A stretch of DNA of 63,451 bases, from the NCBI RefSeq assembly GCF_000813725.1, contig NZ_JWLD01000019.1:1-63451 (forward strand), read 5' to 3'. A model generated the notes under the pieces. It was not told the DNA's origin. It did no database searches and saw nothing but the letters and a program-made list of their open reading frames with translations. Shown here one piece after another: positions 1 through 63,451 of the stretch. The stretch comes from Leisingera sp. ANG-Vp. GTDB taxonomy: Bacteria > Pseudomonadota > Alphaproteobacteria > Rhodobacterales > Rhodobacteraceae. The position numbers and the translations under genes were made by a program. The stretch's first letter is position 1; the number at the start of each line of letters is the position of its first letter.

Positions 1-22
1 TTTTCAAGACGTTTTCCGGGCC

Positions 23-997
23 TCAGAGACCGAACTGCCAGGGGGCCGCCTGATAGGCAAACGCCTCGCCCTGACGCAGCACCCGCCCCAGTGCCGGAAA
101 GTCCAGATGTGCGCCCGTCACCAGCAGATTGTCTGCCGCTGCCCGGTCCAGCATCTGCCGCCGGGTCTGAACAGTTTGCGCCGGGTCGGTGTCAAAGGCG
201 ATGGTCCATTCCGGCAAAGCAAACTGCAAAGCGGTGCTGTGGATCAGGTCGCCCCAGAACAGCAGCCCCTCGCCGCCGGCATCCAGCATGAAGCCGGTAT
301 GCCCCGGCGTGTGGCCCGGCAGCTCCAACGCGGTGAAGCCGGGCACGGCCTCTGTTTCCCCCTGCAGCAGCTTCAGCCGGTCTGCATAAGGCGCAACCGA
401 GCGGCGCGCCATTTCAAAGAAGCCGCGGCTGCTTTCCGGCACGCCCGCCAGAATGGCGTCATCATGCCAGAAGTCCCACTCCCGCTGCGCCGCCACCAGC
501 TCGGCGTTCGCAAAGACGGCAGAGCCGTCCGCAGCAATCAGCCCGCCTGCGTGGTCGGGATGGATATGGGTCAGCAGCACCGTATCAATGGCCTCAGGTG
601 CCACCCCGGCGGCCGCAAGCCCAGCGCCCAGCGCGCCAAGCCCCGGCCCCATCAGCTGCGCCGTGCCGGTGTCGATCAGCAGCGTCTGCCCGGCACGCTC
701 GACCAGATAGCCATTGACCGGGATCTGCAGCGCATCGTTTTGCAGCCGGTGCAGTCCCTGTGCCAGCACCTGTTCGGCTTTGGCAGCTTCGTAGCCGTTG
801 AACAGCTGCGTTCCCAAGGGCAGATGCCCGTCCAGCAGAACGGTGACCCTGGCATCCCCCAGAGTAAAGGAATGAAGTACGGGCGCAGCAGTGGCTGCCC
901 CTTCTGCGGCAAATGCGCTGCCTGCGGTGCCCGCGGCAGCCGCTGCTGCCGGTGCGGCTGCCAGTCCGGTCAAAAACACCCTGCGATTGATTGTCAT
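23..997 (-). CDS. Tat-exported MBL-fold metallo-hydrolase
   Basis: A 324-residue metallo-beta-lactamase-fold enzyme. The N-terminus carries a twin-arginine signal (NRRVFLTG at residues 4-11, then an Ala-rich stretch to about residue 31), so it should fold in the cytoplasm and be exported by Tat. The zinc-binding motif HIHPDH is visible near residue 145, with further metal His/Asp in the GHTPGHTG and WGDLIH segments. An open frame extends much further upstream, but the ATG at 997 is chosen because the signal peptide begins there. It is divergent from a LysR gene 120 bp away, which probably controls it. The substrate is unknown; lactonases and other hydrolases share this fold. Confidence 0.85.
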   Translation of the reverse strand: MTINRRVFLTGLAAAPAAAAAAGTAGSAFAAEGAATAAPVLHSFTLGDARVTVLLDGHLPLGTQLFNGYEAAKAEQVLAQGLHRLQNDALQIPVNGYLVERAGQTLLIDTGTAQLMGPGLGALGAGLAAAGVAPEAIDTVLLTHIHPDHAGGLIAADGSAVFANAELVAAQREWDFWHDDAILAGVPESSRGFFEMARRSVAPYADRLKLLQGETEAVPGFTALELPGHTPGHTGFMLDAGGEGLLFWGDLIHSTALQFALPEWTIAFDTDPAQTVQTRRQMLDRAAADNLLVTGAHLDFPALGRVLRQGEAFAYQAAPWQFGL

Positions 998-1117
998 AAG
1001 AAACTCCGATATCCGATTGAGGAGAATTTTCCTGCATTCCGGAGATAACCCTGCGGTTCCGGTTCTTGCAGCCAAGCAGTTTCGATACCAGTTATCAGCA
1101 ATGCTTATAGGATCGAT

Positions 1118-2053
1118 ATGGACAGGCTGACCCTCCTGGAAACCTTTGCAATCGCCCTGGATGAAGGCAGCCTGAACAAGGCAGCCCGGCGCCGCGGCAT
1201 CACCCAATCCGCCGTCAGCCAGCAAATCAAGCAGCTGGAAGGCCTGATCGGCCAGCAGCTGCTGCACCGCAGCGCCAAGGGCATTCATGCCACCCGCGCC
1301 GGAGATCTGATCTACAGCCACGCTCAGTCCCTGCTCACGGGCTATAACCGCATGACTGCGGAACTGGACGCACTGGAAGGCAGCGTCTCCGGCACCTTCC
1401 GGATCAGCGTTAACTCCTTCCTGGGCCGCAGCGTGATCGGCCCGATGCTGGTCGGCATGGACCAAGAGCATCCTGACCTGAATATCGTGATGCGGCTGGA
1501 GGACCGGCTGGTCGATGTGGTGCGCGAGGGGTACGACCTGGCCATCCGCACCGGGCAACTGGGCGACACCGACGGGTTCGGGCGCAAGATCTCGGCGCTG
1601 GAAACCGTCATGTTTGCCACTCCAGAGTATCTTGACCGCGAAGGCCGTCCGCAATCCCCGGAGCAGCTGCAGCGGCTCAAGTTCATTCAGCACCACGAAG
1701 ACCAGACCAAAGGTTTCTTCCCGCTCAGCCGCGGCGGGCAAGAGCACCTGGCCCCGGTGCAAGTGGGGTTCACCGCTGACGACCCCGATCTGATCATGCG
1801 CGCTGTCAGCAGCGGATCCGGATTTACCCGCGCGCCGCGCTTTATGATTGAAGAGCATTTGGCCTCAGGCGCATATGAACAGGTACTGCCTGACTACGAG
1901 GCACCGCTCAAAGACGTCTTTGCCGTCTACCCGTCGCGCCACACGCCCGACCGGCGCCGCGACCTGATTATCAAAAACACCACCTTGCGCCTGGAAGCCT
2001 TGCAGCGGTCCGCAAGGGCGGTTTCACCTGCCCGCCCTGCAATCACCGCTTGA
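1118..2053 (+). CDS. LysR family transcriptional regulator
   Basis: A 311-residue LysR-type regulator. The N-terminal winged helix-turn-helix is clear (ALDEGSLNKAARRRGITQSA, then VSQQIKQLE, about residues 12-45), followed by a periplasmic-binding-protein-like effector domain that contains DLAIRTG around residue 140. Divergent orientation to the exported MBL hydrolase suggests the classical LysR arrangement, in which the regulator controls its neighbour and itself from the shared 120-bp region. The effector is not predictable. The C-terminus is a little Arg/Ala-rich but the length is normal. Confidence 0.88.
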   Translation: MDRLTLLETFAIALDEGSLNKAARRRGITQSAVSQQIKQLEGLIGQQLLHRSAKGIHATRAGDLIYSHAQSLLTGYNRMTAELDALEGSVSGTFRISVNSFLGRSVIGPMLVGMDQEHPDLNIVMRLEDRLVDVVREGYDLAIRTGQLGDTDGFGRKISALETVMFATPEYLDREGRPQSPEQLQRLKFIQHHEDQTKGFFPLSRGGQEHLAPVQVGFTADDPDLIMRAVSSGSGFTRAPRFMIEEHLASGAYEQVLPDYEAPLKDVFAVYPSRHTPDRRRDLIIKNTTLRLEALQRSARAVSPARPAITA

Positions 2054-2090
2054 CCTCCCCCGCCCCATTTCCTAACCACAAGCCTATGGC

Positions 2091-2166
2091 GGGCCTGTAG
2101 CTCAACGGTTAGAGCAGAGCGCTCATAACGCTTTGGTTGCAGGTTCGAATCCTGCCGGGCCTACCA
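2091..2166 (+). tRNA. tRNA with CAT anticodon (tRNA-Ile2 or elongator tRNA-Met)
   Basis: A 76-nt cloverleaf with an encoded CCA end. The acceptor stem GGGCCTG pairs with CGGGCCT (a G-T pair at 1:72), the D arm is GCTC/GAGC, the anticodon loop is CTCATAA (anticodon CAT), and the T arm is GCAGG TTCGAAT CCTGC. The 1:72 wobble pair argues against an initiator. C4-G69 and C5-G68 are pairs reported to help TilS recognise tRNA-Ile2 in E. coli, so a lysidine-modified tRNA-Ile is favoured over elongator Met, but sequence alone does not settle it. Confidence 0.93.
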
Positions 2167-2315
2167 TCCTGCCAATCAGTCATTTGCAATCTGCCGGGCA
2201 TTACCCTGTCAAAGCAGCTGCACAGGCTTTTGCGTGCAAGACGGACTGTTTCATTAAACAGGCCTGCGCAGACAAGCCGGGACAGCGTGCTGCGGCCCCG
2301 GCGGAGCGCCCTGGC

Positions 2316-2579
2316 TCAATACCACCCAGCAACGGTCGCCGTGGTTCCAGCGGCCTCAACTCCGACAGCGGAGAAACCGATGGTTTCGCCCGCTTCCACG
2401 GCATAGGTGATGACAGTGCCGGCCTCGTCGCGCAGCACCAGATCACCCGAAGTCAGTACCCGCAGCACCCGGGGCCGGACCGGCAGGTCCACTCCGTTCT
2501 GGGGCGTAATTGCCAAGTGATGGGTAACGGGGCTTTCCAGCCCGCGGCGGTAATGTGCAAATGGATCAATCTGCGGCAT
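2316..2579 (-). CDS. Spike base protein, RCAP_rcc01079-like family
   Basis: An 87-residue protein recognised from the pattern DPFAH, GLESPVTHH, ITPQNGVDLPVRPRVLRV, then a Gly/Thr-rich beta-strand tail ending in GTTATVAGWY. This resembles the small spike-base proteins of Rhodobacter capsulatus gene transfer agent (rcc01079) and related phages. The start at 2579 (MPQIDPF) has a GGGAG ribosome-binding site about 10 nt upstream; a longer frame upstream lacks family similarity. It lies alone, 150 bp from tRNA(CAT), with no other phage genes nearby. In R. capsulatus the spike genes also lie outside the main GTA cluster, so this may be an active satellite gene rather than debris. The assignment is from memory of the family pattern. 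Confidence 0.65.
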   Translation of the reverse strand: MPQIDPFAHYRRGLESPVTHHLAITPQNGVDLPVRPRVLRVLTSGDLVLRDEAGTVITYAVEAGETIGFSAVGVEAAGTTATVAGWY

Positions 2580-2728
2580 TTGGGGACTCCCAGCAGTGTT
2601 TCGTTCCGGAGCAAGCTGCCCGGGATCCAGGTGATACCTGCAAAGAAAGAAAATTGGGAAAAGCAGGCGTGCGCCCATTGCAGCGGCGGCGCAACGGGCC
2701 CGCCTGCGGAACCGCGCACCAGGGCCGC

Positions 2729-4048
2729 TTAGCGGGCAATTACGATATCCGCCTTCAAACCGCCCAGCTTAAGGCTCTCGCCCAGGCGCAGAGTGCCGCC
2801 ATGGGCCCGCGCCGTGTCGGCCACAATCGCCAGCCCCAGCCCGACCCCGGAGCCCCGGTTCTGGTTGCGCGCCGGATCCAGCCGGGTAAACGGGCGGACC
2901 GCATCCCCGCGCTGTTCAGCCGGGATGCCCGGGCCGTCGTCCTCGACCCGGATCCGCATCGAACGGTCGGTCAGCGCCACCGAGACCCGCGCCTGCGACC
3001 CATAGCGCACGGCATTGGATATCAGATTCTCCACCGCCCGCCGCATCGGCTGGCGCCGCAGCATCACCTCGCCCTCACCGGACATTTCGCCAAGCACCAC
3101 CTGTCTTTCCTGGCGCTGCCAGTCGGCGGCGATGGTGCGGATCAGTTTTTGCGGATCTACCAGTTCCGGTTCGCTGACCGCTGCACCGCGGGAGAAATCA
3201 AGAAAGGCATCCAGCAACGCCTGCATCTCATCGACGTCGCGCAGCATTGGCGCGGCCTCCTCCTCATCCAGCAGCGCCAGTTCCAGCTTCATGCGTGTCA
3301 GCGGCGTGCGCAAATCATGGCTCACGCCAGACAGCATGAGGGTGCGCTGTTCGATCTGGCGCTCGATCCGTGCCCGCATATCAAGAAAGGCACTGCCCGC
3401 AGCCCGGACCTCCAGGGCGCCGGACGGGGAATACGGCACCGCCCGCCCGCGTCCGAACGCCTCGGCAGCATTGGCCAAACGCTTGATCGGACGCAGCTGG
3501 TTGCGCATGTAGAGAAAGGAGATCAGCATCATCAGAAAGCCGAACAGCGCCATGGTAACGATCAGCTGATGCGGAGCGGCAGCGGTCAGGCGGCGGCGGT
3601 CAAAGCTCAGCACCATCGGTCCGTGCACCGTCTCGAAATAGATATGCACTGTGCTGTCAGCAGGGAATCGGACAGCCAGGAATGCCGGAAGCGATTCCTC
3701 CAGCTGCCTCCCCACAACCCGGCCGGAGAATTCGTCGAAGGTGAACTCGTTGTGCGGCGGCGGAGCATCCGGCGCCAGAAACCGGGCCTGCATCTTCAGC
3801 GGCTGAAGCAGCGGAGCAACCTGAGACAGTGCCGCTTCCTGGTTTGGCTCCCCAGCCATGACCTGCTGCAGCATCACCACCTCCCGCAGGATCGTCCCGG
3901 TCATCTGCACGGTGACGTCCTCGAGGTCGCGCTTGATGAACACAACCGAAACCACGATCTGCAGCGCCACGATCGGCAACACCAGGATAAGCGCGGCCCG
4001 GGCATAGAGGCTGCGCGGCATATATCGTTTGAGCCATTTGAAGAACAT
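2729..4048 (-). CDS. EnvZ-like sensor histidine kinase
   Basis: A 439-residue membrane histidine kinase. The order is: short cytoplasmic N-terminus, TM1 (about 16-38), periplasmic segment (about 40-158), TM2 (about 160-180), HAMP (about 181-235), HisKA with phospho-acceptor His244 in GVSHDLRTPLTRMKLELAL, and HATPase with N box (NLISNAVRYG), G1 box (VEDDGPGIP) and G2 box (GSGVGLGLAIV). The layout matches the EnvZ-type kinases common in Rhodobacteraceae. No response regulator is adjacent: the upstream neighbour is a divergent hydrolase, so its OmpR-like partner must be encoded elsewhere. Confidence 0.9.
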   Translation of the reverse strand: MFFKWLKRYMPRSLYARAALILVLPIVALQIVVSVVFIKRDLEDVTVQMTGTILREVVMLQQVMAGEPNQEAALSQVAPLLQPLKMQARFLAPDAPPPHNEFTFDEFSGRVVGRQLEESLPAFLAVRFPADSTVHIYFETVHGPMVLSFDRRRLTAAAPHQLIVTMALFGFLMMLISFLYMRNQLRPIKRLANAAEAFGRGRAVPYSPSGALEVRAAGSAFLDMRARIERQIEQRTLMLSGVSHDLRTPLTRMKLELALLDEEEAAPMLRDVDEMQALLDAFLDFSRGAAVSEPELVDPQKLIRTIAADWQRQERQVVLGEMSGEGEVMLRRQPMRRAVENLISNAVRYGSQARVSVALTDRSMRIRVEDDGPGIPAEQRGDAVRPFTRLDPARNQNRGSGVGLGLAIVADTARAHGGTLRLGESLKLGGLKADIVIAR

Positions 4049-4132
4049 GAGCTAAACCTATCGGGCGCTTGGAAAAGAGGAAAGATGCTCCGGGTGCAAA
4101 CCGGCCAGGAAAACAGACGAGGGGCAAGACCA

Positions 4133-5050
4133 ATGCAGGCACCAGATGATTTCAACCCGGCCCCCGGGAACGCTGAGGAACTGGAACCCGGCCTGCGCCG
4201 CATTCTGGCGCCGAATCCCCTGCCGATGACCTACCGCGGCACCAATACCTATTTGCTGGGCGGCCGCAGTCTGGCGGTGATCGATCCCGGTCCGGATTCG
4301 CAAGCACATCTCGCAGCGATCCTGGCGGCAGTGCAGCCCGGCCAGAGGATCAGCCATATCATCGTGACACACAGCCACTTGGACCATTCCCCGCTGGCCC
4401 CTGCCCTGAGCCAGGCCACCGGCGCACCCGTTTTTGCTTTCGGCGGGCCGGAGGCCGGGCGCAGCGCAGTGATGGCACAGCTGGCTGCAGACGGGCTGGC
4501 CGGCGGCGGCGAGGGAATCGACACAGGTTTCGCGCCGGACATTGCCGTTGGGGACGGTGAAATCATCCAAGGCGACGATTGGGCCTTGGAAGTGATCCAC
4601 ACTCCCGGGCATTTGGGCAACCACATTGCACTTGCTTGGGGTGACGCCTGTTTCACCGCCGACCACGTCATGGGCTGGGCCAGTTCGCTGGTGTCTCCGC
4701 CGGATGGCGACCTGACCGATTTCATGGCGTCCTGCCGCCGCCTGCGGGCGCGTGAATGGCGCGTCTTCCACCCTGGTCATGGTGCGCCTGTGACAGATCC
4801 TGCCGGGCGGCTCGACTGGCTGATTGCGCACCGGGAATCGCGCGAGGCCGCGATTCTGCAGGCGTTGGCGAAAACGCCTGCAACCGCCCGCGCGCTGGCA
4901 GTGGAGATCTATACCGATACTCCGTCTGCGCTGATGAAAGCTGCAGAGCGCAATGTCTTTGCTCATCTGGTGGACCTCACCGCCCGCGCTCTGGCAGCGC
5001 CGCAAGGTCCGCTGTCCGCTACGGCTGTCTTTGAGCTTCAGAGCCGCTGA
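4133..5050 (+). CDS. MBL-fold metallo-hydrolase (LACTB2-like)
   Basis: A 305-residue cytoplasmic metallo-beta-lactamase-fold protein. The signature THSHLDHSPL supplies zinc ligands (about residues 80-90), with HTPGHLGNH and TADHV downstream and a C-terminal helical/winged segment typical of LACTB2-type hydrolases. The N-terminal block RRILAPNPLPMTYRGTNTYL is characteristic of this subgroup. The start at 4133 has GAGGGG about ten bases upstream; an in-frame ATG at 4085, also with a GAGG, is the alternative and adds 16 residues. It is divergent from the EnvZ-like kinase. The substrate is unknown; relatives include thioester hydrolases and nucleases. Confidence 0.85.
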   Translation: MQAPDDFNPAPGNAEELEPGLRRILAPNPLPMTYRGTNTYLLGGRSLAVIDPGPDSQAHLAAILAAVQPGQRISHIIVTHSHLDHSPLAPALSQATGAPVFAFGGPEAGRSAVMAQLAADGLAGGGEGIDTGFAPDIAVGDGEIIQGDDWALEVIHTPGHLGNHIALAWGDACFTADHVMGWASSLVSPPDGDLTDFMASCRRLRAREWRVFHPGHGAPVTDPAGRLDWLIAHRESREAAILQALAKTPATARALAVEIYTDTPSALMKAAERNVFAHLVDLTARALAAPQGPLSATAVFELQSR

Positions 5051-5119
5051 ATTTTTTCAAAAAACTTTCCCCGCCCCTCTGGACGCCTGTTGCGGGGGGC
5101 GCTATACGGCACAGACCGT

Positions 5120-5194
5120 TCCGGCGTAGCTCAGCGGTAGAGCAGTTGACTGTTAATCAATTGGTCGTAGGTTCGATCCCTACCGCCGGAGCCA
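5120..5194 (+). tRNA. tRNA-Asn (GTT), copy 1
   Basis: A 75-nt gene with encoded CCA. The acceptor stem is TCCGGCG/CGCCGGA, the D arm GCTC/GAGC, the anticodon loop CTGTTAA (anticodon GTT), the T arm GTAGG TTCGATC CCTAC, and the discriminator base is G. It is identical over its whole length to the copy 355 bp downstream; the flanks are not similar. Confidence 0.97.
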
Positions 5195-5474
5195 TTTCCA
5201 AGCAAATGAAAACACAGGGCTTTTGCCGCCGTGCGCATGGATGTGCTTTAATGCCTTCCGCTGACTGCCCGGCGGGTTTCCCTGGCAGTTTCCGCGGGTT
5301 TCTCAGCAGCTAGGACCGTACAAAACTCGCCCTGTCCGGACCGCTGCCAAACGGCGGAGTTGGACCTTGGACCGCTCTGTTCCGCACTGCATTTTACCGC
5401 TTCAAAAAAATCACGGGGAAAGCGAATTTTTCTCTGGACGCCGCAGATTGGACCTTCTATACGACGCCTCACAT
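5195..5474. other. Spacer between the two tRNA-Asn genes
   Basis: 280 bp with no credible gene. Short open frames on both strands show no recognisable protein pattern. Homopolymer runs (a string of A near 5404) and modest hairpins are the only structure seen. No obvious terminator follows tRNA copy 1, so the second copy could be cotranscribed or have its own promoter. Confidence 0.5.
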
Positions 5475-5549
5475 TCCGGCGTAGCTCAGCGGTAGAGCAG
5501 TTGACTGTTAATCAATTGGTCGTAGGTTCGATCCCTACCGCCGGAGCCA
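5475..5549 (+). tRNA. tRNA-Asn (GTT), copy 2
   Basis: A 75-nt gene with encoded CCA, identical to the copy at 5120. A strong Rho-independent terminator follows about 30 bases later (5582-5616). Confidence 0.97.
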
Positions 5550-5581
5550 ACCTCCCTCTTAAGAGGTTGGAAGAAAACGAC

Positions 5582-5616
5582 AAAGCGCTCCACAATGGGG
5601 CGCTTTTGTTTTTTAC
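5582..5616 (+). terminator. Rho-independent terminator after tRNA-Asn
   Basis: Stem AAAGCGC (5582-5588) with GCGCTTT (5600-5606), followed immediately by a T-rich tail (TTTTGTTTTTT). It closes the tRNA-Asn transcription unit. Confidence 0.85.
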
Positions 5617-5693
5617 CCTGCCTATTCAAACGCCGCTGCCCGCCCGCGCTCTGCTCCCTTTCAACGCGTCCTTTCCCTTCGCTTTCAGGCCGC

Positions 5694-6455
5694 TTACCCA
5701 AAGACCCGCTTCAGTCCAGCCTGCACCCGCAAAAGGTCTTCGAGGTAGTCTGACACCACCGAAGCCGCCCCCGGCTGCAAGGCGGCCAAGCCGATGTTCA
5801 GCGCTGCCACGGTGTCGCCGCGCTGGTTGAGAATGGGCACCGATAGAGAACGCAGGCCAAGCTCGACCTCCTGGTCGACCAGGGCATATCCTTGCAGCCG
5901 GACATGGTCGAGTTCCTGCATCAGTTCAGAGACCCCTGTCAGACTGTTCGGCGTCCGCGGCGACAGGTCGGACTGTTCGATGATCTTCCTCGCTCCATCC
6001 CTGGGCAAGGCTGCCAGCAGCACCCGACCCATCGAGGTACAAAAGGCCGGCAGCCGTGAGCCCGGCATCAGCCCGATCGACATCACCCGCCGCTGCGCGG
6101 CGCGGGCCACGTACAGGATTTCGGTCCCTTCCAGGATTGCCACCGAACAGGATTGGCCTACCCGTTCGGAAAGCTGGTCCAGCCAGGGCTGCACAATCTG
6201 CGGCAGCGGCATGGAGGCCAGCGCAGCAACGCCCAGCCGCAGGATGCGCGGCGTCAGCGAGAAGAATTTGCCATCGTAATCGGCATATCCCAGCTCAGCC
6301 AAAGTCAGCAGGCAGCGCCGGGCAGTGGCCCGGTCCAGTCCGGTTTCCTGCGCGACGTCAGTAATGCTGAGTCGCGGCTTTTCCGCGTGAAACGCTTCAA
6401 TCACCCGCAGCCCCTTGGCCAAAGACGCGACGAAGTCTGTTGATTTGTTCATCAT
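5694..6455 (-). CDS. pcaR: IclR-family regulator, PcaR-like (beta-ketoadipate pathway)
   Basis: A 253-residue IclR-family protein: N-terminal winged HTH (SLAKGLRVIEAFH, then LSITDVAQETGLDRATARR, about residues 5-50), and a C-terminal IclR effector domain (QIVQPWLDQLSERVGQSCSVA... VALNIGL). This pattern matches PcaR/PobR/CatR regulators of protocatechuate catabolism. It is divergent from pcaI-pcaJ-pcaF, the usual target of PcaR. The start at 6455 (or the next ATG at 6452) is preferred over a TTG further out. A perfect inverted repeat TGTTCA-N5-TGAACA overlaps the start codon, suggesting autoregulation. Confidence 0.85.
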   Translation of the reverse strand: MMNKSTDFVASLAKGLRVIEAFHAEKPRLSITDVAQETGLDRATARRCLLTLAELGYADYDGKFFSLTPRILRLGVAALASMPLPQIVQPWLDQLSERVGQSCSVAILEGTEILYVARAAQRRVMSIGLMPGSRLPAFCTSMGRVLLAALPRDGARKIIEQSDLSPRTPNSLTGVSELMQELDHVRLQGYALVDQEVELGLRSLSVPILNQRGDTVAALNIGLAALQPGAASVVSDYLEDLLRVQAGLKRVFG

Positions 6456-6462
6456 GTGAACA
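6446..6462. promoter_or_regulatory. Inverted repeat at the pcaR start, possible IclR operator
   Basis: TGTTCA (6446-6451), five bases, TGAACA (6457-6462): a perfect dyad overlapping the regulator's start codon in the pcaR-pcaI intergenic region. A related half-site GTTCA lies about 15 bases further out on the same (minus) strand. Position and symmetry suggest autoregulation; no binding evidence is available. Confidence 0.5.
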
Positions 6463-6586
6463 TCTTTGTGTGCAAATTGAACAAAAATCAATATCCGAAC
6501 AACATTCCTCGCCCGTCCGAATACGGCTGCCTACCTTCCTGCCATCACCCCTGCCCGCCCCGGGCAGCACAGGAACAGGAGAAACA

Positions 6587-7294
6587 ATGGACAAGACAGT
6601 CGCCGCATTGGCGGAAGCAGTTGCGCCCATCCAGGATGGCGCAACGGTAATGATCGGAGGGTTTGGAGGGTCAGGTGCGCCGATAGAGCTGATCCACGCA
6701 TTGATCGACAAAGGGCCCAAGGACCTCACCGTGATCAACAACAACGCAGGCAACGGCCATGTCGGCATTGCCGCGATGATCGAACAGGGCATGGTGCGGA
6801 AGATGATCTGCTCCTTCCCGCGCTCCGCCGACCCCAAGGTGTTCACAGATCTCTATCTGGCGGGCGGAATTGAACTGGAGCTGGTGCCCCAGGGCACCCT
6901 AGCCGAACGCATCCGCGCGGGCGGCGCCGGCATCCCGGCGTTTTACACGCCAACCAGCTTTGGCACCGATCTGGCCAAGGGCAAGCCGGTGGCGGAATTC
7001 GACGGCCGCCAATATGTGCAGGAACGCTGGCTGAAAGCGGATTTTGCCCTGATCAAAGGCGAGCTGGGCGACCCGATGGGCAACCTCACTTACCGGATGG
7101 CGGCGCGCAACTTCAATCCGCTGATGGCGACGGCGGCGAAGCATACGATTGCCCAGGTCTCGCGCATCGTGCCGCCGGGCGGCATCGACCCGGAACAGGT
7201 GGTCACCCCCGGCATCTTTGTAAACAGCGTCACTGAGGCGGCCATTCCGCAGCAGGAAGAGATCCTCAACCGGCAGGAGGCCGTCTACCCATGA
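6587..7294 (+). CDS. pcaI: 3-oxoadipate CoA-transferase subunit A
   Basis: A 235-residue alpha subunit of 3-oxoadipate:succinyl-CoA transferase. The N-terminal CoA-transferase block GATVMIGGFGGSGAPIELI is clear, with a family-typical SFPRSADPKVF segment. It moves CoA from succinyl-CoA to 3-oxoadipate in the cytoplasm. The ATG at 6587 follows an AGGAG site. It overlaps pcaJ by four bases, consistent with translational coupling of the two subunits. SCOT-type acetoacetate transferases are the alternative, but the adjacent PcaR-like regulator and pcaF favour oxoadipate. Confidence 0.9.
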   Translation: MDKTVAALAEAVAPIQDGATVMIGGFGGSGAPIELIHALIDKGPKDLTVINNNAGNGHVGIAAMIEQGMVRKMICSFPRSADPKVFTDLYLAGGIELELVPQGTLAERIRAGGAGIPAFYTPTSFGTDLAKGKPVAEFDGRQYVQERWLKADFALIKGELGDPMGNLTYRMAARNFNPLMATAAKHTIAQVSRIVPPGGIDPEQVVTPGIFVNSVTEAAIPQQEEILNRQEAVYP

Positions 7295-7977
7295 GCGCAG
7301 CCATCAACGACATCAAGCTTTCCAACGCGCAGATTGCCTGGCGCGCGGCGCAGGACATCGAGGACGGCGCCTATGTGAATCTCGGCATCGGCTTCCCCGA
7401 GATGGTGGCCAAGTTCCAGCCTGCCGGGCGGGAAGCCGTCTTTCACACCGAGAACGGCGTGCTCGGCTTTGGAGAGGCGCCGGAGGCAGGCGAAGAAGAC
7501 TGGGACCTGATCAACGCGGGCAAGAAGGCGATCACGCTGAAGCCGGGTTCGACGTTCTTTCACCACGCGGACAGCTTTGCCATGGTGCGCGGCGGCCATC
7601 TGGATGTGGCCATCCTTGGCGCCTATCAGGTGGCGCAGAACGGCGATCTGGCGAATTGGTCCACCGGCAAAGGCGGGGTGCCTGCGGTCGGCGGCGCCAT
7701 GGACCTGGTGCATGGCGCCAAGCGGGTGGCTGTGATCACCGATCACATCACCAAAAAGGGTGAGCCTAAGCTGATGGCCGCCTGCACCATGCCGCTCACC
7801 GGTGTGGGCTGCGTGACCCGGGTCTATACTTCGCTGGCTGTGATCGACATCGAAGACGGCCGCTTTGTCCTGCGCGAGAAACTTCCGGCGATCTATTTTG
7901 ACGATCTGCAGGCAGTGACCGGTGCCGAACTCAAGGTCGACGGAACTGTCCGCGACTTGATTGTTCCCGCACTGTAA
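7291..7977 (+). CDS. pcaJ: 3-oxoadipate CoA-transferase subunit B
   Basis: A 228-residue beta subunit that completes the transferase with PcaI. The catalytic glutamate is Glu54 in HTENGVLG, and the NLGIGFPEMV and GGAMDLVHGAKRV blocks are typical of the subunit B family. The start codon overlaps the pcaI stop (ATGA). pcaF follows after 13 bases with a strong AGGAGG site, so the three genes form one operon that converts 3-oxoadipate to succinyl-CoA plus acetyl-CoA. Confidence 0.9.
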   Translation: MSAAINDIKLSNAQIAWRAAQDIEDGAYVNLGIGFPEMVAKFQPAGREAVFHTENGVLGFGEAPEAGEEDWDLINAGKKAITLKPGSTFFHHADSFAMVRGGHLDVAILGAYQVAQNGDLANWSTGKGGVPAVGGAMDLVHGAKRVAVITDHITKKGEPKLMAACTMPLTGVGCVTRVYTSLAVIDIEDGRFVLREKLPAIYFDDLQAVTGAELKVDGTVRDLIVPAL

Positions 7978-7990
7978 CAGGAGGCTGATG

Positions 7991-9193
<1,203 letters not shown>

Positions 9194-9224
9194 CCCGGCT
9201 CTGAAACAGTCCCGCGCGTCCCAA

Positions 9225-9254
9225 GGCCCTGCCGGTTTCCGGCGGGGCCTTTCT
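9225..9254 (+). terminator. Terminator after pcaF
   Basis: GGCCCTGCCGG (9225-9235), TTT loop, CCGGCGGGGCC (9239-9249), followed by TTTCTG. It closes the pcaIJF operon. Confidence 0.8.
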
Positions 9255-9524
9255 GCTGTTCAAGCACAAGCCGTTAGAAACAAAGGCATATAACCAAAGG
9301 CACAAGCTGCCGGTCCCAACATTCAATCGACTGACCGCAGCCCCTCATTCATAGGTAGCCTGGGAAACGGCCGGTCTCGGCGCACCGCATCTGCGTGGCG
9401 GCGTGCAGGACAGGCCAACTCCGGGCGCAGGGCTATCCACCGGCGTCCGGAGCTTAACACAGGGTCCGGAGGGGCTGTCAGATGGCAGCCAAATCCGCGG
9501 CAGAAGGCTCGTAAGGAGACAAAT
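9255..9524. promoter_or_regulatory. Non-coding region upstream of the decarboxylase-like gene
   Basis: 270 bp between the pcaF terminator and the next ATG, with no credible gene. It contains GGCATATAACC (9285-9295), a partial match on the minus strand to the GGTTATA element found at three promoters further along, but without the second half of that motif at the expected distance. The promoter of the 9.5 kb operon must lie here; AAGGAG at 9513-9518 is the ribosome-binding site of the next gene. Confidence 0.4.
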
Positions 9525-10490
9525 ATGTTCTTGATTGGTCTGGAGGAGCACTTCGCGACCCCCGAGATGCAAGAGCTGAACGGCATCAAGTTTGCCAAAG
9601 GCTATCCCCGGTTCGATATCAACGATGTTGGCGCGGGCCGGATTGCCCATATGGATGAGGCCGGAATCGACATGCAAGTGCTGTCGGCGCTGACCCCCGG
9701 CGCCCAGAACCTGCCCGGCGAGGAAGGCATCGCCTTTGCCCGCAAGATCAACGATTGGCTGGCGAAAGAGGTAATCCCTGCCTACCCGGACCGGTTCCGC
9801 GCCTTCTCGGTGCTGCCGCTGGCCTCGCCTGAGGCCTCAGCTGATGAACTGGAGCGCACTGTGCGCGACTACGGCTTCCTCGGCACCATGGTCTATGGCT
9901 TCACCAACGGAAAGTTCCTGGACGACCCGATGTATGCACCGCTGCTGGAACGGGCCGAAGCCCTGGGCGTGCCGATCTACATCCACCCGAACTTTGCCAC
10001 CGATGCGGCCAAGGACCTTTACTACAACGACCTGGACGACCAATGGGTTAGCAACATCCTCAGCGGGCCGGGCTATGGCTGGCACCAGGAAGTGGCCATC
10101 TGCTCGCTGCGCCTGGTCTGCCGCGGGATCTTTGACAAATACCCGAACCTGCAAATCATCATCGGCCATATGGGCGAGGCGATCCCCTTCTACTACTACC
10201 GCTTCGGCGACGACCTGACCGCGATCACCAAGGGCAAGCTGCAGAAACCTGTCCAGCAGTACTTCAACGATAATTTCTGGATCACAACCAGTGCCTTCTT
10301 CTCCGATGACCTGCTGCGCCTGGCGCTGTCGGTGATGGGCGAGGACCGGGTGATGTTCTCGGTCGACTATCCCTTTGTCAGCAACAAGCTGGGGGCCGAC
10401 TGGTTCCACGCCGTGGATCTGCCCGCGGCCACCAAAGAGAAGATCGCCCACAAAAACGCCGAGAAGCTGCTGAAAATCGGCCCCTTCTAG
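9525..10490 (+). CDS. Amidohydrolase, gamma-resorcylate decarboxylase-like
   Basis: A 321-residue amidohydrolase-2 family protein. Its N-terminus has the Glu-x-His form (Glu7, His9 in GLEEHF) instead of the usual His-x-His. With His154 (YIHP), His215 (GHMGE) and Asp281 (SVDYPF), this matches the metal set reported for 2,6-dihydroxybenzoate (gamma-resorcylate) and related non-oxidative decarboxylases. It would decarboxylate a hydroxylated benzoate, giving a resorcinol- or hydroquinone-type phenol. It heads the gene set that continues with a b-type cytochrome, a ring-cleaving dioxygenase and a maleylacetate-reductase-like enzyme, which fits a phenol-yielding decarboxylase. The exact substrate is unproven. 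Confidence 0.75.
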   Translation: MFLIGLEEHFATPEMQELNGIKFAKGYPRFDINDVGAGRIAHMDEAGIDMQVLSALTPGAQNLPGEEGIAFARKINDWLAKEVIPAYPDRFRAFSVLPLASPEASADELERTVRDYGFLGTMVYGFTNGKFLDDPMYAPLLERAEALGVPIYIHPNFATDAAKDLYYNDLDDQWVSNILSGPGYGWHQEVAICSLRLVCRGIFDKYPNLQIIIGHMGEAIPFYYYRFGDDLTAITKGKLQKPVQQYFNDNFWITTSAFFSDDLLRLALSVMGEDRVMFSVDYPFVSNKLGADWFHAVDLPAATKEKIAHKNAEKLLKIGPF

Positions 10491-10599
10491 CCGCCGGATC
10501 TCATCCCGGCCCTGCCGGTTGGCCCATCTGCCCCGTGCCCCGGGCGCAGAACCAATCGGTGCATCTAAACGACAGCCGCTACCCAGGGAGGATAGGAAG

Positions 10600-11172
10600 A
10601 TGGCGACAACAGACCAAACGGTCACCAAATACAGCAAGACAGCGCGGATGCTGCACTGGCTGATGGCAGCAGGCTTTCTCTTCATGTGGGTCTGCGGCTA
10701 CTCGATGGTGGAACTTGTCGAAGAAGACAGCCCGCTGCAGGAGACCCTGTTCGACCTGCACATCTGGACCGGCGTGACCATCGGCATGCTGCTGATCTGG
10801 CGCTTTGTGCTCTTGCTGACAGCACCGCGCCCAGCCGAGCCCGAAGGGCTGTCGCCGCTGGAGGCCAAAGGCTCCAAGATCGGCCATGCGCTGCTCTACA
10901 TCCTGCCGGCCTTGGCAGTATTCATCGGCTGGGCCGAGACCGATTTCGGCGGCCACGGCGTAACCTGGTGGGGCGGCATTGAGATGCCCAAACTGTTCCC
11001 GACCATCGAAAGCGAAGTGCTCGAGAACCTACTGGCCACCTGGCACCTTTGGGTCGCCTACACGATGCTGGCGGTGGTTGTTGTCCACATCGCGGCCGTC
11101 ATCAAACACCGCATGGAAGGGCATGACGTTCTGCCGCGGATGGGCATCGGCAAAGAGTCCGAAGCCGAATAA
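10600..11172 (+). CDS. Cytochrome b561-type membrane haem protein
   Basis: A 190-residue inner-membrane protein with about four transmembrane helices (roughly 18-38, 53-72, 88-108, 145-165). His residues sit inside the helices (MLHWLMA, LHIWTG, WHLWVAYT, VHIAAVIKHR), as expected for two b haems. These proteins pass electrons between the quinone pool and a partner. The start at 10600 follows GGAGGATAGG. It sits between the decarboxylase-like and dioxygenase genes, which is unusual for a b561. A role in electron supply to, or recovery from, this catabolic pathway is possible but not shown. Confidence 0.8.
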   Translation: MATTDQTVTKYSKTARMLHWLMAAGFLFMWVCGYSMVELVEEDSPLQETLFDLHIWTGVTIGMLLIWRFVLLLTAPRPAEPEGLSPLEAKGSKIGHALLYILPALAVFIGWAETDFGGHGVTWWGGIEMPKLFPTIESEVLENLLATWHLWVAYTMLAVVVVHIAAVIKHRMEGHDVLPRMGIGKESEAE

Positions 11173-11432
11173 CTGCAAAACTCCGGCGATGACCGCTTTA
11201 GGCCATCGCCTCCCCCAAAGCCTGCCAGCTGAAACCTTACCCGCCCTGCCCTCTGCCAGCGCCTGGCCCGCAACGGTCCATTGCCCCGGCCGCCAGCGCC
11301 CCGAACCAAGACCGCTTCGAGAACCCGAAACACCCGACACGCGCGGACTGACCCTCCGGCCACGCGGCCAATGCCCCGTGTGCGCGAACCAACCAGATAT
11401 GGGCATAGCCCCATGAAATCAGGAGAAAACCC

Positions 11433-12599
11433 ATGAACAACATGACGATTAATGGCGTCAACAGCCAGACTTTCGTTTGCTCCAACATCCGGCGCTCGGA
11501 AGAGTTCTATACCAAGGCGCTGGGAATGAAGGTGCTGAAGCGCACCGTGCATCACAATGATGCCCATCTGCCGGTGGTCACCTTCGGCTTTGAGCAGTTC
11601 CCCGGCGAGCCCAAGCGCACCGAGACCGTGACCTATGTCGAGTGGAACCCGATCTTCTACATGATGCCGGAAAAGGGCTTTGTGGACCCGGACGCTACCA
11701 AGGACGGCGTTGCCAACCCGCGCGTCGGCGATCCCAAGGGCCGCTGGGGCGCGGGCACCAACCACCACCTGGCACTGCATGTGCCGAACCGCAACGGCCT
11801 TTTGAAGTGGAAGCGCCGCCTGACCGACATGGGCATCCACTGCACCGGCCCCTACAACCGCAACTATTTCCACGCGATCTATCTGCGCGACCCGGATGGC
11901 GCGATCATCGAAATCGCGACCTCCGAGCCGGGCTTCGGCCACGACGAGGCTGTGCTGGGCTCCAAGTTCTGCCCGCAGCCGGAGGAAAACCTGGTCGGCG
12001 GCCGCAGCGAGCTGGCGGTGGCCTCGGAAACCTGGCCGCATGATTGCAGCACCATCACCAGCGACTACGCAATGCGCGGCTTCCACCACATCACCTCGAT
12101 CTCCAGCAACGCCGAACGGACCGAGAAATTCTTTGTCGAAACCGTTGGCCTGCACCTGATCAAGAAAACCGATTACCTGGATGAAAAGGGCGGCACCCAC
12201 TACTATTACGCCTGCGATGACGATCTGTCGCCGGGCTCGGTGCTGACCTTCTTCGGCCTGCCCAACTATGCCAAGGGCCGCCTGGGCACCGGCCTCACCC
12301 ACCACTTCACCCTGGAAGTGGAAAACGACGCCGCCCTGGCCGACCAGCGCGACCGTCTGATCAAAGCGGGCGTCGAGGTTTCCGGCATCCAGAACGCGGT
12401 CTATTCGCAGCAGTTCCACTTCCTGGACCCGGATGGGCATATCTGCGCCGTCTCCACGCCTTCGGACTTCACCATCGACGAAGATGCGGACTCGCTGGGC
12501 CAGTCGCTCTGCCTGTCGGAAGAGCATGAAGCGGACCGCACCGAAATCGAACGCGCCGCGGCGCTGCGGCCGGCGCCCACTCCCCGGCTGCCGGACTAA
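11433..12599 (+). CDS. Two-domain VOC extradiol dioxygenase, PcpA/MhqO-like, halves in reversed order
   Basis: A 388-residue vicinal-oxygen-chelate protein resembling hydroquinone ring-cleaving dioxygenases (PcpA, LinE, MhqO). The segment NHHLALHVPN to EIATSEPGFGHDE (about 110-172), which is C-terminal in PcpA, lies in the first domain. The RGFHHIT to VLTFFGLP to RLGTGLTHH block (215-292), which is N-terminal in PcpA, lies in the second. Predicted Fe(II) ligands are His112, Glu160 and His219, so one site shared between domains can still form. The likely reaction is cleavage of a hydroquinone or hydroxyquinol next to a hydroxyl, feeding the adjacent maleylacetate-reductase-like enzyme. AGGAG precedes the ATG. 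Confidence 0.8.
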   Translation: MNNMTINGVNSQTFVCSNIRRSEEFYTKALGMKVLKRTVHHNDAHLPVVTFGFEQFPGEPKRTETVTYVEWNPIFYMMPEKGFVDPDATKDGVANPRVGDPKGRWGAGTNHHLALHVPNRNGLLKWKRRLTDMGIHCTGPYNRNYFHAIYLRDPDGAIIEIATSEPGFGHDEAVLGSKFCPQPEENLVGGRSELAVASETWPHDCSTITSDYAMRGFHHITSISSNAERTEKFFVETVGLHLIKKTDYLDEKGGTHYYYACDDDLSPGSVLTFFGLPNYAKGRLGTGLTHHFTLEVENDAALADQRDRLIKAGVEVSGIQNAVYSQQFHFLDPDGHICAVSTPSDFTIDEDADSLGQSLCLSEEHEADRTEIERAAALRPAPTPRLPD

Positions 12600-12689
12600 G
12601 CGCCAAGTGCGGACAGGCCGGCGGCGCACCCTCGACCGCCGGCCTGACATCTTGAATTTCCCAACCATTTCCAAAGGGCGAGGCACAGC

Positions 12690-13811
12690 ATGGGCCACTT
12701 CATTTCCCTGCCGCAAGAAACAATCCTGTGGGGCGAGAACAGCCTGCCGGCATCTCTGAGCCGGTTTCCGGAATTCGGCATCTCCCGTCCGGTTGTCTTT
12801 ACCGCCGATGTGCTCGAGGCGCTGGCACAGGAGCACGTGCTGCCGCATCTGGCCGAGCTGCATCTGGGCCTGGTCACCGACCTGCCCGCCCATGCGCCCG
12901 ACACCGGCATCCGCGCGGCCCTGGAGGCGTGCAAACGGCTAGGCGCGGGCTCGATCATCGCGGTTGGCGGCGGCTCGGTGCTGGATGCGGCCAAGGCGGT
13001 CTCATACCTGCACTACCAGGAGACCGGGCGCTATCTGCCGATCGCTGCCCTGCCGACCACGGTTTCCGGTTCGGAATATTCCCATTACTTCGGCATCACC
13101 GAAACCGACGGCCCGCAGCTGTTCAAACGCAGCTATGCGGTGCGGGAGACAACGCCCAAGGTTGTCGCGCTGGACCCGGTGCTGCTGCGCACCGCACCGC
13201 GCGGGCTGCTGCTGTCCTCTGCCATCAAGGGCATCGACCATGCCGTCGAAGGCATGCGGAAGGTTGAGGCGGACCACCCGCACGCAATTATCGCCGCTGA
13301 TGGCGTGAACCGGTTCCTGTCGGTGCTGGAACGCTGGCCTTCAGAACTCAGCACCCAGGACGCCCTGGCCCAGGGCCTTATTACGGACGGGGATCTGGTG
13401 CAACTGCAGCTGGGCGGCTGGTACTGCTATTTCACCCCCGCTTCGATGATCTATGGCCTCAGCCACCGCATCGGCCACATCCTGGGCGGCACATTCGAGC
13501 TGCCGCACAGCATGACGTCGTGCATCACGCTGGCGCCGGTGATCCGCGCCTGTGCGGACATGTACGGCGGGAAACTGAACGGGTTTGTGGCCGCCGATGC
13601 GCGCGGCAATGCTGCCGCAGCACTGGCGGACCGAATTGAACGAACGGTCCGCTCGTTAGGCCTGCCCAGCAGGATCAGCGCTTTCGGCCTGTCCGACGAA
13701 AAACTGCCGGAAGTTTCCCGCCTTCTGCGGGAAAGCTATCCCAACGAAGTCGCTGATTTGGGCGGGGATGCGGCGAGAAAACTGGACGATCTGCTCGAGG
13801 CCATCTGGTGA
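12690..13811 (+). CDS. Iron-containing alcohol dehydrogenase family, maleylacetate reductase-like
   Basis: A 373-residue group III alcohol-dehydrogenase-fold protein: an N-terminal Rossmann-like NAD(P) domain with GGGSVLDAAKAV (93-104), and a helical C-terminal domain with GIDHAVEG and GLSHRIGHILGGTFELPH. Three of four canonical metal ligand positions are His184, His259 and His273, but the first Asp is Lys180. Maleylacetate reductases also lack that Asp and work without the usual metal. The call is therefore reduction of maleylacetate or a similar ring-cleavage product to 3-oxoadipate, for which pcaIJF lies upstream. It overlaps the amidase start (TGATG). Confidence 0.78.
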   Translation: MGHFISLPQETILWGENSLPASLSRFPEFGISRPVVFTADVLEALAQEHVLPHLAELHLGLVTDLPAHAPDTGIRAALEACKRLGAGSIIAVGGGSVLDAAKAVSYLHYQETGRYLPIAALPTTVSGSEYSHYFGITETDGPQLFKRSYAVRETTPKVVALDPVLLRTAPRGLLLSSAIKGIDHAVEGMRKVEADHPHAIIAADGVNRFLSVLERWPSELSTQDALAQGLITDGDLVQLQLGGWYCYFTPASMIYGLSHRIGHILGGTFELPHSMTSCITLAPVIRACADMYGGKLNGFVAADARGNAAAALADRIERTVRSLGLPSRISAFGLSDEKLPEVSRLLRESYPNEVADLGGDAARKLDDLLEAIW

Positions 13812-15160
13812 TGCTCCGGGGCAAGGACCGCGCGCTGCCAGTCTCCGAAACCCTCGCCGGGCTCAAATGCGGGGAAATCAGTGCGTTGGATGCCGCCCGG
13901 GAGGCGCTGACCCGTGCCAAACGCTGCCGGATCGACATCAACGCATTCTCGGTGCTGGACAAGAAAGGCGCTCTGGCAGCTGCGGCAGAAAGCGAGCGCC
14001 GGTACAAAGACGGCACTCCTCGGCCCTTGGAAGGGGTGCCGGTGGCAGTCAAGGACATGATCGATACCGCAGGGTGCGAAACACGTTACGGCTCACAAGC
14101 CTTTGTCGGCAATGTTCCCATCCGAGATTCCGCCATCGTCCGTTCTCTGCGCGAGGCGGGTGCCGTCATCACAGGCAAGACCACGACTCATGAATTTGCC
14201 TGGGGCGTCACCACCGCCAGCGAGGCTTTCGGCGACACCCTCAACCCGCATGATAAGTCCCGGATCCCCGGCGGCTCCAGCGGCGGGATGGCCGCAGCCA
14301 TCGCCTATGGAGCGGTGAGCGCGGGGCTGGGCACCGACACTGGCGGATCAGTCCGTATCCCGGCGGCTTTGTGCGGCACCGTGGGGTTCAAGCCGACGTA
14401 TAACCGCCTGCCATCGCAAGGGATTTTTCCGCTGGCAAAGTCACTGGACCACCCAGGGATCCTTGGCGCCGCGATGGAGGACGTGATTGCGCTATCCGCC
14501 GTCTTTGGCCTGGAGGCGCAGCGCCCGCCGGAAAAACTGCGGATTGCCGCGCTACCCCATCTGCCGCCGGTCCCGGCAGATACGGCGACCGCCGCCGCCT
14601 TTAAAGCCTTCTGCCAGCAGCTGGAGCCGCTGGCCCGCATCACGCCTTTGCAAGATACGGAGATGTTCGAAGGCCTGTTCGATGCCTTTGCTGACACTGT
14701 GCTTGTCGAGGCCGGCACCGAGCACAGCGCCCTGCACGACCCGGAGTTCATCCGCGAGACCTATCAACCGGAGACCGCCTCGCGGATCGAACTGGCGCAG
14801 GCAAAATCCGTGTCCGACCTGACATCGGCCCGCAAACGGACCTGGCAATTCCAGTCCGATCTCGCGCGGTTGTTCGAAGAGTTTGACTTCCTGATTCTGC
14901 CCACCTGCCCCTGCACTGCCCCGCTGCGCGGCCAGGCAGAGCTGACTATCGGCGGCTGGAGCGGATCGGAGCGGCAGGTCCTGATGGCCTATACCGCCCC
15001 CTTCAATCTGGCCGGAACACCGGCTTTGTCCCTGCCAGTTCAGCATCTGACCGGCTCGGAACTTCCTGTTGGCGTTCAATTGGTTGCCGCGTCGGGCAAT
15101 GATGAAATGCTGCTTGGGCTGGCCAGGCGCCTGGAAGGAATTCTGCAGCCTGCCGCCTGA
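13811..15160 (+). CDS. Amidase signature-family amidohydrolase
   Basis: A 449-residue amidase. The catalytic triad of the amidase signature family is present: Lys81 (VAVKDMIDTAG), the cis-Ser of GGSSGG (156/157) and nucleophile Ser180 (GTDTGGSVRIP). It hydrolyses a small or aryl amide to acid plus ammonia or amine. The ATG at 13811 overlaps the preceding stop by one base (TGATG), implying coupling; a GTG one codon earlier is possible. As last gene of the 9.5-15.2 kb unit it suggests the substrate, or an intermediate, carries an amide. GatA is excluded by context and by lack of GatBC partners. Confidence 0.85.
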   Translation: MLRGKDRALPVSETLAGLKCGEISALDAAREALTRAKRCRIDINAFSVLDKKGALAAAAESERRYKDGTPRPLEGVPVAVKDMIDTAGCETRYGSQAFVGNVPIRDSAIVRSLREAGAVITGKTTTHEFAWGVTTASEAFGDTLNPHDKSRIPGGSSGGMAAAIAYGAVSAGLGTDTGGSVRIPAALCGTVGFKPTYNRLPSQGIFPLAKSLDHPGILGAAMEDVIALSAVFGLEAQRPPEKLRIAALPHLPPVPADTATAAAFKAFCQQLEPLARITPLQDTEMFEGLFDAFADTVLVEAGTEHSALHDPEFIRETYQPETASRIELAQAKSVSDLTSARKRTWQFQSDLARLFEEFDFLILPTCPCTAPLRGQAELTIGGWSGSERQVLMAYTAPFNLAGTPALSLPVQHLTGSELPVGVQLVAASGNDEMLLGLARRLEGILQPAA

Positions 15161-15670
15161 CACGCGTGGCGCGAGCCCGCTTGGCCCGAGGATTACATTT
15201 TTGAAAACAAAGAGGAAAACACTGGAACGCCGGGTCAGCCCCGGTAAGCCTAGAATGCAACTATCGCAATTTGCCCTTGGCAGGCATCAGACAGAAGGAG
15301 GCGAGGCGATTACTTGGTTATACCACCGGGCTGCCAATTCATTACCTTTCGCCGGCACCGCTCAGTAATCTGCGTCCTGAGAGGCAGGCTGCGAAGCGCG
15401 GGGAAGCAGCGCGGCAGAAACCGGCCCTCTCCCGGGACTTCCTGAAAACCCGTTCGTGCGGCGTCAGGTCCCGGCAGATCCCCGCGCAATGCGCGGAACT
15501 GTCCGGCTTGTGACATTGGGCCTGGCCGCCCTGAACCGGCGGCCACCCTCAGAAAACACTCAGCGGACGCATCAATTCACACCATCCCGCCGGGACACCC
15601 GGCCGGGACCGGACCGGTGCGTCCTGCCGTCAGGCGGAGCCTGCCGGCTGACATCAAAGGGAGTATGAAA
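15161..15670. other. 510-bp intergenic leader upstream of the TRAP operon
   Basis: No convincing protein gene. It holds the shared operator/promoter motif at 15316-15369 and then an approximately 300-nt leader before dctP. The leader is GC-rich and can form several hairpins; no known riboswitch class was recognised. Confidence 0.6.
15316..15369 (+). promoter_or_regulatory. Shared catabolic-regulon promoter motif, copy 1 (TRAP operon)
   Basis: GGTTATACC (15316-15324), 11 bases, AATTCATTACC (15336-15346) followed by TTTCGCC, then AGTAAT (15364-15369) as a possible -10 element. The first element is extended to the dyad TGGT-TAT-ACCA. Two other promoters (19603, 24730 minus) have the same parts at identical distances. 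Relative to the inferred -10, the parts fall near -60 and -35, the usual recognition and activation sites of LysR-type activators. Confidence 0.75.
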
Positions 15671-16642
15671 ATGAAGAGCCTTCTTTCGTCGTTCGCCGCC
15701 GTTGGCGCCATGATGATGGCCCCCGCCGTGGCAGCGGAGGAGATCACCATGAATGCGGTGACAATGACCCCGAAGACCCACAACCTGTCGCACGGGTTCA
15801 GGATCTTCATTGACGAGATCAACGCCAAGTTCGAGGGCGAGTTCCAGATCAACTGGCGCGGCGGCCCGGAGGTGATCCAGATGTTCGGCCAGGCCGACGC
15901 CGCCCGCAACGGCGCCATCGACATCGCCTTCACCGACCCCAGCTTTTATGCCGGGCTGGTTCCGGCGGCCAAGACCCGCTACTTCACCAATGCGGACTAC
16001 GCCGGCGTGAATGCCGCAGGCTTCAACGAGAAGATGCAGGCGCTGCACGAGGGAAGCGGTCTGTTCTACCTGGGAGCGGTGCCCGCCTCGGAAATCAAGT
16101 TCCACTTCTACCTGCGCGAGCCAATCGAGACCCTGGAAGACCTGAAAGGCCGCCGCATCCGCTCCTTTCCCACCGTGCAGCCGATGGTCGAGGCTCTGGG
16201 TGCGGCACCGCTGGTGCTGCCGATCGGCGAAATCTACACCGCCATGGAGCGCGGCGCGATTGACGGGTTTGTCTTCGGCCCGGTGGGCTGGGGCGACCAG
16301 TTCAAGGGCGTGGTGAAGCAGGTTGTGACCCCGGGCTTCTATCAGGGCGGCTTCAACGCCGTGGTCAACCAGGACGCCTGGAATGAGCTGCCCGAGGAGC
16401 TGCAGGCCCGCATCGTCGACTTTGTCCGCAATGACCTGGCGCCGCGCATCGACGCCAGCTGGAGCGGTGTGATCAGCGACGCCTTCGGCGAGATGGAAGC
16501 GGCCGGCTATGCGCTCTATGACCTGCCGGAGGCCGAGCAGGAGAAATACCAGGGGCTGGCAATGGAATCCGCCTGGGAAACCATGGCCAAGTCCATTGAC
16601 CCGGAAACCGCCGCCGAACTCCGCGAAATGCTGAACAAGTAA
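15671..16642 (+). CDS. dctP: TRAP transporter solute-binding subunit DctP
   Basis: A 323-residue periplasmic binding protein of the DctP family, with a cleavable signal (about residues 1-20, ending MMAPAVAAEE). Family signatures include LKGRRIRSFPTVQPMVEALGA and PIGEIYTAMERGAIDGFVFG, in which the conserved Arg binds substrate carboxylate. The ATG at 15671 is preferred over 15665 because GGGAG then has seven-base spacing. A perfect terminator-like hairpin separates it from dctQ, so binding protein can be made in excess over the membrane subunits. The ligand is probably an organic or aromatic acid, given the neighbouring catabolic genes. Confidence 0.9.
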   Translation: MKSLLSSFAAVGAMMMAPAVAAEEITMNAVTMTPKTHNLSHGFRIFIDEINAKFEGEFQINWRGGPEVIQMFGQADAARNGAIDIAFTDPSFYAGLVPAAKTRYFTNADYAGVNAAGFNEKMQALHEGSGLFYLGAVPASEIKFHFYLREPIETLEDLKGRRIRSFPTVQPMVEALGAAPLVLPIGEIYTAMERGAIDGFVFGPVGWGDQFKGVVKQVVTPGFYQGGFNAVVNQDAWNELPEELQARIVDFVRNDLAPRIDASWSGVISDAFGEMEAAGYALYDLPEAEQEKYQGLAMESAWETMAKSIDPETAAELREMLNK

Positions 16643-16660
16643 CCGCAGCCCCTCACCGCT

Positions 16661-16690
16661 AAAGGGCCGGGCAGCAGCGCCCGGCCCTTT
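16661..16690 (+). terminator. Hairpin between dctP and dctQ (attenuator)
   Basis: AAAGGGCCGGGC (16661-16672) and GCCCGGCCCTTT (16679-16690) form a perfect 12-bp stem with a six-base loop. Partial termination here would give more DctP than DctQM, as is usual for binding-protein transporters. Confidence 0.75.
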
Positions 16691-16710
16691 GTTCAAACGG
16701 GACAAGCCCC

Positions 16711-17214
16711 ATGCCAGAACTATACGAACGAAGCAGCCGGCTGCTGAGCCGGATCAACCTGATATTGGCGGTCCTGGGGGCCTGCGTCCTGTCAGGGATT
16801 GCTCTCATCATCTTTTTCGAGGTCTTCTCGCGCACCTTCCTCGGTGTCTCCCGGCTGTGGGTGATCGAGGTTGCCGAATACGGGCTGGTCTACCTGACTT
16901 TCCTGGGCGCGCCGTACCTGCTGGAGAAGAACCAGCATGTCACCATCGACCTGATCTATGACGCGGTGCGCAGCGGGCCGAAACTGCTGCTGGCGGTGTT
17001 CAACAACACGGCTGGCGCCCTGCTGTGCCTGGCGCTGGCCTATGCAGGGCTGCAAGTGGTGCTGGACCAGGCCGCCACCGGTGTGCGCGAAGCCTCGGTC
17101 ATGGCGCCGCAGAAATACTGGATCTCACTCATCTTTCCCGGCGTGATGCTGCTGATGGCTCTGCAGTTTGCCGGAAAACTCCTGCGGACAATCGTCCAGG
17201 CGAAAGGGGCCTGA
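16711..17214 (+). CDS. dctQ: TRAP transporter small membrane subunit DctQ
   Basis: A 167-residue protein with four predicted transmembrane helices (about 18-38, 50-70, 88-110, 132-152). The EVFSRTFLGVSRLWVIEVAEY segment between helices one and two is typical of DctQ. It pairs with DctM in the inner membrane. The ATG at 16711 lacks a strong ribosome-binding site. The stop is followed one base later by the dctM ATG, so the two are cotranslated. Confidence 0.88.
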   Translation: MPELYERSSRLLSRINLILAVLGACVLSGIALIIFFEVFSRTFLGVSRLWVIEVAEYGLVYLTFLGAPYLLEKNQHVTIDLIYDAVRSGPKLLLAVFNNTAGALLCLALAYAGLQVVLDQAATGVREASVMAPQKYWISLIFPGVMLLMALQFAGKLLRTIVQAKGA

Positions 17215-17215
17215 C

Positions 17216-18529
17216 ATGGAATGGTATTGGGTTATCGCCCTGATCACCGGCGGCTTGCTCACCTTCATGATGCTGGGCCTTCCGGTCGCCTTCTCCTTCC
17301 TGCTGGTGAACCTCATCGGCGCCTACATGCTGTTCGGCGGCATGAGCGGGGTCGAGCAGCTGGTGGTGAACATCGTCGACTCCCTGTCGACCTTTACCCT
17401 GGTGCCGGTGGCGCTGTTCATGATCATGGGCGAGGCGATGTTCCAGTCGCGGATCGCCGTCGACCTGATGGACACCATAGACAAATGGTTCGGGAGGCTG
17501 CGCGGGCGCCTGGCCTTCATGGCAGTGGGCGGCGGCGTACTGTTCTCCACCCTGACCGGCAACTCCATGGGCTCGATTGCGCTCCTCGGATCCTCGCTGG
17601 TGCCGGAGATGGAGAAGCGCGGCTACAAGAAGCCCATGTCGCTGGGGCCGATCCTGGGCTCTGCCGGTCTTGCCATCATGATCCCGCCGAGCTCGCTGGC
17701 GGTGGTTCTGGGGGTGGTTGCCGAGCTTTCCATCGGCAAGATCCTGATCGCCATCATCCTGCCTGGGCTGCTGATGGCTGTGCTCTACACCGCCTATATC
17801 CTGATCCGCTGCACCATCGAGCCTGACGTCGCACCTTCCTTTGACGTGGAACCGGTGCCCTTGTCCGAAAAGCTTTCGGCCACTGCGGTCAACATCGTGC
17901 CGCTGGGTGTCATCATTTTCTCGGTCGTCGGCGTGATCTTCATGGGCATCGCTACTCCCAGCGAGGCCGCCGCAACAGGCGCGGTTGCCACTCTGCTCCT
18001 GGCCGCCGCCAAGCGCCGTCTGACCTGGGAAGCCTTCAGCAAGTCGATGTTCGGCAGCGCCAATATCTCGGTGATGCTGCTGATGATCGTCTCCGGCGCC
18101 GTCGCCTTCACCCAGATCCTGGCCTTCACCGGCGCTACCGAAGGCATGGTGCAGACCATCGTCAATCTGCCGATCAGCTCCGGCTCGGTTGTTCTGGTAA
18201 TGATTGCCACCGTGGTGTTTCTCGGCATGTTCATGGGGCCGATCCCGATCATGCTGGTGACCCTGCCGATCTTCGTGCCGGTGGTGATCCAGTTCGGCTA
18301 TAACCCGATCTGGTTTGCCGCCATGTACCTGGTGGCGATTGAGACCGGATCGACCTCGCCCCCGCTAGGCGGAGCGCTGTTTGTGATGAAAGCGGTCGCC
18401 CCCAAAGGCACCACGATGAATGACATCTACAAGGCTGCCACGCCCTTCATCATCTGCGACGTGCTGGCGATCGTCATCCTTTACCTGTTCCCGCAACTGG
18501 TGACCTGGCCGGTCAGCATCATGTCCTGA
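17216..18529 (+). CDS. dctM: TRAP transporter large permease DctM
   Basis: A 437-residue permease with a dozen hydrophobic helices. DctM signatures are visible, including TGNSMGSIALLGSSLVPEM, MIPPSSLAVVLG and IETGSTSPPLGGALFVMKAVAP, where the glycine-rich hairpins sit. It uses the sodium gradient to import the DctP-bound solute. The usual family length is about 425-440. A TTCG-loop terminator follows at 18543. Confidence 0.92.
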   Translation: MEWYWVIALITGGLLTFMMLGLPVAFSFLLVNLIGAYMLFGGMSGVEQLVVNIVDSLSTFTLVPVALFMIMGEAMFQSRIAVDLMDTIDKWFGRLRGRLAFMAVGGGVLFSTLTGNSMGSIALLGSSLVPEMEKRGYKKPMSLGPILGSAGLAIMIPPSSLAVVLGVVAELSIGKILIAIILPGLLMAVLYTAYILIRCTIEPDVAPSFDVEPVPLSEKLSATAVNIVPLGVIIFSVVGVIFMGIATPSEAAATGAVATLLLAAAKRRLTWEAFSKSMFGSANISVMLLMIVSGAVAFTQILAFTGATEGMVQTIVNLPISSGSVVLVMIATVVFLGMFMGPIPIMLVTLPIFVPVVIQFGYNPIWFAAMYLVAIETGSTSPPLGGALFVMKAVAPKGTTMNDIYKAATPFIICDVLAIVILYLFPQLVTWPVSIMS

Positions 18530-18542
18530 CACCGGCTCCTGC

Positions 18543-18566
18543 GGCAGCCCTTCGGGGCTGCCTTCA
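18543..18566 (+). terminator. Terminator after dctM
   Basis: GGCAGCCC, TTCG tetraloop, GGGCTGCC (18543-18562), followed by a short T/A tail. It suggests that the following lysR gene is at least partly a separate transcript. Confidence 0.7.
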
Positions 18567-18620
18567 AGACGTGTTTGCCATGCGGGTGCGGGACCGCCCC
18601 GGCAAACGGAGGGAAAGACC

Positions 18621-19580
18621 ATGAAGCCCATCCGCCTCCGCCTGAAAATCCGGCAAATCCAGGTTGTTCTGGCCATTGCCGACATGGGCAACCTGCTGCG
18701 GGCCGCCGGCAAGCTGCACATAACCCAGCCTGCCATCTCCAAGGCGCTCACAGTGATCGAGGAGGATATCGGCGAGCGTCTGTTCGACCGCACGCCCTAT
18801 GGTGCCCGCCCCACCCCGGCCGGCGAAGTGGTGATCCGCCACGGACGCAATGTGCTGGCCGATATCCAGCGCATGCAGGACGATCTGGAGGCCACCCTGC
18901 GCGGCGACACCGGCAGCCTGCGGCTGGGAGTGTTCTCGCTGATCTCCGACTGGGAGGCGATCAACCAGGCCATTATCCAGGCCAAGGCCAAAGCACCGGG
19001 CCTGACGCTGGTGATCGACACCGGCAAGATGGAGGATCTGATCGAGAAGCTGGACGGCGGCCAGCTGGACGTGGTGATCGGCCGCTATCCTTACACCGCG
19101 CAGCAGGGCCATCACACCATCAACGGCATCACCCGGGACCGGATTGTCGCCGTTGTCCGCCAGGAACACCCGTTGCTGCAGGAGGCTGATGAGCCGGATT
19201 TCCGGCAGCTGCTCGACTACCCCTGGGTGCTGCCGCCCAAAGACAACCATGTCCGCATGCAGCTGGAGCTGGAGGTCTCGGCCATGGGCGCACAGCTGAG
19301 CGAAACCTCGGTGGTATCGCTGTCAATCCCGATCAACACCGGGCTGATCCGCAGTACAGACTCGATCATGATGATGCCGAAATGCGTCGCCAAGGCGCTG
19401 GAGCGCAGCCATGGCTTGCGGATCGTGCCGTGCGAGCTGCCGCTTTCGGTTGGCCCGCTGGTGGCAATCTGGCGTTCGGACCGGGTGGTGGATCAGCTGC
19501 GCGACATCTTCATTGACGAGCTGGAGGAGGCTGTGGCGCTGGAGAACGAGGGCGCAGACAACCTGCCGCGGCCCGAATGA
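18621..19580 (+). CDS. LysR family regulator of the catabolic island
   Basis: A 319-residue LysR-type protein. The HTH (IRQIQVVLAIADMGNLLRAA, then ITQPAISKALTVIEEDIG, about residues 10-45) is followed by a linker helix and an effector domain with LDVVIGRYPY (about 150-160). The overall pattern resembles PcaQ/GbpR-type activators. A GGAGGG site precedes the ATG. It sits between the TRAP operon and the HOD-like gene, both of which carry the same two-part operator, as does the porin operon beyond. It is therefore the best candidate for the factor that binds the motif. The inducer is unknown. Confidence 0.87.
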   Translation: MKPIRLRLKIRQIQVVLAIADMGNLLRAAGKLHITQPAISKALTVIEEDIGERLFDRTPYGARPTPAGEVVIRHGRNVLADIQRMQDDLEATLRGDTGSLRLGVFSLISDWEAINQAIIQAKAKAPGLTLVIDTGKMEDLIEKLDGGQLDVVIGRYPYTAQQGHHTINGITRDRIVAVVRQEHPLLQEADEPDFRQLLDYPWVLPPKDNHVRMQLELEVSAMGAQLSETSVVSLSIPINTGLIRSTDSIMMMPKCVAKALERSHGLRIVPCELPLSVGPLVAIWRSDRVVDQLRDIFIDELEEAVALENEGADNLPRPE

Positions 19581-19602
19581 AAGGCCGCGGGTCTTGCCGC
19601 AC

Positions 19603-19656
19603 GGTTATACCGGCAGGTGCCAAATTCATTATCCCCGCCCCCGCTGCTCCAGTAAA
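19603..19656 (+). promoter_or_regulatory. Shared catabolic-regulon promoter motif, copy 2 (HOD-like gene)
   Basis: GGTTATACC (19603-19611), 11 bases, AATTCATTATC (19623-19633), then AGTAAA (19651-19656). Spacing from first element to second (20) and from second to the possible -10 (28) is identical to the copies upstream of the TRAP and porin operons. The putative leader to the GTG at 19835 is about 170 nt. Confidence 0.75.
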
Positions 19657-19834
19657 TTTCAGGCAGGAAACGGAGGCATCCCGGGCCCCGCCCGCGGATG
19701 CAGCAGATCGCGCGCAGCCCGCAATCAGAGACTGCTCTTTGCATGCGGGCCGGACATGGCAGGGCGCCCGGACACAACCACCACAAAAACCGGACCCGTC
19801 CCAGCCAGCACATGCAAAACAGGAGTGCTCTCAA

Positions 19835-20626
19835 GTGCAAGAAATTCAAGTAGGCAACAACACGCTGCAATATCAGGAAGCCGGATCAGGCGAAACAACG
19901 CTGCTGCTGATGACCGGCTGGTGCCAGGACGACCGGCTCTACCGCCATGTGATCCCGCTGCTGGCCGAACACTATCACGTGCTGCAGGTTAACTACCGCG
20001 GCCATCGCGAAGGCCTCGCCTACGACGGCGAATTTGGCGCGGCGGAGCTGATCGAAGATATGGCTGCCGTGCTGGACCTCAAGGGCGTCAAGCAGGCCGT
20101 CCCAATCTCCTGTTCGCACGGCGGCTGGGTCAACATAGGCCTGGCGGAGAAATTGGGTATTGAACGCATTCCCCGTTGCATCGTGACCGACTGGGCGATG
20201 AACCCGCCGCAGGAATTCCACGACGGTATCAAGCGCGGCCAGACCGACGAGCACTGGAGCGAGGTGCGCAATCATCTCTACAAGATCTGGATCGGCGGCT
20301 CCCGGTCCCAGGACGTGATTGATCACTGCTACAAGGAGTTCGAAGAATACGGCCAGGAGATGTGGGTCCGCTCCTGCCGCGTGATCGAAGGCGTTCACAA
20401 CGAATGGGAAACCCCGCTGAAACGCATCATGGCGCTGGCACCGTCGCGCCCTGTGGCCCATATCTTCTCGCAGCCCGCGACCGAAGAATACGAAGCCCTG
20501 CACAAACAGGCTGCCGAGGCGAACCCCTGGTTCACCTATTACCGCCTGCAGCCCGGCGTGTCGCACTTCCCGACCCTGGAATCGCCCGAAGCCTATGCAG
20601 CTGCAGTCTGCGACTTCGTCGGCTGA
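19835..20626 (+). CDS. Alpha/beta-fold cofactor-independent 2,4-dioxygenase, HOD/QDO-like
   Basis: A 263-residue alpha/beta-hydrolase-fold protein that resembles 3-hydroxy-4-oxoquinoline and -quinaldine 2,4-dioxygenases more than ordinary esterases. Matches to HOD include GWC.D.R near residue 28, SHGGWV, DW.M.P, the YG...W.RS.RVIE block, RP..HIFSQP..EYE and PWF.Y. Residues corresponding to HOD Trp36, Ser101, His102, Asp126, Trp160 and His251 are Trp29, Ser94, His95, Asp119, Trp152 and His244; HOD His38 is Gln31. HOD enzymes open the ring with O2, releasing CO and an N-acyl anthranilate. GTG start with AGGAG nine bases upstream. A simple hydrolase remains possible. Confidence 0.75.
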   Translation: MQEIQVGNNTLQYQEAGSGETTLLLMTGWCQDDRLYRHVIPLLAEHYHVLQVNYRGHREGLAYDGEFGAAELIEDMAAVLDLKGVKQAVPISCSHGGWVNIGLAEKLGIERIPRCIVTDWAMNPPQEFHDGIKRGQTDEHWSEVRNHLYKIWIGGSRSQDVIDHCYKEFEEYGQEMWVRSCRVIEGVHNEWETPLKRIMALAPSRPVAHIFSQPATEEYEALHKQAAEANPWFTYYRLQPGVSHFPTLESPEAYAAAVCDFVG

Positions 20627-20669
20627 CCCCTATCCCCTAAGCCGCGGACACCTCGCAGCGGCTTGACTT

Positions 20670-20706
20670 GCCGCTGCCGGACAGCTTCCGGCAGCGGCCT
20701 TTTCTT
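20670..20706 (+). terminator. Strong terminator after the HOD-like gene
   Basis: GCCGCTGCCGGA (20670-20681), loop CAGCT, TCCGGCAGCGGC (20687-20698), then CTTTTCTTA. The perfect 12-bp stem and T tail separate the dioxygenase from the yceI-like gene. Confidence 0.9.
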
Positions 20707-20728
20707 ACTATCCAACAGGAGAAAACCC

Positions 20729-21337
20729 ATGCGTCTGGCAAACATCATCCTGGCAGGCTCACTCGCCGCTGCCCCGGTCTATGCAGCAGAGCTGGCGGTG
20801 CCCAGCGGCACTTATGAACTGAAACCCACCCACTCCAGCCTGCATTGGCAGGTCAAACACTTCGGTATCTCGAACTACACCGGCAGCTTTACCGGCCTCA
20901 GTGCCACGCTGGAACTGGATGCCGCAGATCCGGAAAACAGCCAGCTGACTGCCACCGTCAATACCGCCTCGGTGGATACCGGCTTCCCCTGGCCGGAGGC
21001 GCATGACTGGAACGCGGAAATGGCAGGGCCTGAATGGTTCAACGCGGATGCATTCCCCAAGGCCGAGTTCACTGCTACCAGCCTCAGCATGACCGGAGAC
21101 AACAGCGGCGAGATGACCGGTGACCTCACCTTTCTCGGTGTCACCAAGCCCATTTCGATGGAGGTCAGCCTGATCGGCGCGCTGGGAGAGCGTAAGCACG
21201 CAGACGGCGCTGTCATGGGGTTTGAGGCAATGGCAAAGTTCAACCGTTCGGACTTCGGCTTTGGCATGCTGATCCCGGTCGCCAGCGACGAAGTCACCCT
21301 GTTCATCAATGCTGAGTTCCACCAGATCGTGGAATGA
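20729..21337 (+). CDS. YceI-family periplasmic lipocalin-like protein
   Basis: A 202-residue YceI-domain protein with a cleavable signal peptide (about 1-20, APVYAAE). The domain starts with the typical GTYELKPTHSSLHWQVKHFG, followed by NYTGSF, and FPKAEFTATS, and ends with DEVTLFINAE. YceI proteins form a lipocalin-like barrel that binds polyisoprenoids or other apolar molecules in the periplasm. The gene lies between the dioxygenase terminator and a bidirectional terminator, so it is probably transcribed alone or by readthrough. A role in handling a hydrophobic substrate is possible but speculative. Confidence 0.9.
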   Translation: MRLANIILAGSLAAAPVYAAELAVPSGTYELKPTHSSLHWQVKHFGISNYTGSFTGLSATLELDAADPENSQLTATVNTASVDTGFPWPEAHDWNAEMAGPEWFNADAFPKAEFTATSLSMTGDNSGEMTGDLTFLGVTKPISMEVSLIGALGERKHADGAVMGFEAMAKFNRSDFGFGMLIPVASDEVTLFINAEFHQIVE

Positions 21338-21393
21338 ACTGCCGGTGCGGAGCGCCGCCGCGTTCCGCACTCTTTCCGCAAGGCGCGGCAAAC

Positions 21394-21429
21394 AAACAGG
21401 CCGGTGCAGATCTCTGCACCGGCCTGTTT
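21394..21429. terminator. Bidirectional terminator between convergent genes
   Basis: AAACAGGCCGGTGCAGA (21394-21410) and its exact complement (21413-21429) form a 17-bp stem bounded by A-rich and T-rich ends. It serves both the yceI-like gene and the minus-strand hydrolase. Confidence 0.88.
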
Positions 21430-21454
21430 CAGACTTACCCCTTGCGCTGGCGGT

Positions 21455-22309
21455 TCAGACCATCCCCCGCAGAACCTCCATGACCGGGGTGCCTGCCTGT
21501 TCGAACTCAGCCATTGCGGTGAAGTGGTTTTTGTCCGGCTGCGCGTAGCGGGTCACGGAATTTCCAGCCGCTTCCCAGGCATCGGCGAATTCCTCGGACT
21601 GGCGGTGGAATTCGGTGGACTCTGCAGCACCGTAAGTCACATGCACCGGCGGCAAGCCGGAGCGGATGTGAAACTGCGGGCTGTTGCGCAGGATCTGCGC
21701 CATATCCAGCTGCAAGGCAGGTTGCAGGAAGGTGTATGGAAAGGGTTTGAGGTCGAACAGCCCGCTCACCGGAATGCCGCCTGCCAGGCAGTCATTTGGC
21801 AGGCCGTAGTCCTCTTCCCAATTGGTCAGCAGGCACATGGCGGTCAAGTGGCCGCCCGCGGAATGCCCCGCCACGATCACCCTGCGCCGGTCGAACTTCA
21901 GATCCTCGTTGCGGATCAGCCAGGCGACGGCCGCGCGGCACTGCCGCACGATCTCGTCCATGGTCACGTTCGGGCACAGGGTGTAGTTCACATTGGCAAC
22001 GCTGAAGCCCGTCGCCACGGGCCCCAGCGCCGCAAAGGCGAAATCCTCGCTTGCCAGCATCCGCCAGTACCCCCCGTGGAAGAATACCAGCAAGGGCGGC
22101 GCCTCGCCTTCAGCCGGGTAGAAATCCAGGTATTCCGGCCGCGTCTCGCCATAACGCAGCTTCATCTGCGGGCTGAGGGTGGCCAATGCCTTGGCGTTCT
22201 GCTCCTCGAAATGGCGCAGGTAGACCCCGAAATCCGGCACCGAGCTTTCGACGTCATACTGAACATCCAGCTCGGCCTGGGTTTTGAACTTGCGGTAGAG
22301 ATTGGCCAT
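21455..22309 (-). CDS. Alpha/beta hydrolase, arylformamidase (KynB)-like
   Basis: A 284-residue alpha/beta hydrolase. HGGYW at residues 78-82 is the oxyanion-hole motif of kynurenine formamidases, Ser150 lies in the nucleophile elbow GHSAGGH, and His262 in DKNHF completes the triad. The family hydrolyses N-formylkynurenine or related aryl formamides. It is the last gene of a three-gene unit with an outer-membrane barrel and an amidohydrolase, 35 bp after the latter. Because HOD/QDO enzymes generate N-formyl or N-acyl anthranilates, a coregulated formamidase is a natural next step. Carboxylesterase activity is an alternative. Confidence 0.8.
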   Translation of the reverse strand: MANLYRKFKTQAELDVQYDVESSVPDFGVYLRHFEEQNAKALATLSPQMKLRYGETRPEYLDFYPAEGEAPPLLVFFHGGYWRMLASEDFAFAALGPVATGFSVANVNYTLCPNVTMDEIVRQCRAAVAWLIRNEDLKFDRRRVIVAGHSAGGHLTAMCLLTNWEEDYGLPNDCLAGGIPVSGLFDLKPFPYTFLQPALQLDMAQILRNSPQFHIRSGLPPVHVTYGAAESTEFHRQSEEFADAWEAAGNSVTRYAQPDKNHFTAMAEFEQAGTPVMEVLRGMV

Positions 22310-22344
22310 GTGCTGCCTCCTTCTGCTTCCGGATTGCCTATGGA

Positions 22345-23319
22345 TTACCGTCCGAACTGCGGAAACAGCTTTTCGGCGCTGCCGCGGTGGATCAGCGCCC
22401 GGTCCGCATCGCTCAGCCTGCTGTTTTCCGCCAGATCCTTGACCGAATGCTCGGTCAGCCAGCCTGGCCCAAACGGATAGTCGGAGCCGAACAGGATGTG
22501 ATCGGTCTCCACCAGCTCCAGCATCGTGGCAATCGGGAAGGCCGCCGCCGAGAAAGTGGTGTCGTAGTAGTAGTCCTTGAGATACTCCAGCACGTCCCGC
22601 TCCAGATCGAAGCCATGGATCATGTCAGCGGACTTCAGACGGAAACTCAGATACGGCAGCGTGCCGCCGCCATGGGACAGGATGATCGGAATGCCCGGGT
22701 GCCGGTCCAGCGTGCCCGACAGCACCATGTTGGCCGCGGCCCTGGTGGTGTCAAAGACGAACTCCATGATCCAGGGGTAATACGGCAACGGCAGGTCGTA
22801 CTGCGGCAGGCCCGGATGGATGAAGACCGGCAGCTTGCGGCGCGACAGTTCGGCAAACAGCGGCTCAAACCGCTCGTCGCCGGGATAAATCCCCTGATAG
22901 TTGGACAGCAGCACCAGACCGTCGAGCTTCAGCGTGTCCAGCGCATACTCCAGCTCCGCCAGCGCCTCGTCCACATGCGGCAGCGGCAGCACCGCGAAGG
23001 CCCCGAACCGTGTTGGGTGGTCCTGCTTCAGCCTGGCCAGGTACTCGTTGCACTCCCGCGCCAGGGCAATCGAGAAATCCTTAGGCCCGATCGAGGCGCC
23101 GGGGTCGGTAAAGGAGAGGATCGAGGTTTCAATGCCGCAGCGGTCCTTGTAGTCCAGTGCCCGTTCCGGCGTCCATTGCAGATCCGGCTCCTGCAGGCTG
23201 CGCCCGCCGATGGTGACCATGCCCTGCTCGCCCAGCCGCGAGGTGTACCAGGAGGGCAGCAGATGGGTGTGAACGTCGATCAGCCCAGCGCCGCCGCGCA
23301 GATTACCGTTTTTTGACAA
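22345..23319 (-). CDS. Amidohydrolase-2 family, ACMSD-like decarboxylase
   Basis: A 324-residue TIM-barrel amidohydrolase with the standard metal set: His17 and His19 in DVHTHLLP, His168 in VFIHPG, catalytic His216 in LSHGGG and Asp280 in FGSDYPFG. This is the layout of aminocarboxymuconate-semialdehyde decarboxylase and related non-oxidative decarboxylases. The start is TTG at 23319, supported by GGAG at suitable spacing; no closer ATG fits. It is the second decarboxylase-type amidohydrolase in the island, differing from the 9.5 kb gene in having His-x-His instead of Glu-x-His. The substrate is unknown. Confidence 0.8.
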   Translation of the reverse strand: MSKNGNLRGGAGLIDVHTHLLPSWYTSRLGEQGMVTIGGRSLQEPDLQWTPERALDYKDRCGIETSILSFTDPGASIGPKDFSIALARECNEYLARLKQDHPTRFGAFAVLPLPHVDEALAELEYALDTLKLDGLVLLSNYQGIYPGDERFEPLFAELSRRKLPVFIHPGLPQYDLPLPYYPWIMEFVFDTTRAAANMVLSGTLDRHPGIPIILSHGGGTLPYLSFRLKSADMIHGFDLERDVLEYLKDYYYDTTFSAAAFPIATMLELVETDHILFGSDYPFGPGWLTEHSVKDLAENSRLSDADRALIHRGSAEKLFPQFGR

Positions 23320-23385
23320 GGGGTTCTCCTTTGCTAAAGAACGCGCCGAACAGGGTCCGGCGCGCTGTCTCAGGTTGTTTGGGGA

Positions 23386-24501
23386 TCAGAACTCGAACCC
23401 GTAGTACAGGAAGATACCGGCCGAATTGGACGACACGCCGTTGGTCTCATCGCGCTTGTAGGCCAGCTCTGCATAAAGATCGCCAAAGTTCCGGCTGATT
23501 GAAGCCGTGACAAAACGGTTGTTGCCATTGGCCATTTCGGTGGTGTCGCTGCTGTTGCCGATCCGCTGGATGCCGCCGCCAAGTGACGCGACCCAATCGC
23601 CGCCAAAGTAGTAGGCGCCGGTTGCCATCAGCGAATCCTGGTCAAAGGAAATCCCCTCGTCCAGCGAGTTATCCAGGCTGACCAGTTCAGCGTAGACTTC
23701 CAGCTCGTTGCCGTTGGCAAGTTCAAACAGCTTGGCGCCGCCGATGGCAAAACCGGTCTCGGTCTCCTCATCCGGCGCACCGCCGTCCTGCGACCGGTAA
23801 GTCACGTTGTAGCGCGAGTTCTCGACGCCAAAGGCATCGTTGCCTTCCAGCCAAAGATTGTAGGACCCCAGGCCGCTGTGATTGCTCAGGCCGCCGTCTG
23901 CCCGCGAGGCCAGCTGTTCGCCGCGGAAGAAGCTGCGGGCCAGCGAGCTGGTGTCCAGCTGAAAGGCGCTGGCGCCAAGGGTATGCTCGCCGCCCGAAGC
24001 ATCGCCGAATGTATAGGTGGCGCCAACGCCAAGCCGCTCGACCAGCTCATAGCCATAGAAGTATTCGGCGCTGTAGAGATAGCCCACTGCGTCGTCATAA
24101 CCGATGCCGAACGTCGGGTTGAACTTGCCCCCGAAAAAACCGAAGCGGTCGAATTCCGCCGCAAGGTACAATTCTTCAAAGTAGAAGTCATAGTCATTCG
24201 GGAAGAAGCCGTCGCCTTTGACAGGCGCGCCGAGTACCACGCCGTTGATTGAGAAGTTTTCGTTGAAATAGTACCCAAGGCTTAGGGTCGCCGAATACTC
24301 GTTCTCAGACTCAAAGTTTGAGTTGTTATTGAAGTACTCCAGCTCCAGCTCGGCATAGTAGGGCTTATTGGGATCATAACCCTCGTCTTCTTCTTCATCC
24401 GGCACCGCGAGGTTGGCGTCATAATCTTCATCAGCCCAGCCAGCGGCGGGCATCATCAGCGCTGCGCTGAACGCCGCGATTTTCAGTGTGGTGGATGTCA
24501 T
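23386..24501 (-). CDS. Outer-membrane beta-barrel protein (porin-like)
   Basis: A 371-residue exported protein: signal peptide to about residue 23 (AAGWADED), an acidic linker with DEEEDEGYD, then alternating amphipathic strands rich in Tyr/Phe/Gly (YYAELELEYFNNN, EYSATLSLGYYF, FEELYLAAEF) ending in a C-terminal Phe (YYGFEF), the usual beta-barrel assembly signal. It is first gene of the minus-strand unit that also encodes the ACMSD-like and formamidase-like enzymes, and its promoter carries the shared regulon motif. It probably admits the substrate through the outer membrane. No closer family name is claimed. Confidence 0.78.
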   Translation of the reverse strand: MTSTTLKIAAFSAALMMPAAGWADEDYDANLAVPDEEEDEGYDPNKPYYAELELEYFNNNSNFESENEYSATLSLGYYFNENFSINGVVLGAPVKGDGFFPNDYDFYFEELYLAAEFDRFGFFGGKFNPTFGIGYDDAVGYLYSAEYFYGYELVERLGVGATYTFGDASGGEHTLGASAFQLDTSSLARSFFRGEQLASRADGGLSNHSGLGSYNLWLEGNDAFGVENSRYNVTYRSQDGGAPDEETETGFAIGGAKLFELANGNELEVYAELVSLDNSLDEGISFDQDSLMATGAYYFGGDWVASLGGGIQRIGNSSDTTEMANGNNRFVTASISRNFGDLYAELAYKRDETNGVSSNSAGIFLYYGFEF

Positions 24502-25019
24502 GTTTTTGGGTCCTCCCTAGTTCCGTCCCTTCCCGGCGCTGCCTGCCTCCTCAAGCAAGGCACCGCCGGCCGGCTGTGCCTGGCACACCGGTTCCGTGGG
24601 CTTCCGGCCATCGCCGGAAAGCCTGTCCTGATCGATTTTGGTAACTGCCGCCGAGTGTTCTCGTGCCGCCGCAACTGCTACCCTGCAGGCCTGGCGAAAG
24701 GTAATGAATTCAGGAACGCGCCCTATAACCGGGCGTCATGAGGCTTGAGTTTTCACGCAAATTCAAAGGCCTGCACAGAGCCTTGTCAAAGACGCCCTGC
24801 CGGGCCCGCCGCGCAGGTCCGCCACTGGCAGCGGCCTGACGCAATCCATACAGTTTTGTAAACTTGCCAGTTCGCCTTTGCGCCACGGCAATTGCGGCAT
24901 TATTTTAAGCTGCAAAGCCGCGAAGAGCGGGCCTCCTTCCCAAGCTCTTCCCGGGCCTCCCGGCAGCAGCGGGCAAACATTCGGCTGCGCTGCGGGCATC
25001 AGTAAACAAGAGAGACAGA
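24502..25019. other. 518-bp divergent intergenic region
   Basis: No credible gene. It contains the porin-side promoter motif (24677-24730, minus strand), an approximately 170-nt porin leader with a GCTTCCGGC...GCCGGAAAGC hairpin, and the upstream region of the response regulator. That regulator's ATG at 25020 has only a weak GAGAGA site. Confidence 0.6.
24677..24730 (-). promoter_or_regulatory. Shared catabolic-regulon promoter motif, copy 3 (porin operon)
   Basis: Read on the minus strand: GGTTATAGG (24730-24722), 11 bases, AATTCATTACC (24710-24700) followed by TTTCGCC exactly as in copy 1, then GGTAGC (24682-24677) at the -10 position. All spacings equal those of copies 1 and 2. It points toward the porin-amidohydrolase-formamidase unit. 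Confidence 0.75.
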
Positions 25020-25697
25020 ATGCACGTTCTGCTGCTGGAAGATGATGGAGAGATTGGCAGCTGGGTACGCGACGGGCTGACCCGCAGCGGCCATGTTGTC
25101 GACTGGTTCACCAGCGGCCGCGAAGCCTTGATCGCGGCAACCACATCGGATTACGAGGTTCTGGTCCTCGACCGGATGACACCGGACCTGGACGGGCTTG
25201 GCGTCTTGAGGACCCTTCGGGCGGCTGAGGTCATGACACCGGTTCTGTTCCTTACCGCCTTGGGCGAGGTTGAGGACCGGGTCGAGGGGCTGGAGGCCGG
25301 CGCCGATGATTACTTGTCCAAACCCTTTGCCTTTTCCGAACTGGAAGCCCGGGTCGCAGCGTTGGGCCGCCGCGCCCTGCGGCCCGGCGCGTCTGAGGCA
25401 ACCGCGCTCAGCTGCGGCGATATCAAGCTGGACCTGCTGAAGCAGAAATGCACCCGGCGCGGTGAGCCGGTGGACTTGAACACCAAAGAGTTCCGGCTGC
25501 TGGAAGCCTTCATGCGGTCCAAGGGCCGGGTGCTGACCCGCAATATGCTGCTGGAGAAGGTCTGGGGGCTGAATTTCGACCCGACCACCAGCGTGGTGGA
25601 AACCCATGTCAGCCGCCTGCGGGGCAAGATCGAAAAACCATTTGGAGATGCGGTGATCCGGACCATTCGCGGCGCGGGGTATGTGTTTGACCCATAG
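25020..25697 (+). CDS. OmpR/PhoB-family response regulator
   Basis: A 225-residue response regulator: receiver domain with acidic pocket LEDD (6-9), phospho-acceptor Asp51 (VLVLDRMTP) and the conserved Lys in SKPF near residue 101, followed by a winged-helix effector domain (KEFRLLEAFMRSKGRVLTR... VSRLRGKIE...IRTIRGAGYVF). It overlaps the sensor kinase gene by 17 bases. The pair precedes an envelope glycosyltransferase operon, the obvious target, reminiscent of PmrAB/arn arrangements in other bacteria. Confidence 0.92.
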   Translation: MHVLLLEDDGEIGSWVRDGLTRSGHVVDWFTSGREALIAATTSDYEVLVLDRMTPDLDGLGVLRTLRAAEVMTPVLFLTALGEVEDRVEGLEAGADDYLSKPFAFSELEARVAALGRRALRPGASEATALSCGDIKLDLLKQKCTRRGEPVDLNTKEFRLLEAFMRSKGRVLTRNMLLEKVWGLNFDPTTSVVETHVSRLRGKIEKPFGDAVIRTIRGAGYVFDP

Positions 25698-27027
25698 GCG
25701 GCTCTTCCGGCGGTATTTGCGGATGTCCGCCTTGCGGCAGTCGCTGGTGCTGGCGCTGTGCCTGTTCCTGCTGCAGATCGCCGGAGCGGTCCTGGCCGGC
25801 CTGATTGTGCGCAGCGAATTCGATCAGCGGGTCGAAGAGGATCTGAGCGCCCGGTTCGCGGTGATTGCCGAGGACATCCGATCCCGCGGCTTCGATCCCG
25901 CCGACTATGCCAACGACGGGAAGGACGCCGTCTATTTTCAAGCAAACGCGTCTAGCGCCGCCGAAGCGCCCGAAGGCATCTTTACCCTGCGAGGGCTGTT
26001 TGACGATGACCGGTGGGACCGCAGCACCGACTCCCCGCTGGCGATGTCGGGGGGGCATTGGTACTATTACGCCGGCGAAGCAAGCGGCAGTGTCCTGGTA
26101 GTTGGAAGCAACCTTGGCACCGGTACCTTCACACTCATCATTGTGCCTCTGACCTTTTTCACGATCGGCCTGGCCGTGTCGCTGATTGCAGTTCTTCTGG
26201 GGGCAGTCTTCAGCTTTCATTCGCAAAAACGCCTATCCCGAATGGCACGGGTGCTGGACCAGGTCGCTTCGGGCCGGCTGGAGGCGCGTGTAGCCCCGGC
26301 AGGCGCACGGGACGACCTTGATGACCTCGCCCAGAACATCGACCGCACGCTTGAGCGGCTTGAAGTGCTGTTCAACCAGTCCCGCAACATTGCCGCCAAT
26401 ATCGCCCATGACCTGAAAACCCCGCTAGCCCGCTTGCGCCTTCGGCTGGAAAACGCACTGCTGCTGGAGGATCCTGAAGACACCAAGGGCAACGTGGCGG
26501 CGGCCCTTACCCAGGCTGACCACATCATTGCCGTGTTTGAAGCCTTCCTGCGTATCGCGCGGCTGGAAAGCGGCAATGCCCGCAAACGGTTTGCACAGGT
26601 CAGCCTGCCCGAGATCGCTGCCGAGGCTGCCACCACCTTTGCCCCGGTGGCAGAGGATGCCGGGTTTGAATTCGCCACCGAAATTTCAGGCAACAGGCGG
26701 GTGCAGGGTGACGCAGTCCTGCTGACACAGATGCTCACCAATCTGATCGAAAATGCAATGCGCCACACTCCGCCTGGCAGCCGCATCACCCTGATCGCCA
26801 GCCAGACCGAGCTGGGAGTGGCCGACACTGGCCCCGGGCTGCCGCCGGACGCCTATGCCGAGGTCGTTAAACCCTCGGTCCGGCTGGACCGCAGCCGGAC
26901 CACGCCGGGCGCCGGGCTGGGACTGGCCCTGGTCAAAGCGATTGCCGACGCGCATGACGCCAGGCTCATCCTGTCCCCCGGCTCAGGCGGACGCGGCCTT
27001 CACGTCCGGGCGCGGTTTTCCGCCTAG
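25681..27027 (+). CDS. Sensor histidine kinase partner
   Basis: A 448-residue membrane kinase: TM1 about 20-43, periplasmic sensor about 44-150, TM2 about 152-178, HAMP about 178-232, HisKA with His243 in IAHDLKTPLARLRLRLENA, and HATPase with NLIENAMRHTPPG, DTGPGLP and GAGLGLALV boxes. The start at 25681 lies inside the regulator gene; an ATG at 25723 is the alternative. The periplasmic domain contains acidic patches (DDDRWDRSTD) that could sense cations or peptides, but no named sensor domain is recognised. Confidence 0.9.
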   Translation: MCLTHRRLFRRYLRMSALRQSLVLALCLFLLQIAGAVLAGLIVRSEFDQRVEEDLSARFAVIAEDIRSRGFDPADYANDGKDAVYFQANASSAAEAPEGIFTLRGLFDDDRWDRSTDSPLAMSGGHWYYYAGEASGSVLVVGSNLGTGTFTLIIVPLTFFTIGLAVSLIAVLLGAVFSFHSQKRLSRMARVLDQVASGRLEARVAPAGARDDLDDLAQNIDRTLERLEVLFNQSRNIAANIAHDLKTPLARLRLRLENALLLEDPEDTKGNVAAALTQADHIIAVFEAFLRIARLESGNARKRFAQVSLPEIAAEAATTFAPVAEDAGFEFATEISGNRRVQGDAVLLTQMLTNLIENAMRHTPPGSRITLIASQTELGVADTGPGLPPDAYAEVVKPSVRLDRSRTTPGAGLGLALVKAIADAHDARLILSPGSGGRGLHVRARFSA

Positions 27028-27044
27028 GGAATTGTCTCTAAAAA

Positions 27045-27085
27045 GTAACGCGTTACAGAAAATTACATGCTTACAGATTTGTAAG
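27045..27085 (+). promoter_or_regulatory. Palindrome and tandem TTACA repeats upstream of the glycosyltransferase operon
   Basis: A perfect 12-bp palindrome GTAACGCGTTAC (27045-27056) runs into repeats TTACAGA (27053), TTACA (27063) and TTACAGA (27071); CTTAC/GTAAG (27070-27085) forms a further dyad. Tandem repeats spaced 8-10 bases are typical of OmpR-family binding sites, and the region lies between the two-component genes and the glycosyltransferase start at 27153. Confidence 0.55.
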
Positions 27086-27152
27086 TTTGCCTGGATTTTT
27101 CAGACAAGCAGCCTGCCTATCTGTGCCGCTCTAATTCACAGGAGCGCACGCC

Positions 27153-28676
27153 GTGTCAGAGATTGCAGAGCCGCACCCCGATAGGGACCGGGACCTTTCC
27201 GACGCCGGGATACTCCGCCTATCCCGCACCGATACCCTCACCTTGCTGTCGATCCTTGCTGCCTTGGGGCTGGTGCGGCTGGCAGCCGTCTTTACCCTGC
27301 CCTTCACCGACACCACCGAGGCGCGCTATGCCGAGATTGCCCGCAAGATGGTGGAGACCGGCGACTGGATCACTCCGCAATTCGACTATGGCGTTCCTTT
27401 CTGGGGCAAACCGCCATTGCATACCTGGCTGTCGGCCGTCGGCATGGAGCTGTTCGGCGTGAACGGCTTTGGCGCCCGCATCTTCATCTTTGCCTGCGCT
27501 ATCCTGCTCTTGTGGCTGCTTTACCGCTGGGTCCGGCAGCAGGCAGGATCCGGCGCAGCCCTAGTCTCAGTGACGGTACTGTCGAGCTCGGTCCTGTTCT
27601 TCGGCGCTTCGGCCTTTGTCATGACCGATCTGGTCATGACTCTGGGCATCATCATGGCCATGGTGGGTCTCTGGAACTGCCTGCAAACAGCAAACGGCAG
27701 CCGTCTGCACGGCTGGCTTGCCTTTGCCGGCCTTGCCGTCGGGCTGTTGGCCAAAGGACCGGTGGCCGTTGTTCTCTGCGGTATTCCCGCTGTTCTCTGG
27801 GGACTGGCCACGGGCCGCTGGCGTGAAGCCGGCAAACTGCCCTGGGCCAGCGGGCTTGCGCTGACAGCCCTGCTTGCATTGCCCTGGTTCCTTGCCGCGG
27901 AACTGAAGACTCCCGGTTTCCTGAACTACTTCATCATCGGCGAGCATTTTGAGCGCTTCACTGTCCCGGACTGGCAAGGCGACCTTTACGGCAACGGCCA
28001 TGAGCGGCCCAAAGGCGCGATCTGGGGCGACTGGGCACTGGCCTTCCTGCCCTGGTCCCTCGCCTTTGCACCGCTGCTGTTCATGCCGCGCCGCGTGCTG
28101 CAGGGTTTCCGCAGCGACCGGATGCATTTGCGCAGCTACCTGCTGTTCTGGGCCCTGTCGCCGCTTCTGCTGTTCACCGCCTCCGCCAACATCCTGGCGG
28201 CCTATACCCTGCCCGGGCTGCCTGCCGCAGCTGTACTTCTGATCCTGCTCTGCACGGATGCCTGGGGCGCCCGCCCCGCCCGCGCGCCGCGCGTGCTGTT
28301 TGCGATCTGCTCAGTCTTTGTGATCTTCACAGGCGGTTTTTATGCGGTGCTTGCCTATGCCGCCCCGCACGCAGTCAATCTCCGCAGCGAACGGGAACTG
28401 GTGGCCAAGCACAACGAGATCAATGCGCTTGTCCCGCTCTACTATGCTGGAAAGCGCAGTTTTTCAGGCGAATTTTACACCCGCGGCCAAGCCCTCACCC
28501 TGCCGGGCCTTTCGGATTTGCACCTGCTGCCTCCCGGGCCGCATTCCCTGGCCATCCCGCAGGCCGATGAGTTTTCCGCCGTCCCGCATCTGCTTCCTGA
28601 GTACCAGCGGATCGGCCAGTTCGGACGGCATGTTCTGTACTCTCGCAACATCATCCGCGAAGGAGCTCTGAGATGA
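27153..28676 (+). CDS. Membrane glycosyltransferase, GT39/ArnT-like
   Basis: A 507-residue polytopic protein with about 12 hydrophobic helices. The first periplasmic loop carries the acidic motif DTTEARYAEIARKMVETGDW (about residues 51-70) and KPPLHTWL, the hallmarks of ArnT/PMT-type enzymes that transfer a sugar from a polyprenyl-phosphate donor to lipid A or protein in the periplasm. GTG start with AGGAG eight bases upstream. The next gene overlaps by four bases and encodes a polyprenyl-phosphate glycosyltransferase, which would make the donor. The acceptor is not known. Confidence 0.85.
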   Translation: MSEIAEPHPDRDRDLSDAGILRLSRTDTLTLLSILAALGLVRLAAVFTLPFTDTTEARYAEIARKMVETGDWITPQFDYGVPFWGKPPLHTWLSAVGMELFGVNGFGARIFIFACAILLLWLLYRWVRQQAGSGAALVSVTVLSSSVLFFGASAFVMTDLVMTLGIIMAMVGLWNCLQTANGSRLHGWLAFAGLAVGLLAKGPVAVVLCGIPAVLWGLATGRWREAGKLPWASGLALTALLALPWFLAAELKTPGFLNYFIIGEHFERFTVPDWQGDLYGNGHERPKGAIWGDWALAFLPWSLAFAPLLFMPRRVLQGFRSDRMHLRSYLLFWALSPLLLFTASANILAAYTLPGLPAAAVLLILLCTDAWGARPARAPRVLFAICSVFVIFTGGFYAVLAYAAPHAVNLRSERELVAKHNEINALVPLYYAGKRSFSGEFYTRGQALTLPGLSDLHLLPPGPHSLAIPQADEFSAVPHLLPEYQRIGQFGRHVLYSRNIIREGALR

Positions 28677-29668
28677 GCATTTCCGAGCCCTTGAGCCTGC
28701 ACCTGCCCCATCCTGTTGCTGTTCCAGACCCGGTTCCGGACCTCAGCTTTGTCATCCCGGCCTACAACGAGGCAGGCAACATTCAAGAGACCCTGCGGGC
28801 CGTGGCCGCAGAGGCCACGCGTCTGGGCAGAACCTATGAAATCATCGTGGCCGACGATGGCAGCACCGACGGCACCTACGAGGCTGCAACTGCCCTCGCT
28901 CCGCAAATCCCCCTGACAGCGGTGCGTCTGTCGCGGAATTTCGGCAAAGAGCAGGCCATGTGCGCAGGCCTCTCCCGCAGCACTGGCGCGGCGGTGGTGA
29001 TTATGGACGCTGATTTGCAGGAGCCGGTCTCCACCCTGGAAGACATGCTGGCCCGCTACGACGAGGGCTATGAGGTCGTTTTTGCTGTCCGTGCCCACCG
29101 CCAGGACGAAGGTACGATCAAGCGCTTCCTAACCCGCGGGTTTTACAAGCTGCTGACCATGGGCAGCGAATGCCCGATCCCGGAAAACGCCCGCGACTAC
29201 CGGGTGATGGACCGCAAAGTCGCCGACGCGCTTCTGTCGCTGCCGGAGCGCAACAAGTTCATGAAGGGGCTGTTCAGCTGGGTCGGCTTCCGTTCCTGCG
29301 CGGTTCCGATCGAGCTGAAGCCCAGGCATTCCGGACACAGCAAATTCGGCTTCCGCCGCCTGTTCAGGCTGGCGCTGACCGGGCTGACATCCTTTACAGA
29401 CTGGCCGCTGCGGATCTGGACGGTGATCGGGCTGGGGATCGCCGGCCTGTCAATCGCCTACAGTTTCTGGATCGTGCTCAAGACGCTGATCTGGGGCGTG
29501 GATGTGCCAGGGTTCGCCACGATTACCACTGCGGTCTTCTTCCTGGGCGGGCTGCAGATCATGTCCATCGGCGTGATCGGCGAATATCTCTCCCGGGTGT
29601 TCGCCGAGGTGAAGCAGCGCCCGGGATACATCGTCGCCGAGGAATTCCGGGCCGGGGAGGCATCATGA
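28673..29668 (+). CDS. Polyprenyl-phosphate glycosyltransferase, GT2 (GtrB/ArnC-like)
   Basis: A 331-residue GT-A enzyme. The nucleotide-binding start SFVIPAYNEAGNIQ, DDGSTDGT and DADLQEP motifs are present, and two C-terminal transmembrane helices (about 243-265 and 277-300) anchor it, as in dolichyl-phosphate glucose synthase, GtrB and ArnC. It should load a sugar on undecaprenyl phosphate at the cytoplasmic face. It overlaps both neighbours by four bases (ATGA), so the three genes are translationally coupled. Confidence 0.88.
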   Translation: MSISEPLSLHLPHPVAVPDPVPDLSFVIPAYNEAGNIQETLRAVAAEATRLGRTYEIIVADDGSTDGTYEAATALAPQIPLTAVRLSRNFGKEQAMCAGLSRSTGAAVVIMDADLQEPVSTLEDMLARYDEGYEVVFAVRAHRQDEGTIKRFLTRGFYKLLTMGSECPIPENARDYRVMDRKVADALLSLPERNKFMKGLFSWVGFRSCAVPIELKPRHSGHSKFGFRRLFRLALTGLTSFTDWPLRIWTVIGLGIAGLSIAYSFWIVLKTLIWGVDVPGFATITTAVFFLGGLQIMSIGVIGEYLSRVFAEVKQRPGYIVAEEFRAGEAS

Positions 29669-30039
29669 GACTGCCCGGCGTGCTGCTGCGCTTCTGTTCG
29701 GTGGGAGCCTTGGCCACCTTGATCCACTACATCGCCGGAGCTGCCGGGCTGATCGCTGGACTTCCGCCGCTGATGGCCAATCTGCTTGGTTTCACATGCG
29801 CCTTTGCTGCCGGATTCATTGGCCACCACCGGTATACGTTCCGGCAAGGCGCCCTCCCCGTGAGACGGCCGTTATTCAGATATGCAACCGTGTCTCTTGG
29901 CGGTTTTGCAGCCGGGCAAGTTTTGCTGAGCGTGCTCTCGGCCGTTCCAGACTTGCCCGCCCTGGCTGCATTCCTGCCGGCTCTGGCATTTTCCGCTGCT
30001 GTAAATTTCACGCTTGGCCGCCTCTGGGTTTTCACCTGA
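29665..30039 (+). CDS. GtrA-family membrane protein (probable lipid-linked sugar flippase)
   Basis: A 124-residue protein with four transmembrane helices. The FCSVGALATLIHY start and the GFTCAFAAGFIGHHRYTF and SAAVNFTLGRLWVF motifs are typical of GtrA. GtrA proteins are thought to flip the polyprenyl-phosphate sugar made by GtrB to the periplasm, where a GT39-like transferase uses it. All three roles are encoded here in order. The start at 29665 overlaps the preceding stop. Confidence 0.88.
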   Translation: MRLPGVLLRFCSVGALATLIHYIAGAAGLIAGLPPLMANLLGFTCAFAAGFIGHHRYTFRQGALPVRRPLFRYATVSLGGFAAGQVLLSVLSAVPDLPALAAFLPALAFSAAVNFTLGRLWVFT

Positions 30040-30095
30040 CGCGCCCCCAAGTGCCGGAGCGGAATGGCCGGGAAACCCCGTCGTGCCAGCCTGCG

Positions 30096-32579
30096 TCAGG
30101 GTTGCAGATGCGGAGCCAGCACCGCCTCGGCGTTTGCCCAGGCCTGCAGGAACGGCGCAAGCGGCGGTTCCGCGTCTTCATTGGCGGTCTCGATAGCCAG
30201 CATTGCGGCCCGCAGATCCGGCAACCCCAGAACCGCCGCCGAGCCCGCCAGCCGGTGTGCCTCCTTGCGATGGTCCTCTTCCAGCGCTGCACAGTCGCCC
30301 AGTTCCTCCTGCAGCTGCTTCACCTCTTTGCAGAATGCCTGCAGAAAGACACGGGCCTTCTCCTGTCCCAGTGCATCGAAGAACTGCTGAATATCCGACT
30401 CGGCCCGTGGCAGTGCTTTGCCCCCGCCGCCGGCCCGGCGCGCAATCACATCTGCAAGCCCGGCCTTGTTTGCCGGTTTGGTCAGCACCTCGGCAAATCC
30501 CGCCTCCAGGATACGGGCATGATCTTCAGCCGCGGCATGCGCGGTGAGCGCCACGATATCCGTGCCATCTGCCAGTTTTTGAGCCCGGATCCGGCGCAAA
30601 GCTTCGATCCCGTCCACCTGCGGCATACTGATGTCCATCAGGATCAGATCGAACACCCCTTCCCCAGCCGCTTGCACTGCTTCCCGCCCGCCCGGAACAG
30701 CGGTGACCTGATGCCCCTCCTGCCGCAGCATGGTGGCCAAGAGCTCACGGTTGATGTCGTTGTCCTCGGCGATCAGCAGGCGGCAGGCTCCATTCTGCTT
30801 CGGCCTGTCCTTCTCTGCCCGGGGCGGCGGCGCCTTGGCTGCAGGCAGCGGCAGAGAAATCGAGAAAAGGCTGCCTTCACCCAGTTCGCTCTCGCAGCTG
30901 ATGGTACCGCCCATGGCCCGCACCAGCCGTTTGGTAATTGACAGACCAAGCCCCGTGCCTTCGCTGCCGCGGCCGTAACTGGCATCCAGCATAATGAAAT
31001 CCTCGAAGATCCGTTCCAGATCCTCGGGCGCTATTCCCTGACCGGTATCGGCGACGTGGAACTCTACGGTTTTTCCGTCCGGCAGCCGCATCACATCAAC
31101 ACTGACCGCACCTTCGCCGGTGAATTTCAGGGCATTGCCGATCAGATTCAGCAGCACCTGCTGAACGGCCCGAGGCCGTCCTGCGACAATCTTCTTGCCG
31201 TTAAGACTGCAATGAAGCGACAAATCGATACCGCGCCCCTGAGCACTGGCCTGCTGGCTTTCCACCAGGCTGCCAACCAGTTCCTCAAGATCAAAAATCC
31301 GCAGCTTTTCCGAGGCAGCGCCGGATTCAAGCCGCGACAATTCCAGCACATCGTTCACATGATGCAGCAGCAATTCGCCCGACACCCGCATCGCCTGAAG
31401 GTAGCGGCGCTGCTCCGGTGTTGGGCCGGTGTTTTCGATCAGCTCGATGGCCCCCAGCACTCCGGTCAGCGGAGTGCGCATTTCATGGCTCATCACCGTG
31501 AGCAGATTTTGCTTGGCCTGCTCGCCCGCCAAAGCTTCATCCCGCGCCCGGCGCAATTGCTTCTCAGCCGCAATGCGGTCCGAGATATCCCTAAGAAAGC
31601 TGACAAAAACAATGTCGGTTCCTGACTGGCTGACCGAGACCGACAGCTCCACCGGAAACAGCTCGCCGGACTTGCGCCTGGCCTCCATCTGCAGCCGGCC
31701 TTTGCCCGCCACACGGGCCTCGCCGGTCTGCAAGAACCGCTGCATCCCCACCTTATGCGCTTCCTGCAGATGATCCGGCACGATCAGGTTCACCATCGGC
31801 TGGCCGATGGCCTCTTCGCTCTTGTAGCCGAACACGGTTTCCGCGGCGCCGTTGAAGGCCTGGATCCGCCCGTCAGCTCCCACAACCAGAATTGCATCCA
31901 GCGAAGAGGCAATCATCGCCTCCATCCTTGCTGCCGCGCGGCTGCGGTCCATTGCCAGCTGGCGCCCCTTCCGGTACAGCCGCCCCAGCAGCAGCGTTGC
32001 CAGCGCAAGTGCCAGCACAAGCGCCAGAACCACCCAGCCCAGCCGCGCCAGTATCGAGAACAGCTTCAGCCGTTTATCCTTGGAATCCGCCACTTGCAGC
32101 ACCACGCCGAACAGCGCCAATTCGCGCACATCGCCGCTGTTCTGCTGTAGTTCCGCCGCCAGATCCGGCAGGCTGGCGATCAGGCTCTGATCACTGCTGT
32201 CGACCGCCGCCGCCATCCGCTCAAGCCGGCCGGTCATCTGCTGCAGCAGGGCGGCACCTGCAGGGCTCCGGCGCAGGCCCTCAAACAGTGGGCTTTCGCG
32301 GAAGGTGGCGATACGGCTGTAATAGATATCAAACTGGCGCCGCAGTTTCGGCAAATCGTCCGGCCGCTGCGCGGTCAGCACCGCAGTTTCCAGTTTCAGG
32401 TGCTCGACTTCAGCCTGGGACAGGTTCCACTGCATATTGTCTGTTGCAGCGGTCGACAGCCCTTCAAGCTGCTGCAGCACCTGATGGCCCAGCCGCACCG
32501 ATTGCGCCGCCAGCGCTGCCGCAAGAGCCAGCACCAGTGCCAGCACCCAGCGCGGCATGATGGGAAACCCGCGAAACAT
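30096..32579 (-). CDS. Hybrid sensor histidine kinase with PAS, receiver and Hpt domains
   Basis: An 827-residue membrane protein. Domains in order: TM1 (about 10-28), periplasmic helical sensor (about 30-175), TM2 (about 178-200), PAS (about 220-335), HisKA with His365 (VMSHEMRTPL), HATPase (NLIGNALKFTG, DTGQGIAP, GTGLGLSI), receiver domain (LLIAEDNDINREL; phospho-acceptor in LMDISMPQ), and C-terminal Hpt (AHRLAGSAAVLG). It contains a whole phosphorelay apart from an output regulator. It lies 25 bp after a small periplasmic molybdopterin-fold gene on the same strand; the divergent LuxR-type regulator beyond is a candidate output. Confidence 0.9.
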   Translation of the reverse strand: MFRGFPIMPRWVLALVLALAAALAAQSVRLGHQVLQQLEGLSTAATDNMQWNLSQAEVEHLKLETAVLTAQRPDDLPKLRRQFDIYYSRIATFRESPLFEGLRRSPAGAALLQQMTGRLERMAAAVDSSDQSLIASLPDLAAELQQNSGDVRELALFGVVLQVADSKDKRLKLFSILARLGWVVLALVLALALATLLLGRLYRKGRQLAMDRSRAAARMEAMIASSLDAILVVGADGRIQAFNGAAETVFGYKSEEAIGQPMVNLIVPDHLQEAHKVGMQRFLQTGEARVAGKGRLQMEARRKSGELFPVELSVSVSQSGTDIVFVSFLRDISDRIAAEKQLRRARDEALAGEQAKQNLLTVMSHEMRTPLTGVLGAIELIENTGPTPEQRRYLQAMRVSGELLLHHVNDVLELSRLESGAASEKLRIFDLEELVGSLVESQQASAQGRGIDLSLHCSLNGKKIVAGRPRAVQQVLLNLIGNALKFTGEGAVSVDVMRLPDGKTVEFHVADTGQGIAPEDLERIFEDFIMLDASYGRGSEGTGLGLSITKRLVRAMGGTISCESELGEGSLFSISLPLPAAKAPPPRAEKDRPKQNGACRLLIAEDNDINRELLATMLRQEGHQVTAVPGGREAVQAAGEGVFDLILMDISMPQVDGIEALRRIRAQKLADGTDIVALTAHAAAEDHARILEAGFAEVLTKPANKAGLADVIARRAGGGGKALPRAESDIQQFFDALGQEKARVFLQAFCKEVKQLQEELGDCAALEEDHRKEAHRLAGSAAVLGLPDLRAAMLAIETANEDAEPPLAPFLQAWANAEAVLAPHLQP

Positions 32580-32604
32580 CAGCCGACCGGCCCCTGGCCG
32601 CCGC

Positions 32605-33102
32605 TTACTGCCGGATCACGATCCGGTCCAGCTGCCAGATACTGCGCGAATAGACCTCTTCGGTCCGGTAAGCAGGGTTGCTGTCATAAGGATAGACCAC
32701 CCAAAGCGGCCCCTTGTTGCGCAGCGACATTTCCGCGCCATTGCGCTCAAAGGCGACAATCGGGCCGCCCTCAACCGCATCCGAAACCGGAATCTCCACA
32801 GAATAATCGTTGACCGCATGCGCAACCAGCTGGCCGCTGCTCACCCCCATCCGCTCCATCAGCACCGCCAGCGGCACACCGGTGAACTGCTGCGGCCCGC
32901 TGGTCCAGATGGTTTCCGTTTCAAATGTCACCTGCGTCAGCGCCCGCAGGTCATCAATCGTGTATTGCGCTGCCGGAGCATCGCCATCCGCAATGCGCAC
33001 GGACAGCAGCACCGGTGCCTCTTCACTGGCCGAGACGGCAGCAGCACAGGCCGTGAATACAACAATGGCCAGCGCCGCAACCCTTGCAATCATTCCTCTC
33101 AT
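32605..33102 (-). CDS. Periplasmic molybdopterin-oxidoreductase-fold protein (sensor-associated)
   Basis: A 165-residue exported protein (signal peptide about 1-25). The rest resembles a truncated sulfite-oxidase/molybdopterin-binding fold: YTIDDLRALTQVTFET, FTGVPLAVLM, SVEIPVSDA, LWVVYPYD. It is much shorter than a catalytic molybdoenzyme and has no obvious molybdenum-ligating Cys, so ligand sensing rather than catalysis is likely. The ATG at 33102 has GGAAGG seven bases upstream. It is the first gene of a two-gene unit with the hybrid kinase and probably supplies it with a periplasmic signal. Confidence 0.68.
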   Translation of the reverse strand: MRGMIARVAALAIVVFTACAAAVSASEEAPVLLSVRIADGDAPAAQYTIDDLRALTQVTFETETIWTSGPQQFTGVPLAVLMERMGVSSGQLVAHAVNDYSVEIPVSDAVEGGPIVAFERNGAEMSLRNKGPLWVVYPYDSNPAYRTEEVYSRSIWQLDRIVIRQ

Positions 33103-33421
33103 TCCAGCCTTCCTTTCCTCAATCCTTCTGCACGACATTCAGGCAAAGCATGCCACAAACGGGCTGCCCGGGAACCGGCACCAGAGGATAGGCTCCTATC
33201 CTTCCGTATAGGGTGCACAACCTCCAGAGTACCGCCGGCACCCTAATGCTGACTTACCGGCCTTTCTCCCTCTGACATAAAATGAGAAGAATTCCAGCAA
33301 TTGCCCGGAGCACCAGCCCATGTTAAATCAGTTTTCCATGCCGCAATCCAAGGTTGACGGTTTCGAAACCCTTGTCGCGGTAGACTGGGATCGGGAATTT
33401 CTAAACAGGTCTAGTGGCTTC
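33103..33421. promoter_or_regulatory. Divergent region with a palindrome between kinase unit and LuxR-type regulator
   Basis: 319 bp with no credible separate gene. GGATAGG-CT-CCTATCC (33186-33201) is a perfect 16-bp palindrome, placed near the middle of the divergent region where an operator for either unit would lie. Upstream in-frame codons before the regulator's ATG are not conserved-looking. Confidence 0.45.
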
Positions 33422-34036
33422 ATGCGAATTTTGCTGGCAGACGACCATGATATGGTCCGTGAAACGATTTCCGCCTATCTTCGCTCTGAAGGCGGGGCCG
33501 AGGTGACTTTGGCAACCGATTTGCCCGGTGCGATCGAGCAGATTTCGGGCGACGGCCCCTATGATCTTGTGCTTCTGGACTACAATATGCCCGGAATGAT
33601 GGGGCTTGACGGCCTGGCCAAGGCGCTGGAAGCCAATGGCGGCAAAGGTGTTGCGATCCTCTCCGGCAGCGCACCTGCCCGTACAGCGCAGGACGCGCTG
33701 GATGCCGGCGCCATCGGCTTCATCCCCAAGACCATGGGCGCGCAGTCGCTGCTCAACGCGGTCCGCTTCATGAGCGCGGGTGAGATCTATGTTCCGGTCG
33801 ACCTGATGCGCGAAGATGCTGCGGCAAGCACCCACCCCCTGGCCGAAAAGCTGAGCCCGCGGGAGCTTGAAGTGCTGGACGGCTTGTGCCGCGGCCTGTC
33901 GAACAAGGAAATTGCCCGCGAACTGGACCTGCAGGAAGTGACGATCAAGCTGCATGTGCGCACGCTCTGCCGCAAGCTTGATGCGAAAAACCGCACCCAA
34001 GCCGCCCTTACGGCCAAGGAGGCTGGCCTGTTCTGA
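33422..34036 (+). CDS. NarL/LuxR-family response regulator
   Basis: A 204-residue response regulator: receiver with ADDHD (6-10), Asp53 (VLLDYNMPG) and Lys near 103 (IPKTM), and a C-terminal LuxR HTH (LSPRELEVLDGLCRGLSNKE, then IARELDLQEVTIKLHV). The start at 33422 (MRILLADDHD) is where the domain begins; the open frame continues 34 codons upstream without domain similarity, and the ribosome-binding site is weak for either. Divergent to the hybrid kinase unit, it could be the terminal regulator of that phosphorelay. Confidence 0.87.
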   Translation: MRILLADDHDMVRETISAYLRSEGGAEVTLATDLPGAIEQISGDGPYDLVLLDYNMPGMMGLDGLAKALEANGGKGVAILSGSAPARTAQDALDAGAIGFIPKTMGAQSLLNAVRFMSAGEIYVPVDLMREDAAASTHPLAEKLSPRELEVLDGLCRGLSNKEIARELDLQEVTIKLHVRTLCRKLDAKNRTQAALTAKEAGLF

Positions 34037-34063
34037 CAAGCCAGCCCTGGCAAAGCGCCGGAG

Positions 34064-35293
34064 TCAGCGCAAATCTGCCGGCAGTGCCGTATAACCCCGG
34101 AAGCGGATGCGTCCGCCTGATACCCGGTCCGGCTTCAGCCAATAATCCGGAAAGCGCTGCAGGAAACGCTCGATTGCGATCTTCCCCTCAAGCCGCGCCA
34201 AAGTCAGCCCGACGCACACATGGGGCCCGCCGGCAAAGGCCAGATGCCGGTTGGGCCGCCTCGAGATGTCGAACATACCCGGATTTTCAAACACTTCCGG
34301 ATCGCGGTTCGCCGCCCCGATTACCAGATGCAGATTTGTTCCCGCAGGAACGTGGACGCCGCCAATCTCCACCTCTTGCGCCGTTTCGCGGTTCCCTAGC
34401 TGGTTGGGAGAGCGGAACCGCAATATTTCCTCCACCGCCAGTTTGATCAGTTCCGGCTGCTGCAGCAGACGCTGCTTCTGCTCCGGGTGATCGTTCAGCA
34501 GTGCCAGCCCGTTGCCGATCAGGTTGGTGGTGGTCTCATGGCCTGCGTTCAGAATGAATATGCAGTTCTGGATCAGCTCGATCTCACTCAGTTTCTCATC
34601 TGCTCCCTCACCCCGGACCAGACGCGTCAGCACATCCGTCTCAGGATCGCCCGGTTCAGCCCGGCGCCGGGCGATGAGATCCTCCAGATAAGCCTTGAAC
34701 TCCTCAACAGCCTGATGCCCCGCCGCCAATTGCGCTTCGCTCAGAGCGGGTTCCAATGCGCCCAGAATTGCCAGCGACCAGTCGCGGAGCGGCGCCCGCT
34801 CCGCCAAAGGAACATCCAGCAGGTTGCCGATAATCTGGATCGGGATCGAAGCGGCAAAATCCTCAATCAGATCCGCATGTGCCCGGCCCGCCATCTGCTC
34901 AAGCAGGTGATCCACTGTCTCGATCAGACCCGGTTCCATCTTTGAAATCGCCCTTGGTGTCAGGGCCGAGGTCATGATCTTGCGCACCCGCGTGTGCAGC
35001 GGCGGGTCGGAAAACACCAGCGACGTGGTGTGATGCTCAAACAATGGAGAGCCGGCACCGTACTTGGGGGCAAAGACCTTCTTCTTGTCCGAGGAAAACA
35101 AAACAGTGTCACGGTAAATCCGGTCCAGGTCCGCATGGCGGCAAATCAGCAAAGACCCATCCGGCTGCGGCAGGACCGGCGCATCCCGCAGCAATGCGTC
35201 ATAAAATGGAAACGGATCTTCGGCAAATCCCGGAGGCGGATTTGCGAGATCAAAACCTTGTGCACTCACAGATACTTGCTGGCGTTGCCTCAT
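34064..35293 (-). CDS. Cytochrome P450
   Basis: A 409-residue soluble bacterial P450. The I-helix oxygen-binding motif NAGHETTTN is near residue 252, the K-helix ExxR is EEILRFRS, and the haem-binding loop FAGGPHVCVG contains the axial Cys360. No ferredoxin or ferredoxin reductase is adjacent, so electron partners are encoded elsewhere. It is convergent with the LuxR-type regulator and monocistronic. Roseobacter genomes commonly carry such CYPs of unknown substrate; nothing here indicates one. Confidence 0.92.
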   Translation of the reverse strand: MRQRQQVSVSAQGFDLANPPPGFAEDPFPFYDALLRDAPVLPQPDGSLLICRHADLDRIYRDTVLFSSDKKKVFAPKYGAGSPLFEHHTTSLVFSDPPLHTRVRKIMTSALTPRAISKMEPGLIETVDHLLEQMAGRAHADLIEDFAASIPIQIIGNLLDVPLAERAPLRDWSLAILGALEPALSEAQLAAGHQAVEEFKAYLEDLIARRRAEPGDPETDVLTRLVRGEGADEKLSEIELIQNCIFILNAGHETTTNLIGNGLALLNDHPEQKQRLLQQPELIKLAVEEILRFRSPNQLGNRETAQEVEIGGVHVPAGTNLHLVIGAANRDPEVFENPGMFDISRRPNRHLAFAGGPHVCVGLTLARLEGKIAIERFLQRFPDYWLKPDRVSGGRIRFRGYTALPADLR

Positions 35294-35461
35294 TTCACCC
35301 CTCCGGCGGTTCTGCTTGCCTCGGGCAACAGCTTCCCGCCAGAAATGCGACTGTCAATTGCTGAGACAGCAGTGAACCCTGCGTCACACCGGTCCTGCGC
35401 GGTTAACGAACATCGTGAATTCTAGGGTGACAGCCGCAAACGGAGCGGATAGAAACAAACC

Positions 35462-35824
35462 ATGAACACAGCCATTTCTTCGATCCGCAATCTTGGCCCC
35501 GCCTACGAGGAGGCCTGCCACCGCGCCGGTATCACCTCAGCCGAGGAGCTGCGCGCCATCGGTGCCGATGCCGCCTATGCCCGGCTGCTGCAGGCCGGCA
35601 CCCGGCCGCATTTCATCGGTTACTACGTGCTGGTCATGGCGCTGCAGGGGCGGCCCTGGAATGACTGCAAGGGCAAGGAAAAGGAAGAACTGCGCAAACG
35701 CTTCGACATGATCAAGGCGGATGTCCGCCCTCAGCACAGTTCAAAACTGCTGTCGGAGCTGGACGCCATCGGCGTGCGGGCCACGCCTGCGGACTTGAAA
35801 GTATGCGAACCGGCGCCGCGCTGA
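35462..35824 (+). CDS. TfoX C-terminal domain protein
   Basis: A 120-residue protein whose N-terminal half (SIRNLGPAYEEACHRAGITS, AEELRAIGADAAYARLL) matches the TfoX/Sxy C-terminal, helix-hairpin-helix-like domain. The TfoX N-terminal domain is absent, so a competence-regulator role should not be assumed. The C-terminal half is charged. AAACGGAGCGG precedes the ATG at a loose spacing. It converges with ndk across a shared terminator. Confidence 0.8.
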   Translation: MNTAISSIRNLGPAYEEACHRAGITSAEELRAIGADAAYARLLQAGTRPHFIGYYVLVMALQGRPWNDCKGKEKEELRKRFDMIKADVRPQHSSKLLSELDAIGVRATPADLKVCEPAPR

Positions 35825-35839
35825 ATTCCCAAAAGAAAA

Positions 35840-35861
35840 GGCCGCCCCAGAAAGGACGGCC
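35840..35861 (-). terminator. Terminator downstream of ndk
   Basis: GGCCGCCC (35840-35847) pairs with GGACGGCC (35854-35861), one mismatch. On the minus strand the stem is followed by TTTTCTTTT, a good tail for ndk; the plus-strand tail is weaker. Confidence 0.8.
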
Positions 35862-35886
35862 CAAAATCTTCCGGTAAGCGGATTGC

Positions 35887-36309
35887 TTAGCCGACCAGCT
35901 CGAGGCCGGAGAAGAAGTAAGCGATTTCCACCGCTGCGGTTTCCGGAGCGTCGGAACCGTGCACGGAGTTTTCGCCAACCGACTCAGCGAATTCAGCGCG
36001 GATGGTGCCGGCCGCGGCGTCTGCCGGGTTGGTGGCGCCCATCACTTCACGGTTCTTGGCAATGGCGTTTTCGCCTTCCAGAACCTGAGCAACGATCGGA
36101 GCGGAAGCCATGAATTCGCACAGTTCGTCGTAGAACGGACGCTCGGCGTGAACTTTGTAGAACTCGCCTGCCTGCGCTTTGGTCAGGTGGATGCGCTTCT
36201 GCGCAACAACACGCAGGCCGGCTTCTTCAAACTTGGCGTTAATTGCGCCGGTCAGGTTGCGGCGGGTTGCATCGGGCTTGATGATCGAGAAAGTGCGTTC
36301 CAGAGCCAT
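35887..36309 (-). CDS. ndk: Nucleoside diphosphate kinase
   Basis: A 140-residue enzyme of normal length. [18 protein letters not shown] is the family start, and the active-site His lies in SVHGSDAPE near residue 117. It equilibrates NTP pools using a phosphohistidine intermediate. An open frame extends upstream, but the ATG at 36309 has GGAGAATG nine bases before it and matches the family. It is divergent from the ABC-F gene. Confidence 0.97.
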
Positions 36310-36509
36310 TTGGCATTCTCCTGATTGATGGGCCGCGGGCCAATGCCCGGGCCGGAAACTCCGCGCGCCGCGTAACATGGCTGGCGCCGCTTGGGAAGAC
36401 GTTTTCAGGACGCGCGCAGGCCCGCGGGCCTCAGGCGGGTAAATTTCCTGCAGGAAGAAGCGTAAGGGCCTGATTGACAGCCCCGGGCACCTGGGCCACA
36501 CCGCTGTCC

Positions 36510-38366
36510 ATGTTACGCATTCAGGACATCACCTATTCCGTCGAAGGCCGCCCGCTGATCGATGGCGCCTCCGCCACCATTCCCACCGGCCACAAGGTTG
36601 GCCTGGTCGGGCGCAACGGCACCGGCAAGACCACCCTGTTCCGCCTGATCCGGGGCGAGCTGGCGCTGGAGACCGGCAGCATCTCCCTGCCCACCAAGGC
36701 CCGCATTGGCGGTGTCGCGCAGGAGGCGCCGGCGTCCGATGTCTCGCTGGTGAATACGGTGCTGGCCGCCGACACCGAACGCACAGCCCTGATGGCCGAG
36801 GCAGAGACCGCAACTGACGCGGCCCGCATTGCCGAGATCCAGACTAGGCTCTCCGATATCGGCGCCTGGTCGGCCGAGGCGCGCGCCTCCTCCATCCTCA
36901 AGGGGCTGGGCTTTGATGATGAGGACCAGAAGCGCCCCTGCGCCGACTTTTCCGGCGGCTGGCGGATGCGGGTGGCTTTGGCCGCTGTCCTGTTCGCACA
37001 GCCCGACCTGCTGCTGCTGGACGAACCGACCAACTACCTCGACCTTGAGGGCGCCTTGTGGCTGGAAAGCTATCTGGCGAAATACCCCCATACGGTGCTG
37101 ATCGTCAGCCACGACCGCGGTCTGCTGAACCGCGCCGTGGGTGCGATCCTGCATCTGGAAGACAAGAAGCTGACCCTTTATCAGGGGACCTACGACACCT
37201 TTGCCGAAACCCGTGCTGCGCGCATTCTGGCGGCCCAGGCCGAGGCCAAGAAGCAGGAGGCGCGCCGCGCCCATCTGCAAAGTTTTGTCGACCGCTTCCG
37301 CGCCAAAGCCACCAAGGCGGTCCAGGCCCAGTCGCGCCTCAAGATGATCGCCAAGATGAAGCCGATCACTACCCCGCAGGAGGCGGCCCTGCGCGCCTTC
37401 ACCTTCCCCGAGCCGGAAGAAATGTCGCCCCCGATCATCCATCTGGAAGGCGGCACAACCGGTTATGGCGACACGGAAATCCTGAAGCGGCTGAACCTCC
37501 GTATCGACCAGGACGACCGCATCGCGCTGTTGGGCAAGAACGGCCAGGGCAAGTCGACGCTGTCGAAACTGCTGGCCGACCGGCTGCCGCTGATGGCGGG
37601 CAAGATGACCCGCTCCTCCAAGCTGCGCATCGGCTATTTCGCGCAGCATCAGGTGGATGAGCTCTATGTCGATGAAACCCCGATCGACCACCTGCGCCGC
37701 CTGCGCCCGGATGAGGCCCCGGCCAAACTGCGCGCACGCCTTGCTGGTTTTGGCTTGGGTGCGGCGCAGGCGGAAACCGAGGTAGGGCGGCTGTCGGGCG
37801 GTCAGAAGGCGCGGCTCAGCCTGCTGATCGCCACCATCGACGCGCCGCATATGCTGATCCTCGACGAGCCGACCAACCACCTGGATATCGAGAGCCGCGA
37901 AGCGCTGGTCGAGGCGCTCACCGCCTATTCCGGCGCGGTCATTCTGGTCAGCCACGATATGCACCTGCTCAGCCTGGTGGCAGACCGGCTGTGGCTGGTC
38001 TCCGGCGGGTCGGTCAAACCCTACGAAGGCGACCTGGAAAGCTACCGGTCGCTGCTGCTGGCGCGCGAAAAACCCGCGCCCAAGGCAGAGGCGCCAAAAC
38101 CTGCCAAACCCAAACGTGCCTCCCGCGATGTGCTGCTGGGCTTGCGCTCCGAGGTGCGCAAATCCGAGTCCCGCGTCGAAAAGCTCAGCGAAATGCGTGA
38201 AAAGCTTGACGAAAAGCTCGCCGACCCTAGCCTGTATGAACCGGGCAAGGCCGCCGACATCGAGGTCTGGCAGAAGAAACACGCTGAATGCCTGGAAGCG
38301 CTGGAACGGGCCGAGGGCCTGTGGATGGAGGCGCTGGAGAAGCTGGAGCAGGCTGAGGCGCAATGA
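36510..38366 (+). CDS. ABC-F family ATPase (Uup/YheS-like)
   Basis: A 618-residue protein with two ABC ATPase domains and no membrane segments. Domain 1 has Walker [10 protein letters not shown] (about 32), signature FSGGWRMR and Walker [12 protein letters not shown]; domain 2 has [17 protein letters not shown] and [12 protein letters not shown] charged linker joins them, and the C-terminal tail is coiled coil ([20 protein letters not shown]). ABC-F proteins act on the ribosome or in replication-linked repair. The start at 36510 matches the domain start. The next gene overlaps by four bases. Confidence 0.92.
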
Positions 38367-38983
38367 TCGACACCGCATTACTGATCACATCCTTTGTGAC
38401 GCTGTTTGTGATTATCGACCCGATTGGCCTCACACCGATCTTCATCGCGCTGACCCAAGGCATGCCGCCGGCCCGCCGCCGCGCCATCGCGCTGCGGGCC
38501 ACCATCACCGCCGCGGTGCTGCTAGCGCTGTTTGCAGCCCTGGGCGAGGCGGTTCTGGGATTCATTGGCATTTCCATGCCGGCCTTCCGGGTGGCCGGCG
38601 GTATTCTCCTGTTCCTCACTGCGCTCGACATGCTGTTCGAACGCCGCAACAAACGGCGCGAAGACCGCAGCGAAGAGGATGATTTCGACGATCCCTCCAT
38701 TTTCCCCCTGGCGATCCCGCTGATTGCGGGTCCCGGCTCCATCGCCACGGTGATCCTGCTGGCGGGCCAGCAGCCCGGGCTGGCAGGTTTTGCCATGGTC
38801 ATGGGTGTCGTGGCGGCGGTGCTGGCGATCCTCCTGGTGATGTGCCTGTTCTCCGGCCTGTTCGAACGGCTGCTGGGCAAGACCGGCATCACCGTTGTCA
38901 CCCGCCTTCTGGGCATGCTGCTGGCCGCGCTCTCTGTGCAGTTTGTGCTCGACGGGCTGCGCGCATTCGGCTTTGCCGGCTAG
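38363..38983 (+). CDS. MarC-family membrane protein
   Basis: A 206-residue inner-membrane protein with six predicted helices. MarC signatures are FVIIDPIGLTPIFIALTQG near the N-terminus and PLAIPLIAGPGSIATVILL in the middle. Family function is unresolved; the old link to multiple antibiotic resistance has not held up. Overlap of ATGA with the ABC-F gene suggests coupled translation. Confidence 0.92.
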   Translation: MIDTALLITSFVTLFVIIDPIGLTPIFIALTQGMPPARRRAIALRATITAAVLLALFAALGEAVLGFIGISMPAFRVAGGILLFLTALDMLFERRNKRREDRSEEDDFDDPSIFPLAIPLIAGPGSIATVILLAGQQPGLAGFAMVMGVVAAVLAILLVMCLFSGLFERLLGKTGITVVTRLLGMLLAALSVQFVLDGLRAFGFAG

Positions 38984-39027
38984 CATAACGTCCCGGCCCG
39001 CCTACATTAAACTCAGGAGGTGAGCAG

Positions 39028-39609
39028 ATGGGCGAAATAGAAATCGGGCGGTTTATCTATTTGGTGCTGCTGCTGATTGCAGTGGGGTCCTGGGTTTTTG
39101 TGCAAAACCGGCAGAGCATCGGCAAAACCCTGCAAATGTTTGCTGTCTGGGGATTTATTTTCCTCGGTGTCATTGCCTCCTACGGTCTGTGGGAGGACAT
39201 CCGGCACACCGTTCGCCCCCAGCAAAGCGTTGCGGTTGATGCCGGCCGTGTCGAGGTGCCGCGCGCGCCGGACGGCCACTACTACCTGACACTGGACGTG
39301 AACGGCGCGGCCATCGAGTTTCTGGTCGACACCGGCGCCAGCCAGGTTGTGCTGAACGCGGCCGACGCCCAGCGCGCCGGAATCGACACCGACAACCTCG
39401 CCTATCTCGGCCGCGCCCGCACTGCCAACGGCGAGGTGCGCACGGCTTCTGTCTGGGTCGACGAAATCTCTCTTGGCGGCATCGCGGACACCGGGGTGCG
39501 GGTCTGGGTCAACGAGGGAGAACTGGAACAATCCCTTCTTGGCATGGGTTATCTGCAGCGCTGGTCGAGCATTGAAATCCGCAACGGCGCGCTGGTGCTG
39601 ACCCGCTGA
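39028..39609 (+). CDS. Membrane-anchored retropepsin-like aspartic protease (TIGR02281 type)
   Basis: A 193-residue protein with two N-terminal helices (about 9-26 and 34-54) and a periplasmic aspartic-protease half-domain with the active-site motif FLVDTGASQVVLN (about 96-108). The family acts as a homodimer, one Asp from each chain, like retroviral proteases. AGGAGGTGAG lies just upstream of the ATG. Substrates are unknown for alphaproteobacterial members. It stands alone between marC and a globin gene. Confidence 0.87.
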   Translation: MGEIEIGRFIYLVLLLIAVGSWVFVQNRQSIGKTLQMFAVWGFIFLGVIASYGLWEDIRHTVRPQQSVAVDAGRVEVPRAPDGHYYLTLDVNGAAIEFLVDTGASQVVLNAADAQRAGIDTDNLAYLGRARTANGEVRTASVWVDEISLGGIADTGVRVWVNEGELEQSLLGMGYLQRWSSIEIRNGALVLTR

Positions 39610-39685
39610 CCCCTCTGCGGCGCCTTCAAAAACACCTTTCTGACACTTGAGGCGGATCAAGGATTTCCAGCCGCAAGGTTTTACT

Positions 39686-40144
39686 ATGGGCAGCATCAGT
39701 CCAAATAGAAAGGAGCGTGACGTCCCCGTGACAGAAGCAGAACTGAAGCAGCTCCAAGAGAGTTACAGCAAGCTGAAGGACGGCGCTGGGGATACCCCCG
39801 TCTTCTTCTACGAAGCGTTGTTCCGCCATGCGCCAAACCTGCGCCGGATGTTCCGTGAGGATCTGGAAGGCCAGGGTATGAAGTTCATGACAACGCTCGG
39901 TGTCATTCTTGCCAAACTGAATGACGAAAGCGCTGTCGCCGCGCATTTCCAGGAACTGGGCAAAAAGCACGCCAGCCTTGGAGTCCAAACGCTGCACTTT
40001 GCACCGATGGAAGACGCATTGATCGACACCCTGCGCCACGCGCTGGGAAAAGACCTTACCCCGGAGCTTGAAAAACTCTGGCGCCAGGCCTTTGAAGAAA
40101 TCGCGGACAGAATGATCCAGCGCGGCGGTATTCCGGAAAGCTAA
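39686..40144 (+). CDS. Globin-family haem protein
   Basis: A 152-residue single-domain globin. The B-to-E helix stretch FFYEALFRHAPNLRRMF carries the conserved CD1-type Phe, EGQGMKFM supplies a likely distal Gln, and His95 in LGKKHASLGV is the proximal haem ligand. Relatives act in NO or oxygen chemistry. The start is uncertain: ATG 39686 has an AAGG nine bases upstream, while GTG 39728 begins the globin domain proper (TEAELKQLQ) after an AAAGGAG at a long spacing. Confidence 0.85.
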   Translation: MGSISPNRKERDVPVTEAELKQLQESYSKLKDGAGDTPVFFYEALFRHAPNLRRMFREDLEGQGMKFMTTLGVILAKLNDESAVAAHFQELGKKHASLGVQTLHFAPMEDALIDTLRHALGKDLTPELEKLWRQAFEEIADRMIQRGGIPES

Positions 40145-40163
40145 TCCCGGCAGCGGCTCCGGC

Positions 40164-40709
40164 TCAGCTGTCTTCGACAGTTGGCAGAATGAAACCGGTG
40201 ACCGGGTAAACACGGCCAAAGGCACCAGGATTGCTTTCCAGGCGGACCGCGGACCAGTCGTTGTCCTCGGAAACGTCAATCACCGCCATACCCAGCGAGA
40301 CCTTGTTTCGGTGCCAGTTGGCGTGGTTGACCTCGATCCTGCGGGAATCCTCGACTTTGGAGACTACCGCCACATGGCCCAGAGGGTTGGACCGCGTGGC
40401 ACTGAAGGCCATCACTGCACCAGGCTCCGGGTTCTGGCCCCGGTCGAACAGCCCCTTCGCCTGGCCCCACCAGGTCTTGGCGTTGCCATAGATTTCGATA
40501 CCGCTGGCGTTACGGGCAAAGGGGACGCACCACACGCGCTTGCCGCTGGACTGCAGGTTTTCCACCTGGCTCACAGCATATTCCAAGCGTGCGGCCTCAA
40601 CCTCAGTCCGGCTGACCTGCCCCCCGTTCGGGCTTGCGCAATTGGCCAGGATCAGCAGCCCAGCGGCTGCAAGCGGCAGCTGCCGCGCCCGCGAAAACGC
40701 ACGCTTCAT
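40164..40709 (-). CDS. CHAP-domain lipoprotein
   Basis: A 181-residue protein with a lipoprotein signal (LLILANCAS, lipidated Cys about residue 24) and a CHAP cysteine-peptidase/amidase domain: catalytic Cys in VWCVPFAR, His in LGHVAVV, and Asn/His in NHANW. CHAP enzymes cut peptide or amide bonds in peptidoglycan or glutathionyl-type substrates. An upstream extension of the open frame is discounted because the signal peptide begins at 40709. It probably acts in the periplasm, anchored to a membrane. Confidence 0.85.
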   Translation of the reverse strand: MKRAFSRARQLPLAAAGLLILANCASPNGGQVSRTEVEAARLEYAVSQVENLQSSGKRVWCVPFARNASGIEIYGNAKTWWGQAKGLFDRGQNPEPGAVMAFSATRSNPLGHVAVVSKVEDSRRIEVNHANWHRNKVSLGMAVIDVSEDNDWSAVRLESNPGAFGRVYPVTGFILPTVEDS

Positions 40710-40850
40710 GGTGATCTGTCCCCCAGTCGTCTTGTTCTTTTGGCGGGGAGCAATACTGCGGAACTGCGTTTCAGGCGAGCATTTCCTGCACAATTGAAAC
40801 AAATCTGACCAGAATTGGCAGAAAACCGCCGAAAGCCGCGGGGTTAAAGG

Positions 40851-41309
40851 CTATTTCTCAGCCTTCTTCTCCCAGCGCCCGCTTTCTTCGGACCAGTACT
40901 GGGCAGAACAACCGGCGTCAGTCAGACTTTTCCATTGGCCGCGGGCGTGCTGCACCGCTTCCGGATCTGTTCCGTCAAACAGGACGCAGACACGGTTCAG
41001 AGCCTGCACCTCCTCCGGCGTGACCGCGGCGCCATCCACCGCCATCACACACTCAGGATTGTTGGCTGCCTCCTGCCCTGCCGTCAGCAGCACCGGCTGC
41101 AGCGCATCATGGGGACCGCCCGCCAGACCATGGGCCAGAAAGCTTTCCTCCGGCCCCAGCCACAGGCGGTCATCCAGCCAGGCCATGCGCTCGGGGTCGC
41201 GGCCGCGCACCGCAATGCGCCAGCCCGCCCCGCGCGCCTTGCCAAGGAGCACCGGCAGGGTCTCCTCCAGCGGCCCGCGCGTCAGATGATAGAAATAGGC
41301 AGCCCCCAT
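40851..41309 (-). CDS. holC: DNA polymerase III subunit chi
   Basis: A 152-residue HolC protein. The start YFYHLTRGPLEETLPVLLGKA and the LDDRLWLG and NRVCVLFDG segments match the family. Chi links the clamp loader to single-strand binding protein at the replication fork. It lies six bases after pepA on the same strand, the conserved pepA-holC pairing of many proteobacteria. Confidence 0.9.
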   Translation of the reverse strand: MGAAYFYHLTRGPLEETLPVLLGKARGAGWRIAVRGRDPERMAWLDDRLWLGPEESFLAHGLAGGPHDALQPVLLTAGQEAANNPECVMAVDGAAVTPEEVQALNRVCVLFDGTDPEAVQHARGQWKSLTDAGCSAQYWSEESGRWEKKAEK

Positions 41310-41315
41310 GACCGC

Positions 41316-42791
41316 TTATTCCGCCTCGAACTTATCCGCGACCAGCCGGTTCAGCGCCATCACACCCCAGCCGGTGGCACCCTTGGGCGCGTAAGAGGTG
41401 TCAGACTTCACCGAGGCCACGCCGGCGATGTCCAGATGGATCCAGGGCATGTCTTCCTTGATGAACCGCTGCAGAAACTGTGCCGCGGTGATCGAGCCTG
41501 CCGGGCGGCCGCCGACGTTCTTCATATCGGCAATGCGCGACTTCAGCTGGTCGTCATAGGCCTTGCCCAAGGGCATCCGCCAGGCGCCCTCATCCTCGGA
41601 CCTGGCCGCCTTCAGGAAGGCATTGCACAAATCGTCGTCATTGGAGAACACGCCAGCATTCTCATGCCCCAAGCCGATGATGATCGCACCGGTCAGTGTG
41701 GCCAGGTCAATGACACCCGCGGGTTTGAACCGCTCCTGCGCGTACCAAAGCACATCGCACAGAACCAGGCGCCCCTCAGCGTCGGTGTTGATGATCTCCA
41801 CCGTGTCGCCCTTCATCGACTTCACCACGTCGCCCGGGCGGGTGGCGTTGCCGGAGGGCATGTTCTCGACCAGGCCAACCAGGCCCACCACATTCGCCTG
41901 CGCCTTGCGCAAGGCCAGCGCCTTCATGGTGCCGGTGACAACACCCGCGCCGCCCATGTCCATGGTCATGTCTTCCATGCCGCCCGCAGGCTTCAGGGAG
42001 ATACCGCCGGTGTCAAACACCACGCCTTTGCCGACCAGTGCCAAGGGGGCCGCATCCTTGGCGCCGCCTTTCCACTGCATCACAGCCACCTTAGAGGGGC
42101 TGTCAGAGCCCTGCCCGACGCTCAGCAGTGTGCGCATGCCGAGCTTCTCCAGATCCGCCTCTTCCAGAACTTCGACCTCCAGGCCAATGTCCTTCATCTC
42201 TTCGATGCGGCGGGCAAACTCGGTTGTGGTCAGCACATTGGCCGGTTCATTGACCAAGTCACGGGTCATATGCACGCCCTCAGCCACAGCCAGAAGCGGC
42301 GCACAGACGGCTTCCAGATCGGCCGGGGCCTTGGAGGCAATCACCACTTCGGCGTCAGGTTTGTCGTCCTTGGGCGATTTGTGGTTGTCAAAGCCATAAT
42401 CGCGCAGGGCAATCCCCATGGTCAGGTCGGCTGCCTTGTTCATGCTGCCCGCCATGACGGTCAGCACCTTGCCCGCCGCAGCCTTGGCCAGCTTGGCACC
42501 CGCCTTGCGGGCCTCCACCGGGGTCAGCTTGCGCGGCAGCACCAGAACCAGCAAAGCCTCAGCCTGCATGCCCGCAGGCCAGCCCAGCGCAATCACATCG
42601 CCGGTCTTCGCCTTTTTGAAGCCGTCCGATTCGATCAGCCGGGCAATTGCGCCTTTGGAGAGCCGGTTGGCGCTGCGGGCGGCCTGATCCATGCTGCCCT
42701 CGGGCGTGACCATCACCGCCACGCGGCCGGTCATCCCGGCCAGGGCCTTGGGGTCGTACTCGGCAAACCGGATCGGGGTAAGGCTGCTCAT
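41316..42791 (-). CDS. pepA: Leucyl aminopeptidase (M17)
   Basis: A 491-residue M17 aminopeptidase of usual size. The C-terminal catalytic domain contains GKGVVFDTGGISLKP, the NTDAEGRLVL signature and downstream LTGA, providing the two-metal site residues. It removes N-terminal Leu and other residues as a hexamer, and in enteric bacteria also binds DNA for site-specific recombination. ATG at 42791 follows GGAGAG. It is divergent from lptF. Confidence 0.96.
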   Translation of the reverse strand: MSSLTPIRFAEYDPKALAGMTGRVAVMVTPEGSMDQAARSANRLSKGAIARLIESDGFKKAKTGDVIALGWPAGMQAEALLVLVLPRKLTPVEARKAGAKLAKAAAGKVLTVMAGSMNKAADLTMGIALRDYGFDNHKSPKDDKPDAEVVIASKAPADLEAVCAPLLAVAEGVHMTRDLVNEPANVLTTTEFARRIEEMKDIGLEVEVLEEADLEKLGMRTLLSVGQGSDSPSKVAVMQWKGGAKDAAPLALVGKGVVFDTGGISLKPAGGMEDMTMDMGGAGVVTGTMKALALRKAQANVVGLVGLVENMPSGNATRPGDVVKSMKGDTVEIINTDAEGRLVLCDVLWYAQERFKPAGVIDLATLTGAIIIGLGHENAGVFSNDDDLCNAFLKAARSEDEGAWRMPLGKAYDDQLKSRIADMKNVGGRPAGSITAAQFLQRFIKEDMPWIHLDIAGVASVKSDTSYAPKGATGWGVMALNRLVADKFEAE

Positions 42792-42991
42792 TCCACTCTC
42801 TCCTGCTGGTATCGCTTGATTGTTGGGTAAAGAGGTACCGTGCCGGAACGGGCTTGGCCAGACCTGGTGTTACCCCGCGCCATCCGCGGTCCGCCGCCTG
42901 TCACAGGCACCGGGTGAGAATGCAGTTTTCCCCGCCCGGCAAATCCTCTAAGGTCCCGCAAAATAACAATGGCAAGATCTGGGGGGATCGG

Positions 42992-44119
42992 GTGTCACGC
43001 TACGACAGGTATGTGCTGTCACAGTATCTGCTCTTCTTCGGCTTTTTCGCGCTGATTCTGGTGGCCGTCTTCTGGGTCAACCGGGCTGTTGTTCTGTTTG
43101 ACCGTCTGATCGGCAACGGCCAGTCGGCGCTGGTGTTTCTGGAGTTCACCGCGCTCACCCTGCCGAACCTCATTCGCATGGTGCTGCCGATTGCCGCCTT
43201 CGGGGCGTCTGTCTGGGTGACCAACCGGCTCAACAGCGAAAGCGAGCTGACGGTGCTGCGCGCCACCGGCACCAGCCCCTGGCAGATGGCACGCCCCGCC
43301 CTGGCCTTTGGCGTCATCACCGCGCTGATGATGTCGGCGCTGACGCATTATCTGCTGCCTGCCTCGATCAGCCAGCTGGAGGTGCGCGAAAGCGAAGTCT
43401 CGCGCAATATCACTGCCAAGCTCCTCAGCGAGGGGGATTTCCTCCACCCTGCGGATGGTGTCACCTTCTACATCCGCCAGATCGACCCGGACGGCACCTT
43501 GAACGATGTCTTCCTGTCGGACCGCCGCGATCCTGAGGTGACCGTGACCTACACCGGTGCCCGCGCCTTTCTGGTGCGCGACGAAGGCAGTGCCCACCTG
43601 ATTATGGTTGAAGGGATGGCACAGCGGCTGGACAAGAAGACCCAGCGGCTTTCAACTACCTTCTTCTCGGATTTCTCATATGATATCAGCGCTTTGGCGC
43701 GGCAAGCTGAGAATCCGGCCCGCAATATCCGTGCCATTCCCAGCCTTGAGCTGCTGACCAGCACCGCCGCAGTGACTGCAAAAGACGGGTATTCCGCCGG
43801 CGCCCAAGCCGAGGAGCTGCATCTTCGGTTTGCCCGCGCTCTGGTCTGCGTGGCGGTGACACTGATCGGGTTCTCGGCACTGATGATGGGCACATTTTCG
43901 CGCTTCGGGGTCTGGCGGCAAGCTTTCCTGGCCTTTGTTGTGCTGATCTTTGTCGAAGGGCTGCGCGGCGTGGTCTCCGAACCGGTGCTGGACAATGCCA
44001 GCCTTTGGCCGCTGCTCTACCTGCCGACGGCGCTGGGGATCGGCATCGCTTTTGTGTTCCTGACCCTTGCAGCCCGTCCCAAACGGATACGCGGCCGGCT
44101 GCCGGAGGCACCGGCATGA
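42992..44119 (+). CDS. lptF: LPS export permease LptF
   Basis: A 375-residue YjgP/YjgQ-family permease with six helices, three each side of a large periplasmic beta-jellyroll domain (about 115-275). SRYDRYVLSQYLLFFGFF is the typical start. GTG at 42992 with GGGGGG upstream is preferred over earlier ATGs, because the first helix begins there. With LptG and LptB2 it extracts lipopolysaccharide from the inner membrane. It overlaps lptG by four bases. Confidence 0.93.
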   Translation: MSRYDRYVLSQYLLFFGFFALILVAVFWVNRAVVLFDRLIGNGQSALVFLEFTALTLPNLIRMVLPIAAFGASVWVTNRLNSESELTVLRATGTSPWQMARPALAFGVITALMMSALTHYLLPASISQLEVRESEVSRNITAKLLSEGDFLHPADGVTFYIRQIDPDGTLNDVFLSDRRDPEVTVTYTGARAFLVRDEGSAHLIMVEGMAQRLDKKTQRLSTTFFSDFSYDISALARQAENPARNIRAIPSLELLTSTAAVTAKDGYSAGAQAEELHLRFARALVCVAVTLIGFSALMMGTFSRFGVWRQAFLAFVVLIFVEGLRGVVSEPVLDNASLWPLLYLPTALGIGIAFVFLTLAARPKRIRGRLPEAPA

Positions 44120-45219
44120 AGCTTGATTTCTACTACGCCCGCCGCTTCCTGCAATGGTTCCTGATCATCTGCGCGGTGCTGATGACACTGGTCGTGCTGA
44201 TCGACCTCAATGAACAGGTGCGCCGCTTTGATGCGCTTGACCTAAGCCTGGCGCAGCTCGTTGGGCTGACTTTGCTGAATGTTCCGCCCGCGCTTAGTGA
44301 ATTCCTGCCGCTGATCATGATCCTGACCACCATCGTGCTGTTTGTCGGCCTGGCCCGCAGCAGCGAGCTGGTGGTGACCCGCGCCATCGGCCGCTCGGGC
44401 ATCCGGGCGCTGGCGGCACCGGTGCTGGCCGCAGCCGCGATCGGAGGGCTGGCGGTCACCATGCTGAACCCCATCGCCGCGGCCACCGCCAACCGCTACC
44501 AGGATCTGGCCGAGACCTACCACAACGGCGGCCCGTCGGCGCTGTCGCTGTCAGGTGAAGGCCTGTGGCTGCGCCAGGGCGGCGCCCAGGGCCAGTCGGT
44601 GATCCACGCCAAGGGCTACAGCGGCGACGGCGCTGATATCACCCTGCACGACGTTTCGATCCACAGCTACACGACTGCAGGCGGGCCGGTGCGCCGGATC
44701 ACCGCTGAAAGCGCACGGCTGATGGGCAGCCACTGGGTGCTGACCAACGCCAAATCCTGGCCGCTTGCGGCGGGCATCAACCCGGAATCCGGCGCTGCCC
44801 AGCACGAAGAGCTGCAGCTGCCCACAACACTCACCACCGACCGCATCCGAGATACGCTGGGCACTGCCAGCGGCATCTCGATCTATGACCTGCCCGCCAC
44901 CATCCGTGAGCTTTCGGCCGCCGGTTTCACCACCAAACGCTACGAAGTCCGCTATCAGGCTGAGCTGGCCCGGCCGCTGTTCCTGATCGCCATGGTGCTG
45001 GTCGGCGCGTCCTTTACCATGCGGCATGCACGCTTTGGCGGCACCGGATTGGCGGTGCTGATGGCCGTTTTGCTGGGATTCGGGCTTTATTTCATCCGCA
45101 ATTTCGCGCAAATCCTTGGCGAGAACGGGCAAATTCCGGTGGCGCTCGCTGCCTGGGCTCCGCCTGCCGCCGCGATACTATTGACCTTGGGACTGCTTCT
45201 CCATGCCGAAGACGGGTAA
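44116..45219 (+). CDS. lptG: LPS export permease LptG
   Basis: A 367-residue partner of LptF with the same six-helix plus periplasmic jellyroll design; LDFYYARRFLQWFLII starts the protein and PLFLIAMVLVGASFTMRHAR lies in the last helix bundle. ATGA overlap upstream and a 17-bp overlap with lptD downstream make this a tightly coupled LPS-transport operon. Confidence 0.94.
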   Translation: MKLDFYYARRFLQWFLIICAVLMTLVVLIDLNEQVRRFDALDLSLAQLVGLTLLNVPPALSEFLPLIMILTTIVLFVGLARSSELVVTRAIGRSGIRALAAPVLAAAAIGGLAVTMLNPIAAATANRYQDLAETYHNGGPSALSLSGEGLWLRQGGAQGQSVIHAKGYSGDGADITLHDVSIHSYTTAGGPVRRITAESARLMGSHWVLTNAKSWPLAAGINPESGAAQHEELQLPTTLTTDRIRDTLGTASGISIYDLPATIRELSAAGFTTKRYEVRYQAELARPLFLIAMVLVGASFTMRHARFGGTGLAVLMAVLLGFGLYFIRNFAQILGENGQIPVALAAWAPPAAAILLTLGLLLHAEDG

Positions 45220-47386
45220 CCTGCGCCGGGCGCTGCTCCTTTCCGCCGTGCTGCCCTGGCTGGCGCTGACGGCCCCTGCCCCGCAGGCACAGACCGCCGC
45301 GCCGCCGGATCCCGCGCAGCCCGCCATGCTGGTCGCTGATCAGGTCTTTATCACTCCTGACCGCACCCTGGTGGCGGAGGGCAATGTCGAGGCGTTCCAA
45401 GGCAATATCCGCCTGAAAGCCAAAAAGATCACCTTTGACCAGAGCAACGGCACCCTGCAGATCGAAGGCCCGATCCGCATCGACCAGGATGGCGACATCA
45501 CCATTCTGGCCAATGCTGCCGAGATGGACCGCGACCTGCGCAACGGCCTGCTGACCGGCGCCCGCATGGTCTTCCAGCAGCAGCTGCAGCTGGCCTCGCT
45601 GCAGATGACCCGGGTCAGCGGCCGTTACACCCAGCTCTACAAGACCGCCGTTACCTCCTGCCACGTCTGCGACGACGGCCGGCCGCCGCTCTGGCAGATC
45701 CGCGCCGAGCGGGTGACCCATGACCAACAGGAACGCCAGCTCTACTTTGAAAGCGCTCAGCTGCGGGTGCTGGATGTGCCGGTCTTCTACTTCCCGGCGA
45801 TCCGCCTGCCGGACCCGTCGCTGGACCGCTCCTCAGGTTTCCTGATTCCGTCGCTGCGTTCCACTTCGAACCTCGGCACCGGCGTCCGGCTGCCTTACTT
45901 CTTCACGCTCGGCCCGCACCGCGACCTGACCGTTGCGCCTTATGTCTCTTCCAGCACCCAGACGCTGGATCTGCGCTACCGGCAGGCTTTCCGCCGCGGC
46001 CGGATCGAATTTAATGGCGCCTACACCCGGGATGACCTGTTCCCGGGTGAGGACCGCGGCTACATCTTTGGCGAAGGCCGGTTCGATCTGCCCAACGACT
46101 TCCGCTTCACCTTTGACGTCAAGGCTGTCTCGGACGACGGCTATCTTGCCGACTACGGCCTGCCCGATCTGGACCGCCTGCGTTCCGAGGCGGTGCTGAC
46201 CAGAGCAAAGCGCGACCGCCTGTTCCGTGCCTCGCTGACGCACTACAAAACCCTGCGCGACAGCGAAATTCAAAGCGAGATCCCCTCCGGCATTGCCGAA
46301 GCCTTCTATCAGGCACGCCACCGGCCCGCGCTCACAGGCGGCGAGCTGCGGCTGACGCTGCAGGGCCATGGCCATTACCGCAGTTCCAGTGAATCCGCGC
46401 TCTCAATAACGGATGCCAACGGGCGCGACCTGACCAGGCTTACTGCTGACATCGATTGGCGCCGAAGCTGGCAGCTGGGCAGCGGAATACTGGCGGAATG
46501 GGAGGTGGGTGCTGCAGCCGACGCATTCCGCGCATACGACGACGATCTTTTCACCGAAGAGGTCACCCGCCTGACCCCGCGCAGCGCCGTGACCTTCCGG
46601 CTGCCGATGAGCCGCCGCGAAGCCGGCGGCGCCACCCAGTATCTGGAGCCGATCCTGCAGCTGGGCTGGCGCGACGAGGGGGGCGGCGATGTTGTGAGCG
46701 AAGAAAGCCGCTTTGTCGAATTCGGCCAGGGCAACCTGCTGTCGCTGTCGCGGTTCCCGGCCACGGATGCCCGCGAGGATGGCTTGACCCTGGTCTATGG
46801 CGCCAACTGGGCCCGCTATGCCCCGACCGGCTGGCAGGCCTATGCCACCGTGGGCCAGGTGCTGCGCCGCGAGGGCGACAGCCGCTTCACTAAAAGCTCC
46901 GGTCTCGGCGGCACGTCTTCGGACCTGCTGCTGGCAGGCCAGCTGAAATTCGGCGACGGGCTGGCGATCTCCAGCCGCGGCCTGCTGAACGGCTCGCTGA
47001 ACTTCTCCAAGGCGGAATTCCGCGGCGACTGGCGCACTGAACGCTCCAGCCTCTCCGGCACTTACCTGTGGCTCGGCACCGACCCGGAGGAAGACCGCAC
47101 CGAGGAGACCTCGGAACTGTGGTTCGACGGCAGCTACGATTTCAATCCCAGCTGGTCGGCCAGCGCCCGGCTACGCTATGACGTCTCTGACGCACGCGCC
47201 ACCCGCGCCGGCCTTGGTGTCGCTTACAGCAATGAATGCGTAACGGTCGACCTATCGGTCAACCGCCGCTATACCTCAACAACAAGTGTTGAGCCGACAA
47301 CCGATTTCGGCTTTACCATCTCGCTCAGCGGATTTTCCGTGAAAAGCGGCAAAAAACAGTACAGGCGGTCATGCAGCAAGACGTGA
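45203..47386 (+). CDS. lptD: LPS assembly outer-membrane protein LptD
   Basis: A 727-residue exported protein. Signal peptide to about residue 30 (PAPQAQT), N-terminal OstA/LptA-like jellyroll (MLVADQVFITPDRTLVAEGN, about 42-170), then the large C-terminal beta barrel. Disulfide candidates include TSCHVC near residue 155 and late Cys residues (SNECVT, RRSCSKT). It receives LPS from the LptA bridge and inserts it in the outer leaflet. Start overlaps lptG by 17 bases; surA begins inside its last codons. Confidence 0.94.
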   Translation: MPKTGNLRRALLLSAVLPWLALTAPAPQAQTAAPPDPAQPAMLVADQVFITPDRTLVAEGNVEAFQGNIRLKAKKITFDQSNGTLQIEGPIRIDQDGDITILANAAEMDRDLRNGLLTGARMVFQQQLQLASLQMTRVSGRYTQLYKTAVTSCHVCDDGRPPLWQIRAERVTHDQQERQLYFESAQLRVLDVPVFYFPAIRLPDPSLDRSSGFLIPSLRSTSNLGTGVRLPYFFTLGPHRDLTVAPYVSSSTQTLDLRYRQAFRRGRIEFNGAYTRDDLFPGEDRGYIFGEGRFDLPNDFRFTFDVKAVSDDGYLADYGLPDLDRLRSEAVLTRAKRDRLFRASLTHYKTLRDSEIQSEIPSGIAEAFYQARHRPALTGGELRLTLQGHGHYRSSSESALSITDANGRDLTRLTADIDWRRSWQLGSGILAEWEVGAAADAFRAYDDDLFTEEVTRLTPRSAVTFRLPMSRREAGGATQYLEPILQLGWRDEGGGDVVSEESRFVEFGQGNLLSLSRFPATDAREDGLTLVYGANWARYAPTGWQAYATVGQVLRREGDSRFTKSSGLGGTSSDLLLAGQLKFGDGLAISSRGLLNGSLNFSKAEFRGDWRTERSSLSGTYLWLGTDPEEDRTEETSELWFDGSYDFNPSWSASARLRYDVSDARATRAGLGVAYSNECVTVDLSVNRRYTSTTSVEPTTDFGFTISLSGFSVKSGKKQYRRSCSKT

Positions 47387-48630
47387 ATACCCGGTTCCCG
47401 GCATCTTTCCTTTCCCGCGCTCTCAAATCAGCCGCTGCGCTGGCACTGGCTGCAGGCCTAAGCCTGAGCGGCCTGCCCGCAGACGCGCAAAACCTCTTTG
47501 CCCCGGCAATCACGGTGAATGACGAGGTCATCACCCGTTACGAGCTGGAACAGCGCGCCCGCTTCCAGGCCGCACTGCGGGTGCCTGGCGATCCTCTGGA
47601 AACGGCCCGTAAGGAGCTGATCGACGACCGTCTCAAACTGGCGGTGCTGGAGGAGGCCGGGATCATCCTCTCCGACGAGGATGTTACTGCGGGCATGGAA
47701 GAGCTGGCCGGCCGCGCCAACCTGTCGCTGAACGACTTCCTGACTGCGCTGCAGCAGCAGGGTGTTGAGCCGCAAACCCTGCGCGACTTTGCCAAGGTCG
47801 GGCTGGGCTGGCGCGAATACACCCGCGCCCGCTTTCTGGCCCGCGCGCGCCCTACGCCGGATGAAATCGACCGCGCCATGGGCGCCTCCGGCACCGGCAG
47901 CGTCCAGGTCCTGCTGAGCGAATTCATCGTGCCGATCAACGATCAGAACGCGGCCCAGGTCGAAGATCTGGTCGATCAGGTTGCCCAGCTCAAAAGCTAT
48001 GACAGCTTCTCGGCCGCTGCCGCCCAGTACTCCGCCGCCGCCAGCCGCAATGACGGCGGCCGCCTGCCCTGGATGCCGCTCACCAAGCTGCCGCCCCAGC
48101 TGCAGGAGGTCGTGCTGGCGCTGAAGCCGGGAGAGATTTCCGAGCCCCTGCCGCTGCAAGGCGCGGTTGCGCTGTTCCAAATGCGCGGCGTGCGCGAAGT
48201 GGAAGGCGCTGCCCCCCGCTACACTGCCATTGAATATGCAACTTATTACCTGGCCGGCGGCCGCAGCCCCGAAACTCTCGCCGCCGCGCAGAGGGTGGTG
48301 AACAGCACCGATACCTGCGATGATTTCTACGGGCTTGCCCAGGGCCAGGATCCTTCGGTGCTGGACGTCCAGAGCCTGCCGCCCTCGGAGATTCCTTCCG
48401 ATGTCGCCCTTGAGCTGGCCAAACTGGACCCGAATGAAACCTCCACCGCGCTGACCCGCAACAATGGCCAGACGCTGATGGTGCTGATGCTCTGCGGCCG
48501 CACTGCCGACCTGGGTGAGGACAGCTCGCGCGACACCGTCGCCAATGCGCTCACCGCGCAAAGGATGACCTCTCTGGTCGAGAGTTTCCTGGTGCAGCTG
48601 CGCGCCGACGCGCGGATCGACATCAAATGA
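47371..48630 (+). CDS. surA: Periplasmic chaperone/peptidyl-prolyl isomerase SurA
   Basis: A 419-residue exported protein: signal peptide to about residue 40 (LPADAQN), a SurA N-terminal chaperone domain (VNDEVITRYELEQRARF, about 48-160) and one parvulin-type domain (about 175-275, with SRNDGGRLPWMPL and ALKPGEISEP). Alphaproteobacterial SurA often has just one parvulin repeat. It assists outer-membrane protein folding, including LptD, encoded immediately upstream with a 16-bp overlap. pdxA overlaps its stop by four bases. Confidence 0.92.
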   Translation: MQQDVNTRFPASFLSRALKSAAALALAAGLSLSGLPADAQNLFAPAITVNDEVITRYELEQRARFQAALRVPGDPLETARKELIDDRLKLAVLEEAGIILSDEDVTAGMEELAGRANLSLNDFLTALQQQGVEPQTLRDFAKVGLGWREYTRARFLARARPTPDEIDRAMGASGTGSVQVLLSEFIVPINDQNAAQVEDLVDQVAQLKSYDSFSAAAAQYSAAASRNDGGRLPWMPLTKLPPQLQEVVLALKPGEISEPLPLQGAVALFQMRGVREVEGAAPRYTAIEYATYYLAGGRSPETLAAAQRVVNSTDTCDDFYGLAQGQDPSVLDVQSLPPSEIPSDVALELAKLDPNETSTALTRNNGQTLMVLMLCGRTADLGEDSSRDTVANALTAQRMTSLVESFLVQLRADARIDIK

Positions 48631-49598
48631 GCGGTTCCGGACCCATTGCGCTCAGCTGCGGAGAACCCGCAGGCATCGGTCCGGAAATCGCGGTGAAGGC
48701 CTGGGAAGCGTTGCGCGGCAGCTGCCCGTTCTTCTGGATTGGCGACCCGCGCCACTTGCCCGCCGGGACACCGGTCAAAGAGATCGCCGCCCCGGCGGAA
48801 GCCAAGGCCGCATCTGCTGACAGTTTTCCGGTGCTCCCGCTCGCCTTCGGCGGCAGCACAGCCAAGGGCACCGCGGACCCGGGCAATGCCGCCGGAGTGA
48901 TCCAGTCGATCGAAACCGCAGTCCGTCTGGTTCAGGCAGGCGAGGCTTCCGCCGTCTGCACTGCCCCCATTCACAAGAAAGCACTGATCGACGGCGCTGG
49001 CTTTGCCTATCCCGGCCATACCGAGTTTCTGGCTGCGCTGGCCGGCCGCGATCGGGTTGTGATGATGCTGGCCAGCGAGCAGCTGCGGGTGGTGCCCGCA
49101 ACCATCCACATCGCCCTTGCCGAGGTGCCCAAGGCGCTGACCCCGGAACTGCTGCGTGAAACCGTAGAGATCACCGCCGCCGGCCTGCGCGGCCAATTCG
49201 GCATCGACGCGCCGCGCATCGCGGTCGCGGGCCTCAACCCGCACGCCGGCGAAGGCGGTGCCATGGGGTCCGAAGAACTGAGCTGGATCAACGGCCTGAT
49301 AGCGCAAATGCAAGTCGAAGGGCTGAGTGTCACGGGTCCGCATCCGGCGGACACGCTGTTTCACGCCGCCGCCCGCGCCCGCTACGACGCGGCGGTCTGC
49401 ATGTATCACGATCAGGCGCTGATCCCGATCAAAACGCTGGACTTCGACCGCGGCGTCAATGTGACCCTGGGCCTGCCCTTCATCCGCACATCGCCGGACC
49501 ATGGCACCGCCTTCGACATCGCAGGCACCGGCCAGGCCAACCCCGCCAGCCTGATCGAAGCCCTGAAGCTGGCGCAGCGGATGGCCGCCAGCCCTTGA
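48627..49598 (+). CDS. pdxA: 4-hydroxythreonine-4-phosphate dehydrogenase
   Basis: A 323-residue PdxA, the usual length. Family motifs are [17 protein letters not shown] at the N-terminus, [27 protein letters not shown] and [12 protein letters not shown], the last containing a metal-binding His. It makes the amino-ketone used by PdxJ in pyridoxine 5'-phosphate synthesis; pdxJ is two genes downstream. ATGA overlap with surA. Confidence 0.95.
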
Positions 49599-49606
49599 TT
49601 CTTCTT

Positions 49607-49629
49607 CTGGCGGGAAATATCCCCGCCAG
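49607..49629 (+). terminator. Hairpin between pdxA and rsmA
   Basis: CTGGCGGG (49607-49614), loop AAATATC, CCCGCCAG (49622-49629). The stem resembles a short palindromic element often seen between roseobacter genes; it has no long T tail on the plus strand, so it may only attenuate. Confidence 0.55.
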
Positions 49630-49680
49630 AGGCATGAATGTTCCGGCGTGTTGCCTGCGCCCTGTCCCAAGGTCCACATC

Positions 49681-50523
49681 ATGAGCGCTATCGACAGCCT
49701 TCCCCCTTTGCGCGAAGTGATCGCAACGCATCAGCTGTCGGCCCGCAAATCCCTGGGCCAGAACTTCCTCCTGGACTTGAACCTCACAGCCAAGATCGCC
49801 CGCCAGGCCGGCGACCTCACCGGCTGCGACGTGCTGGAAATCGGCCCGGGCCCCGGCGGCCTCACCCGCGGACTGCTGGCCGAAGGCGCCCGCCGGGTGC
49901 TGGCGGTGGAGAAAGACAGCCGCTGCCTGCCCGCACTGCAGGAAATCGCTGACGCCTACCCCGGCCGGTTCGACGTGATCAACGGAGACGCGCTGGAGAT
50001 CAACCCGCTCGAGCACCTCACACCGCCGATCCGCATCGCCGCCAATCTTCCCTACAACGTCGGCACCGAGCTGCTGGTGCGCTGGCTGACACCCAAGGAA
50101 TGGCCGCCGTTCTGGCAGAGTCTTACCCTGATGTTCCAGCGCGAGGTGGCCGAGCGCATCGTGGCCCAGCCCGGCTCCAAGGCCTATGGCCGCCTGGCCA
50201 TTCTGGCCCAGTGGCGCGCGGATGCAAAAATCGTGCTGTCGCTGCCGCCCGGCGCCTTTACACCGCCGCCCAAGGTTTCCAGCGCGGTGGTGCATCTGGA
50301 CGCCCTGCCCGCGCCCCGGTTCGAGGCCGACGCGGCAGTCCTGTCGCGCGTTGTTGCCGCTGCCTTCAACCAGCGCCGCAAGATGCTGCGTGCGTCGCTC
50401 AAGGGCATCTCACCCGATATCGAAGCGCATCTCACAGCCGCAGGCATTCCGCCCACTGAACGCGCTGAGCAGGTGAGCCTGGAGGCTTTCTGTGCCCTGG
50501 CGCGTGAAGTCGCCAAAGCCTGA
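49681..50523 (+). CDS. rsmA: 16S rRNA A1518/A1519 dimethyltransferase
   Basis: A 280-residue KsgA/RsmA methyltransferase: SAM motif [16 protein letters not shown] (about 57-71), catalytic motif [14 protein letters not shown] (about 121-132) and a C-terminal helical rRNA-binding domain ([15 protein letters not shown]). It dimethylates two adenines in the 3' hairpin of 16S rRNA during 30S assembly. pdxA-rsmA adjacency is widely conserved. Start at 49681 follows a weak Shine-Dalgarno sequence. Confidence 0.96.
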
Positions 50524-50564
50524 CGCATCGTTTTTCCTGTCTTTCTCCGGAGGTCCGTTTTCCG

Positions 50565-51332
50565 ATGACCCAAGCCGCTGTTTCCCGCCCGACGCTTCTG
50601 TCCGTCAATGTCAATGCCGTCGCCTACCTGCGCAACCGGCGCGAGGTGCCCTGGCCGAACCTGATCGACATCTCCCGTGCCATCCTTGAGGCCGGCGCCC
50701 ATGGCATCACCGTGCATCCCCGCCCGGATGAGCGCCACATCCGCTTTTCCGACCTGCCCGCACTGGCAAAACTCACCCGCGAGGAATTCCCGGACACCGA
50801 ATTCAACATCGAGGGCTACCCCACCCGCCACTTCATCGACCTGGTGCTGGAAAACAACCCGCATCAGGTCACGCTGGTGCCGGACACGCCGGAGCAATCC
50901 ACCTCGGATCACGGCTGGGATTTTGCCAAAGACGGCGAGATGCTGCTGCCCATCGCCGAGGAATTCAAAGCTGCGGGCATCCGCGTCTCATACTTCGTGG
51001 ATGCCAACCCCGCCGACCCAGCCCTGGCACAGCAAGCAGGCGCAGACCGGATCGAATTCTACACCGGTCCCTATGCCGAGCAAACTGCGCCGGAAGCAGT
51101 TGCCAGCGAGTTGGCCAAGATCAAGGACACCGCCGACGCCGCCCGCGCGCTTGGCGGCTTGATGATCAACGCAGGCCACGACCTGACAGTCGAGAACCTG
51201 CCTGGCCTGCGCCAGGCGATCCCGGATCTGGCCGAAGTCTCCATCGGCCACGGCCTAACCGCCGACGCGCTGATGCTGGGTTTCCCCGAAGCTGTACGCC
51301 GCTACCTGAGGGTGCTCGGCCACAACGATTAA
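50565..51332 (+). CDS. pdxJ: Pyridoxine 5'-phosphate synthase
   Basis: A 255-residue TIM-barrel PdxJ. SVNVNAVAYLRNRR, the GITVHPRPDERHI segment and GHDLTVENL are family motifs; the His and Glu residues within them bind substrate phosphate and act in ring closure. It condenses the PdxA product with deoxyxylulose 5-phosphate. GGAGG lies about nine bases before the ATG. It probably belongs to the same transcript as pdxA-rsmA. Confidence 0.96.
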   Translation: MTQAAVSRPTLLSVNVNAVAYLRNRREVPWPNLIDISRAILEAGAHGITVHPRPDERHIRFSDLPALAKLTREEFPDTEFNIEGYPTRHFIDLVLENNPHQVTLVPDTPEQSTSDHGWDFAKDGEMLLPIAEEFKAAGIRVSYFVDANPADPALAQQAGADRIEFYTGPYAEQTAPEAVASELAKIKDTADAARALGGLMINAGHDLTVENLPGLRQAIPDLAEVSIGHGLTADALMLGFPEAVRRYLRVLGHND

Positions 51333-51359
51333 ACAACACAGGCGTTTCAACTACTTAGC

Positions 51360-51386
51360 GGCTCCGGCCTTTGTGCGGCCAGAGCC
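51360..51386 (+). terminator. Hairpin after pdxJ
   Basis: GGCTC-c-GGCC (51360-51369), loop TTTGTGC, GGCC-a-GAGCC (51377-51386). One internal mismatch and no T tail, so a weak or Rho-assisted terminator. Confidence 0.45.
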
Positions 51387-51428
51387 CTGCAGCGTCATGA
51401 CTCACAGTTTCGTGACACTGTTGTGAAT

Positions 51429-51485
51429 TGATTGGCTCCTCTCATTATGTACTGATTGGTTCCCATAAAAATAATCAATCAGTAC
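51429..51485. promoter_or_regulatory. Repeated operator upstream of the YHS gene
   Basis: GTACTGATTG (51449-51458) and CAATCAGTAC (51476-51485) form a perfect 10-bp inverted repeat with a 17-bp gap, and TGATTGGCTCC (51429) repeats as TGATTGGTTCC (51453). Together there are three copies of the TGATTG core upstream of the YHS gene, whose GGAGG lies just after. The downstream TetR gene is the probable ligand-responsive repressor. Confidence 0.65.
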
Positions 51486-51500
51486 CAAAGGGAGGTACCC

Positions 51501-52055
51501 ATGAAGAAACTTCTGGTCACATCGCTTTGCGCCCTGTCGCTGATGTTCAGCAGCCCGCAGGCGGAAGCAGGTTCTGAAAGCCTGGCAACCCATGTTGTGA
51601 ATTCCACCAGCCGCGGCATTGCCATGGACGGCTTCGATCCGGTCGCCTATTTCACTGCAGAGACTGCGACCAAGGGCGATCAGGCCCACCGGCACCAATA
51701 CAAGGGCCGTACCTGGCTGTTTGCTTCAGCAGAGAACCGCGACAGCTTTGCCGCTGCGCCGGAGAAGTATGCACCGCAGAACAATGGCTGGTGCGCCTGG
51801 GCGGTGGCACACGGCTATGCTGCGGAGACCGACTTTATCAACGGCTGGTTTATTGCGGACGATAAGCTCTACGTCACCTGGTCGGCCGAGGTAAAAGACC
51901 GCTTCCTGCAGGACAAGGCCAGCCTCTTGGCTCAGAACCAGGCCAACTGGAGCACCGTTCATGCCGGGCTGCAGCAAGGCTCTGTCAAGTTCGTCTCCCA
52001 TTCGCAGCGCCCGAATCTGGGCTTTCAGCATCCGCAACAGCTGCCGGACTCCTGA
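51501..52055 (+). CDS. Exported YHS-domain protein
   Basis: A 184-residue protein with a cleavable signal peptide (about 1-22, SSPQAEAG) followed by a YHS domain: GFDPVAYFTAETATKGDQAH, then RHQYKGRTWLFASAENRDSF (about 40-90), and a C-terminal region with NGWCAWAVAHG. YHS domains occur in metal-handling and redox proteins; this secreted subgroup has no settled function. ATG at 51501 follows GGGAGG. A three-copy operator just upstream and a TetR gene downstream suggest ligand-induced expression. Confidence 0.85.
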   Translation: MKKLLVTSLCALSLMFSSPQAEAGSESLATHVVNSTSRGIAMDGFDPVAYFTAETATKGDQAHRHQYKGRTWLFASAENRDSFAAAPEKYAPQNNGWCAWAVAHGYAAETDFINGWFIADDKLYVTWSAEVKDRFLQDKASLLAQNQANWSTVHAGLQQGSVKFVSHSQRPNLGFQHPQQLPDS

Positions 52056-52154
52056 CCCCAGCTGCGGTTGAACCCCAAGCTGCCCGCAACTATGCTCCCT
52101 CTGCGCCGCCCTGCATCCTGCCGGGCGGCGTTTGCAGCGAGTGAGGCCCCGCGC

Positions 52155-52721
52155 ATGAGCAGACCCCGGCAATTCGATGAGAAAGACGCTTTGGAAGGCG
52201 CCATGATGCTGTTCTGGAAGCGCGGCTATGGGGGCACCAACCTGCCTGACCTGCTGGACGCGATGGGTCTCACCCGCGGGTCTTTCTACAAGGCTTTCAC
52301 CGACAAGCATTCGGTCTACCTGCAGGCGCTGGACCACTACGGCGAGACCCGGATGGCCAGAGCCCTTGGCGAGCTTACCGACCGGAACGGCCCGCCGCCG
52401 CATGAGCGGCTGACCAATTTCTTCTACCGCACTGAAAACACCCCGCTGCGCCCGGCGCCGCGGATCGGCTGTTTCCTCTGTAATGTGATGGTGGAAATGG
52501 CGCCGTTTGACGCAGAAAGCGAAGCCCGCTGCCATCGGATTTCGCAGCGGCTCTGGACCGCACTTTATTCGATTGTACAGGAATCGGCACCCGATCAGCC
52601 GCGCGATGTGCTGGAGCGCAAAGCCACCGCGCTGCAGCGGCTCTATCTGGGCTCCCACGCAATGGGCCGCATGGGAGCGTCGTTTGATGCCTGGCCGGAT
52701 CTGCTGCAAGAGCTGCTCTGA
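52155..52721 (+). CDS. TetR-family transcriptional regulator
   Basis: A 188-residue TetR-type repressor. The HTH is clear (ALEGAMMLFWKRGYGGTNLP, then DLLDAMGLTRGSFYKAF, about 12-48), followed by a helical ligand-binding domain with the GCFLCNVMVEMAP segment, which resembles the NemR/AcuR-like subgroup where a Cys can sense electrophiles. It lies 99 bp after the YHS gene and probably represses it through the operator at 51429-51485. Confidence 0.88.
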   Translation: MSRPRQFDEKDALEGAMMLFWKRGYGGTNLPDLLDAMGLTRGSFYKAFTDKHSVYLQALDHYGETRMARALGELTDRNGPPPHERLTNFFYRTENTPLRPAPRIGCFLCNVMVEMAPFDAESEARCHRISQRLWTALYSIVQESAPDQPRDVLERKATALQRLYLGSHAMGRMGASFDAWPDLLQELL

Positions 52722-52748
52722 CCCGGGACAGCTGCGGGAAGGTTGAGC

Positions 52749-53474
52749 TTATTCCGCCGCTTCCGGAGCGTCGGCAGAGCCCTCGTCCGGCTTGGCCTTC
52801 GGCTTGGGCTTGGCCCGTGAACGGGTGGCCTTCTTCGGCTTTGCTTCCGCGTCACCGCCCTCAGCCGCCGGTACCGGCGCCGCCTCTTCCGCCTTAGCCG
52901 CAGGTTTGCGGGTGCGCGGCTTGCGGGCTGGAGCCTTCTTTGCAGGTGCTTCAGCCTGGGCCTCAGCCGGAGCATCGGCAGGCGCTGCCGCCTGGCTTTC
53001 CGGGGTCTCGACCAGGCCGCTGTCTTCGCCGTTGCCGTTGTCGCCGCGCGGGTCGATCACTTCGGGCTGCGGTGCCGCCGCCGGGTCTGCAGCCGGAGCC
53101 GGTGCCGCCGCTGCAGCTGCCGCCGCTTCACGCTCCTGGCGCTCAAGCCGTTCGGCACGCTCGCGGTCGCGCTCGGCCTGGCGCTCGCGGTTCTGGCGCT
53201 CCTGCTCCTCGCGGCGCGCTTCGATCTCGCGCTGTGCCTCGTTCAGCATCCGCAGGTAATGCTCGGCGTGCTGCTGGAAGTTCTCCGTCGCAACCCGGTC
53301 ATTGCTCAGCTGGGCATCGCGTGCCAGCTGGTTGTACTTGTCAATGATCTGCTGCGGGGTTCCGCGCACTTTGCCTTCGGGGCCCGAGCTGTCGAACACC
53401 CGGTTGACGACATTTGCGCCATTGGGGCGATTCCGGTTCGACTTGGAACGTGAACGTGATTTGGACGATCTCAT
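52749..53474 (-). CDS. DUF4167 domain protein
   Basis: A 241-residue protein. The first 90 residues are the conserved DUF4167 domain (RSSKSRSRSKSNRNRP... VFDSSGPEGKVRGTPQQIID... YLRMLNEAQRE); the middle is a charged coiled coil (EEQERQNRERQAERDRERAE) and the rest is low-complexity Ala/Pro/Lys, ending in tandem KPKxK-like basic motifs. The Arg/Ser-rich start and basic tail suggest nucleic-acid binding. Conserved throughout alphaproteobacteria next to prmC-prfA, so a translation-linked role is plausible but unproven. Confidence 0.88.
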   Translation of the reverse strand: MRSSKSRSRSKSNRNRPNGANVVNRVFDSSGPEGKVRGTPQQIIDKYNQLARDAQLSNDRVATENFQQHAEHYLRMLNEAQREIEARREEQERQNRERQAERDRERAERLERQEREAAAAAAAAPAPAADPAAAPQPEVIDPRGDNGNGEDSGLVETPESQAAAPADAPAEAQAEAPAKKAPARKPRTRKPAAKAEEAAPVPAAEGGDAEAKPKKATRSRAKPKPKAKPDEGSADAPEAAE

Positions 53475-53686
53475 CTGCCTAACGTCAGCCTTGAATTAAT
53501 GCGCCGTAGACCCTGTTCAGCGCGCCTCAGCGCCGGATCATCAGCTATTTTGGGCTTGATGCTGCGGGAGGGCTTGCAGAGCTCTCTCCTCAAGCAGCCC
53601 CTCTGAGTAACCATGTTACAGAGCCCCTTACAAGGGGCACAAGACGAATTTCAGGGATTTTTCTTTCTAAAACACGAATTTTGGCG

Positions 53687-54538
53687 CTAAATTCCGCTCT
53701 TTGCGCCGGAATGCGCCCGCACCACCCGGTCACGGCCATCCAAATCAGGCAGCACCGAGATGCCGCTTAGCCCTGCGGCTTCCAGCAGCGCACTGACGGC
53801 CTGCCCTTGCGTCGGGCCGATCTCCAGCAGAAGCCGCCCGCCCGGTGCCAGATGCGCCGCCACCGAGGACGCAATTCTGCGGTAAGCGCCCAGCCCGTCG
53901 CCGCCATCGGTCAGTGCAATCCCCGGCTCATGGCCGCGCACCTCTGCCGACAGGCCGTCCATCTCGTCCAGCGCGATATAGGGCGGGTTTGAAACGATCA
54001 GATCGAACTGCCCCTCAACCTTCCCGAACCAGTCTGACTGCTGGATATCCGCGCGCATCTCAACCCGGTGCAGCACCGCATTGGCACTGGCCTGCAGGCA
54101 GGCCGCCTCGCTGATGTCCACCCCCAGCCCTGTGGCCTCCTGCCGCTCCGCGAGAAGCGTCACCAGGATGCATCCCGACCCAAGACCCAGGTCCAGCACC
54201 CTTTCATAAGGCTCGGCCAGCGCCGCCTCGATCAGAATCTCGGTTTCAGGCCGCGGGTCCAGCACATCGCGCGACACCTTGAAGCGGCGCCCGTAGAATT
54301 CCCTCTCGCCGATCAGATGCGACACCGGCACCCGCACGGCGCGCAGCGCAATCAGCTGCTCGTAGCGTTCCGCAATTTCCGGCGCCAGTTCTTCCGGCGC
54401 AATCAGCGTGACCCGGCTGGCTTCGATCCGCGCGGCATGGGCCAAAAGCACCCGCGCATCGCGCGCCGGGTCCTGCACCCCTGCCGCCCGCAGCCGGGCC
54501 GTTGCTGCTGCCATTGCCTGTGCCGCGGTTTCCGCCAT
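53687..54538 (-). CDS. prmC: Release factor glutamine methyltransferase
   Basis: A 283-residue PrmC. SAM motif VLDLGLGSGCILVTLL and catalytic NPPY (LIVSNPPYIAL) are present. It methylates the Gln of the GGQ motif in release factors, and prfA is 16 bp upstream on the same strand. ATG 54538 has GGAG eight bases upstream; the GTG at 54544 is too close to it. Confidence 0.95.
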   Translation of the reverse strand: MAETAAQAMAAATARLRAAGVQDPARDARVLLAHAARIEASRVTLIAPEELAPEIAERYEQLIALRAVRVPVSHLIGEREFYGRRFKVSRDVLDPRPETEILIEAALAEPYERVLDLGLGSGCILVTLLAERQEATGLGVDISEAACLQASANAVLHRVEMRADIQQSDWFGKVEGQFDLIVSNPPYIALDEMDGLSAEVRGHEPGIALTDGGDGLGAYRRIASSVAAHLAPGGRLLLEIGPTQGQAVSALLEAAGLSGISVLPDLDGRDRVVRAHSGAKSGI

Positions 54539-54554
54539 GCTCACCGCTCCTTCT

Positions 54555-55610
54555 TCACTGGCCCATCTCGGCCAGCAGCCGCGCCTGGTTGTCGGCCGTC
54601 AGCGCATCGATGATCTCATCCAGGTCGCCGCCAACCACCTGATCCAGCTTGTAAAGCGTCAGGTTGATACGGTGGTCGGTCATCCGGCCCTGCGGGAAGT
54701 TGTAGGTCCGGATCCGCTCCGAGCGGTCGCCCGAGCCCACCTGGCTGGCCCGGTCCGCCGAACGCTCGCTGTCGATCCGCTGCCGCTCCAGATCATAAAG
54801 CCGTGTTTTCAGCACCTGCATGGCAATCTCGCGGTTGCGGTGCTGGGATTTCTCCGAGGAGGTCACAATCAGCCCCGTCGGCAAGTGGGTGATCCGCACC
54901 GCCGAGTCGGTGGTGTTCACATGCTGCCCGCCAGCCCCCGACGCCCGCATGGTATCGATGCGGATGTCGTTCGGGTCGATATGAATATCCACATCCTCCG
55001 CCTCCGGCAGCACCGCCACCGTCGCCGCAGAGGTATGGATGCGCCCGCCGCTTTCTGTCGCTGGCACCCGCTGCACCCGGTGCACGCCGGATTCATACTT
55101 CAGCCGGGCAAAGACGTTCTCGCCCTTGATATGGGCCACCACTTCCTTGATGCCGCCCAGCTCGGTCGGCTGTTCTTCGATGATGTCGAACTTCCAGCCC
55201 TGCGCCTCGGCATAACGCTGATACATGCGCAACAGGTCGCCGGCAAACAGCGCCGCCTCATCACCGCCGGTGCCGGGGCGGATCTCCAGCATCGCCGGAC
55301 GGGTGTCGGCCGCATCCTTGGGCAGCAAAGCCAGCTGCAAAGCATGCTCCGCTTCCGGGATCGCGGCCTTCAGCTCCGGGATCTCTTCCTCCGCCAGATC
55401 CTTCATATCCGGATCCGCCAGCATCAGCTCGGCCTCCTCCAGATCGCTCAGCAGCCTGCGGTAGGTGCCGATCTGTTCCGCTACCGGCCGCAGGTCGGAG
55501 TATTCCTTGGCCAGCGCCGCAATATCCCCGCCCCCGGCGCCATCCGCCATTGCGGCTTCAAGATACTGAAACCGCTGCAGGATCTGTTCCAGGCGTTCTT
55601 CGGGGATCAT
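54555..55610 (-). CDS. prfA: Peptide chain release factor 1
   Basis: A 351-residue RF1. The peptidyl-tRNA hydrolysis motif [19 protein letters not shown] contains the GGQ, and the codon-recognition region around residues 180-200 includes the PAT motif (VPATES), which reads UAA and UAG. It heads the prfA-prmC unit. Length and order are normal. Confidence 0.97.
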
Positions 55611-55669
55611 GGCGGACCTGTTTCCGTTCTTGTTTTGGCCAATCGTCCCCCATGTGATATGCTAGACCC

Positions 55670-55969
55670 ATGCGACATGCCAGAGTCCTTATTGCCACAA
55701 TCCTCCTCACTCTGCCCGGCCTGGCGCTGGCGGATGTGAAAGGACCGGGCGGCAAAACCATCGACTGCTACTGCACCGACAAATCCGGCTCCCGCGTGGA
55801 GCTGGGAGAGCTGCGCTGCCTGCAAGTCGACGGCCGCATGTTCATGGCGCAATGCCAGATGTCGCTGAACGTGCCGATGTGGCGCGAGGTGCAAAGCAGC
55901 TGCCTGTCGGCGTCGCTGGGGGATGCGCCAACAGTGTCTGAGGCTCCATTGGAAATGCCGAAGTTGTAG
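55670..55969 (+). CDS. Small secreted Cys-containing protein of unknown function
   Basis: A 99-residue protein with a clear signal peptide (about 1-21, LPGLALADV) and a short mature domain with five Cys (CYCTD, LRCLQV, AQCQM, SSCLS), enough for disulfides in the periplasm. MWREVQSSC near the end looks conserved-like. No family name is recognised. It is divergent from prfA, and the region just upstream has a TATGCT-like -10 but no strong ribosome-binding site. Confidence 0.7.
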   Translation: MRHARVLIATILLTLPGLALADVKGPGGKTIDCYCTDKSGSRVELGELRCLQVDGRMFMAQCQMSLNVPMWREVQSSCLSASLGDAPTVSEAPLEMPKL

Positions 55970-56070
55970 TCCTCAAATCCCTACGCGGTCTGCCCCATCA
56001 AGGAACATACTGACAGCCAAAAGCGCTCCTTTTCCGGATGAGTTACCATGGCCGATGCCTTTCAAGGATA

Positions 56071-56637
56071 TCAGTCGAGTGAGATCCATTCTCTGCAGTC
56101 TGCCAATAATTGCTTGTAACTTTTCCGAGCCTCCGCGGGCGCGTACATTTTGTTTACTAACCCTGCGATGAAACAGGATTTAAGCGGGCCAATTTCCACC
56201 TCGCTTGGCGGCTTCTCCTTCCAAAGTTCTTGCAGTTTCTTATCGAGATCCCCCATCGCAACAATAACGACTGCGTGGCTGGAGGAGCCATCATAATATC
56301 CTGGCCGCACCCTATACAGGTGGCTGTATCCGGTGCTCACAGCTGTATTGAACTCTCCCCTGTAAGCCGATGGAACCAAGTCTCTTTCTTCCATGCTTCC
56401 AAGCACCAGCAGGATCACATCCGCGTCTCGCGCTGAATACCAGTCTCCGCTTCTATCGAATGTGTCGAGGCTCGCGGAATGCCTCCAAAGAAACTCGAAG
56501 AATTTCGGTGGCGCTCCATACACACTCAATTTCAGAGACTCTGCGAAAGCGCTGGTGGAGAAAATCCACAAGGACAAGCTAAGGTGCAGCAACAGCCTCG
56601 CAGCTCTGCGGAGCAAAACGAACCTAAAAGACTTCAT
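56071..56637 (-). CDS. Hypothetical exported protein in a low-GC patch
   Basis: A 188-residue protein starting at MKSFRFVLLRR; hydrophobic signal/anchor about 12-32 (LLLHLSLSLWIFSTSAFAES). The mature part is soluble, with patterns LSVYGAPPKFFEFLWRHSAS and RPGYYDGSSSHAVVIVAMGD, a pair of Cys (LKSCFIAG, ADCREW), and no recognised domain. The longer frame upstream runs into hairpin DNA and is discounted. GC and codon use are visibly lower than in all neighbours, a sign of recent acquisition. Confidence 0.6.
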   Translation of the reverse strand: MKSFRFVLLRRAARLLLHLSLSLWIFSTSAFAESLKLSVYGAPPKFFEFLWRHSASLDTFDRSGDWYSARDADVILLVLGSMEERDLVPSAYRGEFNTAVSTGYSHLYRVRPGYYDGSSSHAVVIVAMGDLDKKLQELWKEKPPSEVEIGPLKSCFIAGLVNKMYAPAEARKSYKQLLADCREWISLD

Positions 56638-56821
56638 CAAATCATTCCCTTTAGCGAACAATATCCCTGTAACATACGCCATCTGCACCGCCGCCGGGTC
56701 AAGGGTGGAGCAGCCACCGCGCTCCAGCGCGGCTTGCCCTTGACGCGGTAAAAACAAGCACAATTTAGACGACGTCTTCAGGTGCAGCCCAGCCCCTGAA
56801 GTACTTCTCAGCAAAAACCAT

Positions 56822-56925
56822 GGCTCATCGGCCTATGGCCGATGAGCCTGCGCCGCGCGTCAGCGCGGCGCCACGCCCAACTGCGAGGGGCTTTTTCCAA
56901 AAGCCCGCGAACAGGCGGGAGCCCT
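56822..56925. repeat. Cluster of perfect hairpins
   Basis: Four inverted repeats in about 100 bp: GGCTCATCGGCC-TAT-GGCCGATGAGCC (56822-56848), CGCCGCGC-GTCA-GCGCGGCG (56851-56870), GGGCTTTT-TCC-AAAAGCCC (56888-56906) and CCCGC-GAACAG-GCGGG just after. The third has a T run and could terminate transcription; the set as a whole is denser than a terminator needs. Confidence 0.8.
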
Positions 56926-56928
56926 AGC

Positions 56929-57357
56929 TCACTCGCCAGCGGAAGCAGCTTGCGGCGCCGCTTCCATCTCCGCCAGCCATCCGTTGATCCGCTCCTTGTT
57001 GGCCCCCAGATCCGAGCGGCCGAACCGCAGGCGCGCGTAGACCTTCAGCAGGTCGCCGTCCTGCGCCGCGGTGGTGTAGTCGGGAAAACCCAAGAGCTGT
57101 GTCCGGGTGATATAGGTCGCCATCCCGTCCGCAGGCCCGCCTGCCAGCACGCTGGTGCGCGGCGCGGTGCTGGCGATCTGGTGGAACCGCTCCAGCCCGT
57201 CCGGGCCGGTGCGCACCACCCGGAACACGCCGCCGCGGAACTCCTTGTCCTCGGTGAACTCCGGCTGGGTGTTCCAGTCCAGCGGATCGCTCGGCGCCAG
57301 GCGGATGAACCCCAGCCCGGCCACCACAGCAGCCAGCAGAACCCAGCCGAACAGCAT
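56929..57357 (-). CDS. DUF1499 domain protein
   Basis: A 142-residue protein with one N-terminal membrane helix (LFGWVLLAAVVAGLGFIRLA, residues 2-21) followed by a DUF1499 domain (DPLDWNTQPEF... TYITRTQLLGFPDY... LKVYARLRFGRSDLGANKER, then INGW). The start at 57357 (GAGG six bases upstream) puts the helix at the N-terminus; the longer upstream frame overlaps the agmatinase gene and is discounted. Function unknown. Confidence 0.82.
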   Translation of the reverse strand: MLFGWVLLAAVVAGLGFIRLAPSDPLDWNTQPEFTEDKEFRGGVFRVVRTGPDGLERFHQIASTAPRTSVLAGGPADGMATYITRTQLLGFPDYTTAAQDGDLLKVYARLRFGRSDLGANKERINGWLAEMEAAPQAASAGE

Positions 57358-57445
57358 CAGCCGCCTCAATGCGGTTTCAAGGTCAACCCTTGCCTCCTCC
57401 TCCCTGCGCGGCCCTCCCCCGGCCTTTTGCGTGAGGCCAGACCGC

Positions 57446-58393
57446 TTATCTCGTTGCCACGCCCGGCAGCACACAGAGCAGCTCATAGAGCAGATTGGCG
57501 CCAACCAAAGCCGTGTTGCCCGAAGGATCATAAGGCGGCGACACCTCCACCAGATCGCAGCCCACGATATTGATCCCCTTCAGCGACCGGATCAGCTCCA
57601 GCGCCTGCGGCGTGGTCAGCCCGCCGATTTCCGGCGTGCCGGTGCCCGGCGCATAGGCCGGGTCAAGACTATCGATATCATAGGTGACATAGACCGGCCT
57701 ATTGCCGATATCGCGGCGAATTTCCGCACCCATCTGATGCAGCTGCCGGCCCCACAGCTCCTGTGCCGGGAAGTGCTGGAAACCCCAGCTTTGCGCCTCG
57801 GAGAAATCGGTGGCGGCATAGCCGGTGCCGCGGATGCCGATCTGATAGGTCTTGTCCGGAACAATCAGCCCTTCCTCGTAGGCGCGGCGGAACACGGTGC
57901 CATGGGTCTCGCGCTCGCCGAACATCTCGTCGTTCACATCCGCATGGGCATCCACATGCACCAGCGCAACAGGGCCATACTTTGCGGCAACTGCCCGCAG
58001 GATCGGCAGGGTGATCGAATGATCGCCGCCCATCGCCACCGGGATCACCCCGCCGGCCAGGATCGCATCATAGCTTTCCTGGATAATCCTGAGCGATTCC
58101 TTCAGTGAAAACGTGTTGATCGCCAGATCGCCGATATCGGCGATGTTAAGGCTGTCAAACGGTGCAGCACCCGTGGCCATGTTATAGGGCCGCAGCATCG
58201 CGCTTTCGGCGCGGATCTGCTTGGGGCCGAACCGTGTGCCCGAGCGCCATGAGGTGCCGATATCCATCGGCACGCCGACAACGGCAACATCCAGCCCCTC
58301 CAGCGAGGTTGCCTGCGGCAGCCGCATATAGGTGTTCGGGCCCGAGAACCGGGCCAGGTCATTGCCGCTGATCGGCTGATTGAAGTCAGTCAT
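57446..58393 (-). CDS. Agmatinase/ureohydrolase family enzyme, copy 1
   Basis: A 315-residue ureohydrolase with the full dinuclear manganese set: GGDHSITLP (His about 127), HVDAHADVND (three ligands) and DIDSLDPAYAPGTGTPEIGG. It hydrolyses a guanidino compound, most likely agmatine or guanidinobutyrate, to amine and urea. It overlaps the upstream paralogue's stop by eight bases, so both are made from one message. SpeB is a reasonable name, but with two adjacent paralogues the substrate split is not clear. Confidence 0.88.
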   Translation of the reverse strand: MTDFNQPISGNDLARFSGPNTYMRLPQATSLEGLDVAVVGVPMDIGTSWRSGTRFGPKQIRAESAMLRPYNMATGAAPFDSLNIADIGDLAINTFSLKESLRIIQESYDAILAGGVIPVAMGGDHSITLPILRAVAAKYGPVALVHVDAHADVNDEMFGERETHGTVFRRAYEEGLIVPDKTYQIGIRGTGYAATDFSEAQSWGFQHFPAQELWGRQLHQMGAEIRRDIGNRPVYVTYDIDSLDPAYAPGTGTPEIGGLTTPQALELIRSLKGINIVGCDLVEVSPPYDPSGNTALVGANLLYELLCVLPGVATR

Positions 58394-59354
58394 TGTCTCT
58401 CATGTTCCAGCCCAGAAGGCAGATGATTTCCGTCGCCACATGTGCCCCGGCAATAGCAGTTGCGCCGGTTGTGTCAAAGGGGGGAGAGACCTCGACCACG
58501 TCGCCGCCCTTGATATTGATGCCGGCAATCTCCCGCAGGATGCGCGAGGCCTGCGCCGAAGTCAGCCCGCCCCACACAGGCGTGCCGGTGCCGGGCGCAT
58601 AGGCCGGATCCAGGCAGTCGATGTCAAACGTCAGGTATGCGGGCCGGTCGCCCAGGATCTCCTTGATCCGGCGGGCGGTCTCGACGGGGCCGATCTCATG
58701 CACCGTCGGCGCGTCGATGATGTTGACCCCCAGCGTATCATCATTGGTGGTGCGGATGCCCACTTGCACCGAGGTCGCCGGGTCCACAATCCCCGATTTC
58801 ACCGCCTTGTAGAACATGGTGCCATGATCGACGCGGTCCATATTGTCATCCGGCCAGGTGTCGGTATGGGCATCGAACTGCAGCAGCGAAATCGGCCCGT
58901 ATCTCTCGGCATAGGCCTTCAGGACCGGAAAGCTGATGTAGTGGTCGCCGCCCAGCACCACCGAGGCCGTATCCGTGTCCAGGATACCGCGGATATGCTC
59001 GGTCAAGGCGCCCGGAAACGCCGGCACATTGGCGTGATCAAAGGCCAGGTCACCGTAATCGGCAATCGCCAGCGTGCTCAGCGGCTTATGCGGCCAGCCG
59101 TAAGGCTCGTCCGGGCTTTGCAGGGTGGACGCCTCGCGGATCGCCCGCGGACCCAGCCGGGTGCCGGGCCGGTTGGTCACCGCCTGGTCAAAGGGCACGC
59201 CTGTGACGGCAATATCCACACCGGTCAGGTCTTTAGTGTATTTGCGGCGCAGAAAAGACGTGGCCCCGCCAAAGGTGATCTCAAAACTCAAGCCCTTCAG
59301 ATCCTCGCGGGTGAAGGCGTGGTCAATCATGTGTTTTGCGTCTTCCAAAGCCAT
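58386..59354 (-). CDS. Agmatinase/ureohydrolase family enzyme, copy 2
   Basis: A 322-residue paralogue of the next gene. Metal motifs are GGDHYISFP, FDAHTDTWPDD and DIDCLDPAYAPGTGTPVWGG, all ligands present. It differs from copy 1 in loops near the active site (YYxS vs HSIT, TDTW vs ADVN), so a different guanidino substrate is likely. The ATG at 59354 is preferred to an upstream TTG. It follows an M20 amidohydrolase gene by 78 bp on the same strand. Confidence 0.86.
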   Translation of the reverse strand: MALEDAKHMIDHAFTREDLKGLSFEITFGGATSFLRRKYTKDLTGVDIAVTGVPFDQAVTNRPGTRLGPRAIREASTLQSPDEPYGWPHKPLSTLAIADYGDLAFDHANVPAFPGALTEHIRGILDTDTASVVLGGDHYISFPVLKAYAERYGPISLLQFDAHTDTWPDDNMDRVDHGTMFYKAVKSGIVDPATSVQVGIRTTNDDTLGVNIIDAPTVHEIGPVETARRIKEILGDRPAYLTFDIDCLDPAYAPGTGTPVWGGLTSAQASRILREIAGINIKGGDVVEVSPPFDTTGATAIAGAHVATEIICLLGWNMRDND

Positions 59355-59432
59355 GGCGGAGCGTCCCTGTTGTGATGCGTTGCTTTTGATCAAATACCCG
59401 CTTCGCAGGCCTCTGTCATCCGTCCTGAACGC

Positions 59433-60599
59433 TCAGCCGGCCACCGGTTGCGCCCGCTCGACCAGGCGGGCAAAGAAAGACGCTCCCACCGGAGCGATCT
59501 CGTCGTTAAAGTCATACTTCGGATGATGCAGCCCGGCGGTATCCCCTTGCCCCAGGAACAGATACGACCCGGGCCGCGCCTGCAGCATATAGGCAAAATC
59601 CTCGGCGCCCATCTCGCGCCCGCCCTCAGGCTCAACATTGCCTTCGCCGGAGATTTCGGCGGCGACCTCCACCGCAAAAGCTGTTTTCTCTGCATCGTTG
59701 AAGGTGGCAGGATAGCCGACCTCATAATCCAGCTCCGCCTCAACGCCGTAGCTGGCGGCCTGCCCCGCCACGATCTCCTTCATCCGCCGCATCACCATCT
59801 TCTGCACCTCCGGATTGAAGGTGCGCACGGTGCCGTTGATGTAAGCCGTATCCGGGATCACATTGTCGACGGTGCCGGTGTGAATCTGGGTCACAGATAC
59901 CACCAGGTCCTCCAGCGTGTGGTGGTTGCGGCTAACGATGGTCTGGATTGCTTGGGCAATGCCGCAGGCCGCCATCACCGGATCGCGGGTCTCCTGCGGC
60001 ATGGCGCCATGGCCGCCAACCCCTTGAATATGGATGTGGAAGGTGTCCACAGCTGCCATCAGTGCCCCCGGCGTGGTCAGGAAGTGCCCCTCCGGCAGGC
60101 CCGGCGCGTTATGCAGCGCATAGACTTCGCCAATATCAAAACGCTCCATCATGCCCTCCTCGACCATGATGCGGGCGCCGCCGATCGCTTCTTCCGCAGG
60201 CTGGAAGATCAGCGCCACCCGGCCCGAGAAATTGCGGGTCTCCGCCAGATACTTTGCCGCCCCCAAAAGCATCGTGGTGTGCCCGTCATGGCCGCAGGCG
60301 TGCATGTTGCCTTCATGTCCGGAGACATACTCCACCCCGGTTTCCTCCGGGATCGGCAGCGCATCCATGTCGGCACGCAAACCGATGGTCGGCCCGTCTC
60401 CCTGCCCGTTGATGATCGCCACCATGCCGGTCTGCGCGATGCCCTCATGCAGTTCGTCCACACCGAACTCCCGCAGCCGCTCCGCCACAAAGGCGGCGGT
60501 CTTGGGCAGGTCCAGCGCCAGTTCCGGGATCTGGTGCAGATGCCGCCGCCAGGTCTTCATCTCCTCGGCGTAATCGGCAATACGGTTCACTACGGGCAT
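59433..60599 (-). CDS. M20-family amidohydrolase (hippurate hydrolase-like)
   Basis: A 388-residue M20D metallopeptidase-family enzyme. Metal ligands are in HACGHDGH (about 99-106) and FQPAEEAIGG (about 133-142), a dimerisation domain follows (HIHIQGVGGHGAMPQ), and the final metal His is in LHHPKYDF. The family removes acyl groups from amino acids (hippurate, N-acetyl or indoleacetyl conjugates). It is first of three genes with two ureohydrolases, suggesting breakdown of an N-acylated or guanidino amino compound. Divergent from mazG, 63 bp apart. Confidence 0.88.
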   Translation of the reverse strand: MPVVNRIADYAEEMKTWRRHLHQIPELALDLPKTAAFVAERLREFGVDELHEGIAQTGMVAIINGQGDGPTIGLRADMDALPIPEETGVEYVSGHEGNMHACGHDGHTTMLLGAAKYLAETRNFSGRVALIFQPAEEAIGGARIMVEEGMMERFDIGEVYALHNAPGLPEGHFLTTPGALMAAVDTFHIHIQGVGGHGAMPQETRDPVMAACGIAQAIQTIVSRNHHTLEDLVVSVTQIHTGTVDNVIPDTAYINGTVRTFNPEVQKMVMRRMKEIVAGQAASYGVEAELDYEVGYPATFNDAEKTAFAVEVAAEISGEGNVEPEGGREMGAEDFAYMLQARPGSYLFLGQGDTAGLHHPKYDFNDEIAPVGASFFARLVERAQPVAG

Positions 60600-60662
60600 T
60601 AGGGTGGACTCCTGCTCCAGACTCGGGATGATGCATCTGACACCCAAACAAGAGCAGCCGCA

Positions 60663-61478
60663 ATGCCCCAAACAGACCTGATCCACGATGAAACCGCAGG
60701 CATCGAACGCCTCTTGGAAATCATGGCCCGCCTGCGTGACCCTAAGTCCGGCTGCCCCTGGGACATCGAACAAAGTTTCGCCACCATCGCCCCCTATACC
60801 ATTGAAGAGGCTTACGAAGTTGCCGACGCGATCGAACGCGAAGCCTGGGATGAACTGAAGGGGGAGTTGGGCGACCTCTTGTTCCAATCCGTCTTCCACG
60901 CCCAGATGGCGCAGGAAGCGGGCCACTTCTCATTCCAGGACGTGGTCGCCGCCATGTCCAACAAGATGGTCTCGCGCCATCCGCATGTGTTCGGAGACGA
61001 AAGCCGTGAAAAATCCGCCGAACAGCAGACCCGCGACTGGGAGGCAATCAAGGCAGCTGAGCGTGCCGGCAAGGAACAGAAAGGCACGCTGGACGGGGTC
61101 GCAGCCGGCCTGCCCGCCCTGCTGCGTGCTTACAAGCTCCAGAAACGCGCTGCCCGCGTCGGCTTCGACTGGCCCTCGGCGGACAATGTCATTGCCAAGA
61201 TCACCGAGGAATGCGCCGAGCTGGTCGAGGCCCGCGACACCCTCACCCATTCGGAAGTTGAAGAAGAATTCGGCGATCTGCTCTTCGTAATGGCCAACCT
61301 GGGCCGCCACCTTGGTGTCGAACCCGAAGCGGCCCTGCGTGCCGCCAACGCCAAATTCACCCGCCGTTTCCAAGGCGTCGAGGCCAAGCTTGCCGCCCGC
61401 GGCAAACGCCCCGAGGACAGCGACCTGGCGGAAATGGATGCGCTCTGGGACGAGGTCAAAGCAGACGAGCGCAGCTGA
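60663..61478 (+). CDS. mazG: Nucleoside triphosphate pyrophosphohydrolase MazG
   Basis: A 271-residue MazG with two tandem domains. Domain 1 starts MARLRDPKSGCPWDIEQSF, with EEAYEVADAI and ELGDLLFQ; domain 2 repeats the fold with TEECAELVEA and EEEFGDLLFVMAN. The EExxE and ExxD pairs bind magnesium. It hydrolyses NTPs and dNTPs to monophosphates. Normal length; a GCA-loop hairpin terminates it at 61515. Confidence 0.95.
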   Translation: MPQTDLIHDETAGIERLLEIMARLRDPKSGCPWDIEQSFATIAPYTIEEAYEVADAIEREAWDELKGELGDLLFQSVFHAQMAQEAGHFSFQDVVAAMSNKMVSRHPHVFGDESREKSAEQQTRDWEAIKAAERAGKEQKGTLDGVAAGLPALLRAYKLQKRAARVGFDWPSADNVIAKITEECAELVEARDTLTHSEVEEEFGDLLFVMANLGRHLGVEPEAALRAANAKFTRRFQGVEAKLAARGKRPEDSDLAEMDALWDEVKADERS

Positions 61479-61514
61479 GCGCCCCCCGCTTCTTCTTTGC
61501 TTCAATACTCAATC

Positions 61515-61535
61515 CCCGGCGGCGCAGCCGCCGGG
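61515..61535. terminator. Hairpin between convergent mazG and the Lys-rich gene
   Basis: CCCGGCGGC (61515-61523), GCA, GCCGCCGGG (61527-61535): a perfect nine-base stem with a trinucleotide loop between converging genes. No strong T tail on either side. Confidence 0.65.
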
Positions 61536-61559
61536 CAGCAGAAGGCTAAAGACCCGGTT

Positions 61560-62114
61560 TCAGGCCAGGCCGGCTTTTTTCAGATTGGCCATGATGGTCT
61601 TGAAGTCCTCGATGATTTTTTCCTTCTTCATCAGGTCCTTCCATAGCTTCTCTGCGGTCTTCTTGTCGCCCACAGCGATATTGACCATCACGTCTTTCAG
61701 CTTCTTTGCGTCGGTGATCCCCAGCAGCTTGGCCGCCTTCTTGGGATCGCCCATCCCGTTTTCGGCCACGTACTTCTTGTATTCATCGCTGCCGGTGAAC
61801 CCCATCACGTCCTTGTTCAGCATCTTGACGACCTCGTCCTTGCCGGTCGCGATGAGCTTCTTCCACTCAGCATTCTTAAAGTCGCCCTTGTCCGCCAGAA
61901 CCTGTGCCGCCTTGTAGGTCTTTGAGGTGATATTGACCGGCTCCTTGCCTTTTTTCTGATCCATGTAGCGGGTCCAGAGCGACTCCGGATTGCCCTTGTT
62001 CTGAGTGAACATGAACTCATTCAGGCAGTAGCGCCGCTTGCAATAGTCCATGTAAGCGGCGGTCATTTTCTTGTCTTTCAGGATATCGCCAACAACTTTG
62101 GGCTCTTTTGCCAT
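61560..62114 (-). CDS. Lysine-rich hypothetical protein
   Basis: A 184-residue protein, unusually rich in Lys (about one residue in five) for this genome. Repeated helical blocks are visible (DILKDKKMTAAYMDYCKRRY; NITSKTYKAAQVLADKG; KLIATGKDEVVKMLNK; KLLGITDAKKLKDVM; KLWKDLMKKEKIIEDF). No membrane segment or signal and no domain I recognise. The start at 62114 (MAKEPKVV) is chosen over 62150 by spacing to GGGGAAT. It could be a nucleic-acid-associated or structural cytoplasmic protein. Confidence 0.68.
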   Translation of the reverse strand: MAKEPKVVGDILKDKKMTAAYMDYCKRRYCLNEFMFTQNKGNPESLWTRYMDQKKGKEPVNITSKTYKAAQVLADKGDFKNAEWKKLIATGKDEVVKMLNKDVMGFTGSDEYKKYVAENGMGDPKKAAKLLGITDAKKLKDVMVNIAVGDKKTAEKLWKDLMKKEKIIEDFKTIMANLKKAGLA

Positions 62115-62389
62115 CTGATGTATTCCCCATTCAAAATCAGCAACGTGCATTTCCTGGCAAAACCGCGCCGCACCAATACCACCCGAAACCGGGCCTAAAA
62201 TATCCGCACCGGCTGCCGGGCCATCCCGCCCGGGCTGCCGCTGCGTCAAGCAAACATAAGAAGCAATCGCCCAAGCCGCAAAGGCCGGGTGCAGAAAATC
62301 TCCGGAAATTTTCACAGACCTGCCCGGCAGCGGTTCAATCCCGGACAGACACAGCGTAGGCTCACGGCTCAGCCGCAGCGGAGTGAGCC

Positions 62390-63331
62390 ATGAGCGCCAG
62401 AAAAATCATCATCGACACCGACCCGGGCCAGGATGATGCAGTGGCCATCCTGCTGGCGCTGGCCAGCCCGGAGCAGCTCGATCTCCTGGGCATCACCTGC
62501 GTTGCCGGCAATGTGCCGCTGCCGCTCACCAGCAAAAACGCCCGCATCGTCTGCGAGGCGGCAGGCAAGGCAGACGTCCCTATCTATGCAGGCAGCAAGA
62601 CACCGCTTTCGCGGCCGCTGATCACCGCCGAACATGTGCATGGGCAAACCGGGCTCGACGGGCCAGAACTGTGGGAGCCGCAGATGCCGCTGGCCGAGGG
62701 CCACGGCGTCGATTTCATCATCGAGACCCTGCGCAGCCATGAGCCCGGCACCGTCACCCTTTGCACCCTCGGCCCGCTCACCAACATCGCCGCCGCCTTC
62801 AACCGCGCCCCGGATATCATCGAACGGGTGCAGGAAGTGGTGACGATGGGCGGCGCCTATTTCGAGGTCGGCAACATCACCCCCGCCGCCGAATTCAACA
62901 TCTACGTCGACCCGGAAGCCGCTGAAATCGTTTTCAGATCAGGCGCTCCGATCACCGTCATGCCGCTTGATGTGACACATAAGGTGCTGGCCACCAAACA
63001 GCGTGTCGAGGCCATCCGGGCGCTCAACACCCGCGTGGGCCATTTCACCGCCGAAATGCTCGATTTCTTCGAACGTTTCGACGTGGAGAAATACGGCTCC
63101 GAAGGCGGCCCGCTGCACGACCCCTGCGTGATTGCCTGGCTGCTCAAGCCGGAGCTATTCTCCGGCCGGCATGTGAACGTCGAAGTCGAGACCCAGTCGG
63201 AACTCACTCTCGGCATGACCGTCGCCGACTGGTGGGGCGTCACAGACCGTCCCCCCAACGCCCTGTTCATCGGCGACGCGGATGCAGACGGCTTCTTTAG
63301 TCTCCTGACCGAAAGGCTCGCCCGCCTATGA
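62390..63331 (+). CDS. Nucleoside hydrolase (IunH family)
   Basis: A 313-residue inosine/uridine-preferring nucleoside hydrolase. DTDPGQDD (9-16) and later NITPAAEFNIYVDPEAA supply calcium ligands, and GPLHDP contains the last Asp with the His near the active site. It cleaves the N-glycosidic bond of ribonucleosides for salvage. Length is normal. The following gene overlaps by four bases. Confidence 0.93.
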   Translation: MSARKIIIDTDPGQDDAVAILLALASPEQLDLLGITCVAGNVPLPLTSKNARIVCEAAGKADVPIYAGSKTPLSRPLITAEHVHGQTGLDGPELWEPQMPLAEGHGVDFIIETLRSHEPGTVTLCTLGPLTNIAAAFNRAPDIIERVQEVVTMGGAYFEVGNITPAAEFNIYVDPEAAEIVFRSGAPITVMPLDVTHKVLATKQRVEAIRALNTRVGHFTAEMLDFFERFDVEKYGSEGGPLHDPCVIAWLLKPELFSGRHVNVEVETQSELTLGMTVADWWGVTDRPPNALFIGDADADGFFSLLTERLARL

Positions 63332-63451
63332 GCGCCGCCCTGCATCTCGCCAAGCCCGAGCATCTGGACACAGTGCTGACGCTGGTTGCCGCCTTCCACG
63401 CCGAGTCCGGGCTGGACACCACGGACGACCACCGCCGCGCCGGGATCGAGC
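63328..63451 (+). CDS. GNAT-like acetyltransferase, 5' part only
   Basis: Starts at the ATG overlapping the nucleoside-hydrolase stop (ATGA) and runs off the window after 41 codons. LAKPEHLDTVLTLVAAFH and the following ESGLDTTDDHRR pattern look like the first helices of a GNAT-family N-acetyltransferase. The acetyl-CoA-binding motif lies outside the window, so the call is tentative. Confidence 0.55.
   Translation, partial: MSAALHLAKPEHLDTVLTLVAAFHAESGLDTTDDHRRAGIE

Follow-up and report, generated by a model that had tools for sequence, protein, structure and literature searches.

A two-part operator motif shared by three promoters of a Leisingera catabolic cluster points to a local LysR-type regulon

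LysR-type regulators (LTTRs) have recognition sites near -65 and activation sites near -35 (PMC5603801). PcaQ of Sinorhizobium meliloti, a regulator of this type, uses the box ATAACC-N4-GGTTAT (PMC3557286; also PMC5002191), and PA2206, an LTTR of the PcaQ type from Pseudomonas aeruginosa that is not divergent from its adjacent gene, has the LysR box ATTGCCTGGGGTTAT (PMC3557286). Bordetella petrii has a second clc cluster at which the palindromic recognition site is predicted to have lost one half and kept its activation site (PMC6449761). For the HOD/QDO 2,4-dioxygenase locus of Arthrobacter sp. Rue61a, two PaaX-related regulators have been named (PMC3534580). Among the literature matches listed in our searches, there was no title on the gene cluster described here, and the papers listed by one of these searches did not mention Leisingera.

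We analyzed a 63,451-nucleotide stretch of Leisingera sp. ANG-Vp (contig NZ_JWLD01000019.1; hereafter the window), in which a preliminary description had placed three promoter blocks sharing a two-part motif. The coordinates and strands of all three blocks were correct (Table 1), and their identical spacing was borne out. The pattern GGTTATA-N13-AATTCATTA had three exact matches in the window and no match there with 1-3 mismatches. Over 100 dinucleotide shuffles of the window, the mean was 0.02 matches at ≤3 mismatches, with a maximum of 1, and no shuffle contained three. A rough post-hoc estimate, which treats bases as independent and admits every 7+9 word pair with every fixed gap from 0 to 30, gave 0.009 such triples expected for the window's size and GC content. 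The shared motif is genuine. The 5.15 Mb genome contained five matches at ≤3 mismatches, namely the three exact sites, one with 2 and one with 3 mismatches; because the reversed-pattern control yielded 4 at the same threshold, we regard the two weaker ones as background. Matches at ≤1 mismatch were thus confined to the three claimed promoters, and the motif, which had also been offered as a search key for further members, retrieved none from this genome.

Table 1. Positions in the window of the operator/promoter blocks and of the genes near them.
Feature	Coordinates	Strand	Elements or basis of assignment
TRAP-unit operator/promoter block	15316..15369	+	Motif scan; orthologous sites in Leisingera sp. 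ANG-M1 (G020) and Ruegeria MAG (L012); GGTTATA half-site 15316-15322; activation-site-like AATTCATTACC 15336-15346; probable -10 TAATCT 15366-15371
HOD-like-gene operator/promoter block	19603..19656	+	GGTTATA 19603-19609; AATTCATTATC 19623-19633; probable -10 TAAATT 19653-19658
Porin-unit operator/promoter block	24677..24730	-	GGTTATA 24730-24724; AATTCATTACC 24710-24700; probable (weak) -10 TAGCAG 24680-24675
TRAP transporter genes	15671..18529	+	Pfam DctP, DctQ, DctM; starts picked by eye
dctP	15671-16642	+	
dctQ	16711-17214	+	
dctM	17216-18529	+	
LysR-type regulator, 319 aa, proposed binder	18621..19580	+	Pfam HTH_1 and LysR_substrate; NCBIfam
Putative HOD/QDO-like cofactor-free dioxygenase	19835..20626	+	GTG start picked by eye; PDB 3ibt
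YceI-like protein	20729..21337	+	Pfam YceI; possibly downstream member of the HOD unit
Alpha/beta hydrolase	21455..22309	-	Pfam BD-FAE, Abhydrolase_3; lipase/esterase/kynurenine-formamidase group
Amidohydrolase_2	22345..23319	-	Pfam; PDB 2f6k, 2dvt; relative of gamma-resorcylate/ACMS decarboxylases
Outer-membrane porin-like protein	23386..24501	-	By eye; first gene of the minus-strand unit

In Leisingera sp. ANG-M1, an environmental isolate, the same three promoters carry sites with 0, 0 and 1 mismatch. A Ruegeria MAG has sites before the same three genes with 1, 2 and 3 mismatches, and none appeared in any of 100 shuffles. For the Ruegeria sites, which were located using the motif itself, core identity to the window was 15/16 at the TRAP, 13/16 at the HOD and 14/16 at the porin promoter, compared with 65/171, 47/171 and 69/171 in the flanks; the spacers have diverged as well. 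In a motif-free comparison, the site-containing segment was the most similar 29-mer of each window/Ruegeria promoter pair, with a narrow lead at the HOD promoter (18 vs 17 letters). The likeness might instead be due to chance or to a recently copied, functionless sequence. In the window, the TRAP and porin sites do share extra letters (AATTCATTACCTTTCGCC) beyond the motif, which is what local copying would produce, but the shuffles, the post-hoc estimate and the conservation of all three Ruegeria places amid diverged flanks and spacers contradict this explanation and make it extremely improbable. A recent transposed repeat was also rejected, as spacers and flanks differ and the genome holds no further copy at ≤1 mismatch.

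At E ≤ 1e-60, the LysR protein encoded within the cluster was found in 2 of the 21 genomes of the window's genus and in 1 of 54 in the genus of G453, and these three genomes are the ones that carry three sites inside ~10 kb. Among the other 19 genomes of the window's genus, G008 has a single one-mismatch match. Exact degenerate sites in the genus of G453 occur solely in the LysR-bearing genome; the 21 other genomes with one-mismatch matches total 29, vs 22 in the reversed control, and the three such matches in G455 are spread over three contigs. At family level (394 genomes), the exact degenerate pattern was present in the window's own genome (G000; 3 sites) and in G332 (1 site) and missing from 392, with 2 matches in the reversed control, and LysR was found in the own genome only, in a search that scored roughly five candidates for each genome. 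The exact site in G332 (a genome 73% complete; 3.0 kb locus) and one-mismatch sites in G008, G053 and G091 were set aside as background because their short loci (L005, L002, L001 and L019; 1.8-3.0 kb) encode no relative of 26 window proteins. In the two genera and the family genomes searched, the sites are accordingly restricted to genomes bearing LysR.

Farther afield, LysR relatives at 56-59% identity exist, among them Betaproteobacterial ones from Paraburkholderia and Pandoraea. A plasmid search returned one relative, 38% identical and in another context (MFS transporter, porin, carboxylesterase), and a class-wide search of 369 genomes found one probable Burkholderiaceae genome (G616). No LysR match was obtained at 1e-75 in 349 genomes of the family of G616 (six candidates per genome), an empty result that carries weight only alongside a positive control. 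Three Gammaproteobacterial genomes that had given weak LysR loci likewise had no match at 1e-50.

We aligned nine sites, the three promoters in each of the window, ANG-M1 and the Ruegeria MAG, which represent only two diverged lineages. Invariant among them are positions 2-6 (GTTAT), 14 (G), 21, 23-29 (TTCATTA) and 51-52 (TA), so that the second element has the unvarying core A-N-TTCATTA; at position 22, all three promoters together show a difference between the genera. The downstream half-site is GGTTAT in six sites and AGTTAT in three. The (C/G)(C/G) tail given to the first element holds in eight sites, one of the three Ruegeria sites having CA, and of the GTA placed in the possible -10, TA is present in all nine sites and G in only seven. 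The distance of 28 bases from the second element to this GTA has to be corrected: in the three window sites, counting from the first base of AATTCATTA, GTA starts 29 bases further on, and the gap after the 11-base second element is 18 bases. The dyad partner upstream of GGTTAT is degenerate. For a T-N11-A dyad, the T is present in 6/9 sites and the A (position 5) in 9/9, and an upstream ATAACC matches 23/54 letters over the nine sites at a gap of 4, 24/54 at a gap of 3 and 26/54 at a gap of 17. We saw by eye no direct or inverted likeness between the two elements.

With the invariant TA taken as the start of the -10, the recognition site would lie at about -64 and the activation site at -42 to -34; on this predicted placement of -10 elements and start sites, the proposed correspondence to the LysR-type -65 and -35 positions fits. 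The TAATCT of the TRAP block ends 2 bases beyond the block. Two features count against a LysR reading, namely the poor -10 of the porin block and the long predicted leaders of the window units (about 293, 170 and 167 nt, from predicted starts near 15378, 19665 and 24668, at block position 63). Rfam elements, a possible cause of such leaders, gave 0 matches at gathering score in 15160-25020. The motif might alternatively be the core promoter of an alternative sigma factor, with GGTTAT as -35 and TCATTA as -10, since a 17-base spacer would separate the two hexamers (aligned positions 1-6 and 24-29). We find this very unlikely, as just three genome places within one mismatch, all in one catabolic cluster, are few for a sigma regulon, and the invariant TA, found 21 bases beyond the second nine-mer in 9/9 sites, would be left unaccounted for. 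A sigma-70 scan of 15160-25020 likewise gave no promoter in the orientation of the sites. The single match, where shuffles predict 1.8, overlaps the HOD block in the reverse orientation (19656-19628).

All three sites are most likely bound by a single LysR-type switch protein encoded locally. The candidate encoded in the cluster has an N-terminal HTH_1 and a C-terminal LysR_substrate domain, both over the curated Pfam cut-offs. Its nearest NCBIfam model is PcaQ (TIGR02424), at 158 bits vs 94.5 for the next model, although it falls short of the PcaQ equivalog cut-off of 303.8 bits. The preliminary description had this protein activating all three units. That view is favored by an operator shared over the three units, conserved in a second genus and confined to the cluster, by the fit of the element positions, and by the use of the same half-site by PcaQ, the nearest family of this mid-block LysR; the degenerate dyad partner and the genus distribution of a second regulator, the IclR-type PcaR (5694-6491), speak against it. 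On balance, it is quite likely that this LysR controls a single local regulon and that the three blocks are its operator-promoters.

PcaR itself, encoded in the same cluster, could be the binder, with LysR having other targets. It scores 331.5 bits, over its cut-off of 284.75, an 83% identical copy stands at the start of the Ruegeria locus, and it occurs in the same 2/21 genomes of the genus as LysR, so that co-occurrence alone cannot name the regulator. Yet the pcaR gene lies divergent from pcaIJF (6440-9193), which a neighboring pcaR would be expected to regulate, and no site at ≤4 mismatches was found upstream of either pcaIJF or the unit at 9525. In Agrobacterium, pcaIJF has been suggested from homology as the target of the neighboring pcaR, the PcaR there being called LysR-type (PMC12285266). 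The element positions and the PcaQ-like half-site also suit a LysR protein, and we consider PcaR an unlikely binder. There is a similarly small chance that some other regulator binds the motif, such as a bona fide PcaQ encoded elsewhere, whose half-site is identical, or the two-component regulator at 25020-25697, a CzcR/CopR-like response regulator (NCBIfam) that begins ~290 bp from the porin block. However, the 20.9 kb Ruegeria locus, which keeps the porin site, yielded no match to the response regulator or its kinase at E 1e-8. Moreover, pcaQ-led operons are described in roseobacters (PMC12442348), so that the family scan should have turned up sites of this form more often if they were ordinary PcaQ sites.

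The genes behind the operators are consistent with a catabolic role. The HOD-like protein shows full-length similarity to solved HOD/QDO structures: the nine top-scoring PDB sequences, at E 3.6e-57 to 2e-49, are HOD/QDO enzymes or putative dioxygenases of this type, led by 3ibt, a 1H-3-hydroxy-4-oxoquinoline 2,4-dioxygenase (E 3.6e-57 over 1-262), and the next PDB family reaches only 1.9e-06. Its co-transcription with the YceI gene is uncertain because a terminator-like hairpin (20670-20698) separates the two. In the minus-strand unit, the first product is probably a porin, judging by eye from its signal peptide and C-terminal F; it had no Pfam or NCBIfam match at E 0.001. The alpha/beta hydrolase matches 9n8r (Lipase 1) at 2.8e-40 and 4e11 (kynurenine formamidase) at 2.2e-16. 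No upper-pathway quinoline hydroxylase was present among the window proteins scanned.

Under LysR control, a dimer would be anchored at the recognition site near -64, where GGTTAT is the downstream half and the upstream half is degenerate, while the second dimer of the same tetramer would touch AATTCATTA at -42 to -34, adjoining RNA polymerase. Once bound by inducer, the tetramer would shift on the activation site and recruit polymerase to promoters with a TA(N4) -10 and without a good -35. The porin, TRAP importer, HOD-like dioxygenase, hydrolase and amidohydrolase would then be switched on jointly, a plausible set for importing an aromatic compound, perhaps a quinolone-like one, and opening its ring. 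Because lysR starts 91 bases past dctM on the same strand, it may be co-activated and so reinforce itself in a positive feedback. A strong hairpin, possibly a terminator, lies between dctM and lysR (18543-18562), with a fold z-score of only -1.13, and was not reported by the terminator scan.

The arrangement is ordinary in kind and unusually clean, and its unusual part is the near-invariant activation-site element; to our knowledge, the usual LysR activation site has no consensus. One tentative reading is that specificity has moved, leaving one strong half (GTTAT) as recognition site beside a near-invariant A(A/T)TTCATTA, with the change at position 22 fitting co-evolution of operator and regulator, in a marine pathway that would take up and open 3-hydroxy-4-quinolone-like compounds toward the 3-oxoadipate route. 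This compact, genome-unique regulon joins genes of both strands into one proposed catabolic pathway. As two genera each supply one promoter in three natural replicates, it is well suited to studying what is read by the LysR activation site, which is poorly understood.

Among the described systems, the Arthrobacter locus resembles this one in having a HOD-like enzyme inside an N-heteroaromatic catabolic cluster, although the text describing it does not mention LysR (PMC3534580). The CatR/ClcR-type promoter of B. petrii sets a precedent for a kept activation site next to a recognition site with one half strong or lost, but it has the half-site AkACC-N5-GGTAT and other regulators, and was likewise predicted from alignment (PMC6449761). 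The PA2206 box is close to CTTGCC-N4-GGTTAT of the window's HOD promoter and its topology is also non-divergent, whereas it differs in having the box at the target's predicted -35 and in its oxidative-stress function (PMC3557286). PcaQ is alike in being the nearest NCBIfam model, in its half-site GGTTAT, matched letter for letter in 6/9 sites, and in serving aromatic catabolism. Unlike PcaQ, the LysR here scores well below the equivalog level, has a degenerate upstream half and other target genes, and is encoded collinear with two proposed target units rather than divergent from one, and its proposed operators carry the invariant A(A/T)TTCATTA at the activation-site position.

The three blocks that the preliminary description had read as one fixed two-part operator were all found in the window; the distance from the second element to the GTA of the possible -10 is 18 bases, however, and not the 28 it gave. 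The pattern GGTTATA-N13-AATTCATTA matched the window exactly at three places and nowhere else at up to three mismatches, and shuffled versions of the window gave a mean of 0.02 matches (100 shuffles). When the whole 5.15 Mb genome was scanned, these sites were the sole matches at up to one mismatch; beyond them lay one match with two mismatches and one with three, compared with four matches at up to three mismatches for the reversed pattern. Across 101 genomes (our strain and 100 relatives), matches with at most one mismatch occurred in five: three each in our strain and in Leisingera sp. ANG-M1, and one each in G008, G053, and G091. The reversed control gave two, both in G066. A separate conserved sequence, GATTATATGAACAC(T/C)TGTTCAATTCA(A/T)TA, was seen in our strain (G000:C79:8048-8076), G008, and ANG-M1; it includes the palindrome GAACA-N2-TGTTC and is probably the site of a different regulator.

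Features of the window discussed here (leaders are predicted from inferred start sites)
Feature	Position	Strand	Remarks
TRAP site	15316-15369	+	
HOD site	19603-19656	+	
Porin site	24677-24730	-	
Predicted leaders	15378-15670; 19665-19834; 24502-24668		about 293, 170, and 167 nt
LysR	18621-19580	+	319 aa; within the block
TRAP transporter DctPQM			behind the TRAP site
HOD/QDO-like dioxygenase	19835-20626		closest solved relative 3ibt, E 3.6e-57
YceI-like protein			next after the dioxygenase
Porin-like protein		opposite	without family match
Amidohydrolase		as porin	related to gamma-resorcylate and ACMS decarboxylases
Alpha/beta hydrolase		as porin	related to lipases; more weakly to kynurenine formamidase
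PcaR (IclR-type)	5694-6491		
pcaIJF			upstream, motif-free
Second amidohydrolase	9525-10490		upstream, motif-free
Cytochrome b561			
MhqO-like dioxygenase			upstream, motif-free
Maleylacetate-reductase-like (Fe-dependent) dehydrogenase			upstream, motif-free
Amidase			upstream, motif-free
Two-component pair	25020-27027		

The three sites are a real, conserved operator. A Ruegeria metagenome-assembled genome carries, at locus L012, homologues of the window block from the amidohydrolase at 9525 through the porin (66-97% identity), including a LysR 81% identical to ours, and these three genes have their upstream sites there too (1, 2, and 3 mismatches). At the 16 core positions, 15, 13, and 14 were identical between window and Ruegeria for the TRAP, HOD, and porin sites, respectively, whereas in the same register outside the core only 65/171, 47/171, and 69/171 were. 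In a motif-free check, the best-matching 29-base segment of each upstream pair overlapped the site, clearly for TRAP (24/29) and porin (22/29) and narrowly for HOD (18 versus 17 for the runner-up). Positions 2-6 (GTTAT), 14 (G), 21, 23-29 (TTCATTA), and 51-52 (TA) of the operator alignment were invariant over nine sites, as were a few further single columns such as position 67; because the two Leisingera genomes are closely related, these represent two lineages and not nine independent samples. Position 22 is A in all six Leisingera sites and T in the three Ruegeria sites. The LysR of the window and that of Ruegeria differ in their HTH region at residues 10, 30, and 33.

From the gene content, a pathway that starts with a quinolone-like or similar aromatic compound and leads towards 3-oxoadipate is a plausible inference. 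Near relatives of the HOD-like dioxygenase look rare, with just six proteins at E 1e-30 in a 5.8-billion set, in a search of limited sensitivity. The L012 leaders predicted from inferred start sites are likewise long (about 130-230 nt), and Rfam gave no match in window stretch 15160-25020, which holds the predicted leaders. Beside the regulon, window 5694-15160 is an aromatic-catabolism block that lacks the motif and runs from PcaR to the amidase. It is mostly kept in the Ruegeria genome, where the orientation of PcaR differs; no pcaIJF match turned up in L012, but this locus stops shortly after PcaR, and the genes may sit beyond its edge. Identity to Ruegeria is 97% for the second amidohydrolase (L012 1054-2016) and 93% for the MhqO-like protein, versus 66% for the amidase and 67% for the porin, an unevenness that could reflect strong constraint or recent exchange. 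The match of the Fe-dependent dehydrogenase to L012 4209-5130 is split in two, with a change of reading frame between the parts that reflects either a frameshift or a misassembly.

Within the window's genus, LysR (E<=1e-60) occurs in 2 of 21 genomes, the same two that have three sites, and in the genus of the Ruegeria genome in 1 of 54. There, a degenerate pattern matched with at most one mismatch in 22/54 genomes and exactly in the Ruegeria genome only; the reversed control gave 22 matches, against 29 here outside the Ruegeria genome, three of which, in G455, are dispersed over three contigs. Among 394 family genomes, exact matches to the degenerate pattern numbered three in our strain and one in G332 (reversed control, two), and none of 26 window-derived proteins has a relative encoded at the G332 locus. 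A LysR search of these genomes, with about five candidates scored in each, found none beyond our strain. Relatives with 56-57% identity in Paraburkholderia and Pandoraea (P0004, P0009, P0011) point to a small, scattered subfamily.

PcaR is a less likely candidate binder; it is found in the same two of 21 genomes, so distribution cannot separate it from LysR. Against it, no site at up to four mismatches lies before the unit from 9525 or before pcaIJF, which is divergent from PcaR. Another candidate, the two-component pair, is not matched anywhere in the Ruegeria locus. A core promoter with a 17-base spacer can also be drawn through the motif, but gives no account of the conserved TA. A LysR-type regulon is the probable reading, and, as had been proposed, LysR likely activates all three units.

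The best NCBIfam model for LysR was PcaQ (158 bits; runner-up 94.5), and as this is under the cut-off of 303.8 the protein is PcaQ-like, not PcaQ. PMC3557286 gives ATAACC-N4-GGTTAT as the PcaQ box and ATTGCCTGGGGTTAT as the box of PA2206, a PcaQ-type regulator; the GGTTAT of the first element corresponds to the downstream half of a box of this kind. Recognisable left halves lie four bases upstream in the Ruegeria TRAP site (AGAACC), the ANG-M1 HOD site (ATAGCC), and two HOD sites (CTTGCC), and not in the remaining sites; over nine sites, two other offsets give a left-half match at least as good, which leaves the dyad unproven. With the invariant TA as the putative start of a -10 hexamer, the T-N11-A dyad would centre near -64, with the second element at -42 to -34; the usual LysR-type positions are near -65 and -35, according to PMC5603801, which describes the activation site as one where a conserved motif has not been identified. 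The nearly invariant element at the putative activation site is the unusual feature here. In a clc cluster of Bordetella petrii, described by sequence in PMC6449761, half of the recognition palindrome is absent and the activation site is kept.
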